Source of the DNA: Onthophagus taurus
Taxonomy: Eukaryota; Arthropoda; Insecta; Coleoptera; Scarabaeidae
Reading direction: 5' to 3'
NCBI RefSeq assembly: GCF_036711975.1
Contig: NC_091966.1
Location: 42,787,501-42,851,500, forward strand
DNA length: 64,000 bases
Numbering within the stretch: the first letter of the stretch is position 1; each line of letters opens with the position of its first letter. Positions 1-64,000 of the stretch are shown piece after piece. Below the pieces are notes generated by a model, which saw only the letters and a list, made by a program, of their open reading frames with translations, was not told where the DNA came from and did no database searches. The position numbers and the translations under genes are program-made.

Positions 1-1304
1 GTAAACCCTCCGGAATGAGTTTTCGGCGAAGACCCTCTACAGCATCCTTAACTGGTACCCTAGTAAAAAGGGATTCCACATCGAAACTTACCAACATATC
101 CCCAGCCTCCAGCTTTGCACCTTTTACCGATTCCACAAAATGTGTAGAGTCCCTGACATACGATTCCGTGTACGACTCCCTTTACAGGTAGTAAAGGGAG
201 ACAGAATCTTTGCAAGATGTTTGGCCAGCTGGTATGTTGGGGAGTTGATGGCGCTGACGATAGGGCGGAGGGGGACGTCTGGTTTGTGAATCTTCGGTAG
301 TCCGTAGATTCTTGGTGGTACCGGCGCCTGCACAAACAAACCTTTTTGCTGTTCTGCTGGAATTCCTGTGGTTTTTATCAGTTCCTTCATTTTTCTTACG
401 ATTTTGTCTGTGGGGTCCTTCTTGATCTTCCTGTAGGTGGCTGAGTCCAGTAGGTTCATCATTTTGTCGTCGTATTCTTTCCTGTGCATAACAACGGTGG
501 CATTCCCCTTGTCTGCTGGTAACACGACGATTTCTGACTTTTCTTTTATAGATCGGAGTGCCTTCTTTTCACCAACCGTCAAGTTGGATTTTGGTGGTTT
601 TGCTGACTTCAATACTCTCGCAACTTCTTGTCGGATCTCTTCGGTTTTCAGTGCAGGCATCCCTCGAACAGCTGCTTCCACTTCGCAGATGATTTCCTCC
701 TTTGGGACCTTCTTCGGGGCGATTGCGTAGTTCAATCCTTTGGCGAGCACAGAGGTTTCGTCTTTCGTTAGTGGGACATTCGATCTGTTAATGACGATTG
801 TTTCTACTGGTAAACTATTACTTTTCTTCTTTTGCGACCGGCGTTCCAGAGATTCAAACTTCTTGATGTGTGTGTCACGGGTCTTCTGAAATTCGCGATT
901 AGCCTTCTCCATTGTTAGTCCCAGTCTTCTCCGGATATACAATTGGAAAGTGAGAGGTGGAGTCGTAGTAACTTCTCACTTATTTTTTGTAGATCATTGA
1001 AGGTCTTGTGGATTCTTTCTCGTAGCAGTGCTTGTTCTGTCCTAATCAAAATTCTACGTGCTGCAGCGGAGTTGATGTGGTTCTTCACCTTCAAGAGGGT
1101 TGGCGTTACTTTCTTCTCTCTGTATCTTCGTAGAAAGTCTAAACTGCTCAACAGCTTGCGTTGTCTAATTCGTGAGTTATCCAAATCCTTGATTTGTTTG
1201 TTGATATCCTCCCCATAAAGGTTAATAATATAAGTACGAAGGCTTTCACGGCCGGTGTGAATTAAACTAAAATTAGAACTAAAACTAGAACATTTGTTAA
1301 ACAT
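1..1304 (-). mobile_element. Penelope-like retroelement, 5' part, frameshifted and cut by the window edge
   Basis: Reading right to left, 1304-915 gives the N-terminal PLE region (an arginine-rich RRYREKKVTP stretch, then ALLRERIH and LHLSLS). 942-124 continues in another frame with LPADKGNATVV and PRIYGLPKIHKPD, hallmarks of PLE reverse transcriptase fingers. In a third frame 1-170 reads MLVSFDVESLFTRVPV, the first catalytic-aspartate block. At least two frameshifts (near 915-942 and 130-200) break the frame, so this copy is dead. The palm YxDD block and GIY-YIG nuclease would lie left of the window. It sits in an upstream intron of SND1, antisense to it. Its 5' side abuts short CTAGTTCTAG-type repeats (about 1250-1300). 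Confidence 0.88.
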
Positions 1305-2098
1305 TTGTTAAACTATTTAATTTATAGTTGTTTTACACAAAAGTTGAAATAGATTGCATTATTTCACATTTTTTATTAATATTTAATATTATTATTAAAT
1401 GACTTAATAAATTATTGATAGATGGCGTTCATATATATATATTTTTTAATTCAAATAAACCTAGTAACGTTTGTTTGTATTCAAAAATTTTCTAAAGTGT
1501 CAAATTAAAAATCCTATTTTTTAAGATGGATTACGAAAAGTTTAACATGTTACATATTAGAAAATAAAGTAAATTTTATATATATTTTTGGTAGAATAAT
1601 TATTAGTTATAGTACCATAATTTACAGGAAACTGTAAATTTAATTTCTTTGATTACACTAAAAAAAAAGTTTATTTTTAGCTTTATTCTAAAACAATAAG
1701 AAATAGACCTATATATATATATATATATATAACCCCATATTTTTGTAATCAGAAATAAATAACGAATTTAATAAGCGAATATTCAGTGGTTGTTTCCATT
1801 TAAAAAAACGAAAATTGTCATAATATCTCAAAATCTAAAACAGAAAATTTTTTTTTGACTATTTTATGAAATTCTCTGTAAAGAAGTGTCCATATAATGT
1901 CTTAGTTATAATACTCCACCTATAATAATAACCAAGATAATTACACTTATTGGTTTTACGATATTTTCAATTATGGCCTCTAGGGGAAAAACCAAAGACG
2001 ATAGCGCTTTGAGGTTTTCGGCATTAACAGTTTCTTGAAAAACGAGATCATGACATGTAAGCTACTTTTTTTCTAACTCTTATAGTTTCCGACTTTCG
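1290..2098. mobile_element. Truncated copy of the TA-flanked foldback element
   Basis: This AT-rich stretch matches the centre and right arm of the foldback elements at 26028-27213 and 29969-31333. Shared landmarks are TTGCATTATTTCACATTTTT, GATAGATGGCG, CAGTGGTTGTTTCCATTT, TTGGCCTCTAGGGG and TCTAACTCTTATAGTTTCCG. The outermost right end is degraded, and no CCTGTA terminus is visible before 2110. No coding potential. It fills most of the gap between the PLE and the first SND1 exon. Confidence 0.75.
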
Positions 2099-2187
2099 GA
2101 CTTACTTATTTATCGTTTATATTTACAACAAATTTATCTTGTTTTATTATCGAACCAATTTTAATATTAAACGATAATTTTTAAAGG

Positions 2188-3716
2188 AACATGTGAGAGA
2201 TATAAAATGGTCGCTTGAAAATATGAGAACTTTCGTCGATAAGCAAGCTGGAAAACCAATAAAAGCCGTTATCGAACACGTCCGAGATGGTTCAACTGTG
2301 CGAGCTTTCCTTTTACCCGATTTCTACCACATTACGCTGATGATATCGGGAATTCGTTGCAACGGTTTCAAATTAGACGCGAACGGAAAACCAGATCCAA
2401 ACGAAAAACTCCCATTCGCCGACGAAGCTCGATACTTCGTCGAAATTCGTCTTTTACAACGCGATGTCGAGATTATTCTAGAATCGGTTAACAATAACAA
2501 TTTTGTTGGAACGATTGTACACCCAAAAGGAAATATCGCCGAGGCTTTATTAAAAGAGGGACTCGCTCGTTGCGTTGATTGGTCAATTGCTTTTATGAAA
2601 TCTGGAGCTGATAAATTACGTTCAGCCGAGCGTAGAGCTAAAGAATCAAGATTGAGATTATGGAAAGATTGGCAACCGAATGCGCCCCAAGTTACCGGAA
2701 AAGAAAAAGAATTTTCTGGAACGGTAGTTGAGGTTATAAACGGAGATGCTTTATTGGTTAAATTAGCTAATGGACAAGTTAAAAAAATTTTCTTATCCAG
2801 TATAAGACCCCCGAAAGAAGCGGCGCGTGCTAACGATGAAGATGGAAAACCTGTAGCTAGACCAAAAGGTTTCCGTCCGTTATATGATATCCCGTGGATG
2901 TTTGAAGCGAGGGAATTCCTCCGAAAAAAATTGGTTGACAAAAAAGTTCAAGTTGTCGTTGATTACATTCAAGAAGCTAAAGATAATTTCCCCGAAAAAG
3001 TGTGTGCTACCGTCACGATTGGTGGATCTAACGTAGCCGAAGCGTTAGTTTCTAAAGGATTGGCAACCGTGGTTAAATATCGACAAGATGATGATCAACG
3101 TAGTTCCCATTACGACGATTTGATGGCCGCCGAAACTAAAGCGAACAAATCCCAAAAAGGGATTCATGACAAAAAGAACGTCCCCGTTCACCGAGTTATT
3201 GAAATCGACGCCGCAAAATCAAAGCAATACCTTTCCTCGTTTAAACGCCAAAATCGTATTGACGCCATCGTTGAATTTGTCGCAAGCGGGTCACGTTTGA
3301 GACTTTACATCCCGAAAGAAACTTGCCTTTGTACGTTCCTTTTGGGTGGGATTAGTTGTCCGCGTGGTGCTCGCCCCGCCGTTGGGGGAATCCCCGCAAG
3401 CGCTTCCGAACCGTTCGGTGATGAAGCTTTGGCTTTTACAAAAGATCGTTGTATGCAACGTGAGGTGCAAATCCAAATCGAATCCACCGATAAAGCTGGG
3501 AATTTTATCGGTTGGTTATGGGTTGATAATAATAACTTATCGGTCGCTTTGGTTGAGGAAGGTTTCGCTACGGTTCACCCAACAGCCGATAGGTCGGAGT
3601 ATTTTAAACAATTAAAACGAGCCGAGGATAGTGCTAAACAAAGGAAATTGAAGAGATGGAAGGATTATGTTGAGGAAAAAGAGGACGAACAACAAAAAAT
3701 TGAAGAAGATAATGCG
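2188..3716 (+). CDS. SND1: Tudor-SN / SND1, exon carrying nuclease-like domains SN2-SN4 (gene partial at 5' end)
   Basis: SND1 is a conserved RNA-binding protein with four staphylococcal-nuclease-like (SN) domains followed by a Tudor domain fused to a fifth SN fold. It acts in RISC-linked RNA decay, splicing and transcription. Translation is open from the acceptor AG at 2186-2187. SN2 covers about residues 12-147 ([32 protein letters not shown]), SN3 about 172-330 ([30 protein letters not shown]) and SN4 about 355-490 ([23 protein letters not shown]). The exon ends at donor GTGAGT (3717) in phase 0. The first in-frame GTG at 2193 is not a start, because homology runs back to the acceptor. SN1 exons must lie left of the window. 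The next exon is 6.85 kb away. Confidence 0.96.
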
Positions 3717-4113
3717 GTGAGTTAAATTAAATTTAATTTTATTATTTTTATATAGTTTTTAATATGAGAAATATGAATGGCTCATCGTTTCAAACTGTAC
3801 AAAATAAGATTTCGAGGAGTGCCACAGAAACTACACAACATGACCAACTAACCACAATTTAAAATCTGACGTTAACGTGTCAAACACTTTTGACTGACAA
3901 ATAATTTAGAAAACCTAATAAATTATAAATAATTTAACTACTCAATTTAAAAACTTTATACCAACAAATACGTCGAAAAGTTGTATCGCCGCAAATATTT
4001 TGCAAATTTTATAAATCCTTCACCAACAAAAACAAAAATTTTACTTCATCATCAAAAAAACTAATAAAGGTTTCAAAAGAAAAACAAAACTTTTCCAAAT
4101 TCAAAATTTTGAT
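3717..4113 (+). other. 5' end of the 6.85-kb SND1 intron
   Basis: The intron runs 3717-10569. This first stretch is AT-rich and shows no recognisable repeat or open frame. The remainder of the intron is filled by the transposons and satellite listed separately. Confidence 0.6.
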
Positions 4114-4116
4114 TAA

Positions 4117-5440
4117 GGGCCGTTTTATCAATGTCGAATCTGTTAGATACGCAACTCATGGATAAACTTGCCTAACAGATAACTAACCTCAATGAACCGT
4201 TTATCCAGCAACTTTCTACCCGACAGGCAGCAACCTACAAGATACAACATAAATGGTACCCCTGACTGTTAACATTAGAAACTGAAATGAAACGGACTTG
4301 GTGAAATTTGAATAATTGATTTTAATTTGTGAAGTTAATATTGCGGGTTATCATTCCCGTGTGCTTTCGGTATTGTGCTTTGTTTTCGAAAACCTCTTTT
4401 ATAATGGAATTCGTACATGAATATTTATTAGACAGCGATAAAGATGAGGATATTGTCCTACTCTTAAATTATAAACGACGACCATATATTATAAAAGAAA
4501 GACAAAAGTCAAAACCAGTTTGAGGAGTTGGACGACCACGTTTTTTTGTTAGATTTCGGTTAAAAAAGGACACAGTTTTGTCATTCTTGGTTAAAATTGA
4601 GACGAGATTATAGATTATATTATTATTTTTTTTTTAATTACTAGATTATTATTTTTCTATAACATTTTTGGATTCGTTTGCCAAATCCATCAGCAAGTTC
4701 TTTTCTGCTGTACTAAAATTTGATGATCTTTTCTTTCTCTTGCTTATCCATCACCACAATTATAAGCTTAATTTATTTTTGACGTTATATTTTGACTTTA
4801 TTGTCATTTCCTTTCACCAAGCAACCAAACCTGTGCTCACATTTTTTTGACAATTTCTAATAGGTAAACCCTTAACCAGTACTTCAGTCTGGTGGGTATC
4901 CAAATGTCATATTTATCTATAAGATTACCCTAAACTACGGGTGGATAAACGATTCGTCGACGTTATCTATCAGCTACAATTTTAATTGACAAATAAATCG
5001 TCTTAACTATAGTTCGTTTTTTTTCTATAATACTTGTCAATGTAAATTTTTTAGGGTTTCTGTTGGTATTATCTAGGACCCTATAAAATTTATGTTATTT
5101 TCCTGATTTTTAGTAACATTTTCAGTAACTAAATAGTTGAGGTTAAAATACTAATAAATGTTATGTAGATAAATACGATTTTAACCTAGTATACATTTAT
5201 TGTAAAAACGTGCTACATAATAATTAAATAGAACAAAACACCTTTTGTAGGTAAATAAATGGCAAACACCCCACAACATTTTTTATGCACCTTTTTGAAT
5301 AACGAAAGCTCAAACGTCAGTGTGACATATTTATTTCAAAACATCATATAACAAAACTCCCTGTTAATTTTGCTAACTTTACAAAAATTTGACAGGTATT
5401 ATAGAAAAAAAATCAACTATAGATATTGATAAACCGGCCC
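4117..5440. mobile_element. Decayed PIF/Harbinger DNA transposon with TAA target duplication
   Basis: Terminal inverted repeats GGGCCGTTTTATCAAT (4117) and ATTGATAAACCGGCCC (ending 5440) match at 15 of 16 positions. They are flanked by TAA at 4114-4116 and 5441-5443, as expected for PIF/Harbinger. Inside, + strand 4404-4520 encodes a short acidic-then-basic start (FVHEYLLDSDKDEDIVLLL) that I read as a Harbinger transposase N-terminus. The - strand at about 4765-4660 encodes KKRSSNFSTAEKNLLMDLA, resembling the Myb/SANT-like protein that is the second Harbinger gene. Both are interrupted. The element lies inside the SND1 intron. Confidence 0.72.
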
Positions 5441-5474
5441 TAAAAGGCGGCAACCTCAATTTACGATACATTCT

Positions 5475-7075
5475 GTCAGTTCGCGACTTTTCATTTTTGA
5501 CAATCTAAATAACCTAAATTTTTTAATTGAGACTGGAGCTGATATTTCGGTTCTACCTCACTAATTATATCCGAAACGGAACCAAGATCCAACCCAAACC
5601 TTTCCACCACTAATGGTACTACAATTAGTACAGTGTGTTAATTAATTATCGTAGCTAACGTCGTCATTGCAAGTATGCAACCAATATGGCAGTATTGATA
5701 TTGCAATACGCAAATCGCTGTACAGGTGGGTCAAATGGGACACTTTTAAAGGAAAACTCCTATTTCTATAAGAGATACAGGAAAAATGACATCAGTGTCT
5801 GAGGCTCGATTTTTATAAGAAACTTAATGGCGAAAACCGCATATCGATATCATCTCTTACGGTTTCAGAGATACAACCCATAAACAAAAAGCCGATTAAA
5901 TTAATAAAACTTATCTTATTATAAAACAAGAATAAATATATGTCAACAAATAACAACAAAAGTAAACCCCTGTTGTATAGAAAATGTTCAAAATGTCCCC
6001 AAAATGGTTTGTGTTATACACAGTCGACATCTTTTTTTAGCCCTTTTTGCCGAGTTGATAAGCTCAATGGGCCTAAGTGTTGCAGAAGCGTTCACAACTG
6101 CGGCTACTAATTGCTGTCGGGAATTTATTGGCCGTCTCTCAAGACGGCTAATTTGCATTTAGATAACTGCAAAAATTTTTCAAAATTAGATCTAATTTAG
6201 ACCAAATTCCTGTAGAAGAAGACGATATTCCTAAAATGGCTATCACTACACCGTTTGGTCTGTTCGAATTCATGCGAATGCCTTTCGGTTTAACTAATGG
6301 TGCACAAATCTTTTAAAGGTTTATAAACGAAGTTCTTTCTGGCTTAGATTTCCTTTTTGTTTATCTAGTTGATATTTTAGTAGCCAGTCACAATGAAGAA
6401 GAACATTATCTTCATTTACAACAATTGTTTGAGAGGTTAAGCTCTTGCAATATCAATATTCAACCAAAAAAATTTGTTTTTAGAGTTAGAACTTTAAATT
6501 TGCTAAGACATCATATTTCTACAGAAGGCATTCGCAATCTAAGATTAATGCCATAACTGGATTTCCAAAACCAACCACACCTAAATAATTACAGCGATTC
6601 TTAGGAATGATAAATTTTTATCACAGATTTTTCCAACCATCTCGAACATTTTAGCTTCTTTACATTAAAAACACTTTATTCACAAAAACTTCCTGGACAC
6701 ATCATCACATTTCTTTCGCTACAGTTTACTACTCTTTACTACTCAGTTTAGCTACTCTTTCACTAACGACAGACACCTTAAGTAAAAGCATGGGAGCAGT
6801 TTTATCACAGACTGTAGACAATAAAACACAACTTTTAGCATTTTTTTCTCAAAAATTATCTTCAAATCAAACAAATTATTCAATTTTTAATAGAGAATTC
6901 TTAGCTATTTACACTATCAAATTCTTTAAACATTTTTTGCATGGACATCAATTTGTGGTTTAGTTACACTGACCACAAACCACTAATCAACACAATTTTT
7001 CTACCATAGAAAAAACTCCACGTCAAACACGATATCTTAATTACATAACACAATACACATCAGATATAATATAAA
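5475..7075 (+). mobile_element. Ty3/gypsy retrotransposon remnant (protease, reverse transcriptase, RNase H)
   Basis: Discontinuous gypsy pol pieces in one orientation. About 5480-5640 reads FLIETGADISVLP, the aspartic protease site. About 6150-6540 reads SKLDLI, then TTPFGLFEFMRMPFGLTNGAQ with a stop, then a catalytic block read as YLVDILVAS in place of Y-x-DD. About 6780-7065 reads the RNase H start through LAFFSQKLSSNQTNYSIFNRE. A separate piece, GESNIVADKFSKF, lies at 10202-10245 beyond the satellite block, so the element was split by a later insertion. Stops, frameshifts and loss of one catalytic aspartate show it is inactive. Confidence 0.82.
5733..6060. mobile_element. Possible Tc1/mariner end inserted in the gypsy remnant
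   Basis: At 5731-5760 TA is followed by CAGGTGGGTCAAATGGGACA, which has the form of the rosa-like left end at 49478. It interrupts the gypsy protease-to-RT region. No matching right end was found, so the right limit is approximate. The piece carries no coding signal. Confidence 0.35.
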
Positions 7076-10000
7076 TGGTTATTAGGTGTGATTATTACAG
7101 ATCATTTTAAAGAGAAAGCTTTGAGCTTTAATTTAGAATAACTCGCATTCCTTAGTTTCAATAAATACGGCTTCCAGGAATTTTTAAATTAGCATCTTTT
7201 TTGACACTTTTAGGTTATACGAAAATGTAAGTTTTATTTCAACATTTTTTGTTCTTAATATTTTCACAATCCAACCCATCAATTATTATACATCATTTTA
7301 AAGAGAAAGCTTTGAGCTTTAATTTGAAATAAGGTTCATTCCTTAATTTCAATAAACACGGCTTCTAGAAATTTTTAAATTAGCTTCTTTTTTGACACTT
7401 TTAGGTTATTCGAAAATGTAAGTTTTATCTCAACATTTTTTTTCTCAATATTTTTCCAATCCAACCCAACAATTATTATACATAATTTTAAAGAGAAAGC
7501 TTTGAGCTTTAATTTAGAATAAGTCTCATTCCTTAGTTTCAATAAATACGGCTTCCAGAAATTTTTAAATTAGCATCTCTTTTGACATTTTTAGGTTATA
7601 CGAAAATGTAAGTTTTATTTCAACATTTTTTTTCTCAATATTTTCCCAATCAAACCCATCAATTATTATACATCATTTTAAAGAGAAAGCTTTGAGCTTT
7701 AATTTGAAATAAGGTTCATTCCTTAATTTCAATAAACACGGCTTCCAGGAATTTTTAAATTAGCATCTTTTCTGACATTTTTAGGTTATTCGAAAATGTA
7801 AGTTTTATCTCAACATTTTTTTTCTCAATATTTTCCCAATCCAACCCAACAATTATTATACATCATTTTAAAGAGAAAGCTTTGAACTTTAATTTAGAAT
7901 AAGTCTCATTCCTTAATTTCAATAAATACGGCTTCCAGGAATTTTTAAATTAGCATCTTTTCTGACATTTTTAGGTTATTCGAAAATGTAAGTTTTATCT
8001 CAACATTTTTTTTCTCAATATTTTCCCAATCCAACCCAACAATTATTATACATCATTTTAAAGAGAAAGCTTTGAACTTTAATTTAGAATAAGTCTCATT
8101 CCTTAATTTCAATAAATACGGCTTCCAGGAATTTTTAAATTAGCTTCTTTTTTGACACTTTTAGGTTATTCGAAAATGTAAGTTTTATTTCAACATTTTT
8201 TTTCTTAATATTTTCCCAATTCAACCCATCAATTATTATACATCATTTTAAAGAGAAAGCTTTGAGCTTTAATATGAAATAAGGTTCATTCCTTAATTTC
8301 AATAAACTCAGCTTCCAGGAATTTTTAAATTAGCATCTTTTTTGACATTTTTAGGTTATACGAAAATGTAAGTTTTATTTCAACATTTTTTTTCTCAATA
8401 TTTTTCCAATCCAACCGATCAATTATTATACATCATTTTAAAGAGAAAGCTTTGAGCTTTAATTTGAAATAAGGTTCATTCCTTAATTCCAATAAAAACG
8501 GCTTCCAGGAATTTTTAAATTAGCATCTTTTTTGACATTTTTAGGTTATACGAAAATGTAAGTTTTATTTCAACATTTGTTTTCTCAATATTTTTCCAAT
8601 CCAACCCAACAATTATTATACATCATTTTAAAGAGAAAGCTTTGAGCTTTAATTTGAAATAAGGTTCATTCCTTAATTCCAATAAAAACGGCTTCCAGGA
8701 ATTTTTAAATTAGCAGCTTTTTTGATACTTTTAGGTTATACGAAAATGTAAGTTTTATTTCAACATTTTTTTTCTTAATATATTCCCAATTCAACCCATC
8801 AATTATTATACATCATTTTAAAGAGAAAGCTTTGAGCTTTAATTTAGAATAAGTCTCATTCCTTAATTTCAATAAATACGGCTTCCAGGAATTTTTAAAT
8901 TAGCAGCTTTTTTGATACTTTTAGGTTATACGACAATGTAAGTTTTATTTCAACATTTTTTTTCTTAATATTTTCCCAATTCAACCCATCAATTATTATA
9001 CATCATTTTAAAGAGAAAGCTTTGAGCGTTAATTTGAAATAAGTTTCATTCCATAATTTCAATAAACACAGCTTCCAGAAATTTTTAAATTAGCATCTTT
9101 TTTGACATTTTTAGGTTATACGAAAATGTAAGCTTTATTTCAACATTTTTTTTCTTAATATTTTCCCAATCCAACCCATCAATTATTACACATCATTTTA
9201 AAGAGAAAGCTTTGAGCTTTAATTTAGAATAAGTCTCATTCCTTAATTTCAATAAATACGGCTTCCAGGAATTTTTAAATTAGCAGCTTTTTTGATACTT
9301 TTAGGTTATACGACAATGTAAGTTTTATTTCAACATTTTTTTTCTTAATATTTTCCCAATTCAACCCATCAATTATTATACATCATTTTAAAGAGAAAGC
9401 TTTGAGCTTTAATTTGAAATAAGTTTCATTCCATAATTTCAATAAACACAGCTTCCAGAAATTTTTAAATTAGCATCTTTTTTGACACTTTTAGGTTATA
9501 CGAAAATGTAAGTTTTGTTTCAACATTTTTTTTCTCAATATTTATCCAATCCAACCCAACGATTATTATACATCATTTTAAAGAGAAAACTTTGAGCTTT
9601 AATTTGAAATAAGTTTCATTCCTTAATTTCAATAAACACAGCTTCCAGGAATTTTTAAATTAGCATCTTTTTTGACATTTTTAGGTTATACGAAAATGTA
9701 AGCTTTATTTCAACATTTTTTTTCTTAATATTTTCCCAATCCAACCCATCAATTATTATACATCATTTTAAAGAGAAAGCTTTGAGCTTTAATTTGAAAT
9801 AAGGTTCATTCCTTAATTTCAATAAAAACGGCTTCTAGGAATTTTTAAATTAGCATCTTTTTTGACACTTTTAGGTTATACGAAAATGTTAGTTTTAACT
9901 CAATGCTTTTTTTCTCAATATTTTTCTAATTCAACCCAACGATTATTATACACCATTTTAAAGAGAAAGCTTTGAGCTTTAATTTGAAATAAGTTTCATT

Positions 10001-10200
10001 CCTTAATTTCAATAAATACGGTTTCCAGGAATTTTTGAATTAGCATCTTTTTTGACACTTACATTAGAAAATAGGGGGATTGCATATTTTACTAAAAGTT
10101 GATTCCGAAGGCCTGTACTGAGTGTATTTTGATAGCGTTTTAATTCTGTCTGATTCTGCTACAAAATTTCAAAATGTTTGACGTCTTGGGACACAAAGGG
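7066..10200. mobile_element. PiggyBac-like non-autonomous element containing a satellite, left end lost
   Basis: The right end reads GGGACACAAAGGG followed by TTAA (10201-10204). It matches the complete copy at 50033-52285, which has TTAA on both sides. The insertion splits a gypsy RNase H, and gypsy coding resumes at the TTAA. The expected left end CCCTTTGTGTCCC is missing where gypsy sequence gives way near 7066-7090, so the left end was deleted. Nearly all of the interior is the 190-bp tandem repeat. The subterminal 130 bp on the right also match the other copy. Confidence 0.75.
7095..10065. repeat. 190-bp satellite array, about 15.6 copies
   Basis: The landmark CATCATTTTAAAGAGAAAGC recurs exactly every 190 bp at 7291, 7481, 7671, 7861, 8051, 8241, 8431, 8621, 8811, 9001, 9191, 9381, 9571, 9761 and 9951 (a few bases vary). 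Each unit also holds CGGCTTCCAGGAATTTTTAAA and TAGGTTATACGAAAATGTAAG. Spacing shows almost no indels, while point differences occur in recurring combinations, which suggests homogenisation. The same unit forms a second array at 50080-51880. Confidence 0.97.
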
Positions 10201-10569
10201 TTAAAGGAGAATCAAACATTGTAGCGGACAAATTCTCTAAATTCACAGTACCCTGACACACAAACTTTAAAAAACGCACAATTTAATGATACGGAATTAA
10301 CAAATTTACTAAACAAACAATACTCAAATACACAAACTACTAAATATAACCTCTATATAACTCTTTTAATAATAATGAACTAAAGTAGCAATAATTAGAA
10401 ATCTAAAAAACTTGGACTTGAAAAGCTTTGACAGTAAAAATAGCCTTAACAGACATTGATAGACCTTAATACATATCAACTTATGATAATGCAAACTGAG
10501 TTATTCACATTTTTCATAAGAATAATGTTTCCTCAAAATCATTTTAATTGATTTTTCTTTATTAATTAG
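10201..10569 (+). other. Gypsy RNase H tail and intron 3' end before the last SND1 exon
   Basis: 10202-10245 continues the split gypsy frame (GESNIVADKFSKF). The rest, to the acceptor TTAG at 10566-10569, is AT-rich intron without further recognisable features. Confidence 0.6.
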
Positions 10570-11271
10570 AATCCTGAAAGGAGTGTAAACTACGAAGAAG
10601 TTGTAGTAACGGAAGTAACACCCGAAGGAACATTCTTCGCCCAACATTATCAAAATGGATCAAAAGCTGAGCTTTTAGTCGCAAAGATGCGTCAAGAATT
10701 CCAAGCGAATCCACCTTTACCGGGAGCTTACAACCCAAAACGCGGCGATACTTGCGCTGCGAAATACACCGTTGATGATGAATGGTATCGAGCGAAAGTG
10801 GAAAAAGTTCAAGGTACAACCGTCCATATTCGTTATATCGATTATGGTAATCGAGAAACTGTGAATTCAACCCGCTTGGCAAGTTTACCCGCCGCTTATG
10901 CGAATGAAAAACCATTCGCAAACGAGTACAGTCTCGCTTGCGTTGCGTTACCGAAAGATCCAGAGTTTGCGGATATCGCCTTGAAATATTTAAAAGAAGA
11001 TCTTAGTGCGGGAAAATTGTTTTTAAATGTTGAATATCGCCCAAGTGGTGGGTTACCGGCTGCTACCGTTTTCACCGAAGAAAATAAGGAAGATATCGTA
11101 AAGAATTTGATTACAGATGGTTTGTTGTTGGTTGAAAAAAGACGGGAAAGGAGATTGCATAAATTGGTATCGGAGTATATGGCCGCCCAAGAAGTGGCTA
11201 AAACTAATCATGCAAATATTTGGCAGTATGGGGATATAACTGAAGATGATGCGAAAGAGTTTGGAGTTTAA
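10570..11271 (+). CDS. SND1: Tudor-SN / SND1, last exon (Tudor and SN5)
   Basis: The acceptor AG at 10568-10569 joins in phase 0 to the exon ending at 3716. The exon gives 233 residues and stops with TAA at 11269-11271. After a linker, the Tudor core is about residues 55-110 of this exon (KRGDTCAAKYTVDDEWYRAK, then HIRYIDYGNRE with the aromatic-cage YxDYGN motif that binds dimethyl-arginine). The split SN5 half follows (LLLVEKRRERRLHKLVSEYM, then AQEVAKTNHANIWQYGD). The C-terminus is EFGV, like the EFG end of animal SND1. Together with the first exon this gives about 742 residues of a protein that is about 900 long in animals. Confidence 0.96.
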   Translation, partial: NPERSVNYEEVVVTEVTPEGTFFAQHYQNGSKAELLVAKMRQEFQANPPLPGAYNPKRGDTCAAKYTVDDEWYRAKVEKVQGTTVHIRYIDYGNRETVNSTRLASLPAAYANEKPFANEYSLACVALPKDPEFADIALKYLKEDLSAGKLFLNVEYRPSGGLPAATVFTEENKEDIVKNLITDGLLLVEKRRERRLHKLVSEYMAAQEVAKTNHANIWQYGDITEDDAKEFGV

Positions 11272-12284
11272 TAATAAGGGGGACCATTTTAAAAGCACAC
11301 TGAGACAGAGCGAAATCGCCTACATTTGATTAAATCATAAAAAAAATGATGTAACTTGAGTTTTCCATAAAATAGTGTTCTAGATTTTAGGGGGATTCCA
11401 AGATAGTTAATAATCGATTTACTTCCGATTATTTTTTCGTAATCATCATCCATAGACTCTCCATTCAAATATTTTTTATTAAAAAATAAATAAATAAGGT
11501 GTTCAGACATATATTAATATGAAGATAGGTTTATATTTACTCCGTATATTAAAAAAAAAATAAAATTAGAATAAACAGAAAATGCGATGAAGACTTTCAA
11601 GGAAAGGAAACTTATTTTTTATAGTTTTTAAGCAGGTTGCAACGTGGCTTCATCAGGTGTACCATCTGTAATTAATTCTTTTTATTTCTGCTCAAATTTA
11701 CTTTTGTATCTCTTAATATAAAAAAAATATATTAAAAAAAAAATCGCTTGGGTAACCTTGTAGCGTTATGGTTGTGATTCCTTGTAGACGTAATTTTGTG
11801 TATCAAGAAGAAATCGTTTTTGAACGATCAGTTATCTAATTATGTCACCAATGTAATAAAAAAATAATTATAGCTAAATGGGGTGTAAAATATTTTTTAC
11901 GTCCCGAAAATAATATAATAATTTATATATTTCGATCGTATTTATGTACATTTTGTTTTCAAATCATGATAAAGTGTTGCTTGTTCTTTTTTTTAGATGG
12001 ATTTGTATATTTTCAATTTATTTTCTTTTGTATTTCGCTAATTTCATTTATACATTTATTTTTCTGTCTTTTTAAATAATTCAAATATGTGAACTGATGT
12101 ATATCTATTAAATGGCTACATGTATTTTTTGTATGTAATAATATGTGAAATAATATAAGAAAACAGATGGTGTGGCTGATAAAATGTAGGAAAATGGCTC
12201 TGTTTAAATAAAAATATGTTGAAAGGTCTTATTGGTTTTTTTTATTGTATGTTTAGATGTCATATCACTTAAGTTTTAAAGTAA
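11272..12284 (+). other. SND1 3' untranslated region and downstream flank
   Basis: AT-rich non-coding DNA after the SND1 stop. A consensus AATAAA lies at 12207-12212, about 0.94 kb after the stop, and other AATAAA-like sites occur near 11560-11570. I see no gene here. The flank runs into the 172-bp satellite. Confidence 0.5.
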
Positions 12285-12462
12285 ATAATTTTAATGGCAA
12301 TTATGGTGCTGTAAACATTTTCATGTATGCAATTATACGCGGATTTTGCATTTTTTTGGGTAAAATGTATTAACAATCTATTAAAGTTATATACCACTGT
12401 ATAGAGCCAAAAATTTACTATCAATATGGCCACTATACAGTTTATTTATTAGTACCTCTATA

Positions 12463-12950
12463 TTAATTGTACAAAAAAATGTTAAAATTTATATTGGAGT
12501 ATTTGATGGACCAAAATTTTGAATGAAAGTTAGTCTGAGTTGGTCTCAAGTTTGCAAAAGATTCATGTAACCTAATAAGAAGTTGATCTGCGTCGACCAA
12601 AGATTTTGATTTAAGAAAGAATTCTCCTGGAAGACGAAGAAGTTGTCCAAACACAAGCTCAGCAGTAAAACATCCCAGATCTTTTAAAAACGATCTATTG
12701 CTTTGCGGACGGTAAACAGAAGTGGTAATTTGTGTAGCACCAGTATTAGAGACATCTGTTGTTAATGTCAAGTTGGCTGAAGGATTCGGATGCGCGATAT
12801 ACAGGAATATATCCAAGAATTTCAGAAAAATTGGGAACAAATCCGTGAAAGAAATTGCTCATTCCAAGAAATTTCTGGAGTTCTTTCAAATTTTGAGGTT
12901 GAGGAAAATTGCTTCAATTTTTGATTGAGTTGGACGAGAACCTTGGAAGA
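12463..12950 (-). mobile_element. Internally deleted Ty3/gypsy remnant
   Basis: Read on the - strand, about 12915-12810 gives [20 protein letters not shown], the end of gypsy reverse transcriptase. The frame at 12800-12720 gives [19 protein letters not shown], the start of RNase H. From about 12715 it jumps to an integrase tail (YRPQSN, then LGCFTAELVFGQLLRLPGEF). Most of RNase H and integrase is missing, so this is a deletion derivative. It lies inside the 172-bp satellite beside a Tc1 fragment in the opposite orientation. Confidence 0.75.
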
Positions 12951-12974
12951 TATGATGGCTTAAAAGATCTATTG

Positions 12975-13496
12975 AACTTACTCCAAAAGTTATGGAGCGA
13001 TGAATCAAATTTAGACCCTCGCTATACTTTAAAGACCGTAAAACATGGTGGAGGAAATATTATGGTTTGGGCTGCATTTTCGTGGTTTCCTATTCGTTGG
13101 ATAACTCAACGAATGGACCAACATTTATACCAAGACATCATGGCGAATACAATGAAGTCATTTGCGGATGAATATATGCCTGTCCCATTCATTTTTATGC
13201 AGGATAACGATCCAAAGCATACTGCTAGAAGCGTTAAAGCAAGGTTTTCTGCCGAAAACGTTAATGTTTTGGATTGGCCTGCCCAGAGTTCCGACTTAAA
13301 CCCAATTGAAAACCTCTGGGCAAATGGTGAAAGGGCTCTGGAAAAGAAAATAAACAACAATGCTGATGAATTGTTCAAAAATGTAAAGAAAATATGGCAG
13401 AATATTAAAATCGAACGACGTCACCCTTTAGTAGCTAGTCTTCCTCGAAGGTGCAAAAACGTTCTTAAATTAAGGGGTTATCCTACTAAATATTAG
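12975..13496 (+). pseudogene. Tc1-type transposase fragment (DD34E), N-terminus lost
   Basis: The frame contains LWSDESN (first catalytic Asp), TVKHGGGNIMVWAAFS, then MQDNDPKHTARSV (second Asp) and WPAQSSDLNPIENLW. There are 34 residues between the second Asp and the final Glu, the classical Tc1 spacing. It ends PRRCKNVLKLRGYPTKY, a typical Tc1 C-terminus. The helix-turn-helix DNA-binding half is absent, and an in-frame deletion follows WSDESN. It sits in the 172-bp satellite. Confidence 0.9.
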
Positions 13497-16225
13497 ATTT
13501 AAATGAAAATTTACATTTAAAACGTTGTTAATTAATTAATTGTTAATTTATAAAAAAACTTAGTGTCCTTAATTAGTTGTCCAAATTAAAATAGCCAATA
13601 TGTATTTATTTTATACATATATTAATAGCCAATAATGTATTATTTTCGTTCGTGTTTCAATAATTACATGAATTATAAGATAATAAACATCATTTTTTTC
13701 GTTCAAGTACATGTGGTAATTACACGTGCACTTTGCAGTTTTTGAAGGAAAAATGCTTCTGCAACCATGTGACCTACAAAATTTATTTATCACTATATAG
13801 AGCGGAAATTTTACTGTAGATTTTATATGATCATAGAGTTTTCTGCATCATATAAGAAAGTTATGATGCTCCAAAAAAATATACATACGGCAATTATACG
13901 CGAATTTTAGAGTTTTTGGGCGGAAAATGTTTGTGGAACCATGCAATCCATTAAAGTTTTATACTACTGTATAAAGTGGAGAATTTCTTAAGCATTCTAT
14001 ATGTTCAAGGAGTTTTTTTGCATCATATAAGAAAGTTATGATGCCGTAAACATTTACATGTGCTAATTATACGCGAATTTCGATGTTCTTGAAGGAAAAA
14101 TGGTTCTGCAACCATGCGATCCACAAAATTTATATGCCACTGTGTAGAGCGGAAAATTTCCTATACACTCCATAAGTTTGTGGAGTTTTGTCCGTATCAT
14201 ATAAGAAAGTTATGACGTCGTAAACATTTACATGTGGCAATTATACGCGAATTTTTCAGTTTTTGATGAAAAATGGTTCTGCAACCATGTGATCTACAAA
14301 ATTTATATACCACTGCATAGAGCGGAAAATTTACTATGGATTCTATATGGTCACAGAGTTTTTTGCATCATATAAGAAAGTTATGAGGCCATAAACATTT
14401 ACATGTGGTAATTATACGCGAATTTCGCAGTTTTTTAAAGAAAAATGGTTCTGCAACCATGCGATCTACAAAATTTATTTACCACTGTATAGAGTGGAAA
14501 ATTTACCATAGATTTTGTATGGTCACAGAGTTTTCTGCATCATATAAGAATGTTATGATGCTCTAAACATTTACATACGGCAATTATACGCTGATTTTGT
14601 AGTTTTTTTGGGGGAAAATGCTTACAAAATTTATATACCACTGTATAGAGCGGAAAATTTCCTATACTTCCTATATAGGCACAGAATTTTCTGCATCATA
14701 TAAGAAAGTTATGATGCTATAAACATTTACATGCGGCGATTAAACACTGATTTTTTAGTTTTTGGGGGATAAATGCTTGTGGGACCATGCAATCTACTAA
14801 AGTTATATACCAACTGTATAAAGTGGAAAATTTCCTATAGATTCTATATATTCACAGAGTTTTGTCCGTATCATATAAGAAAGTTATGACGCCGTAAACA
14901 TTTACATGTGGCAATTATACGCGAATTTTTACAGTTTTTGAAGGAAAAATAGTTCTGCAATCATGGGATCTACAAAATTTATATACCATTGTATAGAGCG
15001 GAAAATTTCCTATACTTTCTATACAGGCACAGAGTTTTCTGCATCATATAAGAAAGTTATGATGCTATAAACATTTACATGCGGCGATTAAACACTGATT
15101 TTGTAGTTTTTGGGGGATAAATGCTTGTGGAACCATGCAATCTACTAAAGTTATATACCAACTGTATAAAGTGGAAAATTTCCTATAGATTCTATATGGT
15201 CACAGAGTGATTTGCATCATATAAGAAAGTTACGAGGCCATAAACATTTACATGTGGTAATTATACGCGAATTTCGCAGTTTTTGAAGGAAAAATGGTTC
15301 TGCAACTATGTGATCTACAAAATCTATATACCACTGTATAGAGCGGAAAATGTCCTATACATTGCATAAGTTTACGGAATTTTCTGTATCATATAAGAAA
15401 GTTTTGAGGTCATAAACATTTATATGCGGCAATTGTACACGAATTTTGCAGTTTTTGAAGGAAAAATTCTTCTGCAACTATGGGATTTACCAAATTTATA
15501 TACCACTGTATAGAGCGGAAAATTTCCTATACTTTCTATATGGGCACAGAGTTTTCTGCATCATATAAGAAAGTTATGATGCCATAAACATTTACATGCG
15601 GCAATTAAACACTAATTTTGTAGTTTTTGGGGGATAAATGCTTGTGGAACCATGCAAGCTACTAAAGTTATATACCAACTGTATAAAGTGGAAAATTTCC
15701 TATAGATTCTATATATTCACCGAGTTTTTTCCGTATCATATAAGAAAGTTATGACGCCGTAAACATTTACATGTGGCAATTATACGCGAATTTTTGCAGT
15801 TTTTGAAGGAAAAATTCTTCTGCAAGCATGCGATCTACAAAATTTATATACCACTGTATAGAGCGGAAAATTTTCTATACTTTTTATATAGGTATAGAGT
15901 TTTCTGCATCATATAAGAAAGTTATGACGCCGTAAACATTTACATGTGGCAATTATACGCGAATTTTTGCAGTTTTTGAAGGAAAAATTCTTCTGCAAGC
16001 ATGCGATCTACAAAATTTATATACCACTGTATAGAGCGGAAAATTTCCTATAGTATATGATCATGAAGTTTTGTCCATATCATATAAGAAAGTTATGCCG
16101 TCGTAAAAATTTACATACGGTAATTATACTCGGAATTTGTAGCTTTTGTGAGGAAAATGTTTGTGGAACCATGTAATCTACTAAACTTATATAACACTTT
16201 ATAGAGCTGAAAATTTCCTATATGA

Positions 16226-16850
16226 TTGCTACTACTATAGTTTTGTTCCTACCTAATAAAAGAGTTGTTTAAGAAAGGTTAATCTACCGATTCTATGTTT
16301 GGGTTGTTTATTATGCCTATTTTTTGGCTGACGCTTGATTTTGACAGGACAAAACCCAGAGTTAGATAGCTCAAAATGTGTTTTTTTTTCAAATTAATGA
16401 AGCTTTTTTTTTAATTCGGTTCCATAACGGCCGCACACAGCTTGAAGTTTAATCATATTGAAGTGTATTTGGTACACGACGACGTTTTTTATATTTTACC
16501 TCTATTGATGTCATATTAACAGAACACAATGATGTTAGATAAAGAAAAGATCAGGCTTTCTAATGGTATATTTAATATTCTGCTATCTCTAAAGACCACA
16601 AAGATATCAGCTTGTAATACAACCTCAATCATAAATGTTAGGAAAATTAATCTTTATATATAATCATGAAATAAAAACGAATTCATCAAAAATTTCATTT
16701 ATTATTCATTTCATTCTCAATAATTTATTTTCACCTCTTTAAACAATATTTATTACAAAACAGATAAATTGTAAGAAAATAACTGTTTAAATAAAATTAC
16801 ATTATCTCATATTGATTTGATTCTTTTAATTAATTAAATGTGTATTTGAA
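16226..16850. other. Spacer between satellite and WDR77 gene
   Basis: AT-rich, no repeat family or coding signal recognised. The right part (16680-16850) probably holds the 3' UTR of the - strand WDR77 gene. TTTATT strings there would read AATAAA on the transcript strand. Confidence 0.45.
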
Positions 16851-17986
16851 CTAAATTTGATTTGAGAATACTTCTTTGTTATAACCACATGAATATAAAG
16901 TATTATTACACCATGTTACACCTCTTACAACAGAACTATGATCATTAATTTGTTTAATTTTTTCAAATTCTCCATTGGCAGTAAATTTAAGGATGATTAT
17001 TTGGGATGTATCCCCACAAATGGCTATTAAATTATTATTATTATGAGCCATTCGGTAAATGCTGTTGTTAAAGCATCCGGTTATATTTAATATTTCTTTT
17101 GGTTTTCTAATATCCAAAGAATAAACATCACCGGAATCACTCCCAATGATTAAATGAGGGGAGTCTTGGAGCCATATGATGCTATTTAATGGACAAAATT
17201 CGTTTTGATACATTACATTGGCAGGATTTTTTAATCTTATATCCCAAACACAAGCCTTTCTATCCATTGAACACGAAGAAAATAAGTTTAAATCCGATTT
17301 ATTTGTATCAACACATCTTATTACATCCGTATGATAATAACTAAAATAAAATTGATTAAGATAAAATCATTTAATTTGTTTTATACAAACCAATAAGTAT
17401 TTTCTAAAGTAATTGGGTCACTTTCTAGATCATACACATCTATAGAGGCACCATAAGAAGCAATAGCTTTGTAAGAACCCCATGTTGAAAGTTTAGTAAC
17501 TCTTTGAGATTTTGAAAACTTTTTTCGACAAGAAAGTAAATTATAATTATTTTCTTCCGTGTTTAAAATTAATAAAGTACCATTATCCTCCGAAAGTAAA
17601 ACCTAAAATATTTGTGTTAAACTTAAGTAAGAAACAACACAGTTTAATTTACGTTGTTATCATCAAGGAATAAAGCATCGGAGGTTGTTGTGTTACTAAT
17701 AAAATAGCCAGAATAAAAATTTTCTTTGAGACTTTTGAAAGATTCGTAATGGTGTAAAGTTCCCTCCCAATAAGTACCGGATATATTTGAAGATCCCACA
17801 ATTAATTCACCTAAAATTAACGAATTATTAAAGATTTTTTTTACAACATGTGTTAACCTATAAATTAATACCTTTCTTATTCGCATCAATAAATAATAAG
17901 TAATCATACATTATCGGGTGCTTTGATGGTTCTAAAGCCCGTTCTAACGGTTTATTCGGTGGATAAATCATGGTTAAAGCTTCCAT
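16851..17986 (-). CDS. WDR77: Methylosome protein 50-like WD40 protein (WDR77/MEP50; fly valois)
   Basis: MEP50 is the WD40 partner of arginine methyltransferase PRMT5 and presents Sm proteins and histones for symmetric dimethylation. Four exons on the - strand: 17986-17872, 17810-17653, 17602-17391 and 17340-16851. All junctions keep frame with GT..AG introns of 50-62 nt, giving 324 residues (about 340 is usual). Signatures are LIVGSSNISGTYWEGTLHHY, matching the N-terminal MEP50 blade, then SCSMDRKACVWDIRLKNPA, IIGSDSGDVYSLDIRKP and DHSSVVRGVTW. Start chosen as the first ATG (17986). It is head to head with the RhoGEF gene, 322 bp apart. The family call rests on N-terminal and C-terminal blades; divergence is considerable. 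Confidence 0.82.
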
Positions 17987-18308
17987 AATTACAATGAAAG
18001 TTTTAAAAATATTTTGAGGTTAACCGCCTGTCAACAAATTTTAAACGTTGCTGTCAAATTAAAATTTTTATTTTTAACTTAATTATTTTGAATTAAAATA
18101 AATTAAACATCATAATTACTGTTTTATTATAAATTAACAATAATAAATTAATTTCGCGTTACAATTAAAATTTCAAACTCAAAATTCGTTACTAACTTCA
18201 CGTTGACAAAAAGAGTCGGTTAAAAACCAAGATTGAAATAGTTTTTCCATACAAGATTTGATATTTTCGAATATAAACAGGTCTTTTTTTGAATGAAAAG
18301 TGAAAAAC
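17987..18308. promoter_or_regulatory. Divergent intergenic region (candidate bidirectional promoter)
   Basis: The 322 bp separate the ATG codons of WDR77 (- strand) and the RhoGEF gene (+ strand), so both 5' UTRs and promoters must overlap here unless non-coding 5' exons lie elsewhere. It is AT-rich with no clear TATA box or CpG cluster. Its right-hand 60 bp are also present in the decayed copy at 25790-25868. Confidence 0.5.
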
Positions 18309-19022
18309 ATGTTACCGTCACAAAAGGCTGTTATAAAACCGTGTTTCGTATCGTTGAATAAAGATTTGGTTGATGACCATATAAAAACAGTCCAAAAAAA
18401 CTCAATAAAGAAAAAATGTGTCGTATTTCTCGATAAAGACTCGATTATTGAGACAAATAGAGCACAATCAACTCCTCACGAAAGACATTCAATCATTAAA
18501 AATTGTGCATTAATGAAGTCTGCAAGCATAGAAAGAAATACCCCCGGGAGAAGGAATGTTTATCCAATTTCGGAACCATCAACCCCTTTGTATGAACCAG
18601 CATTATCAAGCGAATTAAGACGAGCAATTGATGAAAAGAATTTATTTACTACAAAAACAAAAAATAAGTTTATGTCAGCTCTTGGAGAGTTAGAAGAAGC
18701 CAATGAAGAAGAGAACAGAAAAAGATACAAAAAGAAAGCGATTAATGAAGTTTTAGCTAGTGAAAAGGCTTATATTAAACAATTAGAGTTAATATTTAAT
18801 TTTTTTGAGAAGCCAATACGAGAAAAGGGGTTATTATCAAGAACTAATTTTGAACTGATATTTGGAGGATTAAACAGCATTTATAAATTAAACAAGGAAT
18901 TAATGCAAATGTTGGAGTTGAATAAATTGGATGTAGGATCAGCTTTTTTAAAAATTGCTCCATTTTTTAAACTTTATTCGACATATGCTTACGAATTTAA
19001 GGATATTTTAGAAGTTATTGAG
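18309..19022 (+). CDS. Rho guanine-nucleotide exchange factor, exon 1 (N-terminal tail and first half of DH)
   Basis: Exon 1 encodes 238 residues. A basic, Ser/Thr-rich tail (about 1-115; several SP/TP sites such as STPHER and SEPSTPLYEP) is followed by the start of a Dbl-homology domain (KKAINEVLASEKAYIKQLEL, then LIFGGLNSIYKLNKELMQML). DH domains swap GDP for GTP on Rho-family GTPases at membranes. The exon ends in phase 0 at donor GTAAAT (19023). I start at ATG 18309, not the in-frame GTG at 18300, and a decayed copy at 25869 begins at the equivalent ATG. The compact DH-PH layout resembles ARHGEF39-type proteins, but the exact orthologue is uncertain. Confidence 0.9.
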
Positions 19023-19064
19023 GTAAATTGAACCAAAAAATGATTAAATTAAATTATTCTTATA

Positions 19065-19170
19065 TGTATGAAGGCTTTCATGGTCAGTGTTAATTGAACT
19101 AAAATTAAGAACATTCAAATCAAACCAATTTCTGCTGAACCCGAAAGTTTCTAGTGTTAGTTCTAAATTT
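19065..19170 (-). repeat. PLE 5'-edge remnant and decayed CTAGTTCTAG palindromic unit
   Basis: 19069-19110 matches 1240-1280 at the 5' edge of the PLE (shared GAAGGCTTTCA, then TTGAACTAAAATT or close variants). It is followed by a degraded form of the palindromic unit described at 38110-39960 (AACCCGAAAGTTTCTAG, GTGTTAGTTCTA). Lies just inside the RhoGEF intron. Confidence 0.55.
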
Positions 19171-19419
19171 AGTTAAATTATTCTTCTTCTCCTGATCTTT
19201 ATACCTGATGGCATTCAGATAAATCTTTTTCCTATTTCCTCCACTTTCTGGCTAATTGATTATTATTATATTTTTCCTTTATATCTGCTAGAGTCTTCTC
19301 TCTCTTCTTTCCAACCTTTTGCTATTCTTTCCTCTCACTTCTTCCTAGGTCTTACCTTGTTTATTATTGTTTATATAGTTATTGTGTTATGTTCCATTCT
19401 AATTCCAAGTTTAATTGCT

Positions 19420-19610
19420 TTCTCTCTATTTTGCTTGATCTACTCCCAGTCTTATTTCCTCATTCCTTATCCTGTCCCACTTCATCTTTCCCACTATTTT
19501 CCATAAAAATTTCATTTCCATTGCTGTAATCTTTCCTTCTTGTTTATCTTGGAGTGTCCATAATTCACTGGTATATGTTAATATTGGAAATACCACCAAA
19601 TTGTACACTT
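19420..19610 (-). mobile_element. LINE reverse transcriptase 3' remnant
   Basis: The - strand reads VFPILTYTSELWTL, then EMKFLWKIVGKMKWDRIRNE. This matches the region after the LINE RT palm (YGSETW ... EMRFLRRI.G..RWDRVRNE). No other domain is preserved. It lies in the RhoGEF intron. Confidence 0.75.
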
Positions 19611-19954
19611 TCAGTTTTATTTTTTTTTCTACTTTATAAGATAACTTTCAAAATTCGCTATAAAATTAGTTTCTTGAAGGATCTTTGTGGAAATAACACC
19701 AATTTAGTTCTTGAGAAATAAATTTTTGAAATAATCGACAATTTTTTAAAATTTTGCAATTTATCGCCGATTAAGTTTTAAAAATTCGTAAAAAAATCCA
19801 TTTCTTGGCATATGACTGTGAACATTTCCTAAAGTGTTAATAAAAGCGTCCTCTTTCCAATGAACCAGCCCGTTTTGATAAATAACTTTTAGTTTTTGAG
19901 AAAACAATATTTGAAGTTTTGATATAATTTTCGATGTTGCAATTTTCATGTTGT
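19611..19954. other. Unassigned RhoGEF intron segment
   Basis: AT-rich intronic DNA between the LINE remnant and the minisatellite. I recognise nothing in it. Confidence 0.5.
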
Positions 19955-21522
19955 ATCCAGTTTTCTTTAAGTAGCATCTAGTCGTCTACCAGCAATATCA
20001 AGTCTTTTACAAGCAGTTGAAGTCTTCTGCAAGTAGCATCTAGTTTTTAAGCAGTATCTAGTATTTTTAAAGCAGTATCTCATTGTCTACCATCAGTATA
20101 GTGTCTTCTGTCAACAGTATCTAGCCTTCAAGCAGTAGCTAATCTTCTTGAAGTAATATCTAGTTTACTACCAGCTGTATTTCGTCTTCTATCAGCATTG
20201 TAAAGTGTTCTACAAGCAATATCAAATCTTTTACCATCAGTATCTAGAATTCAAGCAGTATCCAATCTTCTTTAAGTAGTATCTAGTCGTCTACCAGTAA
20301 TATCAAGTCTTCTGCAAGCAGTATGTAATCTTCAAGCAGTACCTAGTCTTCTTCAAACAGCATTCAGTTTTCTTTAAGTAGCATCTAGTCGTCTACCAGC
20401 AATATGAAGTCTTTTACAAGCAGTTGAAGTCTTTTGTAAATAGTATCTAGTTTTTAAGCAGTATCTAGTCTTTTTAAAGCAGTATCTCCTTGTCTACCAT
20501 CAGTATAGTATCTTATGTCAACAGTATTTAGCCTTCAAGCAGTAGCTAATCTTCTTGAAGTAATATCAAGTCTTTTACCAGCAGTATTTAGAATTCAAGC
20601 AGTATCCAATCTTCTTTAAGTAGTATCTAGTCGTCTACCAGTAATATCAAGTCTTCTGCCAGCAGTATCTAATCTTTGAGCAGTATCTAGTCTTCTTCAA
20701 ACAGCATTCAGTTTTCTTTAAGTAGCATCTAGTCGTCTACCAGCAATATCAAGTCTTTTACAAGCAGTTGAAGTCTTCTGCAAATAGTATCTAGTTTTTT
20801 AGCAGTATCTAGTCTTTTTAAAGCAGTATCTCCTTGTCTACCATCAGTATAGTATCTTATGTCAACAGTATTTAGCTTTCAAGCAGTAGCTAATCTTCTT
20901 GAAGTAATATCAAGTCTTTTATCAGCAGTATTTAGAATTCAAGCAGTATCCAATCTTCTTTAAGTAGTATCTAGTCGTCTACCAGTAATATCAAGTCTTC
21001 TGCCAGCAGTATCTAATCTTCAAGCAGTATCTAGTCTTCTTCAAACAGCATTCAGTTTTCTTTAAGTAGCATCTAGTCGTCTACCAGCAATATCAAGTCT
21101 TTTACAAGCAGTTGAAGTCTTCTGCAAGTAGTATCTAGTTTTTAAGCAGTATCTAGTATTTTTAAAGCAGTATCTCATTGTCTACCATCAGTATAGTGTC
21201 TTATGCCAACAGTATCTAGCCTTCAAGCAGTAGCTAATCTTCTTGAAGTAATATCTAGTTTACTACCAGCTGTATTTGGTCTTCTATCAGCATTGTAAAG
21301 TGTTCTACAAGCAATATCAAATCTTTTACCATCAGTATCTAGAATTCAAGCAGTATCCAATCTTCTTTAAGTAGTATCTAGTCGTCTACCAGTAATATCA
21401 AGTCTTCTGCCAGCAGTATCTAATCTTCAAACAGTATCTAGTCTTCTTCAAACAGCATTCAGTTTTCTTTAAGTAGCATCTAGTCGTCTACCAGCAATAT
21501 CAAGTCTTTTACAAGCATTGAA

Positions 21523-21708
21523 TTCCCTTTTGGCGGTAAATACTAGTTAATTGATTTAATGCGTTTTTGTGAAATTTTCAATACATGTTTTTTAATTCGT
21601 AGCGAACAACCTGAAGACGATTATAGAATAATCGAAATCGGTCGTTGAGAACAAAATTTTTAAATAAAATTTAATCTTCAGAAATACATTCTGTATTATT
21701 TTCACCGA
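21523..21708 (+). mobile_element. Non-satellite insert with a hammerhead-ribozyme-like fold
   Basis: This 186-bp insert interrupts the minisatellite. At 21607-21647 it can fold like a minimal hammerhead: CAAC (21607) pairs with GTTG (21644) as stem I. CTGAAGA (21611-21617) is followed, after one extra C, by stem II GATTAT/ATAATC (21619-21633), then GAAA (21634) and a GTC triplet (21641) next to stem I. Stem III is almost absent, as in Penelope-type hammerheads. The insert could be the 3' end of a retroelement. Confidence 0.4.
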
Positions 21709-22959
21709 TTTTACAAGCAGTTAAAGTCTTCTGCAAGTAGTATCTAGTTTTTAAGCAGTATCTAGTCTTTTGAAAGCAGTATCTCCTTGTCTACCATCAG
21801 TATAGTGTCTTATGTCAACAGTATTTAGCCTTCAAGCCGGAGCTAATCTTCTTGAAGTAATACCAAGTCTTTTACCAGCAGTATCTAGAATTCAAGCAGT
21901 ATCCAATCGTCTTTAAGTAGTATCTAATCGTCTACCAGCAATATCAAGTCTTCTGTCAGCAGTATCTAATCTTCAAGCAGTATCTAGTCTTCTTCAAACA
22001 GCATCCAGTTTTCTTTAAGTAGCATCTAGTCGTCTACCAGCAATATAAAGTCTTTTACAAGCAGTTGAAGTCTTCTGCAAGTAGTATCTAGTTTTTAAAC
22101 AGTATCTACTCTTTAAAGCAGTATTTCCTTGTCTACTGTCAATATAGTGTCTTTTGTCAACAGTATCTAGCCTTAAAAGCAGTAGCTAATCTTCTTGAAG
22201 TAATATCTAGTTTACTACCAGCTGTATTTAGTCTTGTATCAGCATTGTAAAGTCTTCTACAAGCAATATCGAGTCTTCTACCAGCAGTATCTAGAATTCA
22301 AGCAGTATCCAATCTTCTTTAAGTAGTATATAGTCGTCTACCAGTAATATCAAGTCTTCTGCCAGCAGTATCTAATCTTCAAGCAGTATCTAGTCTTCTT
22401 CAAACAGCATCCACTTTTCTTTAAGTAGCATCTAGTCGTCTACCAGCAATATCAAGTCTTTTACAAGCAGTTGAAGTCTTCTGCAAGTAGTATCTAGTTT
22501 TTAAGCAGTATCTAGTCGTTTTAAAGCAGTATCTCCTTGTCTATCATCAGTATAGTGTCTTCTGTCAACAGTATCTAGCCTTCAAGCTGTAGCTAATCTT
22601 CTTGAAGTAATATCTAGTTTACTATTAGCTGTATTTGGTCTTCTATCAGCATTGTAAAGTCTTCTACAAGCAATATCAAGTCTTCTACCAGCAGTATCTA
22701 GTCTTCAAGTAGTATCCAGTCTTCTTTAAGTAACATCTAGTCGTTTACCAGCAATATCACGTCATTTGCTGTATTAAGTCTTTTGCAAGCAGTATGTAAT
22801 TTTCTAGTATCTCGTCTTTTTTAAGCAGTATCTCATTTTCTACCAGCAGTATAGTGTCTTCCAGCAGTATCTAGTCTTCTAACAGTAGTATCAAGTATTC
22901 TGCACGCAACATCAAGCCTGCAAGCAGTATTTAGTTTTCTTGAAGCAGTATCTCGTCTT

Positions 22960-23170
22960 TTACCCGTTTGGGCGTCTAAACCCGTGCGTCTGAGGACGCT
23001 TTCTAGACCTAGAACTAGGAACATTCAAGCTTAGCCGCACGTCTCTCAAGACGGCTAAACCCAAACGATTCTAGTTCTAGGTCTTGTGTTAGTTTTAGTG
23101 ATAGTGCCAGTGTAAAACTAGAACTAACACTAGACCTAGAACTAGAAACATTCGGGTTTAGCCGTGTGTC
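22960..23170. repeat. Palindromic CTAGTTCTAG units inside the minisatellite
   Basis: Two adjacent hairpin units with the core AGCCGCACGTCTCTCAAGAC flanked by arms such as CTAGACCTAGAACTAG and CTAGTTCTAGGTC. They belong to the family of the 131-bp array at 38110-39960. Confidence 0.8.
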
Positions 23171-24309
23171 TGAAGGTGCACCAGTATTAAGTCTGCTTCA
23201 AAGTCTGCTAGTTTTGTGTTAGCAGTATCTAGTCCTCTAATAGTAGTACCAACTCTTGCACATAGTATCTAGTCTTTTATTAGCAGTCTATACTCTTCAT
23301 CAAGCAGTAGCTAATCTTCTTGCAGTAAGATCTAGTTTACTACCAGCAGTATTTGATCTTCTATCAGCATTGTAAAGTCTTCTACAAGCAATTTCAAGTC
23401 TTCTGCCAGCAGTATCTAGAATTCAAGCAGTATCCAATCTTCTTTAAGTAGTATCTAGTCGTCTACCAGCAATATTTGATCTTCTATCAGCATTGTAAAG
23501 TCTTCTACAAGCAATATCAAGTCTTCTGTCACCAGTATCTAATTTTCAAGCTGTATCTAGTATTCTTCAAACAGCATCCAGTTTTCTTTAAGTAGCATCT
23601 AGTCGTCTACCAGCAATATCAAGTCATTTGCAAGCAGTTGAAGCCTTCTGCAAGTAGTATCTAGTTTTTAAGCAGTATTTAGTCTTTTTAAAGCAGTATC
23701 TCCTTGTGTACCATCAGTATAGTGTCTTCTGTCAACAGTATCTAGTCTTCAAGCAGTATCCAGTCTTCTTTAAGTAACATCTAGTCGTTTACCAACAATA
23801 TCAAGTCATTTGCAAACTGTATTAAGTCTTTTGCAAGCAGTATGCAATTTTCAAGTAGTATCTTATCTTTTTCAAGCAGTATCTCATTTTCTACCAGCAG
23901 TATAGTGTCTTCAAGCAGTATCTAGTCTTCTAACAGTAGCATCAAGTATTCTGCACGCAATATCATGCCTGCAAGCAGTATTTAGTCTTCTTGAAGCAGT
24001 ATCTAGTGTTCTTGAAGCAGTATCTACTTGTCTGCCAGCAGTATAGTGTCTTCTGTTATTAGTATCTAGTCTTCAAGCAGTATCCAGTCTGCTTTAAGTA
24101 ACATCTAGTCGTCTACCAGCAATATTACGGCATTTGCAAGCTGTATTAAGTCTTCTTCAAGCAGTATCTAGTTTTTAAGCAGTATCTCACTTTCTACCAG
24201 CAGTATAATGTCTTCTTCAAGCAGTATCTAGTCTTCTAACACTAGTATCAAGTATTCTGCACGCAATATCAAGCCTGCAAGCAGTATTTAGTCTTCTTGA
24301 AGCAGTATC

Positions 24310-24490
24310 TCGTCTTTTACCCGTTTGGGCGTCTAAATCCGTGCGTCTGAGGACGCTTTCTAGACCGAGAACTGGAAACATTCGAGTTTAGCCGCACGTC
24401 TCTCAAGACGGCTAAACCCGAATTAGCTCTATTAGTTCTAGGTTCTGTGTTAGTTCTAGGTCTAGTGTTAGTTCTAATTTTAGCACAATA
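24310..24490. repeat. Palindromic unit at the right edge of the minisatellite
   Basis: Same hairpin family (core GTTTAGCCGCACGTCTCTC, then AAGACGGCTAAAC). It continues into TTTTAGCACAATAAAAATAT and ATATCTTATGCTAACTA, a flank also found beside the copy at 47400-47680, so the mobile unit may be longer than the hairpin. Confidence 0.75.
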
Positions 24491-24562
24491 AAAATATGCG
24501 ATATAGTGATATCTTATGCTAACTAGCGCTACCTACCTAACTAATTTAAATTATATTTTTAG

Positions 24563-25603
24563 AAAAGTGAAGAAAATAATTACGAATTTTACAAATTCAT
24601 TGAAAACCAAGAATCTCGCCCGGAAGTTCAATCAAAACTCTCTGCATTATTAATAACCCCAATTCAAAGAGTTCCACGTTATTGTCTCCTATTAAAACAA
24701 ATTTTAGACCACAGCAAACCAAACGAAGACGATTACGATGATATTAAACAATCTTTAAAGGAAGTTGAAAAATCCGCGAAACATATCGATACATTGGTCG
24801 AGCAAAAAGAGAACAGTATTCGCTTAGTTGAAATTCAAACGGCGTTAATCGATCATAAACCGATTATAATAAAACCGGGTCGATTTCTTATCCACGAAGG
24901 TCCCGTTTTAAAAATAGTAGCTTCTAGTGTTTGTCCTATTTATTTAATTTTATTAAACGATATTATTTTATTTTGTAAAACTAAAAAGAAAACGGTTAAA
25001 ACGAAAAATTGTTTGAAATGTGAGATGATTTATCCGTTGGCGTCGTGTAAAATTGTCGAAAAAGTTATTTCGAGAAATATTCATATCAGCTGTGAAAACG
25101 AAAATGTGATGATTTTTATTGAAAAACCTAAAGAATTTACCAAGTGGATCACCACTTTAAAAGATGCTCAAACGAAAGCGGTACTGAATAGGATGACTTT
25201 AAGGAAAGAAAGTTCTTTGAGAAAACCCGCTCATTACAAAAATTTGAATCAGTATAACGAAGTTGATTTAAGTCCTTGCGTACCGCAAAGAAAACGATTA
25301 TTAAATGAAACGTTTTATAAATTTGATGAAGAGTACTCAGAGAGTCCATCTAAGAAGTTTTGCTCATCAAAAAAAGATAGCTTATTTCCGTTAAGATCGC
25401 ATTTATTATCTAGGAATCCAATCGGTCATAAACGAAGTCAATCAGTATCAAACTCAATTATTAAAGATTCAGTCAAAGTTGAAGATCCGGATGTTTACGT
25501 TTTTGGAGAACCATCCAATGTTAACCGGGGATTTAACTTTAGCATTACAAACTTTTTCAGTAACATTGGTAACTCTTTAAAGCGTTTATTTAGGTATAAA
25601 TAA
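24563..25603 (+). CDS. Rho guanine-nucleotide exchange factor, exon 2 (second half of DH, PH domain, C-tail)
   Basis: The acceptor AG at 24561-24562 joins in phase 0 to 19022, giving 346 residues (584 in total). The conserved DH helix LLITPIQRVPRYCLLLKQIL at about residues 29-48 is the Rho-contacting CR3 segment. A pleckstrin-homology domain follows (about 95-195: GRFLIHEGPVLKI, LILLNDIILFCKTKKK, FIEKPKEFTKWITTLKDAQ). The C-tail of about 150 residues is basic and Ser-rich, with an amphipathic basic end (SNIGNSLKRLFRYK) that could bind membranes. The stop TAA is at 25601-25603. The 5.5-kb intron before it holds the minisatellite. Confidence 0.93.
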   Translation, partial: KSEENNYEFYKFIENQESRPEVQSKLSALLITPIQRVPRYCLLLKQILDHSKPNEDDYDDIKQSLKEVEKSAKHIDTLVEQKENSIRLVEIQTALIDHKPIIIKPGRFLIHEGPVLKIVASSVCPIYLILLNDIILFCKTKKKTVKTKNCLKCEMIYPLASCKIVEKVISRNIHISCENENVMIFIEKPKEFTKWITTLKDAQTKAVLNRMTLRKESSLRKPAHYKNLNQYNEVDLSPCVPQRKRLLNETFYKFDEEYSESPSKKFCSSKKDSLFPLRSHLLSRNPIGHKRSQSVSNSIIKDSVKVEDPDVYVFGEPSNVNRGFNFSITNFFSNIGNSLKRLFRYK

Positions 25604-25789
25604 TGTACTTCTATTTAAAATTTATTTTATAAGTATAACTTTTATTAATATTCTATATTATTAATATTGTGAAGAAAATATATGTAACTTCAAGAGATTG
25701 TTTTATTTAACATTATTTTATTGTTGTAACAAATAACTTATTTTTGACCTATTTGAATAATATGTAGTTATATACTATCCCGTCCTTTG
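25604..25789 (+). other. RhoGEF 3' untranslated region
   Basis: AT-rich downstream flank after the stop. No clean AATAAA is seen in the first 180 bp, so the cleavage site is unclear. Confidence 0.4.
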
Positions 25790-25965
25790 AGGGTTCATTT
25801 TGTGGATAAACATTCCATTTCATTTTGATATTTTTTAATATAAAACGGTTATTTTTGTATAAAAAAAATATGTTATCACAGAACCCTGTTATAAAATCGT
25901 GTTTATTGAATAAAGGTTTCCTTAATGACCAGTTAAAACAATCCGAAGAGTCTAGCATAACTTTA
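25790..25965 (+). pseudogene. Decayed partial duplicate of RhoGEF promoter and exon 1 start
   Basis: 25869 onward (ATGTTATCACAG, then CTGTTATAAAATCGTGTTT, ATTGAATAAAGG, TTAATGACCAGTTAAAACA) aligns with 18309 onward of RhoGEF exon 1, including the start codon. The 60 bp upstream also align with the RhoGEF 5' flank (TTTGATATTTT, AATATAAA, TTTTTG). Small deletions break the frame, and the copy ends about 95 bp into the coding region. It is in the same orientation, 186 bp after the parent gene's stop, so it looks like a truncated tandem duplicate. Confidence 0.72.
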
Positions 25966-26027
25966 ATTAGTATTTGTATTATTTTACATTAAATTATAAA
26001 ACCAACTTTTTTGTAGTTTTTAATATA

Positions 26028-27213
26028 CAGGTGTCCTGTATCTGTTTAAATCTTAAGTTGTAATAATAACTAAGTGTAATAATAACTTCAAACCGTTATT
26101 CTGTGGTTATAACTAAGACATTACATGGACACTTTTTTTACAGAGAATTTGATGACGTAGTCAAAAAAATGTTTTGGTTTTAGATTTTGAGATATTATGA
26201 CAGTTTTCGTTTTTTTAAATGGAAACAACCACTAATTATTTGCTTATTAAATTCGTTTTTTTTTTCTGGTTACAAAAATATAATGATAATAAAACTAAAT
26301 ATAAACTTTCTTTTAGTGTCGTCAAAGAAATTATTTATTATTTACAGTTTCCTGTAAATTACGGTACTATAACTAAAAATTATTCTACTAAAAATTTATA
26401 TAAAATTTACTTTATTTTCTAATATGTAACATTTTAACACGTTAAATGTTTCGTAATCCATCTTAAAAAAACAGGATTTTTACAATTTGACACTTCAGAA
26501 AATTTTTGAATACAAACAAATGTTGCTATGTTTATTTGAATTTAATAAAATATATGAGCGCCATCTATCAATAATTTATTAAGTCATTTAATAATAATAT
26601 TAAATATTAATAAAAAATGTGAAATAATGCAATCTATTCCAAGTTTTGGGTAAAACAAATATAAATTAAATAGTTCAACAAATGTATTTGTTTCAAATAT
26701 CAGAAATATGTTTTTTTTTAATTTTTAGTTATAATTTATAGGAAACTGTAAATTTAATTTCTTTGGTGACACTAAAGAAAAGTTTATTTTTAGCTTTATT
26801 CTAAAACAAGAAATAGACCTGTAAAACTCTATATTTTTGTAATCAGAAAAAAATAACGTATTTAATAAGCGAATAATCAGTGGTTGTTTCCATTTAAAAA
26901 AACGAAAATTGTCATGGTTTCTTAAAATCTAAAACCGAAAAATTTTGTTTGACTTCATCATGAAATTCTCTGTAAAAAAGTGTCCATATAATGTCGTAGT
27001 TATAATACTCCACCTATAATAATAACCAAGATAATTGCACTTGTTGGTTTTACGATATTTTCAATTTTGGCCTCTAGGGGAAGATGACAGCACTTTGAGG
27101 TTTCGGCATTAGCAGTTTCTCGAAAAACGATATCATGACATGTAAGCTACTTTTTTTCTAACTCTTATAGTTTCCGAATTAGCTTATTAGGACATCGAAT
27201 TTGAACCATCCTG
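26028..27213. mobile_element. TA-flanked foldback element with arms of about 570 bp
   Basis: The left half (from CAGGTGTCCTG at 26028) and right half (to CATCCTG at 27213) are inverted copies of each other around a centre near 26640 (AAATAATGCAATCTATTCC). Shared landmarks are GACATTACATGGACACTTTT with its complement near 26975, and AAATGGAAACAACCACT with its complement near 26880. TA lies on each side (26026-26027, 27214-27215). It has no transposase, so it is non-autonomous and most likely uses a Tc1/mariner transposase, given CAGG ends and TA targets. The left end is more diverged than in the copy at 29969. Confidence 0.8.
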
Positions 27214-27345
27214 TACAACTAACACTAGATCTAGAACTAGAATCATTCGGGTTTAGCCGTCTTTAAAGACGTGCGGCTAACCCCGAATGTTTCTAGTTCT
27301 AAATCTAGTGTTAGTTCTAGTGATAATTCTAAGCAGAGGCTTCTT
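27214..27345. repeat. Palindromic CTAGTTCTAG unit
   Basis: Single hairpin copy directly after the foldback element. Arms are CTAACACTAGATCTAGAACT and the reverse, and the core is GTTTAGCCGTCTTTAAAGAC followed by GTGCGGCTAAC. Confidence 0.85.
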
Positions 27346-27349
27346 TCTT

Positions 27350-27610
27350 TTGCAGTATTTAGACCTGTCAGGAGTAGCTAGTCTTCAGAAAGCAGTATTT
27401 AGTGTTCCAGACGCTGTATTTAGACCTGTCGGCAGTATCTGGTCTTCAGAAAGCAGTATTTAGTCTTCTAGAAGCAGTATCTAGTCTTTTGCCAAAGTTA
27501 TGTATATTTTCTCCAAAATATTTATCTTTCCTTTGCAGTATTTAGACCTGTTAGCAGTATCTAGTCTTCAGAAAGCAATTTTAGTCTTTAGAAGGCAGTA
27601 TATAGCCTTA
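27350..27610. repeat. Short piece of the AGTATCTAGTCTTC minisatellite
   Basis: Units such as GCAGTATTTAGACCTGTC and AGTATCTGGTCTTCAGAAAG match the array at 54245-56715 rather than the RhoGEF-intron variant (shared PuTTATGTATnTTTTCTCCAA spacer). About 260 bp. Confidence 0.85.
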
Positions 27611-28604
27611 GGTTGTGTATTGTTATTGAACTAAAACTATGTAGAACTGACACTATACCTAGAACTAGAATCATTTGGGTTTAGCCATATATACACTATC
27701 TCCTATATCGCTGACTCGCTATCTAAGCAATGAGTGGCGAGCATTTCCATCAAAGGCAGACGGAATGATATATGTTTTGTCTTTGTCGTGCCCCCATGTC
27801 GCGAAGGCGCTTGCGCGAATCGTAAATTTTAAAGAGTTTAAAGTGTTTCGCGCGTATTTTATGCAGCTTTGAAATGCAATTATTGTAGATAATTTACTTT
27901 AGTTATAAATTATCGTAAATGCATCAAATAAATTAGAATATATGTACTTTTGTGTGAAATTGACTCAACGTCAATTATAACAATATAACAATTATAACAA
28001 TATTGCTTTAAATATCAACTTTATGTAGGTTGTTCATTAAACATTATATTCTTTAAAATTAAATTAATACATAGTAATTATTAAAAATGTGTACCAAAGT
28101 TATTAATTTTTAACATAATTTGTGAGCTCACGCCCTTTAATGAAGTTGTTACATTAATTAAAGATATAAAATATGTACTTAGGGTACTTACTATTTAATG
28201 TACATAATATTCTGTCATAAAATTTTCATCATATCGATGTAATTATTAATTAAATTTTTAAGAAAAATGTTTCAAGAAAAGGAGGGCTTTGAATTCTTTT
28301 TTATTACACTGAGATCTTTCCTTCTACCTGCTCAACAAATTTTTAGGCCCCAAAAATATCTTCCCTACTCTTTTTCTTTTTTATTTTACTTTTAACAAAT
28401 TTTCTTCACTTTCTTAAGAAATAATACTTATATTTTAAATTGCTTAGTCCTAAAATATGTTAATAATTATGTTATTATACACATGAAACCTATAATATAC
28501 ATAACTAAATATTTAGATTTTAGGTTATGTTTATGTCAAACCGCCATTTTGGCTCGAAAACAGGCGTCATGAACCGCGGTACTTTGTAAATCTAAGGACT
28601 TTAT
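27611..28604. other. Mostly unassigned intergenic DNA
   Basis: 27640-27690 holds a half palindromic unit. 27690-27870 is a less AT-rich stretch (TCGTGCCCCCATGTCGCGAA, GGCGCTTGCGCGAATCG) with a short open frame that I do not recognise. 27880-28600 is AT-rich without recognised features. Confidence 0.45.
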
Positions 28605-29129
28605 AAAAAAATATATATGAGCGCCATCTACCAATAATTTATTAAGTCATTTAATAATAATATTAAATATTAATAAAAAATGTGAAATAATGCAATCTAT
28701 TCCAACTTTTGGGTAAAACAAATATAAATTAAATAGTTCAACAAATGTATTTGTTTCAAATATCAGAAATATGTTTTTTTTTAATTTTTAGTTATAATTT
28801 ATAGGAAACTGTAAATTTAATTTCTTTGACGATACTAAAAAAAAGTTAATTTTTAGTTTTATTCTAAAACAAGAAATAGACCTGTAAAACCCTACATTTT
28901 TGTAATCAGAAAAAAATAACGTATTTAATAAGCGAATAATCAGTGATTGTTTTCATTTAAAAAAACGATATTTTCAATTTTGGCCTCTAGGGGAAAAACA
29001 AAAGACGATAGCGCTTTGTGGTTTTCGGCATTAGCAGTTTCTCGAAAAACAAGACATGTAAGCTACTTTTTTTCTAACTCTTATAGTTTCCGAGTTAGCC
29101 TATTCGGACATCGAATTTGAACCATCCTG
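28605..29129. mobile_element. Half copy (centre and right arm) of the foldback element
   Basis: Begins near the element centre (TGAGCGCCATCTACCAATAA) and runs to the right terminus CATCCTG at 29129, followed by TA. It lacks an internal segment after CATTTAAAAAAACG (no GTCATAATATCTC block). Closest to the copy at 26028-27213. Confidence 0.85.
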
Positions 29130-29130
29130 T

Positions 29131-29420
29131 ACAACTAACACTAGATCTAGAACTAGAATCATTCCGAAACTTTCTAGTTCTAGGTCTAGTGTTAGTTCTA
29201 GTTTTACACTAGCACTCTTACTATGTAGAACTAACACTATACCTAGAACTAGAATCATTTGGGTTTAGCCGTCTTTAGAGACGTGTGGCTAAACTCAAAT
29301 GTTTCTAGTTTTAGTGTTAGTTCTAGTGACAGTTTTAAGTAGCACTAGTTGGCACTAAATAGTCCTAGGTTGTGTATTGCCGAATGATTCTAGTTCTAGA
29401 TCTAGTGTTAGTTTTAATCA
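29131..29420. repeat. Cluster of palindromic CTAGTTCTAG units beside a PLE
   Basis: Two to three hairpin units, including GTTTAGCCGTCTTTAGAGAC, GTGTGGCTAAAC, with joints TTTTACACTAGCACTCTTAC as in the 131-bp array. They run directly into the PLE coding remnant at 29420. Confidence 0.85.
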
Positions 29421-29968
29421 TTCTTCAGCTTTACGCATTATTCAGTTCTATTTTTTCCCAACAACTACAAATTAGCTGCTTTCCAGGCTTTTATTGTCAA
29501 ACTATTGAAATATCCTCTAGACTATACATCCAGACTAAAAGAACTAAATTTTATTAACAGATTAGCAAGAGAAAATGGTTATCCAAGTTGTACCAATTAC
29601 TGTATAAAAACCTCATAAAACTAGACCCTTTATACTCTACGAATAAAAATAACTTTGACAATTATAAGACAATAACATACAATAAAATAAACTGCAAAAT
29701 TAAAACCATACTACAAACCTATGGTGTATTTGTCAGCTTTAAATATAAAGGACAACTGGGTGATTCGATTTCTGACTACAAACAAAAAGAAAACGTTTTG
29801 GATTGTAGTGGTATCTATTCTGTTAAGTGTTGCGATTGTTCTGCTATGTATGTTGGTCAGACCGGTCGAAAATTACAAAAAAGATTATGCGAACATAAAA
29901 CCAGATGCACTTCGAACATTTTCAAACATAAATTAGAAACAGGCCATAACATTGATTATGACAATGTA

Positions 29969-31333
29969 CAGGCTGGTTCAAATTCGATGTCCATATAGGC
30001 TAACTCGAAAACTATAAGAGTTAGAAGAAAAGTAGCTGACATGTCATGATCTCGTTTTTCGAGAAACTGCTAATGCCGAAAACCTCATAGCGTTATCGTC
30101 TTTTGTTTTTCCGCTAGAGGCCAAAATTGAAAATATCGTAAAACCCGCAAATGTAATTATCTTGGTTATTATTATAGGTGGAGTATTATAACTAAGACAT
30201 TATATGGACACTTTTTTACAGAGAATTTGATGACGTAGTCAAAAGAATTTTGTCGGTTTTAGATTTTGAGATATTATTACAATTTTCGTTTTTTTAAATG
30301 GAAACAACCACTGATTATTGGCTTCATAAATTCGTTATTTTTTTCTGATTACAAAAATATAGGGTTTGACAGGTCTATTTGTTATTGTTTTAGAATAAAA
30401 CTAAAAATAAACTTTTCTTTTAGTGTCGTCGAAGAAATTAAATTTACAGTTTCCTGTAAATTACGGTTCTTTAAAAATTAAAACAACATATTTCTGATAT
30501 TTGAAACAAATATATTTGTTGAACTGTTTAATTTATATATGTTTTACACAAAAGTTGGAATAGGTTGCATTATTTCACATTTTTTATTACGATTTAATAT
30601 TATTTTTAAACGACTTCGATAAATTATCGATAGATGGCGCGCATATGCTTTTTTTTTTAATTCAAATAAACATAGCAACATTTGTTTGTATTTAAAAAGT
30701 GTCAAAAATTTTCTGAAGTGTCACTTTAAAAATCCTGGTTTTAAGATCAATTACGAAAATTTTGAAAAGTTTGACATGTTAGAATGTTACATATTAAAAA
30801 ATTATTTGTTTTTAAATACCAGAAGTTATCTTCGTATTTAATTGTTAACTTTTTAGATTTTACCTACCGTCCCGTAACTTACAGGAAACTGTAAATTTAA
30901 TTTCCTCGACGACACTAGATGGAAATTTTATAAAAAAAGTTTATTTTTAGCTTTATTCTAAAACAATAACAAATAGACCCGTCGAACCCTATATTTTTGT
31001 AATCAGAAAAAAATAACGAATTTAATAAGCGAATAATCAGTGGTTGTTTCTATTTAAAAAAACGAAAATTCTCATGATATCTCAAAATCTAAAACCGAAA
31101 AATTTTTTTTGACTATGCCATGAAATTCTCTGTAAAAAAGTGTCCATATAATGTCTTTGTTATAATACTCCACCTATAATAATAACCAAGATAATTACAC
31201 TTATTGGTTTTACGATATTTTCAATTTTGGCCGGAAAAACAAAAGACGATAGCGCTATGAGGTTTTCGGCTTTTCTTCTAACTCTTATAGTTTTCGAGTT
31301 AGCCTATTCGGACATCGAATTTGAATCACCCTG
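29969..31333. mobile_element. Full-length foldback element (1365 bp, arms over 600 bp) inserted in a PLE
   Basis: Left end CAGGCTGGTTCAAATTCGAT (29969) and right end ATCGAATTTGAATCACCCTG (ending 31333) are inverted copies. TA flanks both sides (29967-29968, 31334-31335). Homology between arms runs inward to about 30540 and 30840 (GGAAACAACCACTGATTATT on the left, with its complement near 31035). No transposase frame. It separates two parts of the PLE GIY-YIG coding region, so it is younger than that PLE. Confidence 0.9.
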
Positions 31334-31749
31334 TACAACTCCTACATAAGTGTAAAAAAGGTTTGAAAATGAATTTCCTTGAAATGTTCGAAATCGATAA
31401 ACTTAAGCATAATGATAACTATCTTACTTTAAATGATCAACTAGAAAACTATTATAAACCATTATACGCCTTTTTGAAAAAATAATTTCATTTTAAAATT
31501 ATTTTACTCTGATATTTTTATTCCTTTTTGTAAGCGGTTTGAAATTTAGTTCGATGTTGATTTAACAGTCGTCTTTGGAGTTCAATTGTGTACTATTCTT
31601 GTTTAGAATAGTTATTTTCCTGTTTCTTTTAAATAATGTTTTATTTTAACGTAGAAATTTGTTTGTTCAGCGTGATGTTTTAACTATTTGACTGTAAGTT
31701 GAGATATATTTATGCAATTTTATTGTTTTTTATATATCCTTTTGTAGAT

Positions 31750-31795
31750 TTGGCTGATGATGACATCATAATATGTCGAAACTAGGTAGTACCAA
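31750..31795 (+). ncRNA. Hammerhead-ribozyme-like motif in the PLE 3' region
   Basis: TTGG (31750-31753) can pair with CCAA (31792-31795) as stem I. CTGATGA (31754-31760) is followed, after one extra T, by stem II GACAT/ATGTC (31762-31777) and GAAA (31778-31781). A very short CTA/TAG stem III and a GTA triplet precede the stem I partner. PLEs are known to carry minimal hammerheads with tiny stem III. The extra base before stem II departs from the strict consensus, so activity is uncertain. Confidence 0.45.
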
Positions 31796-32010
31796 GTACA
31801 TAAACTTAATTAATAAAAAACTTTAGAGGTCAAGAGGCCTACTTATTATTACTTCATTTCAACATATTCAGTTCTAGTTTTACACTTGCACTTTAGGAAT
31901 AAGTTTTAATCCAAATTGGCTGAAATAATAACAATATAAGTAGCATTATTAAATTGGTTAAGACAACTTAATTAATTAATAAAAAAACTTTAAATTAATT
32001 TGTTACAAAT

Positions 32011-32016
32011 TTTATT
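32011..32016 (-). terminator. Poly(A) signal for the PIGM cluster
   Basis: TTTATT here reads AATAAA on the - strand, 34 nt after the PIGM stop. No AATAAA was seen in the junctions between the four upstream reading frames, which fits one shared transcript. Confidence 0.55.
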
Positions 32017-32049
32017 GAAATCAACAACATCAAACCTAAACTATTTTTG

Positions 32050-33270
32050 CTACGGTTTATAACAAGATATAATTCTACCTAAAACTCCGATATTAGCGGA
32101 GAAAAACGCAACACTTTGAATCCAAATAAAAATAAACGTGTTTTTCCCTTGAAACTCCAAAAGATAAGCCGGATATAACCAAGCCAATTGAGCCACGATC
32201 CAAATTAAAACCAACACGATCGACGTGAATTTATTAATTTTAATTTGCCACAAACACAACGGCAAAATCACCATTAACCACATAAAATATTGCGATGTAA
32301 GAACCGTGTTGTAAGTAATCATAACAAAAGTGATTGAAAACAACGAAAAACACAAAGAGGATTTATTTAAGCCATAACGAATCGATAAAACGGTTATTAA
32401 TAAATATTGTGGCAAAACGGTAAGAATTCTTTGCCAAATATTGACGATTTTTAAATCGGCCGATAAATATTGGAGATAAAAATATAAAGAGAAGTTGTGG
32501 CGGGTGTCTTTTCGAATGAAATGATAAATGTAGGTTTCATATAAAAATTGGTACCCATAAAGGAAATAAAAGAAAGTTGTTAATGAAATTAATGCGAGTA
32601 AAGTTCCAAAAATTAATTTTAACTGTTTAAAATTAGGAATTAAGTATTTAATATAAACAATTTTAGTCAGTTTTAAATTAGTTTTCGAATTTTGATTCAT
32701 AAAATAAGCAAGGCTATACATTAAGGGGTACAAACGAAAATGAATAACAAAGCCATGAATTAATCCGGCTAAAAATTGTGAGTCACATTGCAACAAATAA
32801 ATTGTTAATAAAACGAAAATTGATGAAATTGCATCGCAATTACCTCGCGTTGATATTATAAAAACAGAGGGGTTATACAACCAAAAAAATGAACTAATTT
32901 TCGCTTTAACCTCTAAATCATTTTTATCATGATTAACCAAACTATTTAATTTAACAATTTTATAAATTAAATACCCTGCGATTACATCAAACAAAGAAAA
33001 GAACCATTTCCCAAACGATTGATGAATCAAAACATTAGGAACCATCAAAAAAGCCAAAATTGGGCTATACCGATAAGTATCCCTTTTATACGGAGAATCC
33101 CCTTCGATTACACATCGAGCCCCATCCGAAAAAACTTTATAATCAACATCCGTATAAGAAACTTTAAAATAATCATCATGAAAATCCCCATAAATTATTA
33201 AAACCCCCCTCAAAATAAACCCAATAATTAAATGACCCCAAATCTCTAATCCAACGAATTTCTTAAACAT
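32050..33270 (-). CDS. PIGM: GPI mannosyltransferase 1 (PIG-M)
   Basis: PIG-M (family GT50) adds the first mannose, from dolichol-phosphate-mannose, to the GPI anchor in the ER lumen. The 406-residue single-exon frame has about ten hydrophobic segments. The DxD motif is Asp41-Val-Asp43 (SYTDVDYKVFSDGA) in the first lumenal loop, as in the family, followed by the invariant SPYKRDTYRYSPILA. LYNPSVFIISTRGNCDAISS is another family signature. Length fits animal PIG-M (about 400-425). The ATG lies 2 nt after the stop of the NDUFAF8 frame, so there is no room for its own promoter in the gap. It is the last gene of a four-frame cluster. Confidence 0.96.
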   Translation of the reverse strand: MFKKFVGLEIWGHLIIGFILRGVLIIYGDFHDDYFKVSYTDVDYKVFSDGARCVIEGDSPYKRDTYRYSPILAFLMVPNVLIHQSFGKWFFSLFDVIAGYLIYKIVKLNSLVNHDKNDLEVKAKISSFFWLYNPSVFIISTRGNCDAISSIFVLLTIYLLQCDSQFLAGLIHGFVIHFRLYPLMYSLAYFMNQNSKTNLKLTKIVYIKYLIPNFKQLKLIFGTLLALISLTTFFYFLYGYQFLYETYIYHFIRKDTRHNFSLYFYLQYLSADLKIVNIWQRILTVLPQYLLITVLSIRYGLNKSSLCFSLFSITFVMITYNTVLTSQYFMWLMVILPLCLWQIKINKFTSIVLVLIWIVAQLAWLYPAYLLEFQGKNTFIFIWIQSVAFFSANIGVLGRIISCYKP

Positions 33271-33272
33271 TT

Positions 33273-33470
33273 TTAAATCTTCGTTTTCAATTTACCAGCA
33301 CTCTTTTGTAAACAATTCTTAAACAGTTTAAATTCATTCGCGCAATCGTTCATTTCAATCGAACTTTTCTTTAAAACGCACTTTGCGTAATTTCCCGCTT
33401 CCGTTTTACAACCGGCCAATATAAAAGGATATTGACGAAATCGGTGACGTGCTTTTTGAACGGACTCCAT
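33273..33470 (-). CDS. NDUFAF8: NDUFAF8 (complex I assembly factor, twin CX9C)
   Basis: NDUFAF8 (human C17orf89) is a small mitochondrial protein that works with NDUFAF5 in assembly of respiratory complex I. The 65-residue frame has two CX9C motifs: Cys21-Cys31 (CKTEAGNYAKC) and Cys43-Cys53 (CANEFKLFKNC). It shares the family's N-terminal basic R-x-R-x-x-P region. Twin CX9C proteins enter the intermembrane space by the MIA40 route. ATG 33470 directly abuts the stop of the upstream 64-residue frame (0 nt), and its own stop is 2 nt from PIGM. Confidence 0.88.
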   Translation of the reverse strand: MESVQKARHRFRQYPFILAGCKTEAGNYAKCVLKKSSIEMNDCANEFKLFKNCLQKSAGKLKTKI

Positions 33471-33665
33471 TTAATCCCTAAAACGAGATTTATGCGTCGC
33501 AAGTAACTCCTCTAAACTGGGGCGTTCCTCCTTACTGATGAAAAAGTCGTAAATCGGGCGCGAAAATAACACGGATAATGCGCAAGTTGTTAATATTCCG
33601 ATAAATAATCTCGGGTTACGTTGTGACCACTTTAAACTCTTTTTTTGTTGCCTGTAATAATTCAT
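33471..33665 (-). CDS. Unnamed 64-residue single-pass membrane protein
   Basis: I do not recognise this protein. The basic N-terminus (MNYYRQQKKSLKWSQRNPR) is followed by one hydrophobic segment at about 20-43 (LFIGILTTCALSVLFSRPIY) and a charged tail (EERPSLEELLATHKSRF). The layout fits a tail-exposed inner-membrane or ER microprotein. Neighbouring CMC4 and NDUFAF8 are mitochondrial, which makes mitochondria the better guess. Its ATG overlaps the CMC4 stop (ATGA at 33665-33662) and its TAA is followed at once by the NDUFAF8 ATG. The tight packing argues that the frame is real. Confidence 0.75.
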   Translation of the reverse strand: MNYYRQQKKSLKWSQRNPRLFIGILTTCALSVLFSRPIYDFFISKEERPSLEELLATHKSRFRD

Positions 33666-33905
33666 TCCGGCTTTTTCTTGTCGGAATTAACTTTGAAACC
33701 TTCGCAAACGAAACTTCGGTCACCCCAACGGCGACAACAATCTATCATATCTTGAATTACGTCTTTACAAGAATCTTCTTTATAATTGCGATCTAAACGA
33801 ATTTATTTTAATTATTTTGAGGTTATGTTATTATATTGAATAATTACCGTTTAAACAATCTTGTATTTTACAAGCGTAAGCTTTACAAGGATCTTTCTTT
33901 TTCAT
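33662..33905 (-). CDS. CMC4: CMC4 (Cx9C motif-containing protein 4), two exons
   Basis: CMC4 is a small twin-CX9C helical-hairpin protein of mitochondria, in vertebrates made from the MTCP1 locus. Exons are 33905-33848 and 33792-33662, with a 55-nt intron (donor GTAATT, acceptor TTTAG), giving 62 residues (human 68). It starts MKKKDPCKAYACKIQDC. CX9C pairs are Cys7-Cys17 and Cys28-Cys38, followed by the family's second CC and a VCEGF block. Too short and split to show as one long frame. The stop TGA shares bases with the ATG of the next frame (ATGA). It is the first gene of the cluster. Confidence 0.92.
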
Positions 33906-34037
33906 GAATTTAAACTAAAAATACTTTAAATGTGATGTAACGTGTTATGAAAAAGGTTAAATTATTACAAATTAGAATAGAACCTCTATTATAAAATCAT
34001 CTGTCAAAAGAACGTCAAAAATTAAATTTTAGTTTAT
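33906..34037. promoter_or_regulatory. Upstream region of the CMC4-PIGM cluster
   Basis: 132 bp between the CMC4 ATG and the duplicated vimar 5' flank. This should contain the promoter and 5' UTR of the whole - strand cluster. The adjoining sequence (34038-34267) copies the vimar upstream flank, suggesting the cluster and vimar once shared a short divergent promoter region. Confidence 0.45.
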
Positions 34038-34470
34038 TTTAAAAATTAATATTTTATTGATTCGATTTATTATTAAACGATTAATTAAGCTAAAAATTAA
34101 ATTGATTCGATTTTTTTAAAAGAAATATATATTTTTTTTTAAATAAACCGGTTGTATTGATTACACTATTTAGGGATTTTTTTTATTAACAAATCTGTCA
34201 GATTTCAAAGTTTCGAATAAAAAAAATCCCGATACAAATTTTAATTTATTAATGAAACATTAAATAATTGAAATTATGTACGAAATGATTGATATCGAAA
34301 CTTCCCCGGTTGTTTCTAAATTAATGGGAAGATTTAGAATGTTACTTAATAGACAAGGTGATTATTTTTTTAGGTTATAAAGTGAAATTCCCCTAACTCG
34401 AAACGCTAAGGGAGCGGGAGAAAACTAAACTAATCTAACACTGAATCCTTACTAAATAATAATTAAAACT
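34038..34470 (+). pseudogene. Chimeric partial duplicate of vimar: 5' flank fused to exon 4 fragment and intron
   Basis: 34038-34267 aligns with 39961-40190 upstream of vimar (AAATTAATATTTTATTGATT, ATTAACAAATCTGTCAGATT). It then switches at once to 34268-34360, which aligns with vimar exon 4 (GAAATTATGTACGAAATGAT, GACAAGGTGATTAT). 34370-34430 matches the following intron, including the pogo-like end (AGTGAAATTCCCCTAACTCG, AGGGAGCGG). About 8.9 kb between these points in vimar is missing here. Several codon changes and no reading context show it is not functional. Confidence 0.88.
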
Positions 34471-34660
34471 AGAACTAACACTATACCTACAACTACCTAG
34501 AATCTTTTAATTCTAGGTATTGTGTTAGTTCTAGTTTTACACTTATACTGTCACTAGAAATAACATTAGATTTAGGACTAGAATCATTTGGGTTTAGTCG
34601 TCTTTAGAGACATGCAGCTAAACCTAAATGTTTCTAGTTCTAGGTATAGTTTTACTTCTG
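34470..34660. repeat. Palindromic CTAGTTCTAG units
   Basis: One and a half hairpin units follow the vimar fragment. A related unit follows exon 4 in the true gene (49315-49440), so the first of these may have been co-duplicated. Confidence 0.75.
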
Positions 34661-36400
34661 GTAACTTCCCTTAGCCACGTAACTTCTGAATAAACCATAC
34701 AATCTAGCAATAGTTGGCACTTTTCGTAAAAATAAGTCAGAAATACAATATCTGGGCATCACACTTGACAATAAAATGACATGGAGAGCCCACCTAGATA
34801 ATAGAGTAAAAAAAGCGTACGTTGCATTCGGTCAATGCCGGAGGGCTATAGGTAAGACATGGGGTTTGTCACCCAGAAATGCCCTCTGGATTTACACGGC
34901 TGTAATCCGACCTATGCTTACTTATGGTGCAGTAGTATGGTGGTCAAAGACCCTACAGTCTACATCCACTACTGCACTTAATAAAGTACAGAGACTTGCG
35001 TGTTTGTATGTTACAGGTGCGCTGATCCAACTTGGTAGGTAAGACTTTTACAATTTATACTGACAGTAGACAAGCTATTTTAGCCCTGAGTAGAATAACA
35101 ATTACCTCAGGACTTGTTATGGGTTGTCATCTGACATTGGAGAAGGCCGCAGTGCATAACTGTGTCATACTTCAATGGATAAAAGGACACTCGACTTGTT
35201 CAGGTAACAAGCACGCTGATAGGCTTGCCAAAAGGGCTGCCAAGCGAGCGCCATGTTCGCCTGAACCGATAATCGCTCCGTCCTTATCAACTCAGATTGA
35301 GATAATTAAAGATTTTACCCACAAAAAGTTCATGAACTGGTGGGATAGGGTTAAGGGTTGCCATCTGTCTAAGGAAGTATTACATTATCCTTCAGCAGAG
35401 GCAGCCTTGTCTTTCGTAAGGCTTGGTAGAAACGCTCTACGAACTGTAACGGGACTCGTCACGGGTCACTGTAAGGTAAACAAGCATCTTTATAACCTCA
35501 AGCTTGCTATTAGTCCTCTCTGTCGCCTCTGTAAAGAGAGCGAGGAGACGGTCCGACACATCTTGTGTGAATGCCCCACTCTGCAAGACCTCAGAATGAG
35601 AGACTTCGGAGAGGAATGGCCGACCACAGATGGCATCAGGAACACACCTCTGAGCTGTATCCTAGCCTTCGGAAATTCCTTAGGCTGGTTGATGTAGCCG
35701 GAGACAGTGTAGGAGGATGTACAAGGGGCCCGTTGGGGCCTAGGTGCTGTGTGCGTAGCATACCCTCCGCTTTCCTACATACATACATACAAGTCAGAAA
35801 TACTTATGGAATTACAAGACCATAAATCCCGGAAATGTGGAACTTCTGTCCTTGCATTTGATGATAAAATGACTCTTGTGTCTTATAAACCTAAACAAAA
35901 TAAAATAGTTCGTTAACTTTCGACAATGCATTAAACAGACTGTATAAATTAACAAACAAACAAACCGGATATAATCCACACCTATAATGCGACAAAAGGA
36001 GCTGTTGATTCTTTTGACCAAATGGTGCAGAGAATGTGCGTCAATAGAAAGACCAGGAGATGGCCTCTTTGTTTTTTCTACAATATGCTCAACATTGCAG
36101 TAGTGAATTCCTATGTCATATATAACCATAATGGAATAAAAAGAGGACAGACACCATTATCAAGGCAAGAATTTGTTCTTAAACTTCAAGAACAACTCAC
36201 CAGACTATGGCAACAAGAAAAGTTACAAAATTGCCCCTCCTAGTAAAGAAAATTGAAAGACTCTCTATGTCCAGTTTTACAAGATCAGCCTATTAATTGC
36301 AGAGAATCAGGAAGTCCTACAGTGAAGAGGAGAATGACGACCACAATTTGTTAAGTATGCCATCATGCGTTGTGTCTTAAACATCACATAAAAATATGTA
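34661..36400 (+). pseudogene. PiggyBac-type transposase pseudogene, split by a LINE
   Basis: Pieces in order: GTFRKNKSEIP around the LINE target site, then after 35804 MELQDHKSRK, LAFDDKMTLVSYKPKQNKIV with stops, then 35995-36220 TKGAVDSFDQMVQRMCVNRK, RRWPLCFFYNMLNIAVVNSY. 36290-36360 holds a degraded Cys-rich tail. These are the DDE-domain end and C-terminus of piggyBac transposases (TKGGVDxxD, RxTRRWPxxxFxNMLDIAxxNA). Stops and frameshifts make it dead. It is a different piggyBac lineage from the satellite-bearing one, judging by the tail. Confidence 0.85.
34747..35790 (+). mobile_element. 5'-truncated LINE with RNase H, 13-bp target duplication
   Basis: Direct repeats AAGTCAGAAATAC at 34734-34746 and 35791-35803 bracket the insert. 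34750-35030 encodes the RT thumb (LGITLDNKMTWRAHL, WIYTAVIRPMLTYGAVVWW). 35040-35250 encodes RNase H (FTIYTDSRQAILAL, ILQWIKGHSTCSGNKHADRL). 35510-35600 gives a CCHC-like end, CRLCKESEETVRHILCECP. The 3' end is a TACA microsatellite. The RT and RNase H frames are joined out of frame near 35035 after an internal deletion. RNase H after RT suggests the I/R1/LOA group. It landed inside the piggyBac pseudogene. Confidence 0.92.
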
Positions 36401-36770
36401 TAAACAGTAGCCAACAACAGAAATGATTTATCTTTATTTGTTTATGTTTATTATTTATTCTTAGATGTCTAACAAAAAAGTCTATTTGTGCTATGCACAT
36501 TTGCCTTTTATTTGAGGTTCACTCTAAAGAAAATTCGAACGAAAGTTTGCGAAATGCTCAAGCTTAATTTCGTTTTCTTTTCCAACTATGATACAAGTTA
36601 GAAAAAATCAAATTAATAAATACATTAACCAGCCTCAGTGTCTTTCTATTTTCTTCCACAACAGCTAATTTCTGAAAACGTAATCATACAAGCATGAAAA
36701 ACGATAGTACGTAAATTTGACGTGTCGTTAGTATTAACGGACAAACAACATACCGTTAGTATTCTAAGGT
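36401..36770. other. Unassigned spacer
   Basis: AT-rich DNA after the piggyBac pseudogene. I see no feature except that it ends at the first palindromic unit. Confidence 0.5.
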
Positions 36771-37079
36771 TAAAGACGTGCGGCTAAACCCGAATATTTC
36801 TAGTTCTAGGTTTAGTGTTCAAGTTTCACACTAACACTGTTACTATGTAGAACTAACACTATACCTAGACCTAAAATCATTTGGGTTTAGCCGTCTTTAC
36901 AGACGTGTGGCTAAACCCAAATGTTTTTAATTCTAGGTATAGATTTAGTTTTACACTTGCACTGTTACTATGTAAAACGAACACTATACCTGGAACTAGA
37001 ATCATGCAGGTTTAGCCGTCTTTAGAGATGTGCGGCTACGCCCGAATGTTTCTAGTTCTAGGTCTAGTGTTAGTTCTAG
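36771..37079. repeat. Two and a half palindromic units at about 131-bp spacing
   Basis: Cores GTTTAGCCGTCTTTACAGAC and GTTTAGCCGTCTTTAGAGAT, joined by TTTACACTTGCACTGTTACT. Same unit and spacing as the long array at 38110-39960. Confidence 0.88.
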
Positions 37080-37243
37080 TTGACATGACATTGCACTGAC
37101 TTACACTTCATTGCACTATGACGTTATATGAGTGCCATGTCGTGCAGAGTAGTGTAGTCCCAACGAACAAAGCTATAAGCTTTGTTTGGACATGGCACTC
37201 GTATAACGTCATAGTGCAATGAAGTGTAACAATGTCATGTCAA
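37080..37243. mobile_element. 164-bp hairpin MITE
   Basis: Ends TTGACATGACATTG (37080) and CAATGTCATGTCAA (ending 37243) are perfect inverses. Arms match for about 60 bp (ATTGCACTATGACGTTATAT on the left, ATAACGTCATAGTGCAAT on the right), with a four-base indel. The loop carries CCCAACGAACAAAGCTAT. No clear target duplication. It is inserted at the end of a palindromic unit. Confidence 0.8.
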
Positions 37244-37373
37244 CTTAATGCAGGTCAGAAAAGTGTATAAACCGTGGTCGCAACGAACAGATTTTTATCA
37301 AAAAAAGTGTATAATATGTTGAAGTTATGTTAATATCAAAAAAATATAACTTTATAGTAATAATTTTTTCTTT

Positions 37374-37502
37374 TTATAATAATTTTATTACAACTTCACC
37401 AACAGCTTTAATTTTACCTTTTGCAGAGTTCGAGAAGAATTTGGCCTTAACAATGACGGGCTGATTTGGAATTCTTCCTTTGCCTAATAATTTATAATAA
37501 CC
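37374..37502 (-). pseudogene. Orphan last exon of ribosomal protein L27a
   Basis: From a good acceptor (TTTCTTTTTTTAG, AG at 37503-37504) the - strand reads [20 protein letters not shown], then [18 protein letters not shown] and a stop. This is the conserved C-terminal block of cytosolic RPL27A. The last residues (about eight) differ from the usual GGACVLxA ending. No other RPL27A exon was found on either side, and the next bases upstream are intron-like, then transposon DNA. I therefore call it a duplicated gene fragment. A real gene with distant upstream exons cannot be excluded. Confidence 0.6.
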
Positions 37503-37734
37503 CTAAAAAAAGAAACAAATTAATATCTTATTTATAGTCTGTTGTCCATTTATCTACTATCTTGTCCATTTTCTACTGCCTCTACTGGGGTTGAATGTAC
37601 TGTGTTCTCTAATACTACAAATATTAATTATTATAAAGTTTTATTTCTTAATATTTAATATGAATATTAATTATTACAAAACACGCTTTTAAATATTCCG
37701 CCATTTTCGTTACACTGAATTACATTGCACTTAT

Positions 37735-37890
37735 TGAACTTTTCAGGTGCAACAAAATCTGCACGAAGTTGCACTACGCATGGCCCAACAAACAGTATGA
37801 GTGCAGCTGCACTAAACTGCACTATCCTCAACGAACACACAACATCTGCACTAAACTGCTTAGTGCAGTCCCAACGAACAAAGCTATTAT
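37735..37890. mobile_element. GTGCAGTTTAGTGCA-rich short element inserted in a PLE fragment
   Basis: Contains repeated TGCACTAAACTGC and the string CCCAACGAACAAAGCTAT, shared with the loop of the MITE at 37080-37243. It ends where the PLE coding sequence stops at 37890. No clean terminal inverted repeats found, so boundaries are approximate. Confidence 0.45.
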
Positions 37891-38104
37891 CAATGTTATG
37901 GCCTGTTTCTAATTTATGTTTGAAAATGTTCGAAGTGCATCTGGTTTTATGTTCGCATAATCTTTTTTTGTAATTTTCGACCGGTCTGACCAACATATAT
38001 AGCAGAACAATAGCAACACTTAACAGAATAGACACCACTACAATCCGAAGCGTTTTCTTTTTGTTTGTAGTTAGAAATGGAATCGCCTAGTTGTCCTTTA
38101 CATT
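37890..38104 (-). mobile_element. PLE GIY-YIG fragment
   Basis: The - strand matches 29745-29955 almost base for base (KLQKKIMRT frame variant, then EHKTRCTSNIFKHKLETGHN in the other frame). It has a small frameshift inside the nuclease domain. The 5' side of the fragment abuts palindromic units at 38110. Confidence 0.85.
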
Positions 38105-38109
38105 TAAAG

Positions 38110-39960
38110 AATGATTCTAGTTTTAGGTCAAGTATTAATTCTAGTGGCAGTTCTAAGTAGCGCTAGTTATTGGTACTAGATAACCATAGGTTGTATATTG
38201 TTATTGAATTAAAACTACAACTAACACTAGACCTAGAACTAGAAAGTATCGGGTTTAGCCGTGCGTCTGAAGAATGTTTCTAGTTCTAGGTCTAGTGTTA
38301 GTTCTAGTTTTACACTAACACTGTTACTATGTAGAACTAACACTATACCAAGAACTAGAACCATTCGGGTTTAGCCGTCTTTAGAGACGTGCGGCTAAAC
38401 CCGAATGTTTCTAGTTCTAGTGATACTTCTAGTGACAGTTCTAAGTAACGCTAGTTAGCACTAGATAGTCCTAGGTTGTGTATTGTTATTAAACTAAAAC
38501 TAGAACTAACACTATACCTAGAACTAAAATCATTCGGGTTTAGCCGTCTTTAGAGACGTGCGGCTAAACCCAAATGTTTCTAGTTCTAGGTCTAGTGTTA
38601 GTTCTAGTTTTACACTAGCACTCTTATTATGCAGAACTAACACTATACCTAGAACTAGAATCATTTGGGTTTAGCCGTCTTTAGAGACGTGCGGCTAAAC
38701 CCAAATGTTTCTAGTTCTAGGTCTAGTGTTAGTTCTAGTTTTACACTAGCACTCTTACTATGCAGAACTAACACTATATCTAGAACTAGAATCATTTGGG
38801 TTTAGCCGTCTTTAGAGACGTGCGGCTAAACCCAAATGTTTCTAGTTCTAGGTCTAGTGTTAGTTCTAGTTTTACACTAGCACTCTTACTATGCAGAACT
38901 AACACTATACCTAGAACTAGAATCATTTGGGTTTAGCCGTCTTTAGAGACGTGCGGCTAAACCCAAATGTTTCTAGTTCTAGGTATAGTGTTAGTTCTAG
39001 TTTTACACTTGCACTGTTACTATGTAGAACGAACACTATACCTAGAACTAGAATCATTTGGGTTTAGTCGTCTTTAGAGACGTGCTGCTAAACCCAAATG
39101 TTTCTAGTTCTAGGTATAGTGTTAGTTCTAGTTTTACACTTGCACTGTTACTATGTAGAACGAACACTATACCTAGAACTAGAATCATTTGGGTTTAGTC
39201 GTCTTCAGAGATATGCAGCTAAACCCAAATGTTTGTAGTTCTAGGTCTAGTGTTAGTTCTAGTTTTACACTAGCACTCTTACTATGCAGAACTAACACTA
39301 TACCTAGAACTAGAATCATTTGGGTTTAGCCGTCTTTAGAGACGTGCGGCTAAACCCAAATGTTTCTAGTTCTAGGTATAGTGTTAGTTCTAGTTTTACA
39401 CTTGCACTGTTACTATGTAGAACGAACACTATACCTAGAACTAGAATCATTTGGGTTTAGTCGACTTCAGAGACGTGCAGCTAAACCTAAATGTTTCTAG
39501 TTCTAAGTATAGTTTTAATTCTGGTTTTACACTAGCACTGTTACTATTGAGAACTAACACTATACCTAGAACTAGAATCATTCTGGTTTAGCCGTCTTTA
39601 GAGACGTGCGGCTAAACCGGAATGTTTCTAGTTCTAGGTCTAGTGTTAGTTCTAGTGACAGTTTTAAGTAACGCTAATTAGCACTGAATAGTCCTAGGTT
39701 GTGTATTGTTATTGAACTAAAACTAGAAGTAACACTAGACCTACAACTAGAAAGTTTCGCGTTTAGCTGGCTTTAGAGATGTGCGGCTAAGCCCAAATGT
39801 TTCTAGTTCTAAGTATAATGTTAGTTCTAGTTTTATACTTACACTCTCACTACTTAGAACTAACATGAAGATATAGAACTAGAAATGTTGGAATTATTCT
39901 AGTTATATTATTATCTAAATCTAGTGTTAGTTCTAATGACAGTTATATTACAGTATAATT
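38110..39960. repeat. Tandem array of 131-bp palindromic units
   Basis: About eleven hairpins. In the regular part, TCATTTGGGTTTAGCCGTC recurs at 38661, 38792, 38923, 39054, 39185 and 39315 (131 bp, one 130). Each unit is a palindrome of about 105 bp: CTAGAACTAACACTATACCT and its inverse on the outside, GGGTTTAGCCGTC and its inverse on the inside, a 6-7 nt turn, then a linker of about 25 bp (TTTTACACTTGCACTGTTAC). Arms of the same unit change together in several copies (for example TTCGGG/CCCGAA versus TTTGGG/CCCAAA), so pairing is conserved. Single copies occur at about nine other places in the window. Confidence 0.93.
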
Positions 39961-40534
39961 TAAAAATTAATATTTTATTGATTTAATTTATTATTAAAAA
40001 GTTAATTAGGCTGAAAATTAAATTGATTTGATTATTATTAATGAAATATAAATTTTTTTAAATAAACCGGTTACATTGATTACTATTTAGGGATTTCTTT
40101 TATTAACAAATCTGTCAGATTTCAAAGTATCAAATAAAAAAATTCCAATACAAATTTTAATTTATTAATAAAACATTAAATTAATAAAAAATCTTTACAT
40201 TTTGAAATCTAATAAACATTTATCATTTTAAATTTATATTCTTCAATAAATAAATTAAAACAAATCTAGAGTTTTTTTTTATTATCAAAAAATTAAGTTG
40301 CCGTCTTGATCACTGTAAACAATCAGCGGAAAAGTAATGACAGCAATTTTTTAAATACACCGATTTTTAGATAATATATGAACTAAAACGCAATTTAATT
40401 GCCAAATTTCAGTAAATAAACCACAAACAAACATTCCCAAGCCCGTTTTATCACCACGTAAGTTTTTGGATTAAACGTAAACCCAACCTATTTCAACAAT
40501 ATTTTAGGATCAAATAAAAGTTTTTCCTGCAATT
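39961..40534 (+). promoter_or_regulatory. vimar 5' flank and 5' UTR with a 50-nt intron
   Basis: The segment 39961-40190 is the parent of the copy at 34038-34267. A donor GTAAGT at 40458 and an acceptor TTTTAG ending 40507 define a likely 50-nt intron in the 5' UTR, 27 nt before the ATG. No TATA box is evident. Confidence 0.5.
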
Positions 40535-41466
40535 ATGGACTTATTACAAGAACTAAACGAAGCTATAACCGCAAAAAATAAGGCGGTGATTAAGTCGGCC
40601 CTAACTAAAATCATAAACGAAACTATAACTTTCGAATTGAAAGGACCAAGCGCTTTCGTAGCTCTCCTTTCAATGCAAGATCCCGAAATTATCGAACTTA
40701 CGTTTCAATGCATAGCCGAATTGGCTAAAGAAGATCAAAATCGTAAAGCGTTTACAGACGAAGTCCTTATAATGCATTTAATAAAAAAATGTTCCACTTT
40801 AAATTCAACAAATATTTTCCATTTCGTTCGTGCACTTGGAAATATTACCTATGAAAATGATCAGGCTCGAAGTATTATTGGAGTTGAAGGATTAAAAAGC
40901 GTTTTTGAAGAACTTAAGGAAATTGTGTTAGCTTGGACTCCAACGGATGATTTAGCTTTATTAACTGCAATATTTGGGTGTTTGTTAAACATAATTATGG
41001 GCGAAGATGAATTACAAAAATGTTTATATCAAGCGGACGTTTTAACTGTATCAGAAAAAGTATTACAATTTATCTCAGGGCAATTTTTGAAGTACGAAGA
41101 CTGTATTTCTTATATAGTTCATATAATTAGTTATGTTACTGATCATATGGTCGACGAATGGATTACCACTAATTTGTGTGTTTTATTGGTTAACATTTTA
41201 AAGGTTTCTGAGAACCCGGAAATTTCAGTATTGTGTTTAGGTATTTTGAGGCAACAATCTGAAAATGGTAAGAATGATTTTTTTAATGTACCTTTTTAAT
41301 TAATTTAAATCTTTTTAAGATGACTTAAAAACTTGTTTAGCTATTAATGGAACTTGCGAATTAATATATAATTTAGTAGAGCGATATGGAAATGAAGTTA
41401 ATGATGAAGAAAGTAGAGCAGCTTTAAAAATCGCTTGTGATTTAATCGTATTAATATTAACTGGGG
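40535..41466 (+). CDS. RAP1GDS1: RAP1GDS1 / SmgGDS (fly vimar), coding exons 1 and 2
   Basis: SmgGDS is an armadillo-repeat chaperone and exchange factor for prenylated small GTPases (Rho, Rap, Miro). Five coding exons are in phase: 40535-41267, 41320-41466, 48779-48961, 49018-49230 and 57492-58096, giving 626 residues (607-634 in the family). These two exons encode residues 1-293, from the ATG at 40535. Armadillo helices recur about every 42 residues (FVALLSMQDPEIIELTFQCI, FHFVRALGNITYENDQAR, AIFGCLLNIIMGEDELQ). Donors are GTAAGA (41268) and GTAAAA (41467). Introns 2 and 4 are swollen to 7.3 and 8.3 kb by repeats. Confidence 0.94.
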
Positions 41467-41574
41467 GTAAAAATTTTAATTTAAATTATTCTGTCCTGCA
41501 AGATTTTTGTACAGTTGATGAGTTGAGTGTTTTTGATTAATTTTGATTTGCTGATTTCAAATATGCCTTCCATT

Positions 41575-42179
41575 TTGCTGTAACACGTCACGTTTTTTTT
41601 ATTTAGGTGTCTTATTTAGGCTAGATATAGGATTTTATAGGGTAACTATTAATTTTCGCTTTCATCTCTCTAAAACTATAAGACTTCTCAGAATAGACAG
41701 GCTCAAACTATTGAAAATTGGTTGGTTAGATTAACATCTTTCATCTTATCCATTTTACAAAGAGGTTTCTTAACACTTTCGCGACCGATCACGTATTTTT
41801 ACGTTTTTATATTGTCTAAAGTCAGGCGCCGCTCACGTATTTTTACGTTTATATGACATTACTTGCGGCTCCTGGCGTAACAATACGTAGTGAAGATGCC
41901 GGCCATTGACGTTATCCTAATTGGTATATTGAGCGGACGCGAATATTTCTTTTTGTTTTGTTAAAAAAGATCACATATCAAAGTCGAAATCAGATTATTA
42001 ATTACTAACTTACAAAATTAAAGTTTAAAAAGTTTGTTTTTAAAGTTTTTTCAACAAAAGAAATATTAAGAAACTTTTAATCACCCAAAAACACGTTAAA
42101 AATAAAAAGAATGTGCGAAAAAGTGACTAACACTAGGTTAACTTCAGTTATAAAACTTCTATTATATGTTAACTAACTT
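41575..42179. other. Left inner part of the 7.2-kb element
   Basis: Includes a stretch with two near copies of TCACGTATTTTTACGTTT at 41789-41850, preceded by TTAACACTTTCGCGACC. That could be a piggyBac-like end, but no partner end was identified. No gene. Confidence 0.35.
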
Positions 42180-45100
42180 CAGGTTTAAAATGTCAACCTC
42201 AATTTTGACATATTAGTAATCTTCATTAAAAATCCTTTAAAATGAGTACAAACACGACATATTTATCTTCAATATTAAAGAAGTTATGGTCTACTTCCGG
42301 TTAAGAATGTAAATTTTGACATATTTGTAATGGTCGTGAAAAATCCTTTAAAATGAGTCCAAACATGATACGTTTAATTCCAATATTACTCGAGATATAA
42401 GCAACTTCCGGTTTGAAATGTCAATGTCATTTTGACATATTCTTAATTTTTATTAAATTTTTAATATTTCTTACAAAAATAAAAATTAATAAAAAATTAA
42501 GGTTGGTATTAATGTTTAAAAATTAAATTGCTATCTTCATTGTTGCTAACTTCGGGTTTATTGTCTTTTTATTCTAACTTTTTTTATTTTTTGAGATAAG
42601 TGCGTCATGTTTGGGCTCATTTTAAAGGTTATTTTATAAAGATTACGAATATAAACACGACATATTTATCGTCAATATTAATGACATTATGGTCAACTTC
42701 AGGTTTAAAATGTCAACCTTAATTTTGACATATTAGTAATCTTCATTAAAAATCCTTTAAAATGAGTACAAACACGACATATTTATCTTCAATATTAATG
42801 AAGTTATGGTCAACTTCCGGTTAAGAATGTCAACGTCAATTTTGACATATTTGTAATCGTCGTGAAAAATCCTTTAAAATGAGTCCAAACATGATACGTT
42901 TAATTCCAATATTACTCGAGATATAAGCAACTTCCGGTTTGAAATGTCAATGTCATTTTGACATATTCTTAATTTTTATTAAATTTTCAATATTTGTCAC
43001 AAAAATAAAAATATAATAAAAAAAAAAAATAAAAAATTAAGGCTGGTATTAATATTTAAATCTATCTTCATTGTTGCTAACTTCGGGTTTAATGTTTTTT
43101 ATTCTAACTTTTTTGATTTTTGAGATTAGTGCGTCATGTTTGGGCTCATTTTAACAGTTGTTTTATAAAGATTACGAATATAAATACAACATATTTATCG
43201 TCAATGTTAATGACATTATGGTCAACTTCCGGTTAAGAATGTCAACGTCAATTTTGACATATTTGTAATCGTCGTGATAAATCCTTTAAAATGAGTCCAA
43301 ACAAGATACGTTTAATACCAATATTACTCGAGATATAAGCAACTTCCGGTTTGAAATGTCAATGTTATTTTGACATATTCTTAATTTTTATTAAATTTTT
43401 AATATTTGTCACAAAAATAAAGAATTAAGGTTGGTATTAATATTTAAAAATTAAATTGCTATCTTCATTGTTGCTAACTTCGGGTTTAATGTTTTTTTAT
43501 TCTAACTTTTTTTATTTTTTGAGATAAGTGCGTCATGTTTGGGCTCATTTTAAAGGTTATTTTATAAAGATTACGAATATAAACACGACATATTTATCGT
43601 CAATATTAATGACATTATGGTCAACTTCAGGTTTAAAATGTCAACTTTAATTTTGACATATTAGTAATCTTCATTAAAAATCCTTTAAAATGAGTACAAA
43701 CATGACATATTTATCTTCAATATTAAAGAAGTTATGATTAACTTCCGGTTAAGAATGTCAAAGTCAATTTTGACATATTTGTAATCGTCGTGAAAAATCC
43801 TGTAAAATGAGTCCAAACATGATACGTTTAATTCCAATATTACTCGAGATATAAGCAACTTCCGGTTTGAAATGTCAATGTCATTTTGACATATTCTTAA
43901 TTTTTATTAAATTTTTAATATTTGTCACAAAAATAAAAATGTAATAAAAAAAAATTAAAAATTAAGGTTGATATTAATATTTAAAAATTAAATTGCGATC
44001 TTCATTGTTGCTAATTTCGGGTTTAATGTTTTTTTATTCTAACTTTTTTGTTTTTTGAGGTAAGTGCGTCATGTTTGGATTCATTTTAAAGGTTATTTTA
44101 TAAAGATTACGAATATAAACACGACATATTTATCGTCAATATTAATGACGTGTTTAATGACGTGTATGGTCAACTTCAGGTTTAAAATGTCAACCTTAAT
44201 TTTGACATATTAGTAATCTTCATTAAAAATCCTTTAAAATGGTACAAACACGACATATTTATCTTCAATATTAAAGATGTTATGATTAACTTCCGGTTAA
44301 GAATATCAATATCAATTTTGACATATTTGTAATCGTCGTGAAAAATCCTTTAAAATGAGTCCAAACATGATACGTTTAATTCCAATATTACTCGAGATGT
44401 AAGCAACTTCCTGTTTGAAATGTCAATGTCATTTTGACATATTCTTAATTTTTATTAAATTTTTAATATTTGTCACAAAAATAAAAATATAATAAAAAAA
44501 AAAAATTAAAAATTAAGGCTGGTATTAATATTTAAATCTATCTTCATTGTTGCTAACTTCGGGTTTAATGTTTTTTATTCTAACTTTTTTGATTTTTGAG
44601 ATTAGTGCGTCATGTTTGGGCTCATTTTAACAGTTGTTTTATAAAGATTACGAATATAAATACGACATATTTATCGTCAATATTAATGACATTATGGTCA
44701 ACTTCCGGTTCAGAATGTCAACGTCAATTTTGACATATTTGTAATCGTCGTGATAAATCCTTTAAAATGAGTCCAAACAAGATACATTTAATACCAATAT
44801 TACTCGAGATATAAGCAACTTCCGGTTTGAAATGTCAATGTTATTTTGATATATGCTTAATTTTTATTAAATTTTTAATATTTGTCACAAAAATAAAGAA
44901 TTAAGGTTGGTATTAATATTTAAAAATTAAATTGCTATCTTCATTGTTGCTAACTTCGGGTTTAATGTTTTTTTATTCAAACTTTTTTTATTTTTTGAGA
45001 TAAGTGCGTCATGTTTGGGCTCATTTTAAAGGTTATTTTGTAAAGATTACGAATATAAACACGACATATTTATCGTCAATATTAATGACATTATGGTCAA

Positions 45101-47390
45101 CTTCAGGTTTAAAATGTCAACCTTAATTTTGACATATTAGTAATCTTCATTAAAAATCCTTTAAAATGAGTACAAACATGACATATTTATCTTCAATATT
45201 AAAGAAGTTATGATTAACTTCCGGTTAAGAATGTCAACGTCAATTTTGACATATTTGTAATCGTCGTGAAAAATCCTGTAAAATGAGTCCAAACATGATA
45301 CGTTTAATTCCAATATTACTCAAGATATAAGCAACTTCCGGTTTGAAATGTCAATGTCATTTTGACGTATTCTTAATTTTTATTAAATTTTTAATATTTG
45401 TCACAAAAGTAAAAATATAATAAAAAAAAAAATTAAAAATTAAGGTTGATACTAATATTTAAAAATTAAATTGCTATCTTCATTGTTGCTAACTTCGGGT
45501 TTAATGTTTTTTATTCTAACTTTTTTTGTTTGTTGAAATAAGTGCGTCATGTTTGGGCTCATTTTAAAGGTTATTTTATAAAGATTACGAATATAAACAT
45601 GACATATTTATCGTCAATATTAATGACGTGTTTAATGACGTGTATGGTCAACTTCAGGTTTAAAATGTCAACCTTAATTTTGACATATTAGTAATCTTCA
45701 TTAAAAATCCTTTAAAATGGTACAAACACTACATATTTATCTTCAATATTAAAGATGTTATGATTAACTTCCGGTTAAGAATGTCAGTATCAATTTTGAC
45801 ATATTTGTAATCGTCGTGAAAAATCCTTTAAAATGAGTCCAAACATGATATGTTTAATTCCAATATTACTCGAGATATAAGCAACTTCCGGTTTGAAATG
45901 TCAATGTCATTTTGACATATTCTTAATTTTTCTTAAATTTTTAATATTTGTCACAAAAATAAAAATATAATAAAAAAAAATTAAAAATTAAGGTTGGTAT
46001 TAATATTTAAAAATTAAATTGCTATCTTATTTGTTGCTAACTTCGGGTTTAATGTTTTTTATTCTAACTTTTTTGTTTTTTGAGATAAGTGCGTCATGTT
46101 TGGGCTCAATTTAAAGGTTATTTTATAAAGATTACGAATATAAACACGACATATTTATTGTCAATATTAATGACATGGTCAACTTCCGGTTAAGAATGTC
46201 AACGTCAATTTTGACATATTTGTAATCGTCGTGAAAAATCCTTTAAAATGAGTCCAAACATGATACGTTTAATTCCAATATTACTCGAGATATAAGCAAC
46301 TTCCGGTTTGAAATGTCAATGTCATTTTGACATATTCTTAATTTTTATTAAATTTTTAATATTTGTCACAAAAATAAAAATATAATAAAAAAAAATCAAA
46401 AATTAAGGTTGGTAATAATATTTAAAAATTAAGTTGCTATCTTCATTGTTGCTAACTTCGGGTTTAATGTTTTTTATTCTAACTTTTTTGTTTTTTGAGA
46501 TAAGTGCGTCATGTTTGGGCTCATTTTAAAGGTTATTTTATAAAGATTACGAATATAAACACGACATATTTATCGTCAATATTAATGACATTATGGTCAA
46601 CTTCCGGTTAAGAATGTCAACGTCAATTTTGACATATTTGTAATCGTCGTGAAAAGTCCTTTAAAATGAGTCCAAACATGATACGTTTAATTCTAATATT
46701 AGCAATTTCCGGTTTGAAATGTCAATGTCATTTTGATATATTCTTAATTTTTATTAAATTTTTAATATTTGTCACAAAAATAGAAATATAATAAAAAAAA
46801 AAATTATAAATTAAAGTTGGTATTAATACTTAAAAATTAAATTGCTATCTTATTTGTTGCTAACTTCGGGTTTAACGTTTTTATTCTAACTTTTTTGTTT
46901 TTTGAGATAAGTGCGTCATCTTTGGACTCATTTTAAAGGTTATTTTATAAAGATTACGAATATAAACACGACATATTTATCGTCAATATTAATGACATTA
47001 TGGTCAACTTCCGGTTAAGAATGTCAACGTCAATTTTGACGTATTTGTAATCGTCGTGAAAAATCCTTTAAAATGAGTCCAAACATGATACGTTTAATTC
47101 CAATATTACTCTAGATGTAAGGAACTTCCGGTTTGAAATGTCAATGTCATTTTGACATATTCTTAATTTTTATAAAATGTCTTAAAATTTGTCACAAAAA
47201 CGAAAAAATAACTAAAAAAATCAAAAATTAAGGTTGGTATTAATATTTAAAAATTAAATTGCTATCTTCATTGTTGCTAACTTCGGGATTAATGTTTTTT
47301 TATTCAAACTTTTTTGTTTTTTGAGATAAGTGCGTCATGTTTGGACTCATTGTAAAGGTTATTTCATAAAGATTACGAATATAATAATGA
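42180..47390. repeat. Satellite array with about 413- and 520-bp units in vimar intron 2
   Basis: The joint TTTGTCACAAAAATAAA recurs near 42997, 43407, 43925, 44472, 44888, 45396, 45952, 46364, 46773 and 47196. Spacing is mostly 409-423 or 508-556 bp. The longer units carry an extra sub-block of about 105 bp of the type CAACTTCAGGTTTAAAATGT. Sub-blocks contain dyads AATGTCAA..TTTTGACATAT. A stray piece (CTCGAGATATAAGCAACTTC) also lies at 61911. Confidence 0.92.
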
Positions 47391-47690
47391 ATGTTTCTAG
47401 TTATCGTTCTAGTTTTACTTCAATAAAAATATACAACATAATATCTTATGCTAACTACCACTGCCACTAGAACTAACACTAAACCGAGAACTAAAAACAT
47501 TCAGATTTTAGTCCCACATCTCTTAAGACGGCTAAACCCGAATGATTCTAGTTCTAGGTCTTGTGTAACACTAGACCTAAAACTAGAAATATTCGGGTTT
47601 AGCCGTGCGTCTTCAGACGAATATTTCTAATTCTAGGTCTAGTGTTAGTTCTAGTTTTAGTGCAATAAAAATCGTATCTAAGTCGGTTCT
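47391..47690. repeat. Two palindromic units with extended flank
   Basis: Hairpin units with AGACGGCTAAACCCGAATG and GTTTAGCCGTGCGTC cores. The flank AATAAAAATATACAACATA, ATATCTTATGCTAACTA matches that of the copy at 24310-24540. Confidence 0.8.
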
Positions 47691-48640
47691 TAGACGTATG
47701 ATGGAAATCGGACTTAAACTCGTATAACGTGATTGCCTCTTAGCTTTATCCTTTAAAACAGATAGTATTTTAGGTCTTTACTTACCAGACAGCATGAAAA
47801 TCTCAAACACGATAAAATGTCGCTTAGTCAAGTGATGTATAACGCGGTCCAATTTGATATTTGGCACCTTGATATAAGGTGAAGTCTTGATATACAGGTC
47901 GCTGATATGTATGGAAACGGTCGATTATCTCCTAAAGTAAGATAGCTAGTGAAAAATGTTAAGATACAAAAGTATTAATGTTTTTTAAAGTCTATTACAA
48001 TAAAGACAAATTAAGTATACAGGGTCAGTCAAAAAATTATGATGAAACAAAGTTACGTTTTCTTTGCCTGTATATTATTCCATATTTTGGTTCATATCGA
48101 AATTCTAAACAAAATTCATGTAGCACATCATGGAATACCAACATGGATATACTAACATCACTATTTTTAAGAACATTTTAAAATTTTATTTGCAAATTGT
48201 TGGTTACATAATGTAATTCTAAATAACTTTTATTTGAAATTTTTTTTTACTTCATTTATAATTTCTCAGAAAAAAAATAAACGAATTCAAAAACACATTG
48301 ATATAAGGTGAAGAGATAACATTTAGTTAACAGCTTTTACTCATCATCATCAGCTTCTTCGATTAAATTCTAACAAACATCCCCTAAACAGGTAATCTAA
48401 TTATTTTCTACTGAACCAACTTTCAAGTGGTGCTATTATCTTTTTTTTTCTTTATATATTATGCATAACACAATTAAACAAGATAATGTTTTACAGCTTT
48501 TTCCAATGGTCCAGTCTGTTTTACACATAATATAGATAAATATGATCATATTTTTACCGTTTTAAACACATATTTAAGTAGTCATCTTTGATCAAGATGC
48601 CAAATATCAAATTCATTGCATCTGCAGTTGCCCTATAAAA
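47691..48640. other. Unassigned intron segment with a possible mariner end
   Basis: At 48017-48060, TA is followed by CAGGGTCAGTCAAAAAATTA, which resembles a Tc1/mariner terminus, but no partner is seen. The remainder is AT-rich and unrecognised. Confidence 0.35.
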
Positions 48641-48778
48641 CCATATAAAAATAGTCATATTTGAAATCAGCAATGTAAAACTAACTAAAAACACTCAACT
48701 GATCTACTGTACAAAAAAAAAGTTAAAGTTTGCAGCACAGTGTTATTATTAAATAAAATAAATTATTTTAATTTTAAG

Positions 48779-49230
48779 ATGAAGCAATGAATTTGTTGTA
48801 CGATAATGGAAACGGGATAGTTTACGAGCAAATGATAACGTGGATGGATTCTTCAGATCCCGATTTAGTAAGCACGGCTGTTTTGGCAATCGGAAATTTC
48901 GCTCGAAGTGACGCCCATTGTATTAGTATGGTGGAAGGGGAATTATTTCGCAAATTAATTGGTAATTCTTAGCTTATTAATTAGCTTTATTAATTCTTAT
49001 CTAACCGAAATTATTAGCTCTTTTAGCAAAAAATAACAAAAAGGACGCCGACATTAAGATACAACACGCGCTTTTGAGCACGTTGCGCCATTTAAGCATT
49101 CCACCGCAAAACAAATTTAAATTAATTCAAGAGAATATTATCGAAATTATGTACGAAATGATCGACATCGAAACTTCACCAGTTGTTTTTAAATTAATGG
49201 GAACATTTAGAATGTTAGTTAATGGACAAG
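48779..49230 (+). CDS. RAP1GDS1: RAP1GDS1 / SmgGDS (vimar), coding exons 3 and 4
   Basis: Exons 48779-48961 and 49018-49230 are separated by a 56-nt intron, each in phase 1. They encode the middle armadillo repeats: SSDPDLVSTAVLAIGNFARS, then KIQHALLSTLRHLSIPPQNK and VVFKLMGTFRMLVNGQ, where mammalian SmgGDS has the matching VQHAALSALRNLAIP and FKLLGTLRML blocks. The donor GTGATT at 49231 starts the 8.3-kb intron. A second, dead copy of the exon 4 3' half lies at 34268-34360. Confidence 0.94.
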
Positions 49231-49314
49231 GTGATTATATTTTTATGTTATACAGTGAAATTCCTCTAACTTGAACCGCTAAGGGAGCGGAAGAAAACTA
49301 AATCTAGGCTGAAT

Positions 49315-49440
49315 AATAATTAAAACTAGAAATGATATTTGACCTAGATCTAGAATCATTCGGGTTTAGCCATCTTTAAAGACAGTAAACCTGAATGATT
49401 TTAGTTCTAGATCTAGAGCAATAAATAAGTGGTATACAAA
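49315..49440. repeat. Degraded palindromic unit
   Basis: CTAGATCTAGAATCATTCGG, GTTTAGCCATCTTTAAAGAC, then a shortened right arm (CCTGAATGATTTTAGTTCTA). Lies just inside the pogo-like left end. Confidence 0.75.
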
Positions 49441-50079
49441 GAGTACATAAAGGGGGGGAAATGAAAATAGTACTGTACAGGTGGGCAAATTTGGGTGTTA
49501 TTATAGGTTATCTCAGAAACTATAAGGGATACGAAAAAAGTAGGTGCCATGTCCCGGTCTCTTTTTTCCGAGACTAATCCAATCCCGCAAAGATCAAACC
49601 TCTATCTTCTTTTGTCCAAAAAGTCAAATTTTCGCGATTTCAAAAAATGCTGATATTTCATTTATTTTTGAAATTGGAGAAATGGGGTTGATACGTTCTT
49701 AAGACACTTTTTTGAGTAGAATATACTGCCGTTGAAAAATTTTAAATATACTTGTTGGTTTTTGAGATACAACACAAAGTTGTATTTTTTTAAATACAAA
49801 CTATACTTGATTATGATGTTATTGAAAAGAGGATATTTTTAGCTTTCCAATGATGTATCGTATGCATGGTGTATGTGCGTGAAAATAAGCGTTAATTTTC
49901 AATTCCAAAATAATAAGGGTTAATATTCAAAATTTTGATTATAGTAGGCGGGTTCGAACAGTAAATACTACCTAGTTGCTATAGTAACATGTGTTTATTT
50001 GTCATCTAGTTAAAAAACTTAACCCTTTGTGTCCCGGCGGTACTTTAAAGTACCGGTAGTTTTAAACACTGATTTTAAA

Positions 50080-51880
50080 TCATTTTAAAAAGCATTGAGC
50101 TTTAATTTAAAATAAGTCTCATTCCTTAATTTCAATAAACACGGCTTCCAGGAATTTTCAAATTAGCATCTTTTTTGACACTTTTAGGTTATACGAAAAT
50201 GCAAGTTTTGTTTAAACTTTTTTTTTCTTCATATTTTTCCGATCCAACCCAACAATTATTATACATCATTTTAAAGAGAAAGCTTTGAGCTTTAATTTAG
50301 AATAAGTTTTATTCCTTAATTTCAATAAATACGGCTTCCAGGAATTTTTAAATTAGCATATTATTTTGACAATTTTAGGTTATACGAAAATGTAAGTTTT
50401 GCTTCAACATTTTTTTTCTTAATATTTTCCCAATCCAACCCAACAATTATTATACATCATTTTAAAGAGAAAGCTTTGAGCTTTAATTTAGAATAAGTTT
50501 CATTCCTTACTTTCAATAAATACGGTTTCCAGGAATTTTTAAATTAGCATCGTTTTTGACACTTTTAGGTTATACGAAAATGTAGGTTTTATTTCAACAT
50601 TTTTTTTCTCAATATTTTTCCAATCGAACCCAACAATTACTATATATCATTTTAAAGAGAAAGCTTTGAGCTTTAATTTAGAATAAATTTCATTCCTTAA
50701 TTTCAATAAACACAGCTTCCAGGAATTTTTAAATTAGCATCTTTTTTGACGTTTTTAGGTTATACCAAAATGTAAGTTTAATTTCAACATTTTTTGTCTA
50801 CACATTTTTCGGATCCAACATAACCATTATTATACATCATTTTAAAGAGAAAGCATTAAGCTTTAATTTAGAATAAGTCTCATTCCTTAATTTCAATAAA
50901 TACGGCTTCCAGGAATTTATAAATTAGCATATATTTTGACAATTTTACGTTATACGAAAATGTAAGTTTTGTTTAAACATTTTTTTTCTTGATATTTTTC
51001 CGATCCAACCCAACAATTATTATACATCATTTTAAACATAAAGCTTTGAGCTTTAATTTAGAATAAGTTCCATTTCTTAATTTCAATAAATACGGCTTCC
51101 AGGAATTTTTGAATTAGCATATATTTTGACAATTTTAGGTTATACGAAAATGTAAGTTTTGTTTCAACATTTTTTTTCATGATATTTTCCCAATCCAACC
51201 CAACAATTATTATACATCATTTTAAAGAGAAAGCTTTGAGCTTTAATTTGGAATAAGTTCCATTCCTTAATTTCAATAAATACGGCTTCCAGGAATTTTT
51301 AAATTAACATATATTTTGACAATTTTAGGTTATACGAAAATGTAAGTTTTGTTTCCACATTTTTTTTCTCAATATTTTTCCAATCGAACCCAACAATTAT
51401 TATATATCATTTTAAAGAGAAAGCTTTGAGCTTTAATTTAGAATAAATTTCATTCCTTAATTTCAATAAATACAGCTTCCAGGAATTTTTAAATTAGCAT
51501 CTTTTTTGACATTTTTAGGTTATACCAAAATGTAAGTTTAATTTCTACATTTTTTTCTACACATTTTTGTGATCCAACATAACCATTATTATACATCATT
51601 TTAAAGAGAAAGCATTGAGCTTTAATTTAGAATAAGTCTCATTCCTTAATTTCAATAAATACGGCATCCAGGAATTTTTAAATTAGCATCTTTTTTAACA
51701 TTTTTAGGTTACACAAAAATGTTAGTGTTAACTTAATACTCAACCCAACGATTATTATACATCGATTTAAACAGAAAACTTTAAGCTTCAGTTTAAAATA
51801 AGTTTCATTTCTTAATTTCAATAAACACGGCTTCCAGGAATTTTTGAATTAGCATCTTTTTTGACACTTAGATTGATAAG
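50080..51880. repeat. 190-bp satellite array, about 9.5 copies
   Basis: Same monomer as 7095-10065 (TACATCATTTTAAAGAGAAAGC at about 190-bp steps: 50264, 50455 and onward). Variants such as ACACATTTTTCGGATCCAAC appear in two units, about four units apart, hinting at a higher-order block. Copies are more diverged than in the SND1 intron. Confidence 0.95.
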
Positions 51881-51936
51881 AGATGCGACAATGTTAGTTT
51901 TTGCTCAATATGTTTTTTCTCAATATTCTATCAGAT

Positions 51937-52113
51937 TTTCGTCGTTCTGTAGCTGCAGGCCTGATAAATAAATATTCAAATTTACTGCGTCCACGAAAAT
52001 GTCGTAGCGCAAGTTCAAAAGAAAGAGGAAATTGTGAAAATTGTTCTGCCAAAGGTAGACCCCACTCAAAATGTACTGCGTGCAATGTTTTTTTTTGTTT
52101 ACTGCAACATCAC
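51937..52113 (+). pseudogene. PiggyBac transposase C-terminal Cys-rich remnant
   Basis: Reads SSKERGNCENCSAKGRPHSK, CTACNVFFCLLQHH then stop. This is the CxxC..C..C..H pattern of the piggyBac C-terminal zinc-binding domain that recognises the transposon end. No DDE core precedes it. It identifies the family of the satellite-bearing element independently of its TTAA ends. Confidence 0.75.
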
Positions 52114-52356
52114 TAAAATATATTTTAATCTCTGATGGTACTCTCAAGTACCATTATCCCCCTGGAATGGGGAGATTGTATATTTGACTAAAATTGATTT
52201 TAAAGGCCTTTATTGAGTGTATTTTGATAGCATTTTAATTCTGTCACAAAGTTTCAAAATTTTTGACTTCTTGGGGCACAAAGGGTTAAGTCAGAAATTG
52301 TGATAGGTAGTCTTAGCGTTTTCAGTTTTTTTAAACTAATAACATTCAATTCGAAA

Positions 52357-53408
52357 ATGGAATTCAGTAACTATGAAAAGTATGATATGTTGGAATGTTT
52401 TATTCGCAATAACGACAACGCTGATGCTGCGTGTGAAACATATCTAAATCGCTATCCAGAACGGAAACAACCACATAAGCCAATTTTTAACCGCCTGAAA
52501 GAAAATTTAATCAACTATGGATGTTTTAAAAAATCAAGACCACAAAAGTATAAAATTCAAGGTGCTGAAAATGTTGCAATTGATGTAATTGGAGCCGTCA
52601 TTGCAGATCCATCCATCTCCAGTCGACAAATTGAAGCGGATTCAGGAATTTTTAGACGCCGTGCTCTAACCATTTTGAAAAACAATAAATTTAAGCCATA
52701 TTTAATACGGAAACGTCAACAGCTTGTAGAAGGGGATTCTCAAAGGCGTCTACAATTTTGTATGTGGTTTGAACAACAATGTTTAGAAGATCCATCGTTC
52801 CCAAGAAAAATTATTTGGACTGATGAATGCTATATATCTAGCAATGGTATCTTTAATCGTCATAATAACCATTACTAGTCTGATGTAAATCCTCATAAAA
52901 CTATTGATATTCAGAGTCAGGTACGATTTGGCTTCAGCGTCTGGTGCGCACTTCTTGGAAATCGTATGTTAGTGTATAAAATTTACAATTAAATGGCCAG
53001 AGGTACCACCAAATCATATCTGACAATATTATAAACAATTATATGGACCAAATCCCATTAATGGAAGCAAACAAATATTATTTTCAACAAGATGGAGCTC
53101 CACCTCACAACACTAGAGATGTTTCGGTGCTTTTAAGTATACATTTTGGGAATAAGGTGATTGCCACAAATGGACCCATAAGATGGCCACCTCATTCCCC
53201 AGATTTGACCCCGTTAGATTTTTTTCTCTGGGGCCACATCAAAAACGAACTTTACAAAAAACGTAATAGAAATATTGTTCAGCTAAGTGAAAATTTTGAA
53301 GAGTGTTTAACGTCACTTTCGAACATACATATTTTAAATGCCGTCAATATTGTAGCAAAGAGGTGCAATTTATGTATCCAAAATAACGGGGGCAATTTGA
53401 AAATTTGA
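52357..53408 (+). pseudogene. Rosa-like mariner transposase, broken (DD41D)
   Basis: Starts at ATG 52357 (FSNYEKYDMLECFIRNNDNA, a helix-turn-helix start). The catalytic blocks are IIWTDECYISSNG (first Asp), YYFQQDGAPPHNTRD (second) and PPHSPDLTPLDFFLWG (third), with 41 residues between the last two acidic positions. A TAG at 52876-52878, a TAA near 52993 and a frameshift before 53043 break it. About 350 codons in all, a normal mariner length. Confidence 0.88.
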
Positions 53409-53923
53409 TGTGATTTACTTTGATGGTTAAATTTTTGTTTAATATTTGAAGAACTCCATCACATAACTAGCTTTATCTGTTAAATGTTACAGTATTAAAG
53501 AAAAACCATTAACTTATTAAAAAAATTATATTATTTTTGACTGCTAAAAAGCGGTAAAATTTCTTCCCTATTTTTAAATTATTTCTTACTAAACCATTTT
53601 GAACAATAAAAAACATTATAAAAGGCTAAAGACTTTTACTAATTTTATTGTTCTTGAACTTCTTAATCGATAAACTCGTTTCGAAAAATTTATGAATAAA
53701 ATGACAAGTAAACTGACGTTACTATAGTAACTAAGTGACACTTTTGACGCTTTCCTCGCCTACTACAATTAAAATTTTGAACATAACTTAAAAACAAAAG
53801 AAGATAGAGGCTTGGTCTTTGCGGGATTGAATTAGTCTCGGAAAAAGAGACCGGGACATGGCACCTACTTTTTTCGTATCTCTTATAGTTTCTGAGATAG
53901 CCTATAATAACACCCAAATTTGC

Positions 53924-54244
53924 TACTCTCAGTCGGCGCTTCAGTGCACTCACCCCTCTCCACAGTCCCTACCTGTTTTTACAGAATAATTACACAGTTA
54001 TTCTGTGCTGTTGTTCAGTGCGGCCATTGACCTATATTCGTCTTCAGTCATCACTAGCCTTTGTGTGCCTCACCATCAATTTTTGTACGTTGTTTAGAAG
54101 TGTGGAAGTTCATGCATTGAGTGACGTCAATGCTCAGCTAAATATTTAAAATTCGGTTTTATCTCGTCACCGCAAAATGTGCATCTTTGCGCCGCTTAAA
54201 AGGGGGTGCCGGCGCCTTTTTAATGTTTTCTCCAACAATATGTT
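53924..54244. other. Spacer between rosa-like element and minisatellite
   Basis: Moderately GC-richer DNA (GCGCCGCTTAAAAGGGGGTG, CCGGCGCC). 57310-57320 has a similar GCGCCGGCACTG. No gene or repeat family recognised. Confidence 0.4.
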
Positions 54245-56715
54245 ATCTTTCTTTATTTAGCTTGTCAGCAGTAGCTAGTCTTCAGAAAGCAGTATTTAGT
54301 CTCCACAAAGCAATTTTAGTTTTTAGAAAGCAGTATTTAGTGTTCCAGACGCTGTATTTAGACCTGTCGGCAGTATCTAGTCTTCAGAAAGCAGTATTTA
54401 GTCTTTTAGAAGCAGTATCTAGTCTTCTGCCAAAGTTATGTATGTTTTCTCCAAAATATTTTATCTTTCTTCTGCAGTACTTAGACCTGTTAGCAGTATC
54501 TAGTCTGCAGAAAGCAGTATTTAGTGTGAAGACGCTGTATTTAGACCTGTCGGAAGTATCTAGTCTTCAGAAAGCAGTATTTAGTCTTCTAGAAGCACTA
54601 TCTAGTCTTCTGCCAACGTTATGTATGTTTTCTCCAACAATATCTTATCTTTCGTTTGCAGTACTTAGACCTGTCAGCAGTATCTAGTCTTCAGAAAGCA
54701 GTATTTAGTCTCCACAAAGCAATTTTAGTTTTTAGAAAGCAGTATTTAGTGTTCCCGACGCTGTATTTAGACCTGTCGGCAGTATCTAGTCTTCAGAAAG
54801 CAGTATTTAGTCTTGTAGAAGCAGTATCTAGTCTTCTGCCAACGTTATGTATGTTTTCTCCAACAATATCTTATCTTTCTTCTGCAGTACTTAGACCTGT
54901 TAGCAGTATCTAGTCTTCAGAAAACAGTATATTTAGTCTTTTAGAAGCAGTATCTAGTCTTCTGCCAACGTTATGTATGTTTTCTCCAACAATATCTTAT
55001 CTTTCGTTTGCAGTACTTAGACCTGTCAGCAGTATCTAGTCTTCAGAAAGCAGTATTTAGTCTCCACAAAGCAATTTTAGTTTTTAGAAAGCAGTATTTA
55101 GTGTTCCCGACGCTGTATTTAGACCTGTCGGCAGTATCTAGTCTTCAGAAAGCAGCATTTAGTCTTTTAGAAGCAGTATCTAGTCTTCTGCCAAAATTAT
55201 GTATGTTTTCTTCAAAATATTTTATCTTTCTTTTGCAGTATTTAGACCTGTTATCAGTATCTAGTCTGCAGAAAGCAGTATTTAGTGTTCCAGACGCTGT
55301 ATTTAGACCTGTCGGCAGTATCTAGTCTTCAGAAAGCAGTATTTAGTCTTGTAGAAGCAGTATCTAGTCTTCTGCCAACGTTATGTATGTTTTCTCCAAC
55401 AATATCTTATCTTTCTTCTGCAGTACTTAGACCTGTTAGCAGTATCTAGTCTTCAGAAAACAGTATTTAGTCTTTTAGAAGCAGTATCTAGTCTTCTGCC
55501 AACGTTATGTATGTTTTCTCCAACAATATCTTATCTTTCGTTTGCAGTACTTAGACCTGTCAGCAGTATCTAGTCTTCAGAAAGCAGTATTTAGTCTCCA
55601 CAAAGCAATTTTAGTTTTTAGAAAGCAGTATTTAGTGTTCCAGACGCTGTATTTAGACCTGTCGGCAGTATCTAGTCTTCAGAAAGCAGCATTTAGTCTT
55701 TTAGAAGCAGTATCTAGTCTTCTGTCAAAATTATGTATGTTTTCTTCAAAATATTTTATCTTTCTTTTGCAGTATTTAGACCTGTTATCAGTATCTAGTC
55801 TGCAGAAAGCAGTATTTAGTGTTCCAGACGCTGTATTTAGACCTGTCGGCAGTATCTAGTCTTCAGAAAGCAGTATTTAGTCTTGTAGAAGCAGTATCTA
55901 GTCTTCTGCCAACGTTATGTATGTTTTCTCCAACAATATCTTATCTTTCTTCTGCAGTACTTAGACCTGTTAGCAGTATCTAGTCTTCAGAAAACAGTAT
56001 TTAGTCTTTTAGAAGCAGTATCTAGTCTTCTGCCAACGTTATGTATGTTTTCTCCAACAATATCTTATCTTTCGTTGGCAGTACTTAGACCTGTCAGCAG
56101 TATCTAGTCTTCAGAAAGCAGTATTTAGTCTCCACAAAGCAATTTTAGTTTTTAGAAAGCAGTATTTAGTGTTCCCGACGCTGTATTTAGACCTGTCGGC
56201 AGTATCTAGTCTTCAGAAAGCAGTATTTAGTCTTTTAGAAGCAGTATCTAGTCTTCTGCCAAAGTTATGTATGTTTTCTCCAAAATATTTTATCTTTCTT
56301 TTGCAGTATTTAGACGTGTTAGCAGTATCTAGTCTGCAGAAAGCAGTATTTAGTGTTCCAGACGCTGTATTTAGACCTGTCGGCAGTATCTAGTCTTCAG
56401 AAAGCAGTATTTAGTCTTGTAGAAGCAGTATCTAGTCTTCTGCCAACGTTATGTATGTTTTCTCCAACAATATCTTATCTTTCTTTTGCAGTACTTAGAC
56501 CTGTCAACAGTATCTAGTCTTCAAAAAGCAGTATTTAGTCTCCACAAAACAATTTTAGTCTTTAGAAAGCAGTATTTAGTGTTCCAGATGCTGTATTTAG
56601 ACCTATCGGCAGTATCTAGTCTTCAGAAAGCAGTATTTAATCTTCCAGAGCAGTATCTAGTCTTCAGAAAGCAGTATTTAGTTTTTTAGAAGCAGTATCT
56701 AGTCTTCTGCCAACG
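54245..56715. repeat. Minisatellite with higher-order repeats in vimar intron 4
   Basis: Built from AGTATCTAGTCTTCAGAAAG-type units and a non-unit spacer (AACGTTATGTATGTTTTCTC). The block GCAGTACTTAGACCTGTCAG recurs at 54657, 55009, 55543 and 56077, periods about 352, 534 and 534 bp. The two 534-bp blocks are nearly identical, so the last expansion is recent. Long open frames here are by-products of the repeat. Confidence 0.93.
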
Positions 56716-57491
56716 TTATGTATGTTTTGTTCTTGATACTGACAGATACTTCTTTCTGCATGTCTATCATCATCTTTTTGGGAGCCTCTTATTATCTATA
56801 CGGATCTTGTACCACCCGGTACCTCATTTTTGCAGTTGTTACTTTGCTTTTGTGCTTATCCTGCATTGGCAAAGTTTCCGTACTGGTGATTTCCTGTCCT
56901 GTGCAATAACAAGACAAGTCCATTGGTTTCTTGTTCATATTCTTCGCATTCTTTTATTGAACACATAAGTATTGCCATGAAAAATCATGTTTGGTTTATA
57001 ATCAATTTTTTGTTTTCTCTGAACAGTAATTTCAGACTTCATGTGGACTTTGAACAATGTAATTCCTGTTTTTTGCTGAAGTCTAGTTTATAACTATTGC
57101 AATTTCAGACTTTTTCTTGCAAATTAACCTTCTGACCAGAGTATTCCCGATTATTCCCTTAAGTTTGGTTTTTCACCAGTATAATTCTTTTTCTCTTCTT
57201 TTTTAAGTTTATTTATAGTATTTCTTTGATTATATATATTTTTTTTAATTTATTTTTTAATTTTTTGAAATTAAAATAAATTTTTAATTTTTCCCCCACA
57301 TTTTTTTAGCGCCGGCACTGCATAGTTCGTACTACATCCGAAAGTATTTGCGCTTGAGCTTACGAAAATTATTCGAGTTAGAAATAAAGAAGTTCGAATT
57401 AGGGGAATTTCACTGTATTTATATTTTATGACAGATTTCATATCATAATCAATAAATTAATCGATTTCTATCATTTTTTTTTAAATTTCAG
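56716..57491. other. Right part of vimar intron 4
   Basis: Unassigned T-rich DNA to about 57300, then the pogo-like right end (to 57415) and the acceptor region TTTTAAATTTCAG at 57491. The C-rich 56750-56900 portion gives a short open frame without recognisable domains. Confidence 0.5.
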
Positions 57492-58096
57492 AATCAACAG
57501 CTCGTTTATTAATAAATCGAAAACCATTTTTAGAAAAAATAGGTTATTGGTGTTATAATTCCGATCATGTCGGTGTAAGAGCGGAAGCCCCAAGACTTTT
57601 AGTTTGGTTAATAAAAAATTGCAACTCGGTTGATGCATTTCCGATGATTTTAACATTGCCGAATTGCATTCGATGTTTAACCGATATGTTATGTGCCCTA
57701 CACGGCGTAATGCAAAACGAAGCTTTATTAGCGTTGAATCTTTTATGTGAATTTTGTTTATTATCAAAACCGAATGTTGAAGTGGTTGATCCGATGGCGA
57801 AAGGTTCGGATAAATCGTTGAATTATTTTTCGCATGGCCAAACGTTTAATATGTTTGTAAAAGCTGATTTGGGAAAAAATTTGGTGTTTATGATTGAGAA
57901 GTATCACGAAAAATTAACCGTTGATATAATTAACGGTGTTTTATCGTTGATTGATACTTTATCGAAATCGGCGGAAATGAATCGATATTTAAAATCGTGC
58001 AGTATCGAAAAGGCTTTGCCGTTATTGTTGGTGAATGGGGAACTTGATAAAGTTAAACATAAAGTGGATGATTTAACAAAGGCTTTTCAAAAATAA
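57492..58096 (+). CDS. RAP1GDS1: RAP1GDS1 / SmgGDS (vimar), last coding exon
   Basis: Joined in phase 1 to 49230 (g|AA TCA). It encodes the final armadillo repeats and C-terminus: GVRAEAPRLLVWLIKNCNSV, then CALHGVMQNEALLALNLLCE, where mammalian SmgGDS has HVIMQNEALVALALI at the same place. Stop TAA at 58094-58096. AATAAA overlaps the stop codon region, and other A-rich sites follow. Confidence 0.94.
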
Positions 58097-58559
58097 ATAA
58101 ACAAAGAATTTATTAATTAATATTGTTATTGCTCTAGTCATTATCTTTAAGAGTTTTTCACTTTTAAAGGTAATTATACAATTTAAATCTTTGAAATTTT
58201 CGGCGTGCATGAGTTCAATTTTAACCAAAAAAAAAAAAAGTTTTTGTATAATATCTAAAAATCGAAATAATAATAAAAACATTTTTAGGTAAATCGATCG
58301 TGTTGAGATTTTTAAAATTATTTTTACACTCTATTTAGCTTAGAAAATAAGTAATAATTACGAAAAAAAAGTATGTGTATGATAAAAAGTATTCAAATCT
58401 TTGACATTTAAACTATTAACGTAGCACATAACCTCTTATTAAAAAAAATATTTATTCGCTTTTCTTAATTATTTTGATTTCATTGTGTTGAGTTCTTTAA
58501 ACACTTTAAAATTTTTAAGCTTTCAATAAAAATGTCAATTTAAATTTAAAAATAAATTA
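58097..58559 (+). other. vimar 3' flank
   Basis: AT-rich, presumably 3' UTR and intergenic DNA. Nothing else recognised. Confidence 0.5.
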
Positions 58560-61500
58560 CAGAGATACAATAAAGTCTACATACACCCCGAAAAATGATA
58601 ATATCTCACCTCCTGAAATGTAATTTAATAAATTTTTTAAACGAAGGATATTAGAAGTCTATATTATTTTAATACAAAGTCGAAACAGTTTTGTGCTACG
58701 AAGTGAAGGCTACAGCAGTAGATTTAGTCTCTCAAGACTGCTAAACCCTAATTATTCTAGTTGAACTTACTAGGTAAACTTGCTATAAACTAGTCCCTAT
58801 TCATTTAGACAAGTTTTTAATGGCTATCAACTAATTTTTAGTCATTTTCAGCAATATGGATTGCCTAAAAATCAGTTGTTAATCATTTAGACAAGTATAA
58901 AATTATGCTCAACCAATTTTCAATGATTTGGAATAACATGAGATGGCATCAACTTATTTCCAATCATTTTGAACAATTTTGCTACCTTATAAACCAATTT
59001 TAGACCATGTTGGTGCAGTTTTCAGTTATTCTGAGCAACCTAACCTTGCTATAAACTAGTCCTTATATATTTATACAAGTATTTAATGATTATCAACTAG
59101 TTTTCAGTCATTTTGAGCAACATGGATTGTTTAAAAACTAGTTATTAATGATTTAGACAAGTATAAAATTATGCTCAACCTATTATCAATTACTTTGAAC
59201 AACATGAGATGGCTATGAACCTATTTCGAAACATTTTGAACAATTTTGCTACTTTATAGATCAATTTTGGACAATGTTGGTACAGTTTTCAGTCGTTGTG
59301 AGCAACCTAGACTTGCTATAAACTAGTCCTTATACATTTAGACAAGTTTTTAATAATTTTGAATAACATGAGATAGCTATAAACCTATTTCAAAACATTT
59401 TGCTACCTTATAAAGCAATTTTGGACAATGTTGGTACAGTTTTAAGTCATCCTGAGCAACCTGGACTTGCTATAAACTAGTCCTTATACATTTAGACAAG
59501 TTTTTAATGATTATCAACTAATTTTTAGTCATTTTGAGCAACATGGATTGTTTAAAAACTAGTTGTTAATGATTTAGACAAGTATAAAATTATGCTCAAC
59601 CTATTATCAATTACTTTGAACAACATGAGATGGCTATGAACCTATTTCGAAACATTTTGAACAATTTTGCTACCTTATAGATCAATTTTGGACAATGTTG
59701 GTACAGTTTTCAGTCGTTGTGAGCAACCTAGACTTGCGATAAACTAGTCCTTATACATTTAGACAAGTTTTTAATGATTTTGAATAACATGAGATAGCAA
59801 TAAACCTATTCCGAAACATTTTGCTACCTTATAAAGCAATTTTGGACAATGTTGGTGCAGTTTTCAGTCATTCTGAGCAACATGGACTTGCTATAAACTA
59901 GTCCTTATACATTTAGACAAATTTTTAATGATTATCAACTAATTTTTAGTCATTTTGAGCAACATGGATTGTTTAAAAACTAGTTGTTAATCATTTAGAC
60001 AAGTATAAAATTATGCTCAACCAATTTTCAATGATTTTGAATAACATGAGATAGCTATGAACCTATTTTGAACAATTTTGCTACCTTATAGACCAATTTT
60101 GGACAATGTTGGTGCAGTTTTCAGTCGTTGTGAGTAATCTGGACGCGCGATAAACTAGTCGTTATACATTTAGACAAGTTTTTAATGACTATCAACAAAT
60201 TTTTAGTCTTTTTGAGCAACATGGATTGTTTAAAAACTAGTTGTTAATCATTTAGACAAATATAAGATTATACTCAAGCAGTTCTCAATGATTTTGAACA
60301 ACCCAAGATGACTATGAACTTATTTTTAATAATTTTGAACAATTTTGCTGCGTTATAAACCAATTTTAGACAATGTTGGTACAGTTTTAAGTCATTCTGA
60401 GCAACCTGGACTTGCTATAAACTAGTCCTTATACATTTAGACAAGTTTTTAATGATTATCAACAAATTTTTAGTCTTTTTGAGCAACATGGATTGTTTAA
60501 AAACTAGTTGTTAATCATTTAGACAAATATAAGATTATACTCAAGCAGTTCTCAATGATTTTGAACAACCCCAGATGACTATGAACTTATTTTTAATAAT
60601 TTTGAACAATTTTGCTACGTTATAAACCAATTTTAGACAATGTTGGTACAGTTTTAAGTCATTCTGAGCAACCTGGACTTGCTATAAACTAGTCCTTATA
60701 CATTTAGACAAGTTTTTAATGATTATCAACTAATTTTTAGTCATTTTGAGCAACATGGATTGTTTAAAAACTAGTTGTTAATCATTTAGACAAATATAAA
60801 ATTATACTCAAGCAGTTCTCAATGATTTTGAACAACACGAGATGACTATGAACTTATTTTTAATCATTTTGAACAATTTTGCTACGTTATAAACCAATTT
60901 TAGACAATGTTGGTGCAGTTTTCAGACGTTCTGAGCAACCTGGACTTGCTATAAACTAGTCCTTATACATTTAGACAAATTTTTAATGACTATCAACTAA
61001 TTTTTAGTCATTTTGAGCAACATGGATCGTTTAAAAACTAGTTGTTAATCATTTAGACAAATATAAAATTATACTCAAGCAGTTCTCAATGATTTTGAAC
61101 AACACGAGATGACTATGAACTTATTTTTAATCATTTTGAACCATTTTGCTACGTTATAAACCAATTTTAGACAATGTTGGTGCAGTTTTCAGTCGTTCTG
61201 AGCAACCTGGACTTGCTATAAACTAGTCCTTATACATTTAGACAAATTTTTAATGACTATCAACTAATTTTTAGTCATTTTGAGTAACATAGATTGTTTA
61301 AAAACTAGTTGTTAATCATTTAGACAAATATAAAATTATACTCAACCAGTTTTCAATGATTTTGAACAACACGAGATGACTATGAACTTATTTTTAATCA
61401 TTTTGAACAATTTTGCTACCTTATAAACCAATTTTAGACAATGTTGGTGCAGTTTTCAGTTATTCTGGGCAACCTGGACTTGCTATAAACTAGTTCTTAT

Positions 61501-62171
61501 ACATTTAGACAAATTTTTAATGACTATCATCTAGTTTTCAGTCATTTTGAGCAACATGGATTGTTTAAAAAGTAGTTGTTAATCATTTAGACAAATATAA
61601 AATTATACTCAACCAGTTCTCAATGATTTTGAACAACACGAGATGACTATGAACTTATTTTTAATCATTTTGAACAATTTTGCTACGTTATAAACCAATT
61701 TTGGACAATGTTGGTGCAGTTTTCAGTCGTTCTGAGCAACTTGGACTTGCTATAAACTAGTTCTTATACATTTAGACAAGTTTTTAATGATTATCAACTA
61801 GTTTTCAGTCATTTTGAGCAACAAGTATAAAATTATGCTAGTTCTAGTTCTTGGCCTAGCGCTGTATAAAAGTATATATGATATAAATGCATCATGTCTT
61901 TCAAAATCTATCTCGAGATATAAGCAACTTCCGGTATTTTTATTGAGCTATAACAGACACTGATATACTTTTTTTTAGGACTCTATGTAGACTTTTTTGC
62001 GTTAAAGATATGATTATGTTTTGTGTTCCCCTTGATTAATAATAGCTTATATAGTTTTTATGTAAAATATGGACTTCTTACATGTTTTGTTAAAAAATTT
62101 CATTGAATTACATTTCGGGAGCTGAGATATTATCATTTTCCGGGTTGTACGTAGACTTTCTTGTATCACTG
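58560..62171. mobile_element. TA-flanked inverted-repeat element (3.6 kb) enclosing a 267-bp satellite
   Basis: The left end CAGAGATACAATAAAGTCTA (58560) and the right end TAGACTTTCTTGTATCACTG (62171) are inverse, with TA outside each (58558-58559, 62172-62173). Arms match for about 100 bp (AATGATAATATCTCACCTCC on the left, GGAGCTGAGATATTATCATT on the right). Tc1/mariner-like by TA and CAG ends. No transposase inside. The interior is almost wholly the 267-bp array. Confidence 0.85.
58770..61830. repeat. About 267-bp satellite array, with 157-bp deletion units
   Basis: GCTATAAACTAGTCCTTATA recurs near 58778, 59046, 59311, 59468, 59731, 59888, 60412, 60670, 60947, 61214, 61481 and 61748. Most steps are 258-277 bp. 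Two are about 157 bp, lacking the same 110-bp part. Each unit is made of about four diverged sub-blocks of the type CAATnATTTTGAnCAAC. A single palindromic half-unit (58730) precedes it. Confidence 0.95.
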
Positions 62172-62418
62172 TACATATTTTAATATTTGATAAATGTCAA
62201 ATTGACATTTCAACATTTAAGGTTATTAATTCATAACCTTGCTTTGTTAGTAATAAAATTTTTGTAAACTTTATTATATTATTTATCATTTCACGAACAC
62301 TACGATTTATAACTTTTTAATCTAAAATTGTTATTAAGGACCAAAATAAATAATTATTACTTCGTTTATGCATTATTTATTTCCTTTATAAATGAAATTA
62401 CATAAATGTTATAGTATT
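62172..62418. other. Spacer before the unrecognised - strand exon
   Basis: AT-rich, probably includes the 3' UTR of the gene at 62419-62758. TTTATT strings near 62375-62395 would give AATAAA on the - strand. Confidence 0.4.
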
Positions 62419-62758
62419 TTAACTTAATCCTTTATCGTTATCAACATATTGCGTAATCGCTAATAAATTATGAACGGCAGAGTTTTCCAAATCGACATCG
62501 AAGGATTCTTCAAACTTTTCCATCAACTTTTCGTTTCGTACATCCAACGATTTAAATGTGCTTTGTATATTTTTCCACGCAGAGACGAAATACACAACAA
62601 AATCCAACGATAAGTTTAATAATAGTATTAAACTAGGTTGTAACGCATTTCCTTTAATCAAAATGGAGGTTTCATCGTCAAAGTCGAGCGATAAAGAGGC
62701 ATTCTCAATCGTGGAAAATTTACTTTTCATATCGTTATTGAGTTTGTTTAATTTATCA
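62419..62758 (-). CDS. Last exon of an unrecognised gene
   Basis: Read on the - strand, an acceptor TTTTTGTAG (AG at 62760-62759) opens a frame of 112 codons to TAA at 62419. It begins DKLNKLNNDMKSKFSTIENA and continues with helical, leucine-rich and charged segments (LILLLNLSLDFVVYFVSAW, KLMEKFEESFDVDL). It has no internal stops and balanced codon use, and it is not repetitive, so I take it as a real terminal exon. I do not recognise the family. Upstream exons should lie to the right, beyond 62760, and are not apparent inside the window. Confidence 0.6.
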
Positions 62759-62859
62759 CTACAAAAATATTAAATTATAAAGTATGCAAACTCCGTATTC
62801 GAACATTCTCGGAAATATTAGATAATCACGAATTACTCAAGAATGATAGTAATTTCAAA

Positions 62860-63120
62860 TATTTTTTCTGATTTATTTCACTTAGAAGACTTTTTGACAT
62901 TAAACTGTCAAATTTGACACTTGTAGATATTTTAATGTCAAGAAATCGTTTGTTATCTAGTATTTTCAATATTGAAACTGTCACATTTGACATTTCTACA
63001 TATTTTGATATAAAGAACTCTTTTATTTCTAGCATTTTTGACATTTAAACTATCAAATTTGACATTTTAATATCAAACAAATTTATTATTTCCACAACTT
63101 CTGTGTTTTAAACTGTCTTT
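62860..63120. repeat. Short tandem repeat of about 85 bp, three copies
   Basis: ACTGTCAAATTTGACACTTG, ACTGTCACATTTGACATTTC and CTATCAAATTTGACATTTTA occur at about 85-bp spacing, with TATCTAGTATTTT- or TTTCTAGCATTTT-type joints. AAATTTGACA/TGTCAAATTT dyads are prominent. Confidence 0.7.
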
Positions 63121-63719
63121 GTTGCTTTCTGAACTAAATTTATATCGTGGATCAAGAATAGTAGCTTTTGCTACTGTTCTATTAATCTCATAAACCCCAA
63201 GTCGCGTCTTTATTATAACAGTAAGAGTTCTTTGTAAGTGCTTGCCTGTTTATGTCACTGGAGTTTTGCTATTTATGGTATGTCGTACACCGAATACAAA
63301 TGCTATAACAGATGATAGCGATGGATACTTTTCCTTGGATAACACTACGTTTTCAGCAAATAACTACTCTTCAGAATCTAGATTCGGTGGAGGTGATACC
63401 AGTGTCGGTAAAGTAGCAGAAAACGGAACCTTGAGCTTTAATAGGCATTCGAGCATATGAGAAGTAGGTACTGATACAGCGAGTGCTTTAATTTGATTAC
63501 ATCCAAATTCATTTGCTTCTGCATGAGGGTCAAAGCATATGAAGATTTTGTGTTATGTTTAAAATGTGTACCAATCGCTCGGCATTTATTTATTACTTGC
63601 AATAACTGATTATAATTAGCGCGTAGTATCTCCTAAATCAATTCCATCTTTTTCTATACCGTTTTTCACAGCAAAATTAAGAGTACTACAGAGAAATGAT
63701 TTTGCTCATTTAAAATTTC
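63121..63719. other. Unassigned right-hand segment
   Basis: No recognised repeat. A + strand open frame at 63242-63460 and - strand pieces (for example HAEANEFGCNQIKALA around 63520) are present, but I cannot support a gene. Confidence 0.35.
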
Positions 63720-63960
63720 GCTAACTGCTTTTTTCATTCAGATCACATGTTTCGGAAAGCTCTGAACCAATTGGGGTTTATTCTAAGAACTACTTATGTC
63801 TTTTCAAATCTTGATTGCATAAAATCTGCTTATATAGCATATGTTAATAGTATTCTCTCTTTCTCCTCTGTGGTTTGGAATCCAATGTATCACATATATT
63901 TTCTGCACAATTCTCAATTTTCTTTTTTCAAAATATTCATACCCCTTCGTAGTCAATAAA
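63720..63960 (+). mobile_element. LINE reverse transcriptase fragment
   Basis: Reads FRKALNQLGFILRTTYVFSN, then SAYIAYVNSILSFSSVVWNP. This matches the post-palm region of jockey/CR1-type LINEs (LGFIxRxxxxF ... LYxxxVRSxLEYxSVVWNP). The frame degrades after about 63900. Confidence 0.8.
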
Positions 63961-64000
63961 ATAAAATTAAACGTAAATTCATCATCACCAATCATCACCA

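Follow-up and report, generated by a model that had tools for sequence, protein, structure and literature searches.

Four complete reading frames followed one another on the minus (-) strand of the analysed stretch of Onthophagus taurus DNA (64 kb, hereafter the window), from position 33905 down to 32050, and were assigned in that order to CMC4 (ORF1), a 64-residue microprotein (ORF2), a twin-CX9C protein resembling NDUFAF8 (ORF3) and PIGM. CMC4 consisted of exon 1 (33848..33905, start codon 33905-33903), delimited from the splice sites and the spliced translation, and exon 2 (33662..33792), separated by a 55-nt GT-AG intron (33793..33847; GTAATT...TTTAG) deduced from the reading frame. Its stop codon TGA (33664-33662) overlapped the ATG of the microprotein frame (33471..33665), which was followed by ORF3 (33273..33470) and PIGM (32050..33270), so that the junctions between successive frames were an ATGA overlap of 4 nt (-4), 0 nt and +2 nt. 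ORF2 and ORF3 lay in the same frame, with a single TAA between them. The preliminary description of this DNA had reported four minus-strand frames with a 4-nt overlap and gaps of 0 and 2 nt, and both its coordinates and its junctions were reproduced.

The presumed leader and promoter region (33906..34037, minus strand) held a 3-codon upstream frame (34000-33989), one more start codon, at 34000, if it is transcribed. At the other end, an AATAAA (32011..32016, minus strand) lay 3' of all four frames. A single AATAAA had been credited to the unit; the copy at 32016-32011 was indeed the only one past all the frames, but motif counts on the minus strand from 33905 to 31900 gave four copies, the three others being located in the CMC4 intron (33807-33802) and inside PIGM (32367-32362 and 32235-32230). 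ATTAAA occurred six times in the same interval. The four frames may share this upstream region and this poly(A) site.

From their predicted products, three of the four frames are independently recognisable: CMC4, PIGM and, as a protein family, the third frame. The spliced translation of CMC4 (62 aa) matched Pfam family PF08991 (E 4e-17) and, in the PDB search, the solved CMC4 structure 1hp8 (E 6.4e-12), the matching chains bearing the names P8MTCP1 and CMC4. The predicted GPI mannosyltransferase 1, PIGM (406 aa), matched PF05007 (E 1.4e-75) and the solved GPI mannosyltransferase 1 (PDB 9wno, E 1.1e-74). Two long low-complexity insertions, at sites after residues 114 and 192 of the beetle PIGM studied here but both lacking from it, were present in at least 13 of 17 other PIGM proteins in the alignment. 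PIGM relatives were absent from viral_contigs and genome_contigs, and NDUFAF8 relatives from viral_contigs, as expected because these collections are viral and prokaryotic.

The third frame was intronless and encoded 65 aa with the cysteine pairs C21-X9-C31 and C43-X9-C53. It had 17 protein-database matches (E <= 2.1e-18), the closest being an Onthophagus taurus protein named NDUFAF8 (P0001; 97% identity over 65 aa); the other beetles among them were Aquatica leii, Atheta (Dalotia) coriaria and Tenebrio molitor. In the alignment, all 17 had 61-66 residues and the same four cysteines, and 15 shared the start Met, the exceptions being P0008, with a later start, and P0016, one residue longer. ORF3 itself stayed below the curated Pfam cut-off (best match CX9C PF16860, 20.3 of 26.4 bits), none of the eight relatives scanned among the 17 reached a Pfam cut-off, and no chain named NDUFAF8 appeared among the 14 profile matches of the PDB search, all of them weak (best E 0.022). 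The putative identification of ORF3 as NDUFAF8 is based on the name of one record at 97% identity, together with the cysteine spacing.

The microprotein frame, described from its open reading frame, hydropathy and ATG count, encoded one hydrophobic stretch (residues 20-38; best 19-residue hydropathy 1.75, at residue 20) preceded by six net positive charges, and the product is likely to form a single membrane helix. Searches gave no Pfam family for it up to E 10, nothing in the PDB up to E 5, and no protein-database candidate with three common 5-residue words; we know of no convincing counterpart among the small human mitochondrial membrane proteins. The length of the frame was dropped as evidence, as chance gave an ATG frame of at least 64 residues on one strand in 544 of 2000 random 3-kb sequences.

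The surrounding sequence was rich in repeats. Copies of one repeat flanked the unit on both sides (31868-31887 and 34525-34544) and were also present at 29192, 23108 and 38298-39840; a 20-mer taken from it had 16 matches with <=3 mismatches in the window, compared to 0.02 expected, and belonged to a 131-bp tandem array (38502-39656). A 32-nt inverted repeat was found at 34464-34539, and the remains of a retroelement, matching RNase H and zf-RVT (35026-35697, + strand), lay near the 5' side of the unit. Elsewhere on the + strand, open stretches encoded staphylococcal-nuclease and Tudor domains (2178-3725 and 10570-11271) of a gene that is presumably Tudor-SN. Between them lay a 190-bp tandem array (7091-10060), and a similar 190-bp unit made up a second array 40 kb away (50089-51726). 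A RhoGEF domain was split into two halves (18297-19031 and 24563-25603, + strand) lying 5.5 kb from each other, and diverged arrays built on a 21-bp base period (approximately 19950-24316) occupied the space between them. Another array, made of units in this 21-bp style (54267-56707), contained 126-residue open frames in three repeated copies, perhaps due only to the longer unit being a multiple of three.

Linkage of NDUFAF8 and PIGM in other sequences was assessed through exact equality of the size of the longest contig recorded for each database match, using 16 sizes from the 17 NDUFAF8 matches and 118 sizes from 120 of the 547 PIGM matches above threshold; one of the 118 was that of the beetle unit itself. 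Among the PIGM matches listed, nine of the 16 NDUFAF8 contig sizes were shared. In the 1.9-6 kb class, seven of nine NDUFAF8 contig sizes recurred in the PIGM list (among the matches listed); when sizes were jittered by 1 to 200, 20000 trials averaged 0.19 recurrences and never gave more than 3. The sizes with no PIGM counterpart among the matches listed were 2307 and 1982 in this class and, outside it, four contigs of 978-1206, too short for PIGM, and a 48.4-Mb Tenebrio contig. Two of the nine shared contigs (Aquatica and Dalotia) were of chromosome size, which is evidence for the same chromosome only; in Aquatica leii, the locus tags of NDUFAF8 and PIGM were consecutive (RN001_015330 and RN001_015331). 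Equal sizes imply, without proving, one contig for NDUFAF8 and PIGM, and the seven short contigs may be RNA or DNA.

The Drosophila melanogaster gene CG9865 is one that we take to be the fly PIG-M. The wording of its published account is only putative mannosyl transferase, and its transcript FBtr0071680 carries three conserved upstream frames (Hayden & Bosco 2008, PMC2276209): uORF1 of 65 aa, uORF2 of 84 aa and uORF3 of 76 aa, with transcript suffixes 7, 5 and 4, Ka/Ks values of 0.12, 0.07 and 0.04, and negative selection on all of them. In the same account, uORF1 is called a putative p8MTCP1 homologue, uORFs 1 and 3 contain the twin CX9C motif, and the most distant species with an EST covering the upstream frame and the main frame are D. 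willistoni (uORF1), Aedes aegypti (uORF2) and Acyrthosiphon pisum (uORF3). If the names follow the order in the mRNA, the frames run uORF1, 2, 3. In the CG9865 unit, as in that of the beetle, the putative mannosyltransferase is thus preceded by a CMC4 homologue, a further frame and a frame with the twin CX9C motif, whereas the middle frame (84 versus 64 aa) and the twin-CX9C frame (76 versus 65 aa) differ in length. The name CG42497, considered for one of the fly frames, was dropped, as the literature places CG42497 beside Tim10.

The last pair of frames has a precedent of its own: for arthropods, Hayden & Jorgensen (2007, PMC2075485) report a group-8 CX9C uORF ahead of a putative mannosyl transferase. 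Like ORF3, this CHCH uORF has a twin CX9C motif and no intron and stands directly before the mannosyltransferase; with 11 residues between its CX9C pairs and 65 aa, ORF3 falls within the arthropod group-8 description (CX9C-X11-15-CX9C, 65-69 aa, intronless). An EST of Cicindela litorea, a beetle by taxonomy, appears in figures 12 and 13 of PMC2075485. The available text of that paper covers the last pair only, and the two upper beetle frames lie outside its account. The statement that the human CMC4 locus encodes a second protein proved to be in print (PMC2276209); there too, one transcript encodes CMC4 together with a second product, but the partner is p13MTCP1 and not PIGM. In Drosophila, the sloth1/sloth2 dicistronic mRNA (5 nt between frames), for which reporters support leaky scanning (PMC9681215), resembles the beetle unit in having small mitochondrial proteins on one mRNA and a weak first start, and differs in encoding two paralogous small proteins without a large enzyme frame. 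FlyBase counts comprise 159 dicistronic pairs, along with seven loci that are tricistronic and two that are tetracistronic, and how the lower frames of such mRNAs are translated is left open by that survey (Rule-Benders paper).

Because a fly unit of the same make-up was published in 2008, the beetle unit is not new and represents an ordinary further example. Among the matching titles listed from the open-licence literature, no report of such a unit in a scarab beetle was found, which is a weak negative. As the unit occurs in flies and in a dung beetle, the joining of at least its CMC4, twin-CX9C and PIGM parts probably predates the beetle/fly split. A single multi-protein transcription unit, as proposed at the outset, gained partial support, from the CG9865 precedent and from the contigs shared by NDUFAF8 and PIGM elsewhere; by analogy with these, all four frames are very probably carried on a single mRNA.

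Out-of-frame ATGs were depleted in the first three frames. Two were observed in ORF1-3 compared to 7.3 expected when synonymous codons were shuffled within each frame (P=0.0004; of 5000 trials, 0.04% gave two or fewer), and one of the two was the ORF2 start itself; the microprotein frame had none inside. Taken singly, ORF1, ORF2 and ORF3 gave weak signals (P = 0.03, 0.27 and 0.07, respectively). PIGM showed no depletion in the same permutation (17 compared to 16.7 expected). The ratio of observed to expected was 0.27 for ORF1-3 (2 over 7.31) and ranged from 0.63 to 1.07 in seven comparison exons (PIGM and six others from the window), and none of 866 overlapping 582-nt segments of these exons had two or fewer out-of-frame ATGs. 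One of them, the GEF_b exon, was also short of out-of-frame ATGs (8 compared to 12.7, P=0.014, permutation). A null based on sampling pooled codon usage gave 8.4 expected for ORF1-3 with P unchanged; since it also flagged two of the six other exons as depleted, the permutation null was preferred. The total number of AUGs ahead of the PIGM start, counted from that of CMC4, was dropped as evidence: the six present, CMC4, ORF2 and ORF3 starts included, were not unusual against the 866 segments (minimum 5, median 10; 184 with 7 or fewer). Depletion in the first three frames and not in PIGM is new here and, coming from one species and small counts, amounts to a hint.

The start codons differed in context, the base at -3 being U for CMC4, G for ORF2, U for ORF3 and A for PIGM, the only A of the four. 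Two internal in-frame AUGs before PIGM both had G at -3, and the remaining out-of-frame AUG before PIGM had C at -3 and opened a 16-codon frame. These features can be accommodated by one capped mRNA of approximately 2 kb, with the 55-nt intron removed, that would encode CMC4, the membrane microprotein, NDUFAF8 and PIGM. Some 40S subunits would bypass the weak CMC4 start, some would likewise pass the ORF2 start and the weak ORF3 start, and those remaining would initiate at the PIGM start. Leaky scanning is favoured because a scanning ribosome meets the out-of-frame AUGs inside ORF1-3 and a reinitiating one does not; the depletion is predicted by leaky scanning and not by reinitiation or internal entry. 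Reporter results in green algae also support leaky scanning, together with AUG depletion. On the other hand, the internal in-frame AUGs with G at -3 should halt many scanning subunits, which counts against this route. Judged from the AUG depletion and the start contexts, leaky scanning would be the main route with slightly better than even probability, and we consider it rather probable that the locus is a polycistronic nuclear gene comparable in kind to the CG9865 unit, with its lower frames translated mainly in this way.

Other routes to the lower frames were also considered. In termination-coupled reinitiation on one mRNA, a ribosome ending at a stop codon would shift a few bases and start at the abutting ATG, and the closeness of the three junctions is what such stop-start coupling would need. 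Against this route, classical reinitiation works poorly once a frame of about 60 codons has been translated and where there is no distance in which to reload initiator tRNA. In yeast, an 80S reinitiation route independent of cis-elements has been reported. Ribosomes translating ORF1-3 would never meet out-of-frame AUGs, so that their depletion is left without a reason, and reinitiation appears possible but doubtful. Internal ribosome entry ahead of NDUFAF8 or PIGM, a route that has been suggested as perhaps common in fly dicistronic mRNAs (Rule-Benders paper), would find no space between the cistrons for a non-coding element, and a search of 31600-34600 gave no Rfam match up to E 0.5, a result that excludes described elements only; it is the least probable of the readings considered. 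Trans-splicing of a leader, named in the preliminary description, was set aside on the sole ground of the Rule-Benders paper, according to which spliced-leader trans-splicing was first observed in trypanosomes and nematodes, while the trans-splicing described in the fly is of a different kind.

Two further alternatives concern what the locus produces. It could be shared by the four frames while PIGM or NDUFAF8 is also made from its own monocistronic mRNA, through an internal promoter or alternative splicing. Alternative monocistronic mRNAs were recorded at 114 of the 159 FlyBase dicistronic loci (69 for one gene, 45 for both), those for the 3' coding region usually arising from a downstream or external promoter. 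The FlyBase loci known as polycistronic only, however, have gaps of -34 to 319 nt, a range that spans all three beetle junctions and fits the unit without being decisive, and additional monocistronic mRNAs are considered unlikely. ORF2, for its part, may be a chance open frame, as its lack of relatives in the Pfam, PDB and protein-database searches would allow, or readthrough of the TAA may give an in-frame N-terminal extension of NDUFAF8, which is possible in principle because ORF2 and ORF3 share one frame and lie a TAA apart. Only 425 of 20000 random 192-nt intervals yielded a frame fitting between the neighbours (start at -20 to +30 nt relative to the CMC4 stop, end <=30 nt from the ORF3 start), and the fly unit of the same make-up has a conserved middle frame (PMC2276209), both of which speak against chance; the start Met shared by most NDUFAF8 matches speaks against readthrough. 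Either view of ORF2 is very improbable.

With leaky scanning retained as the favoured route, a fuller version can be put forward tentatively, at somewhat less than even probability: ribosomes would scan through three complete frames to reach a fourth, selection would have cleared the out-of-frame AUGs on the way, the arrangement would predate the fly/beetle split, and two intermembrane-space proteins, a membrane microprotein and a GPI enzyme would be made in ratios fixed by the graded starts. The fly-type unit is now extended to a dung beetle, and AUG clearance in upstream coding frames offers a testable sign of how animal cells translate lower frames.
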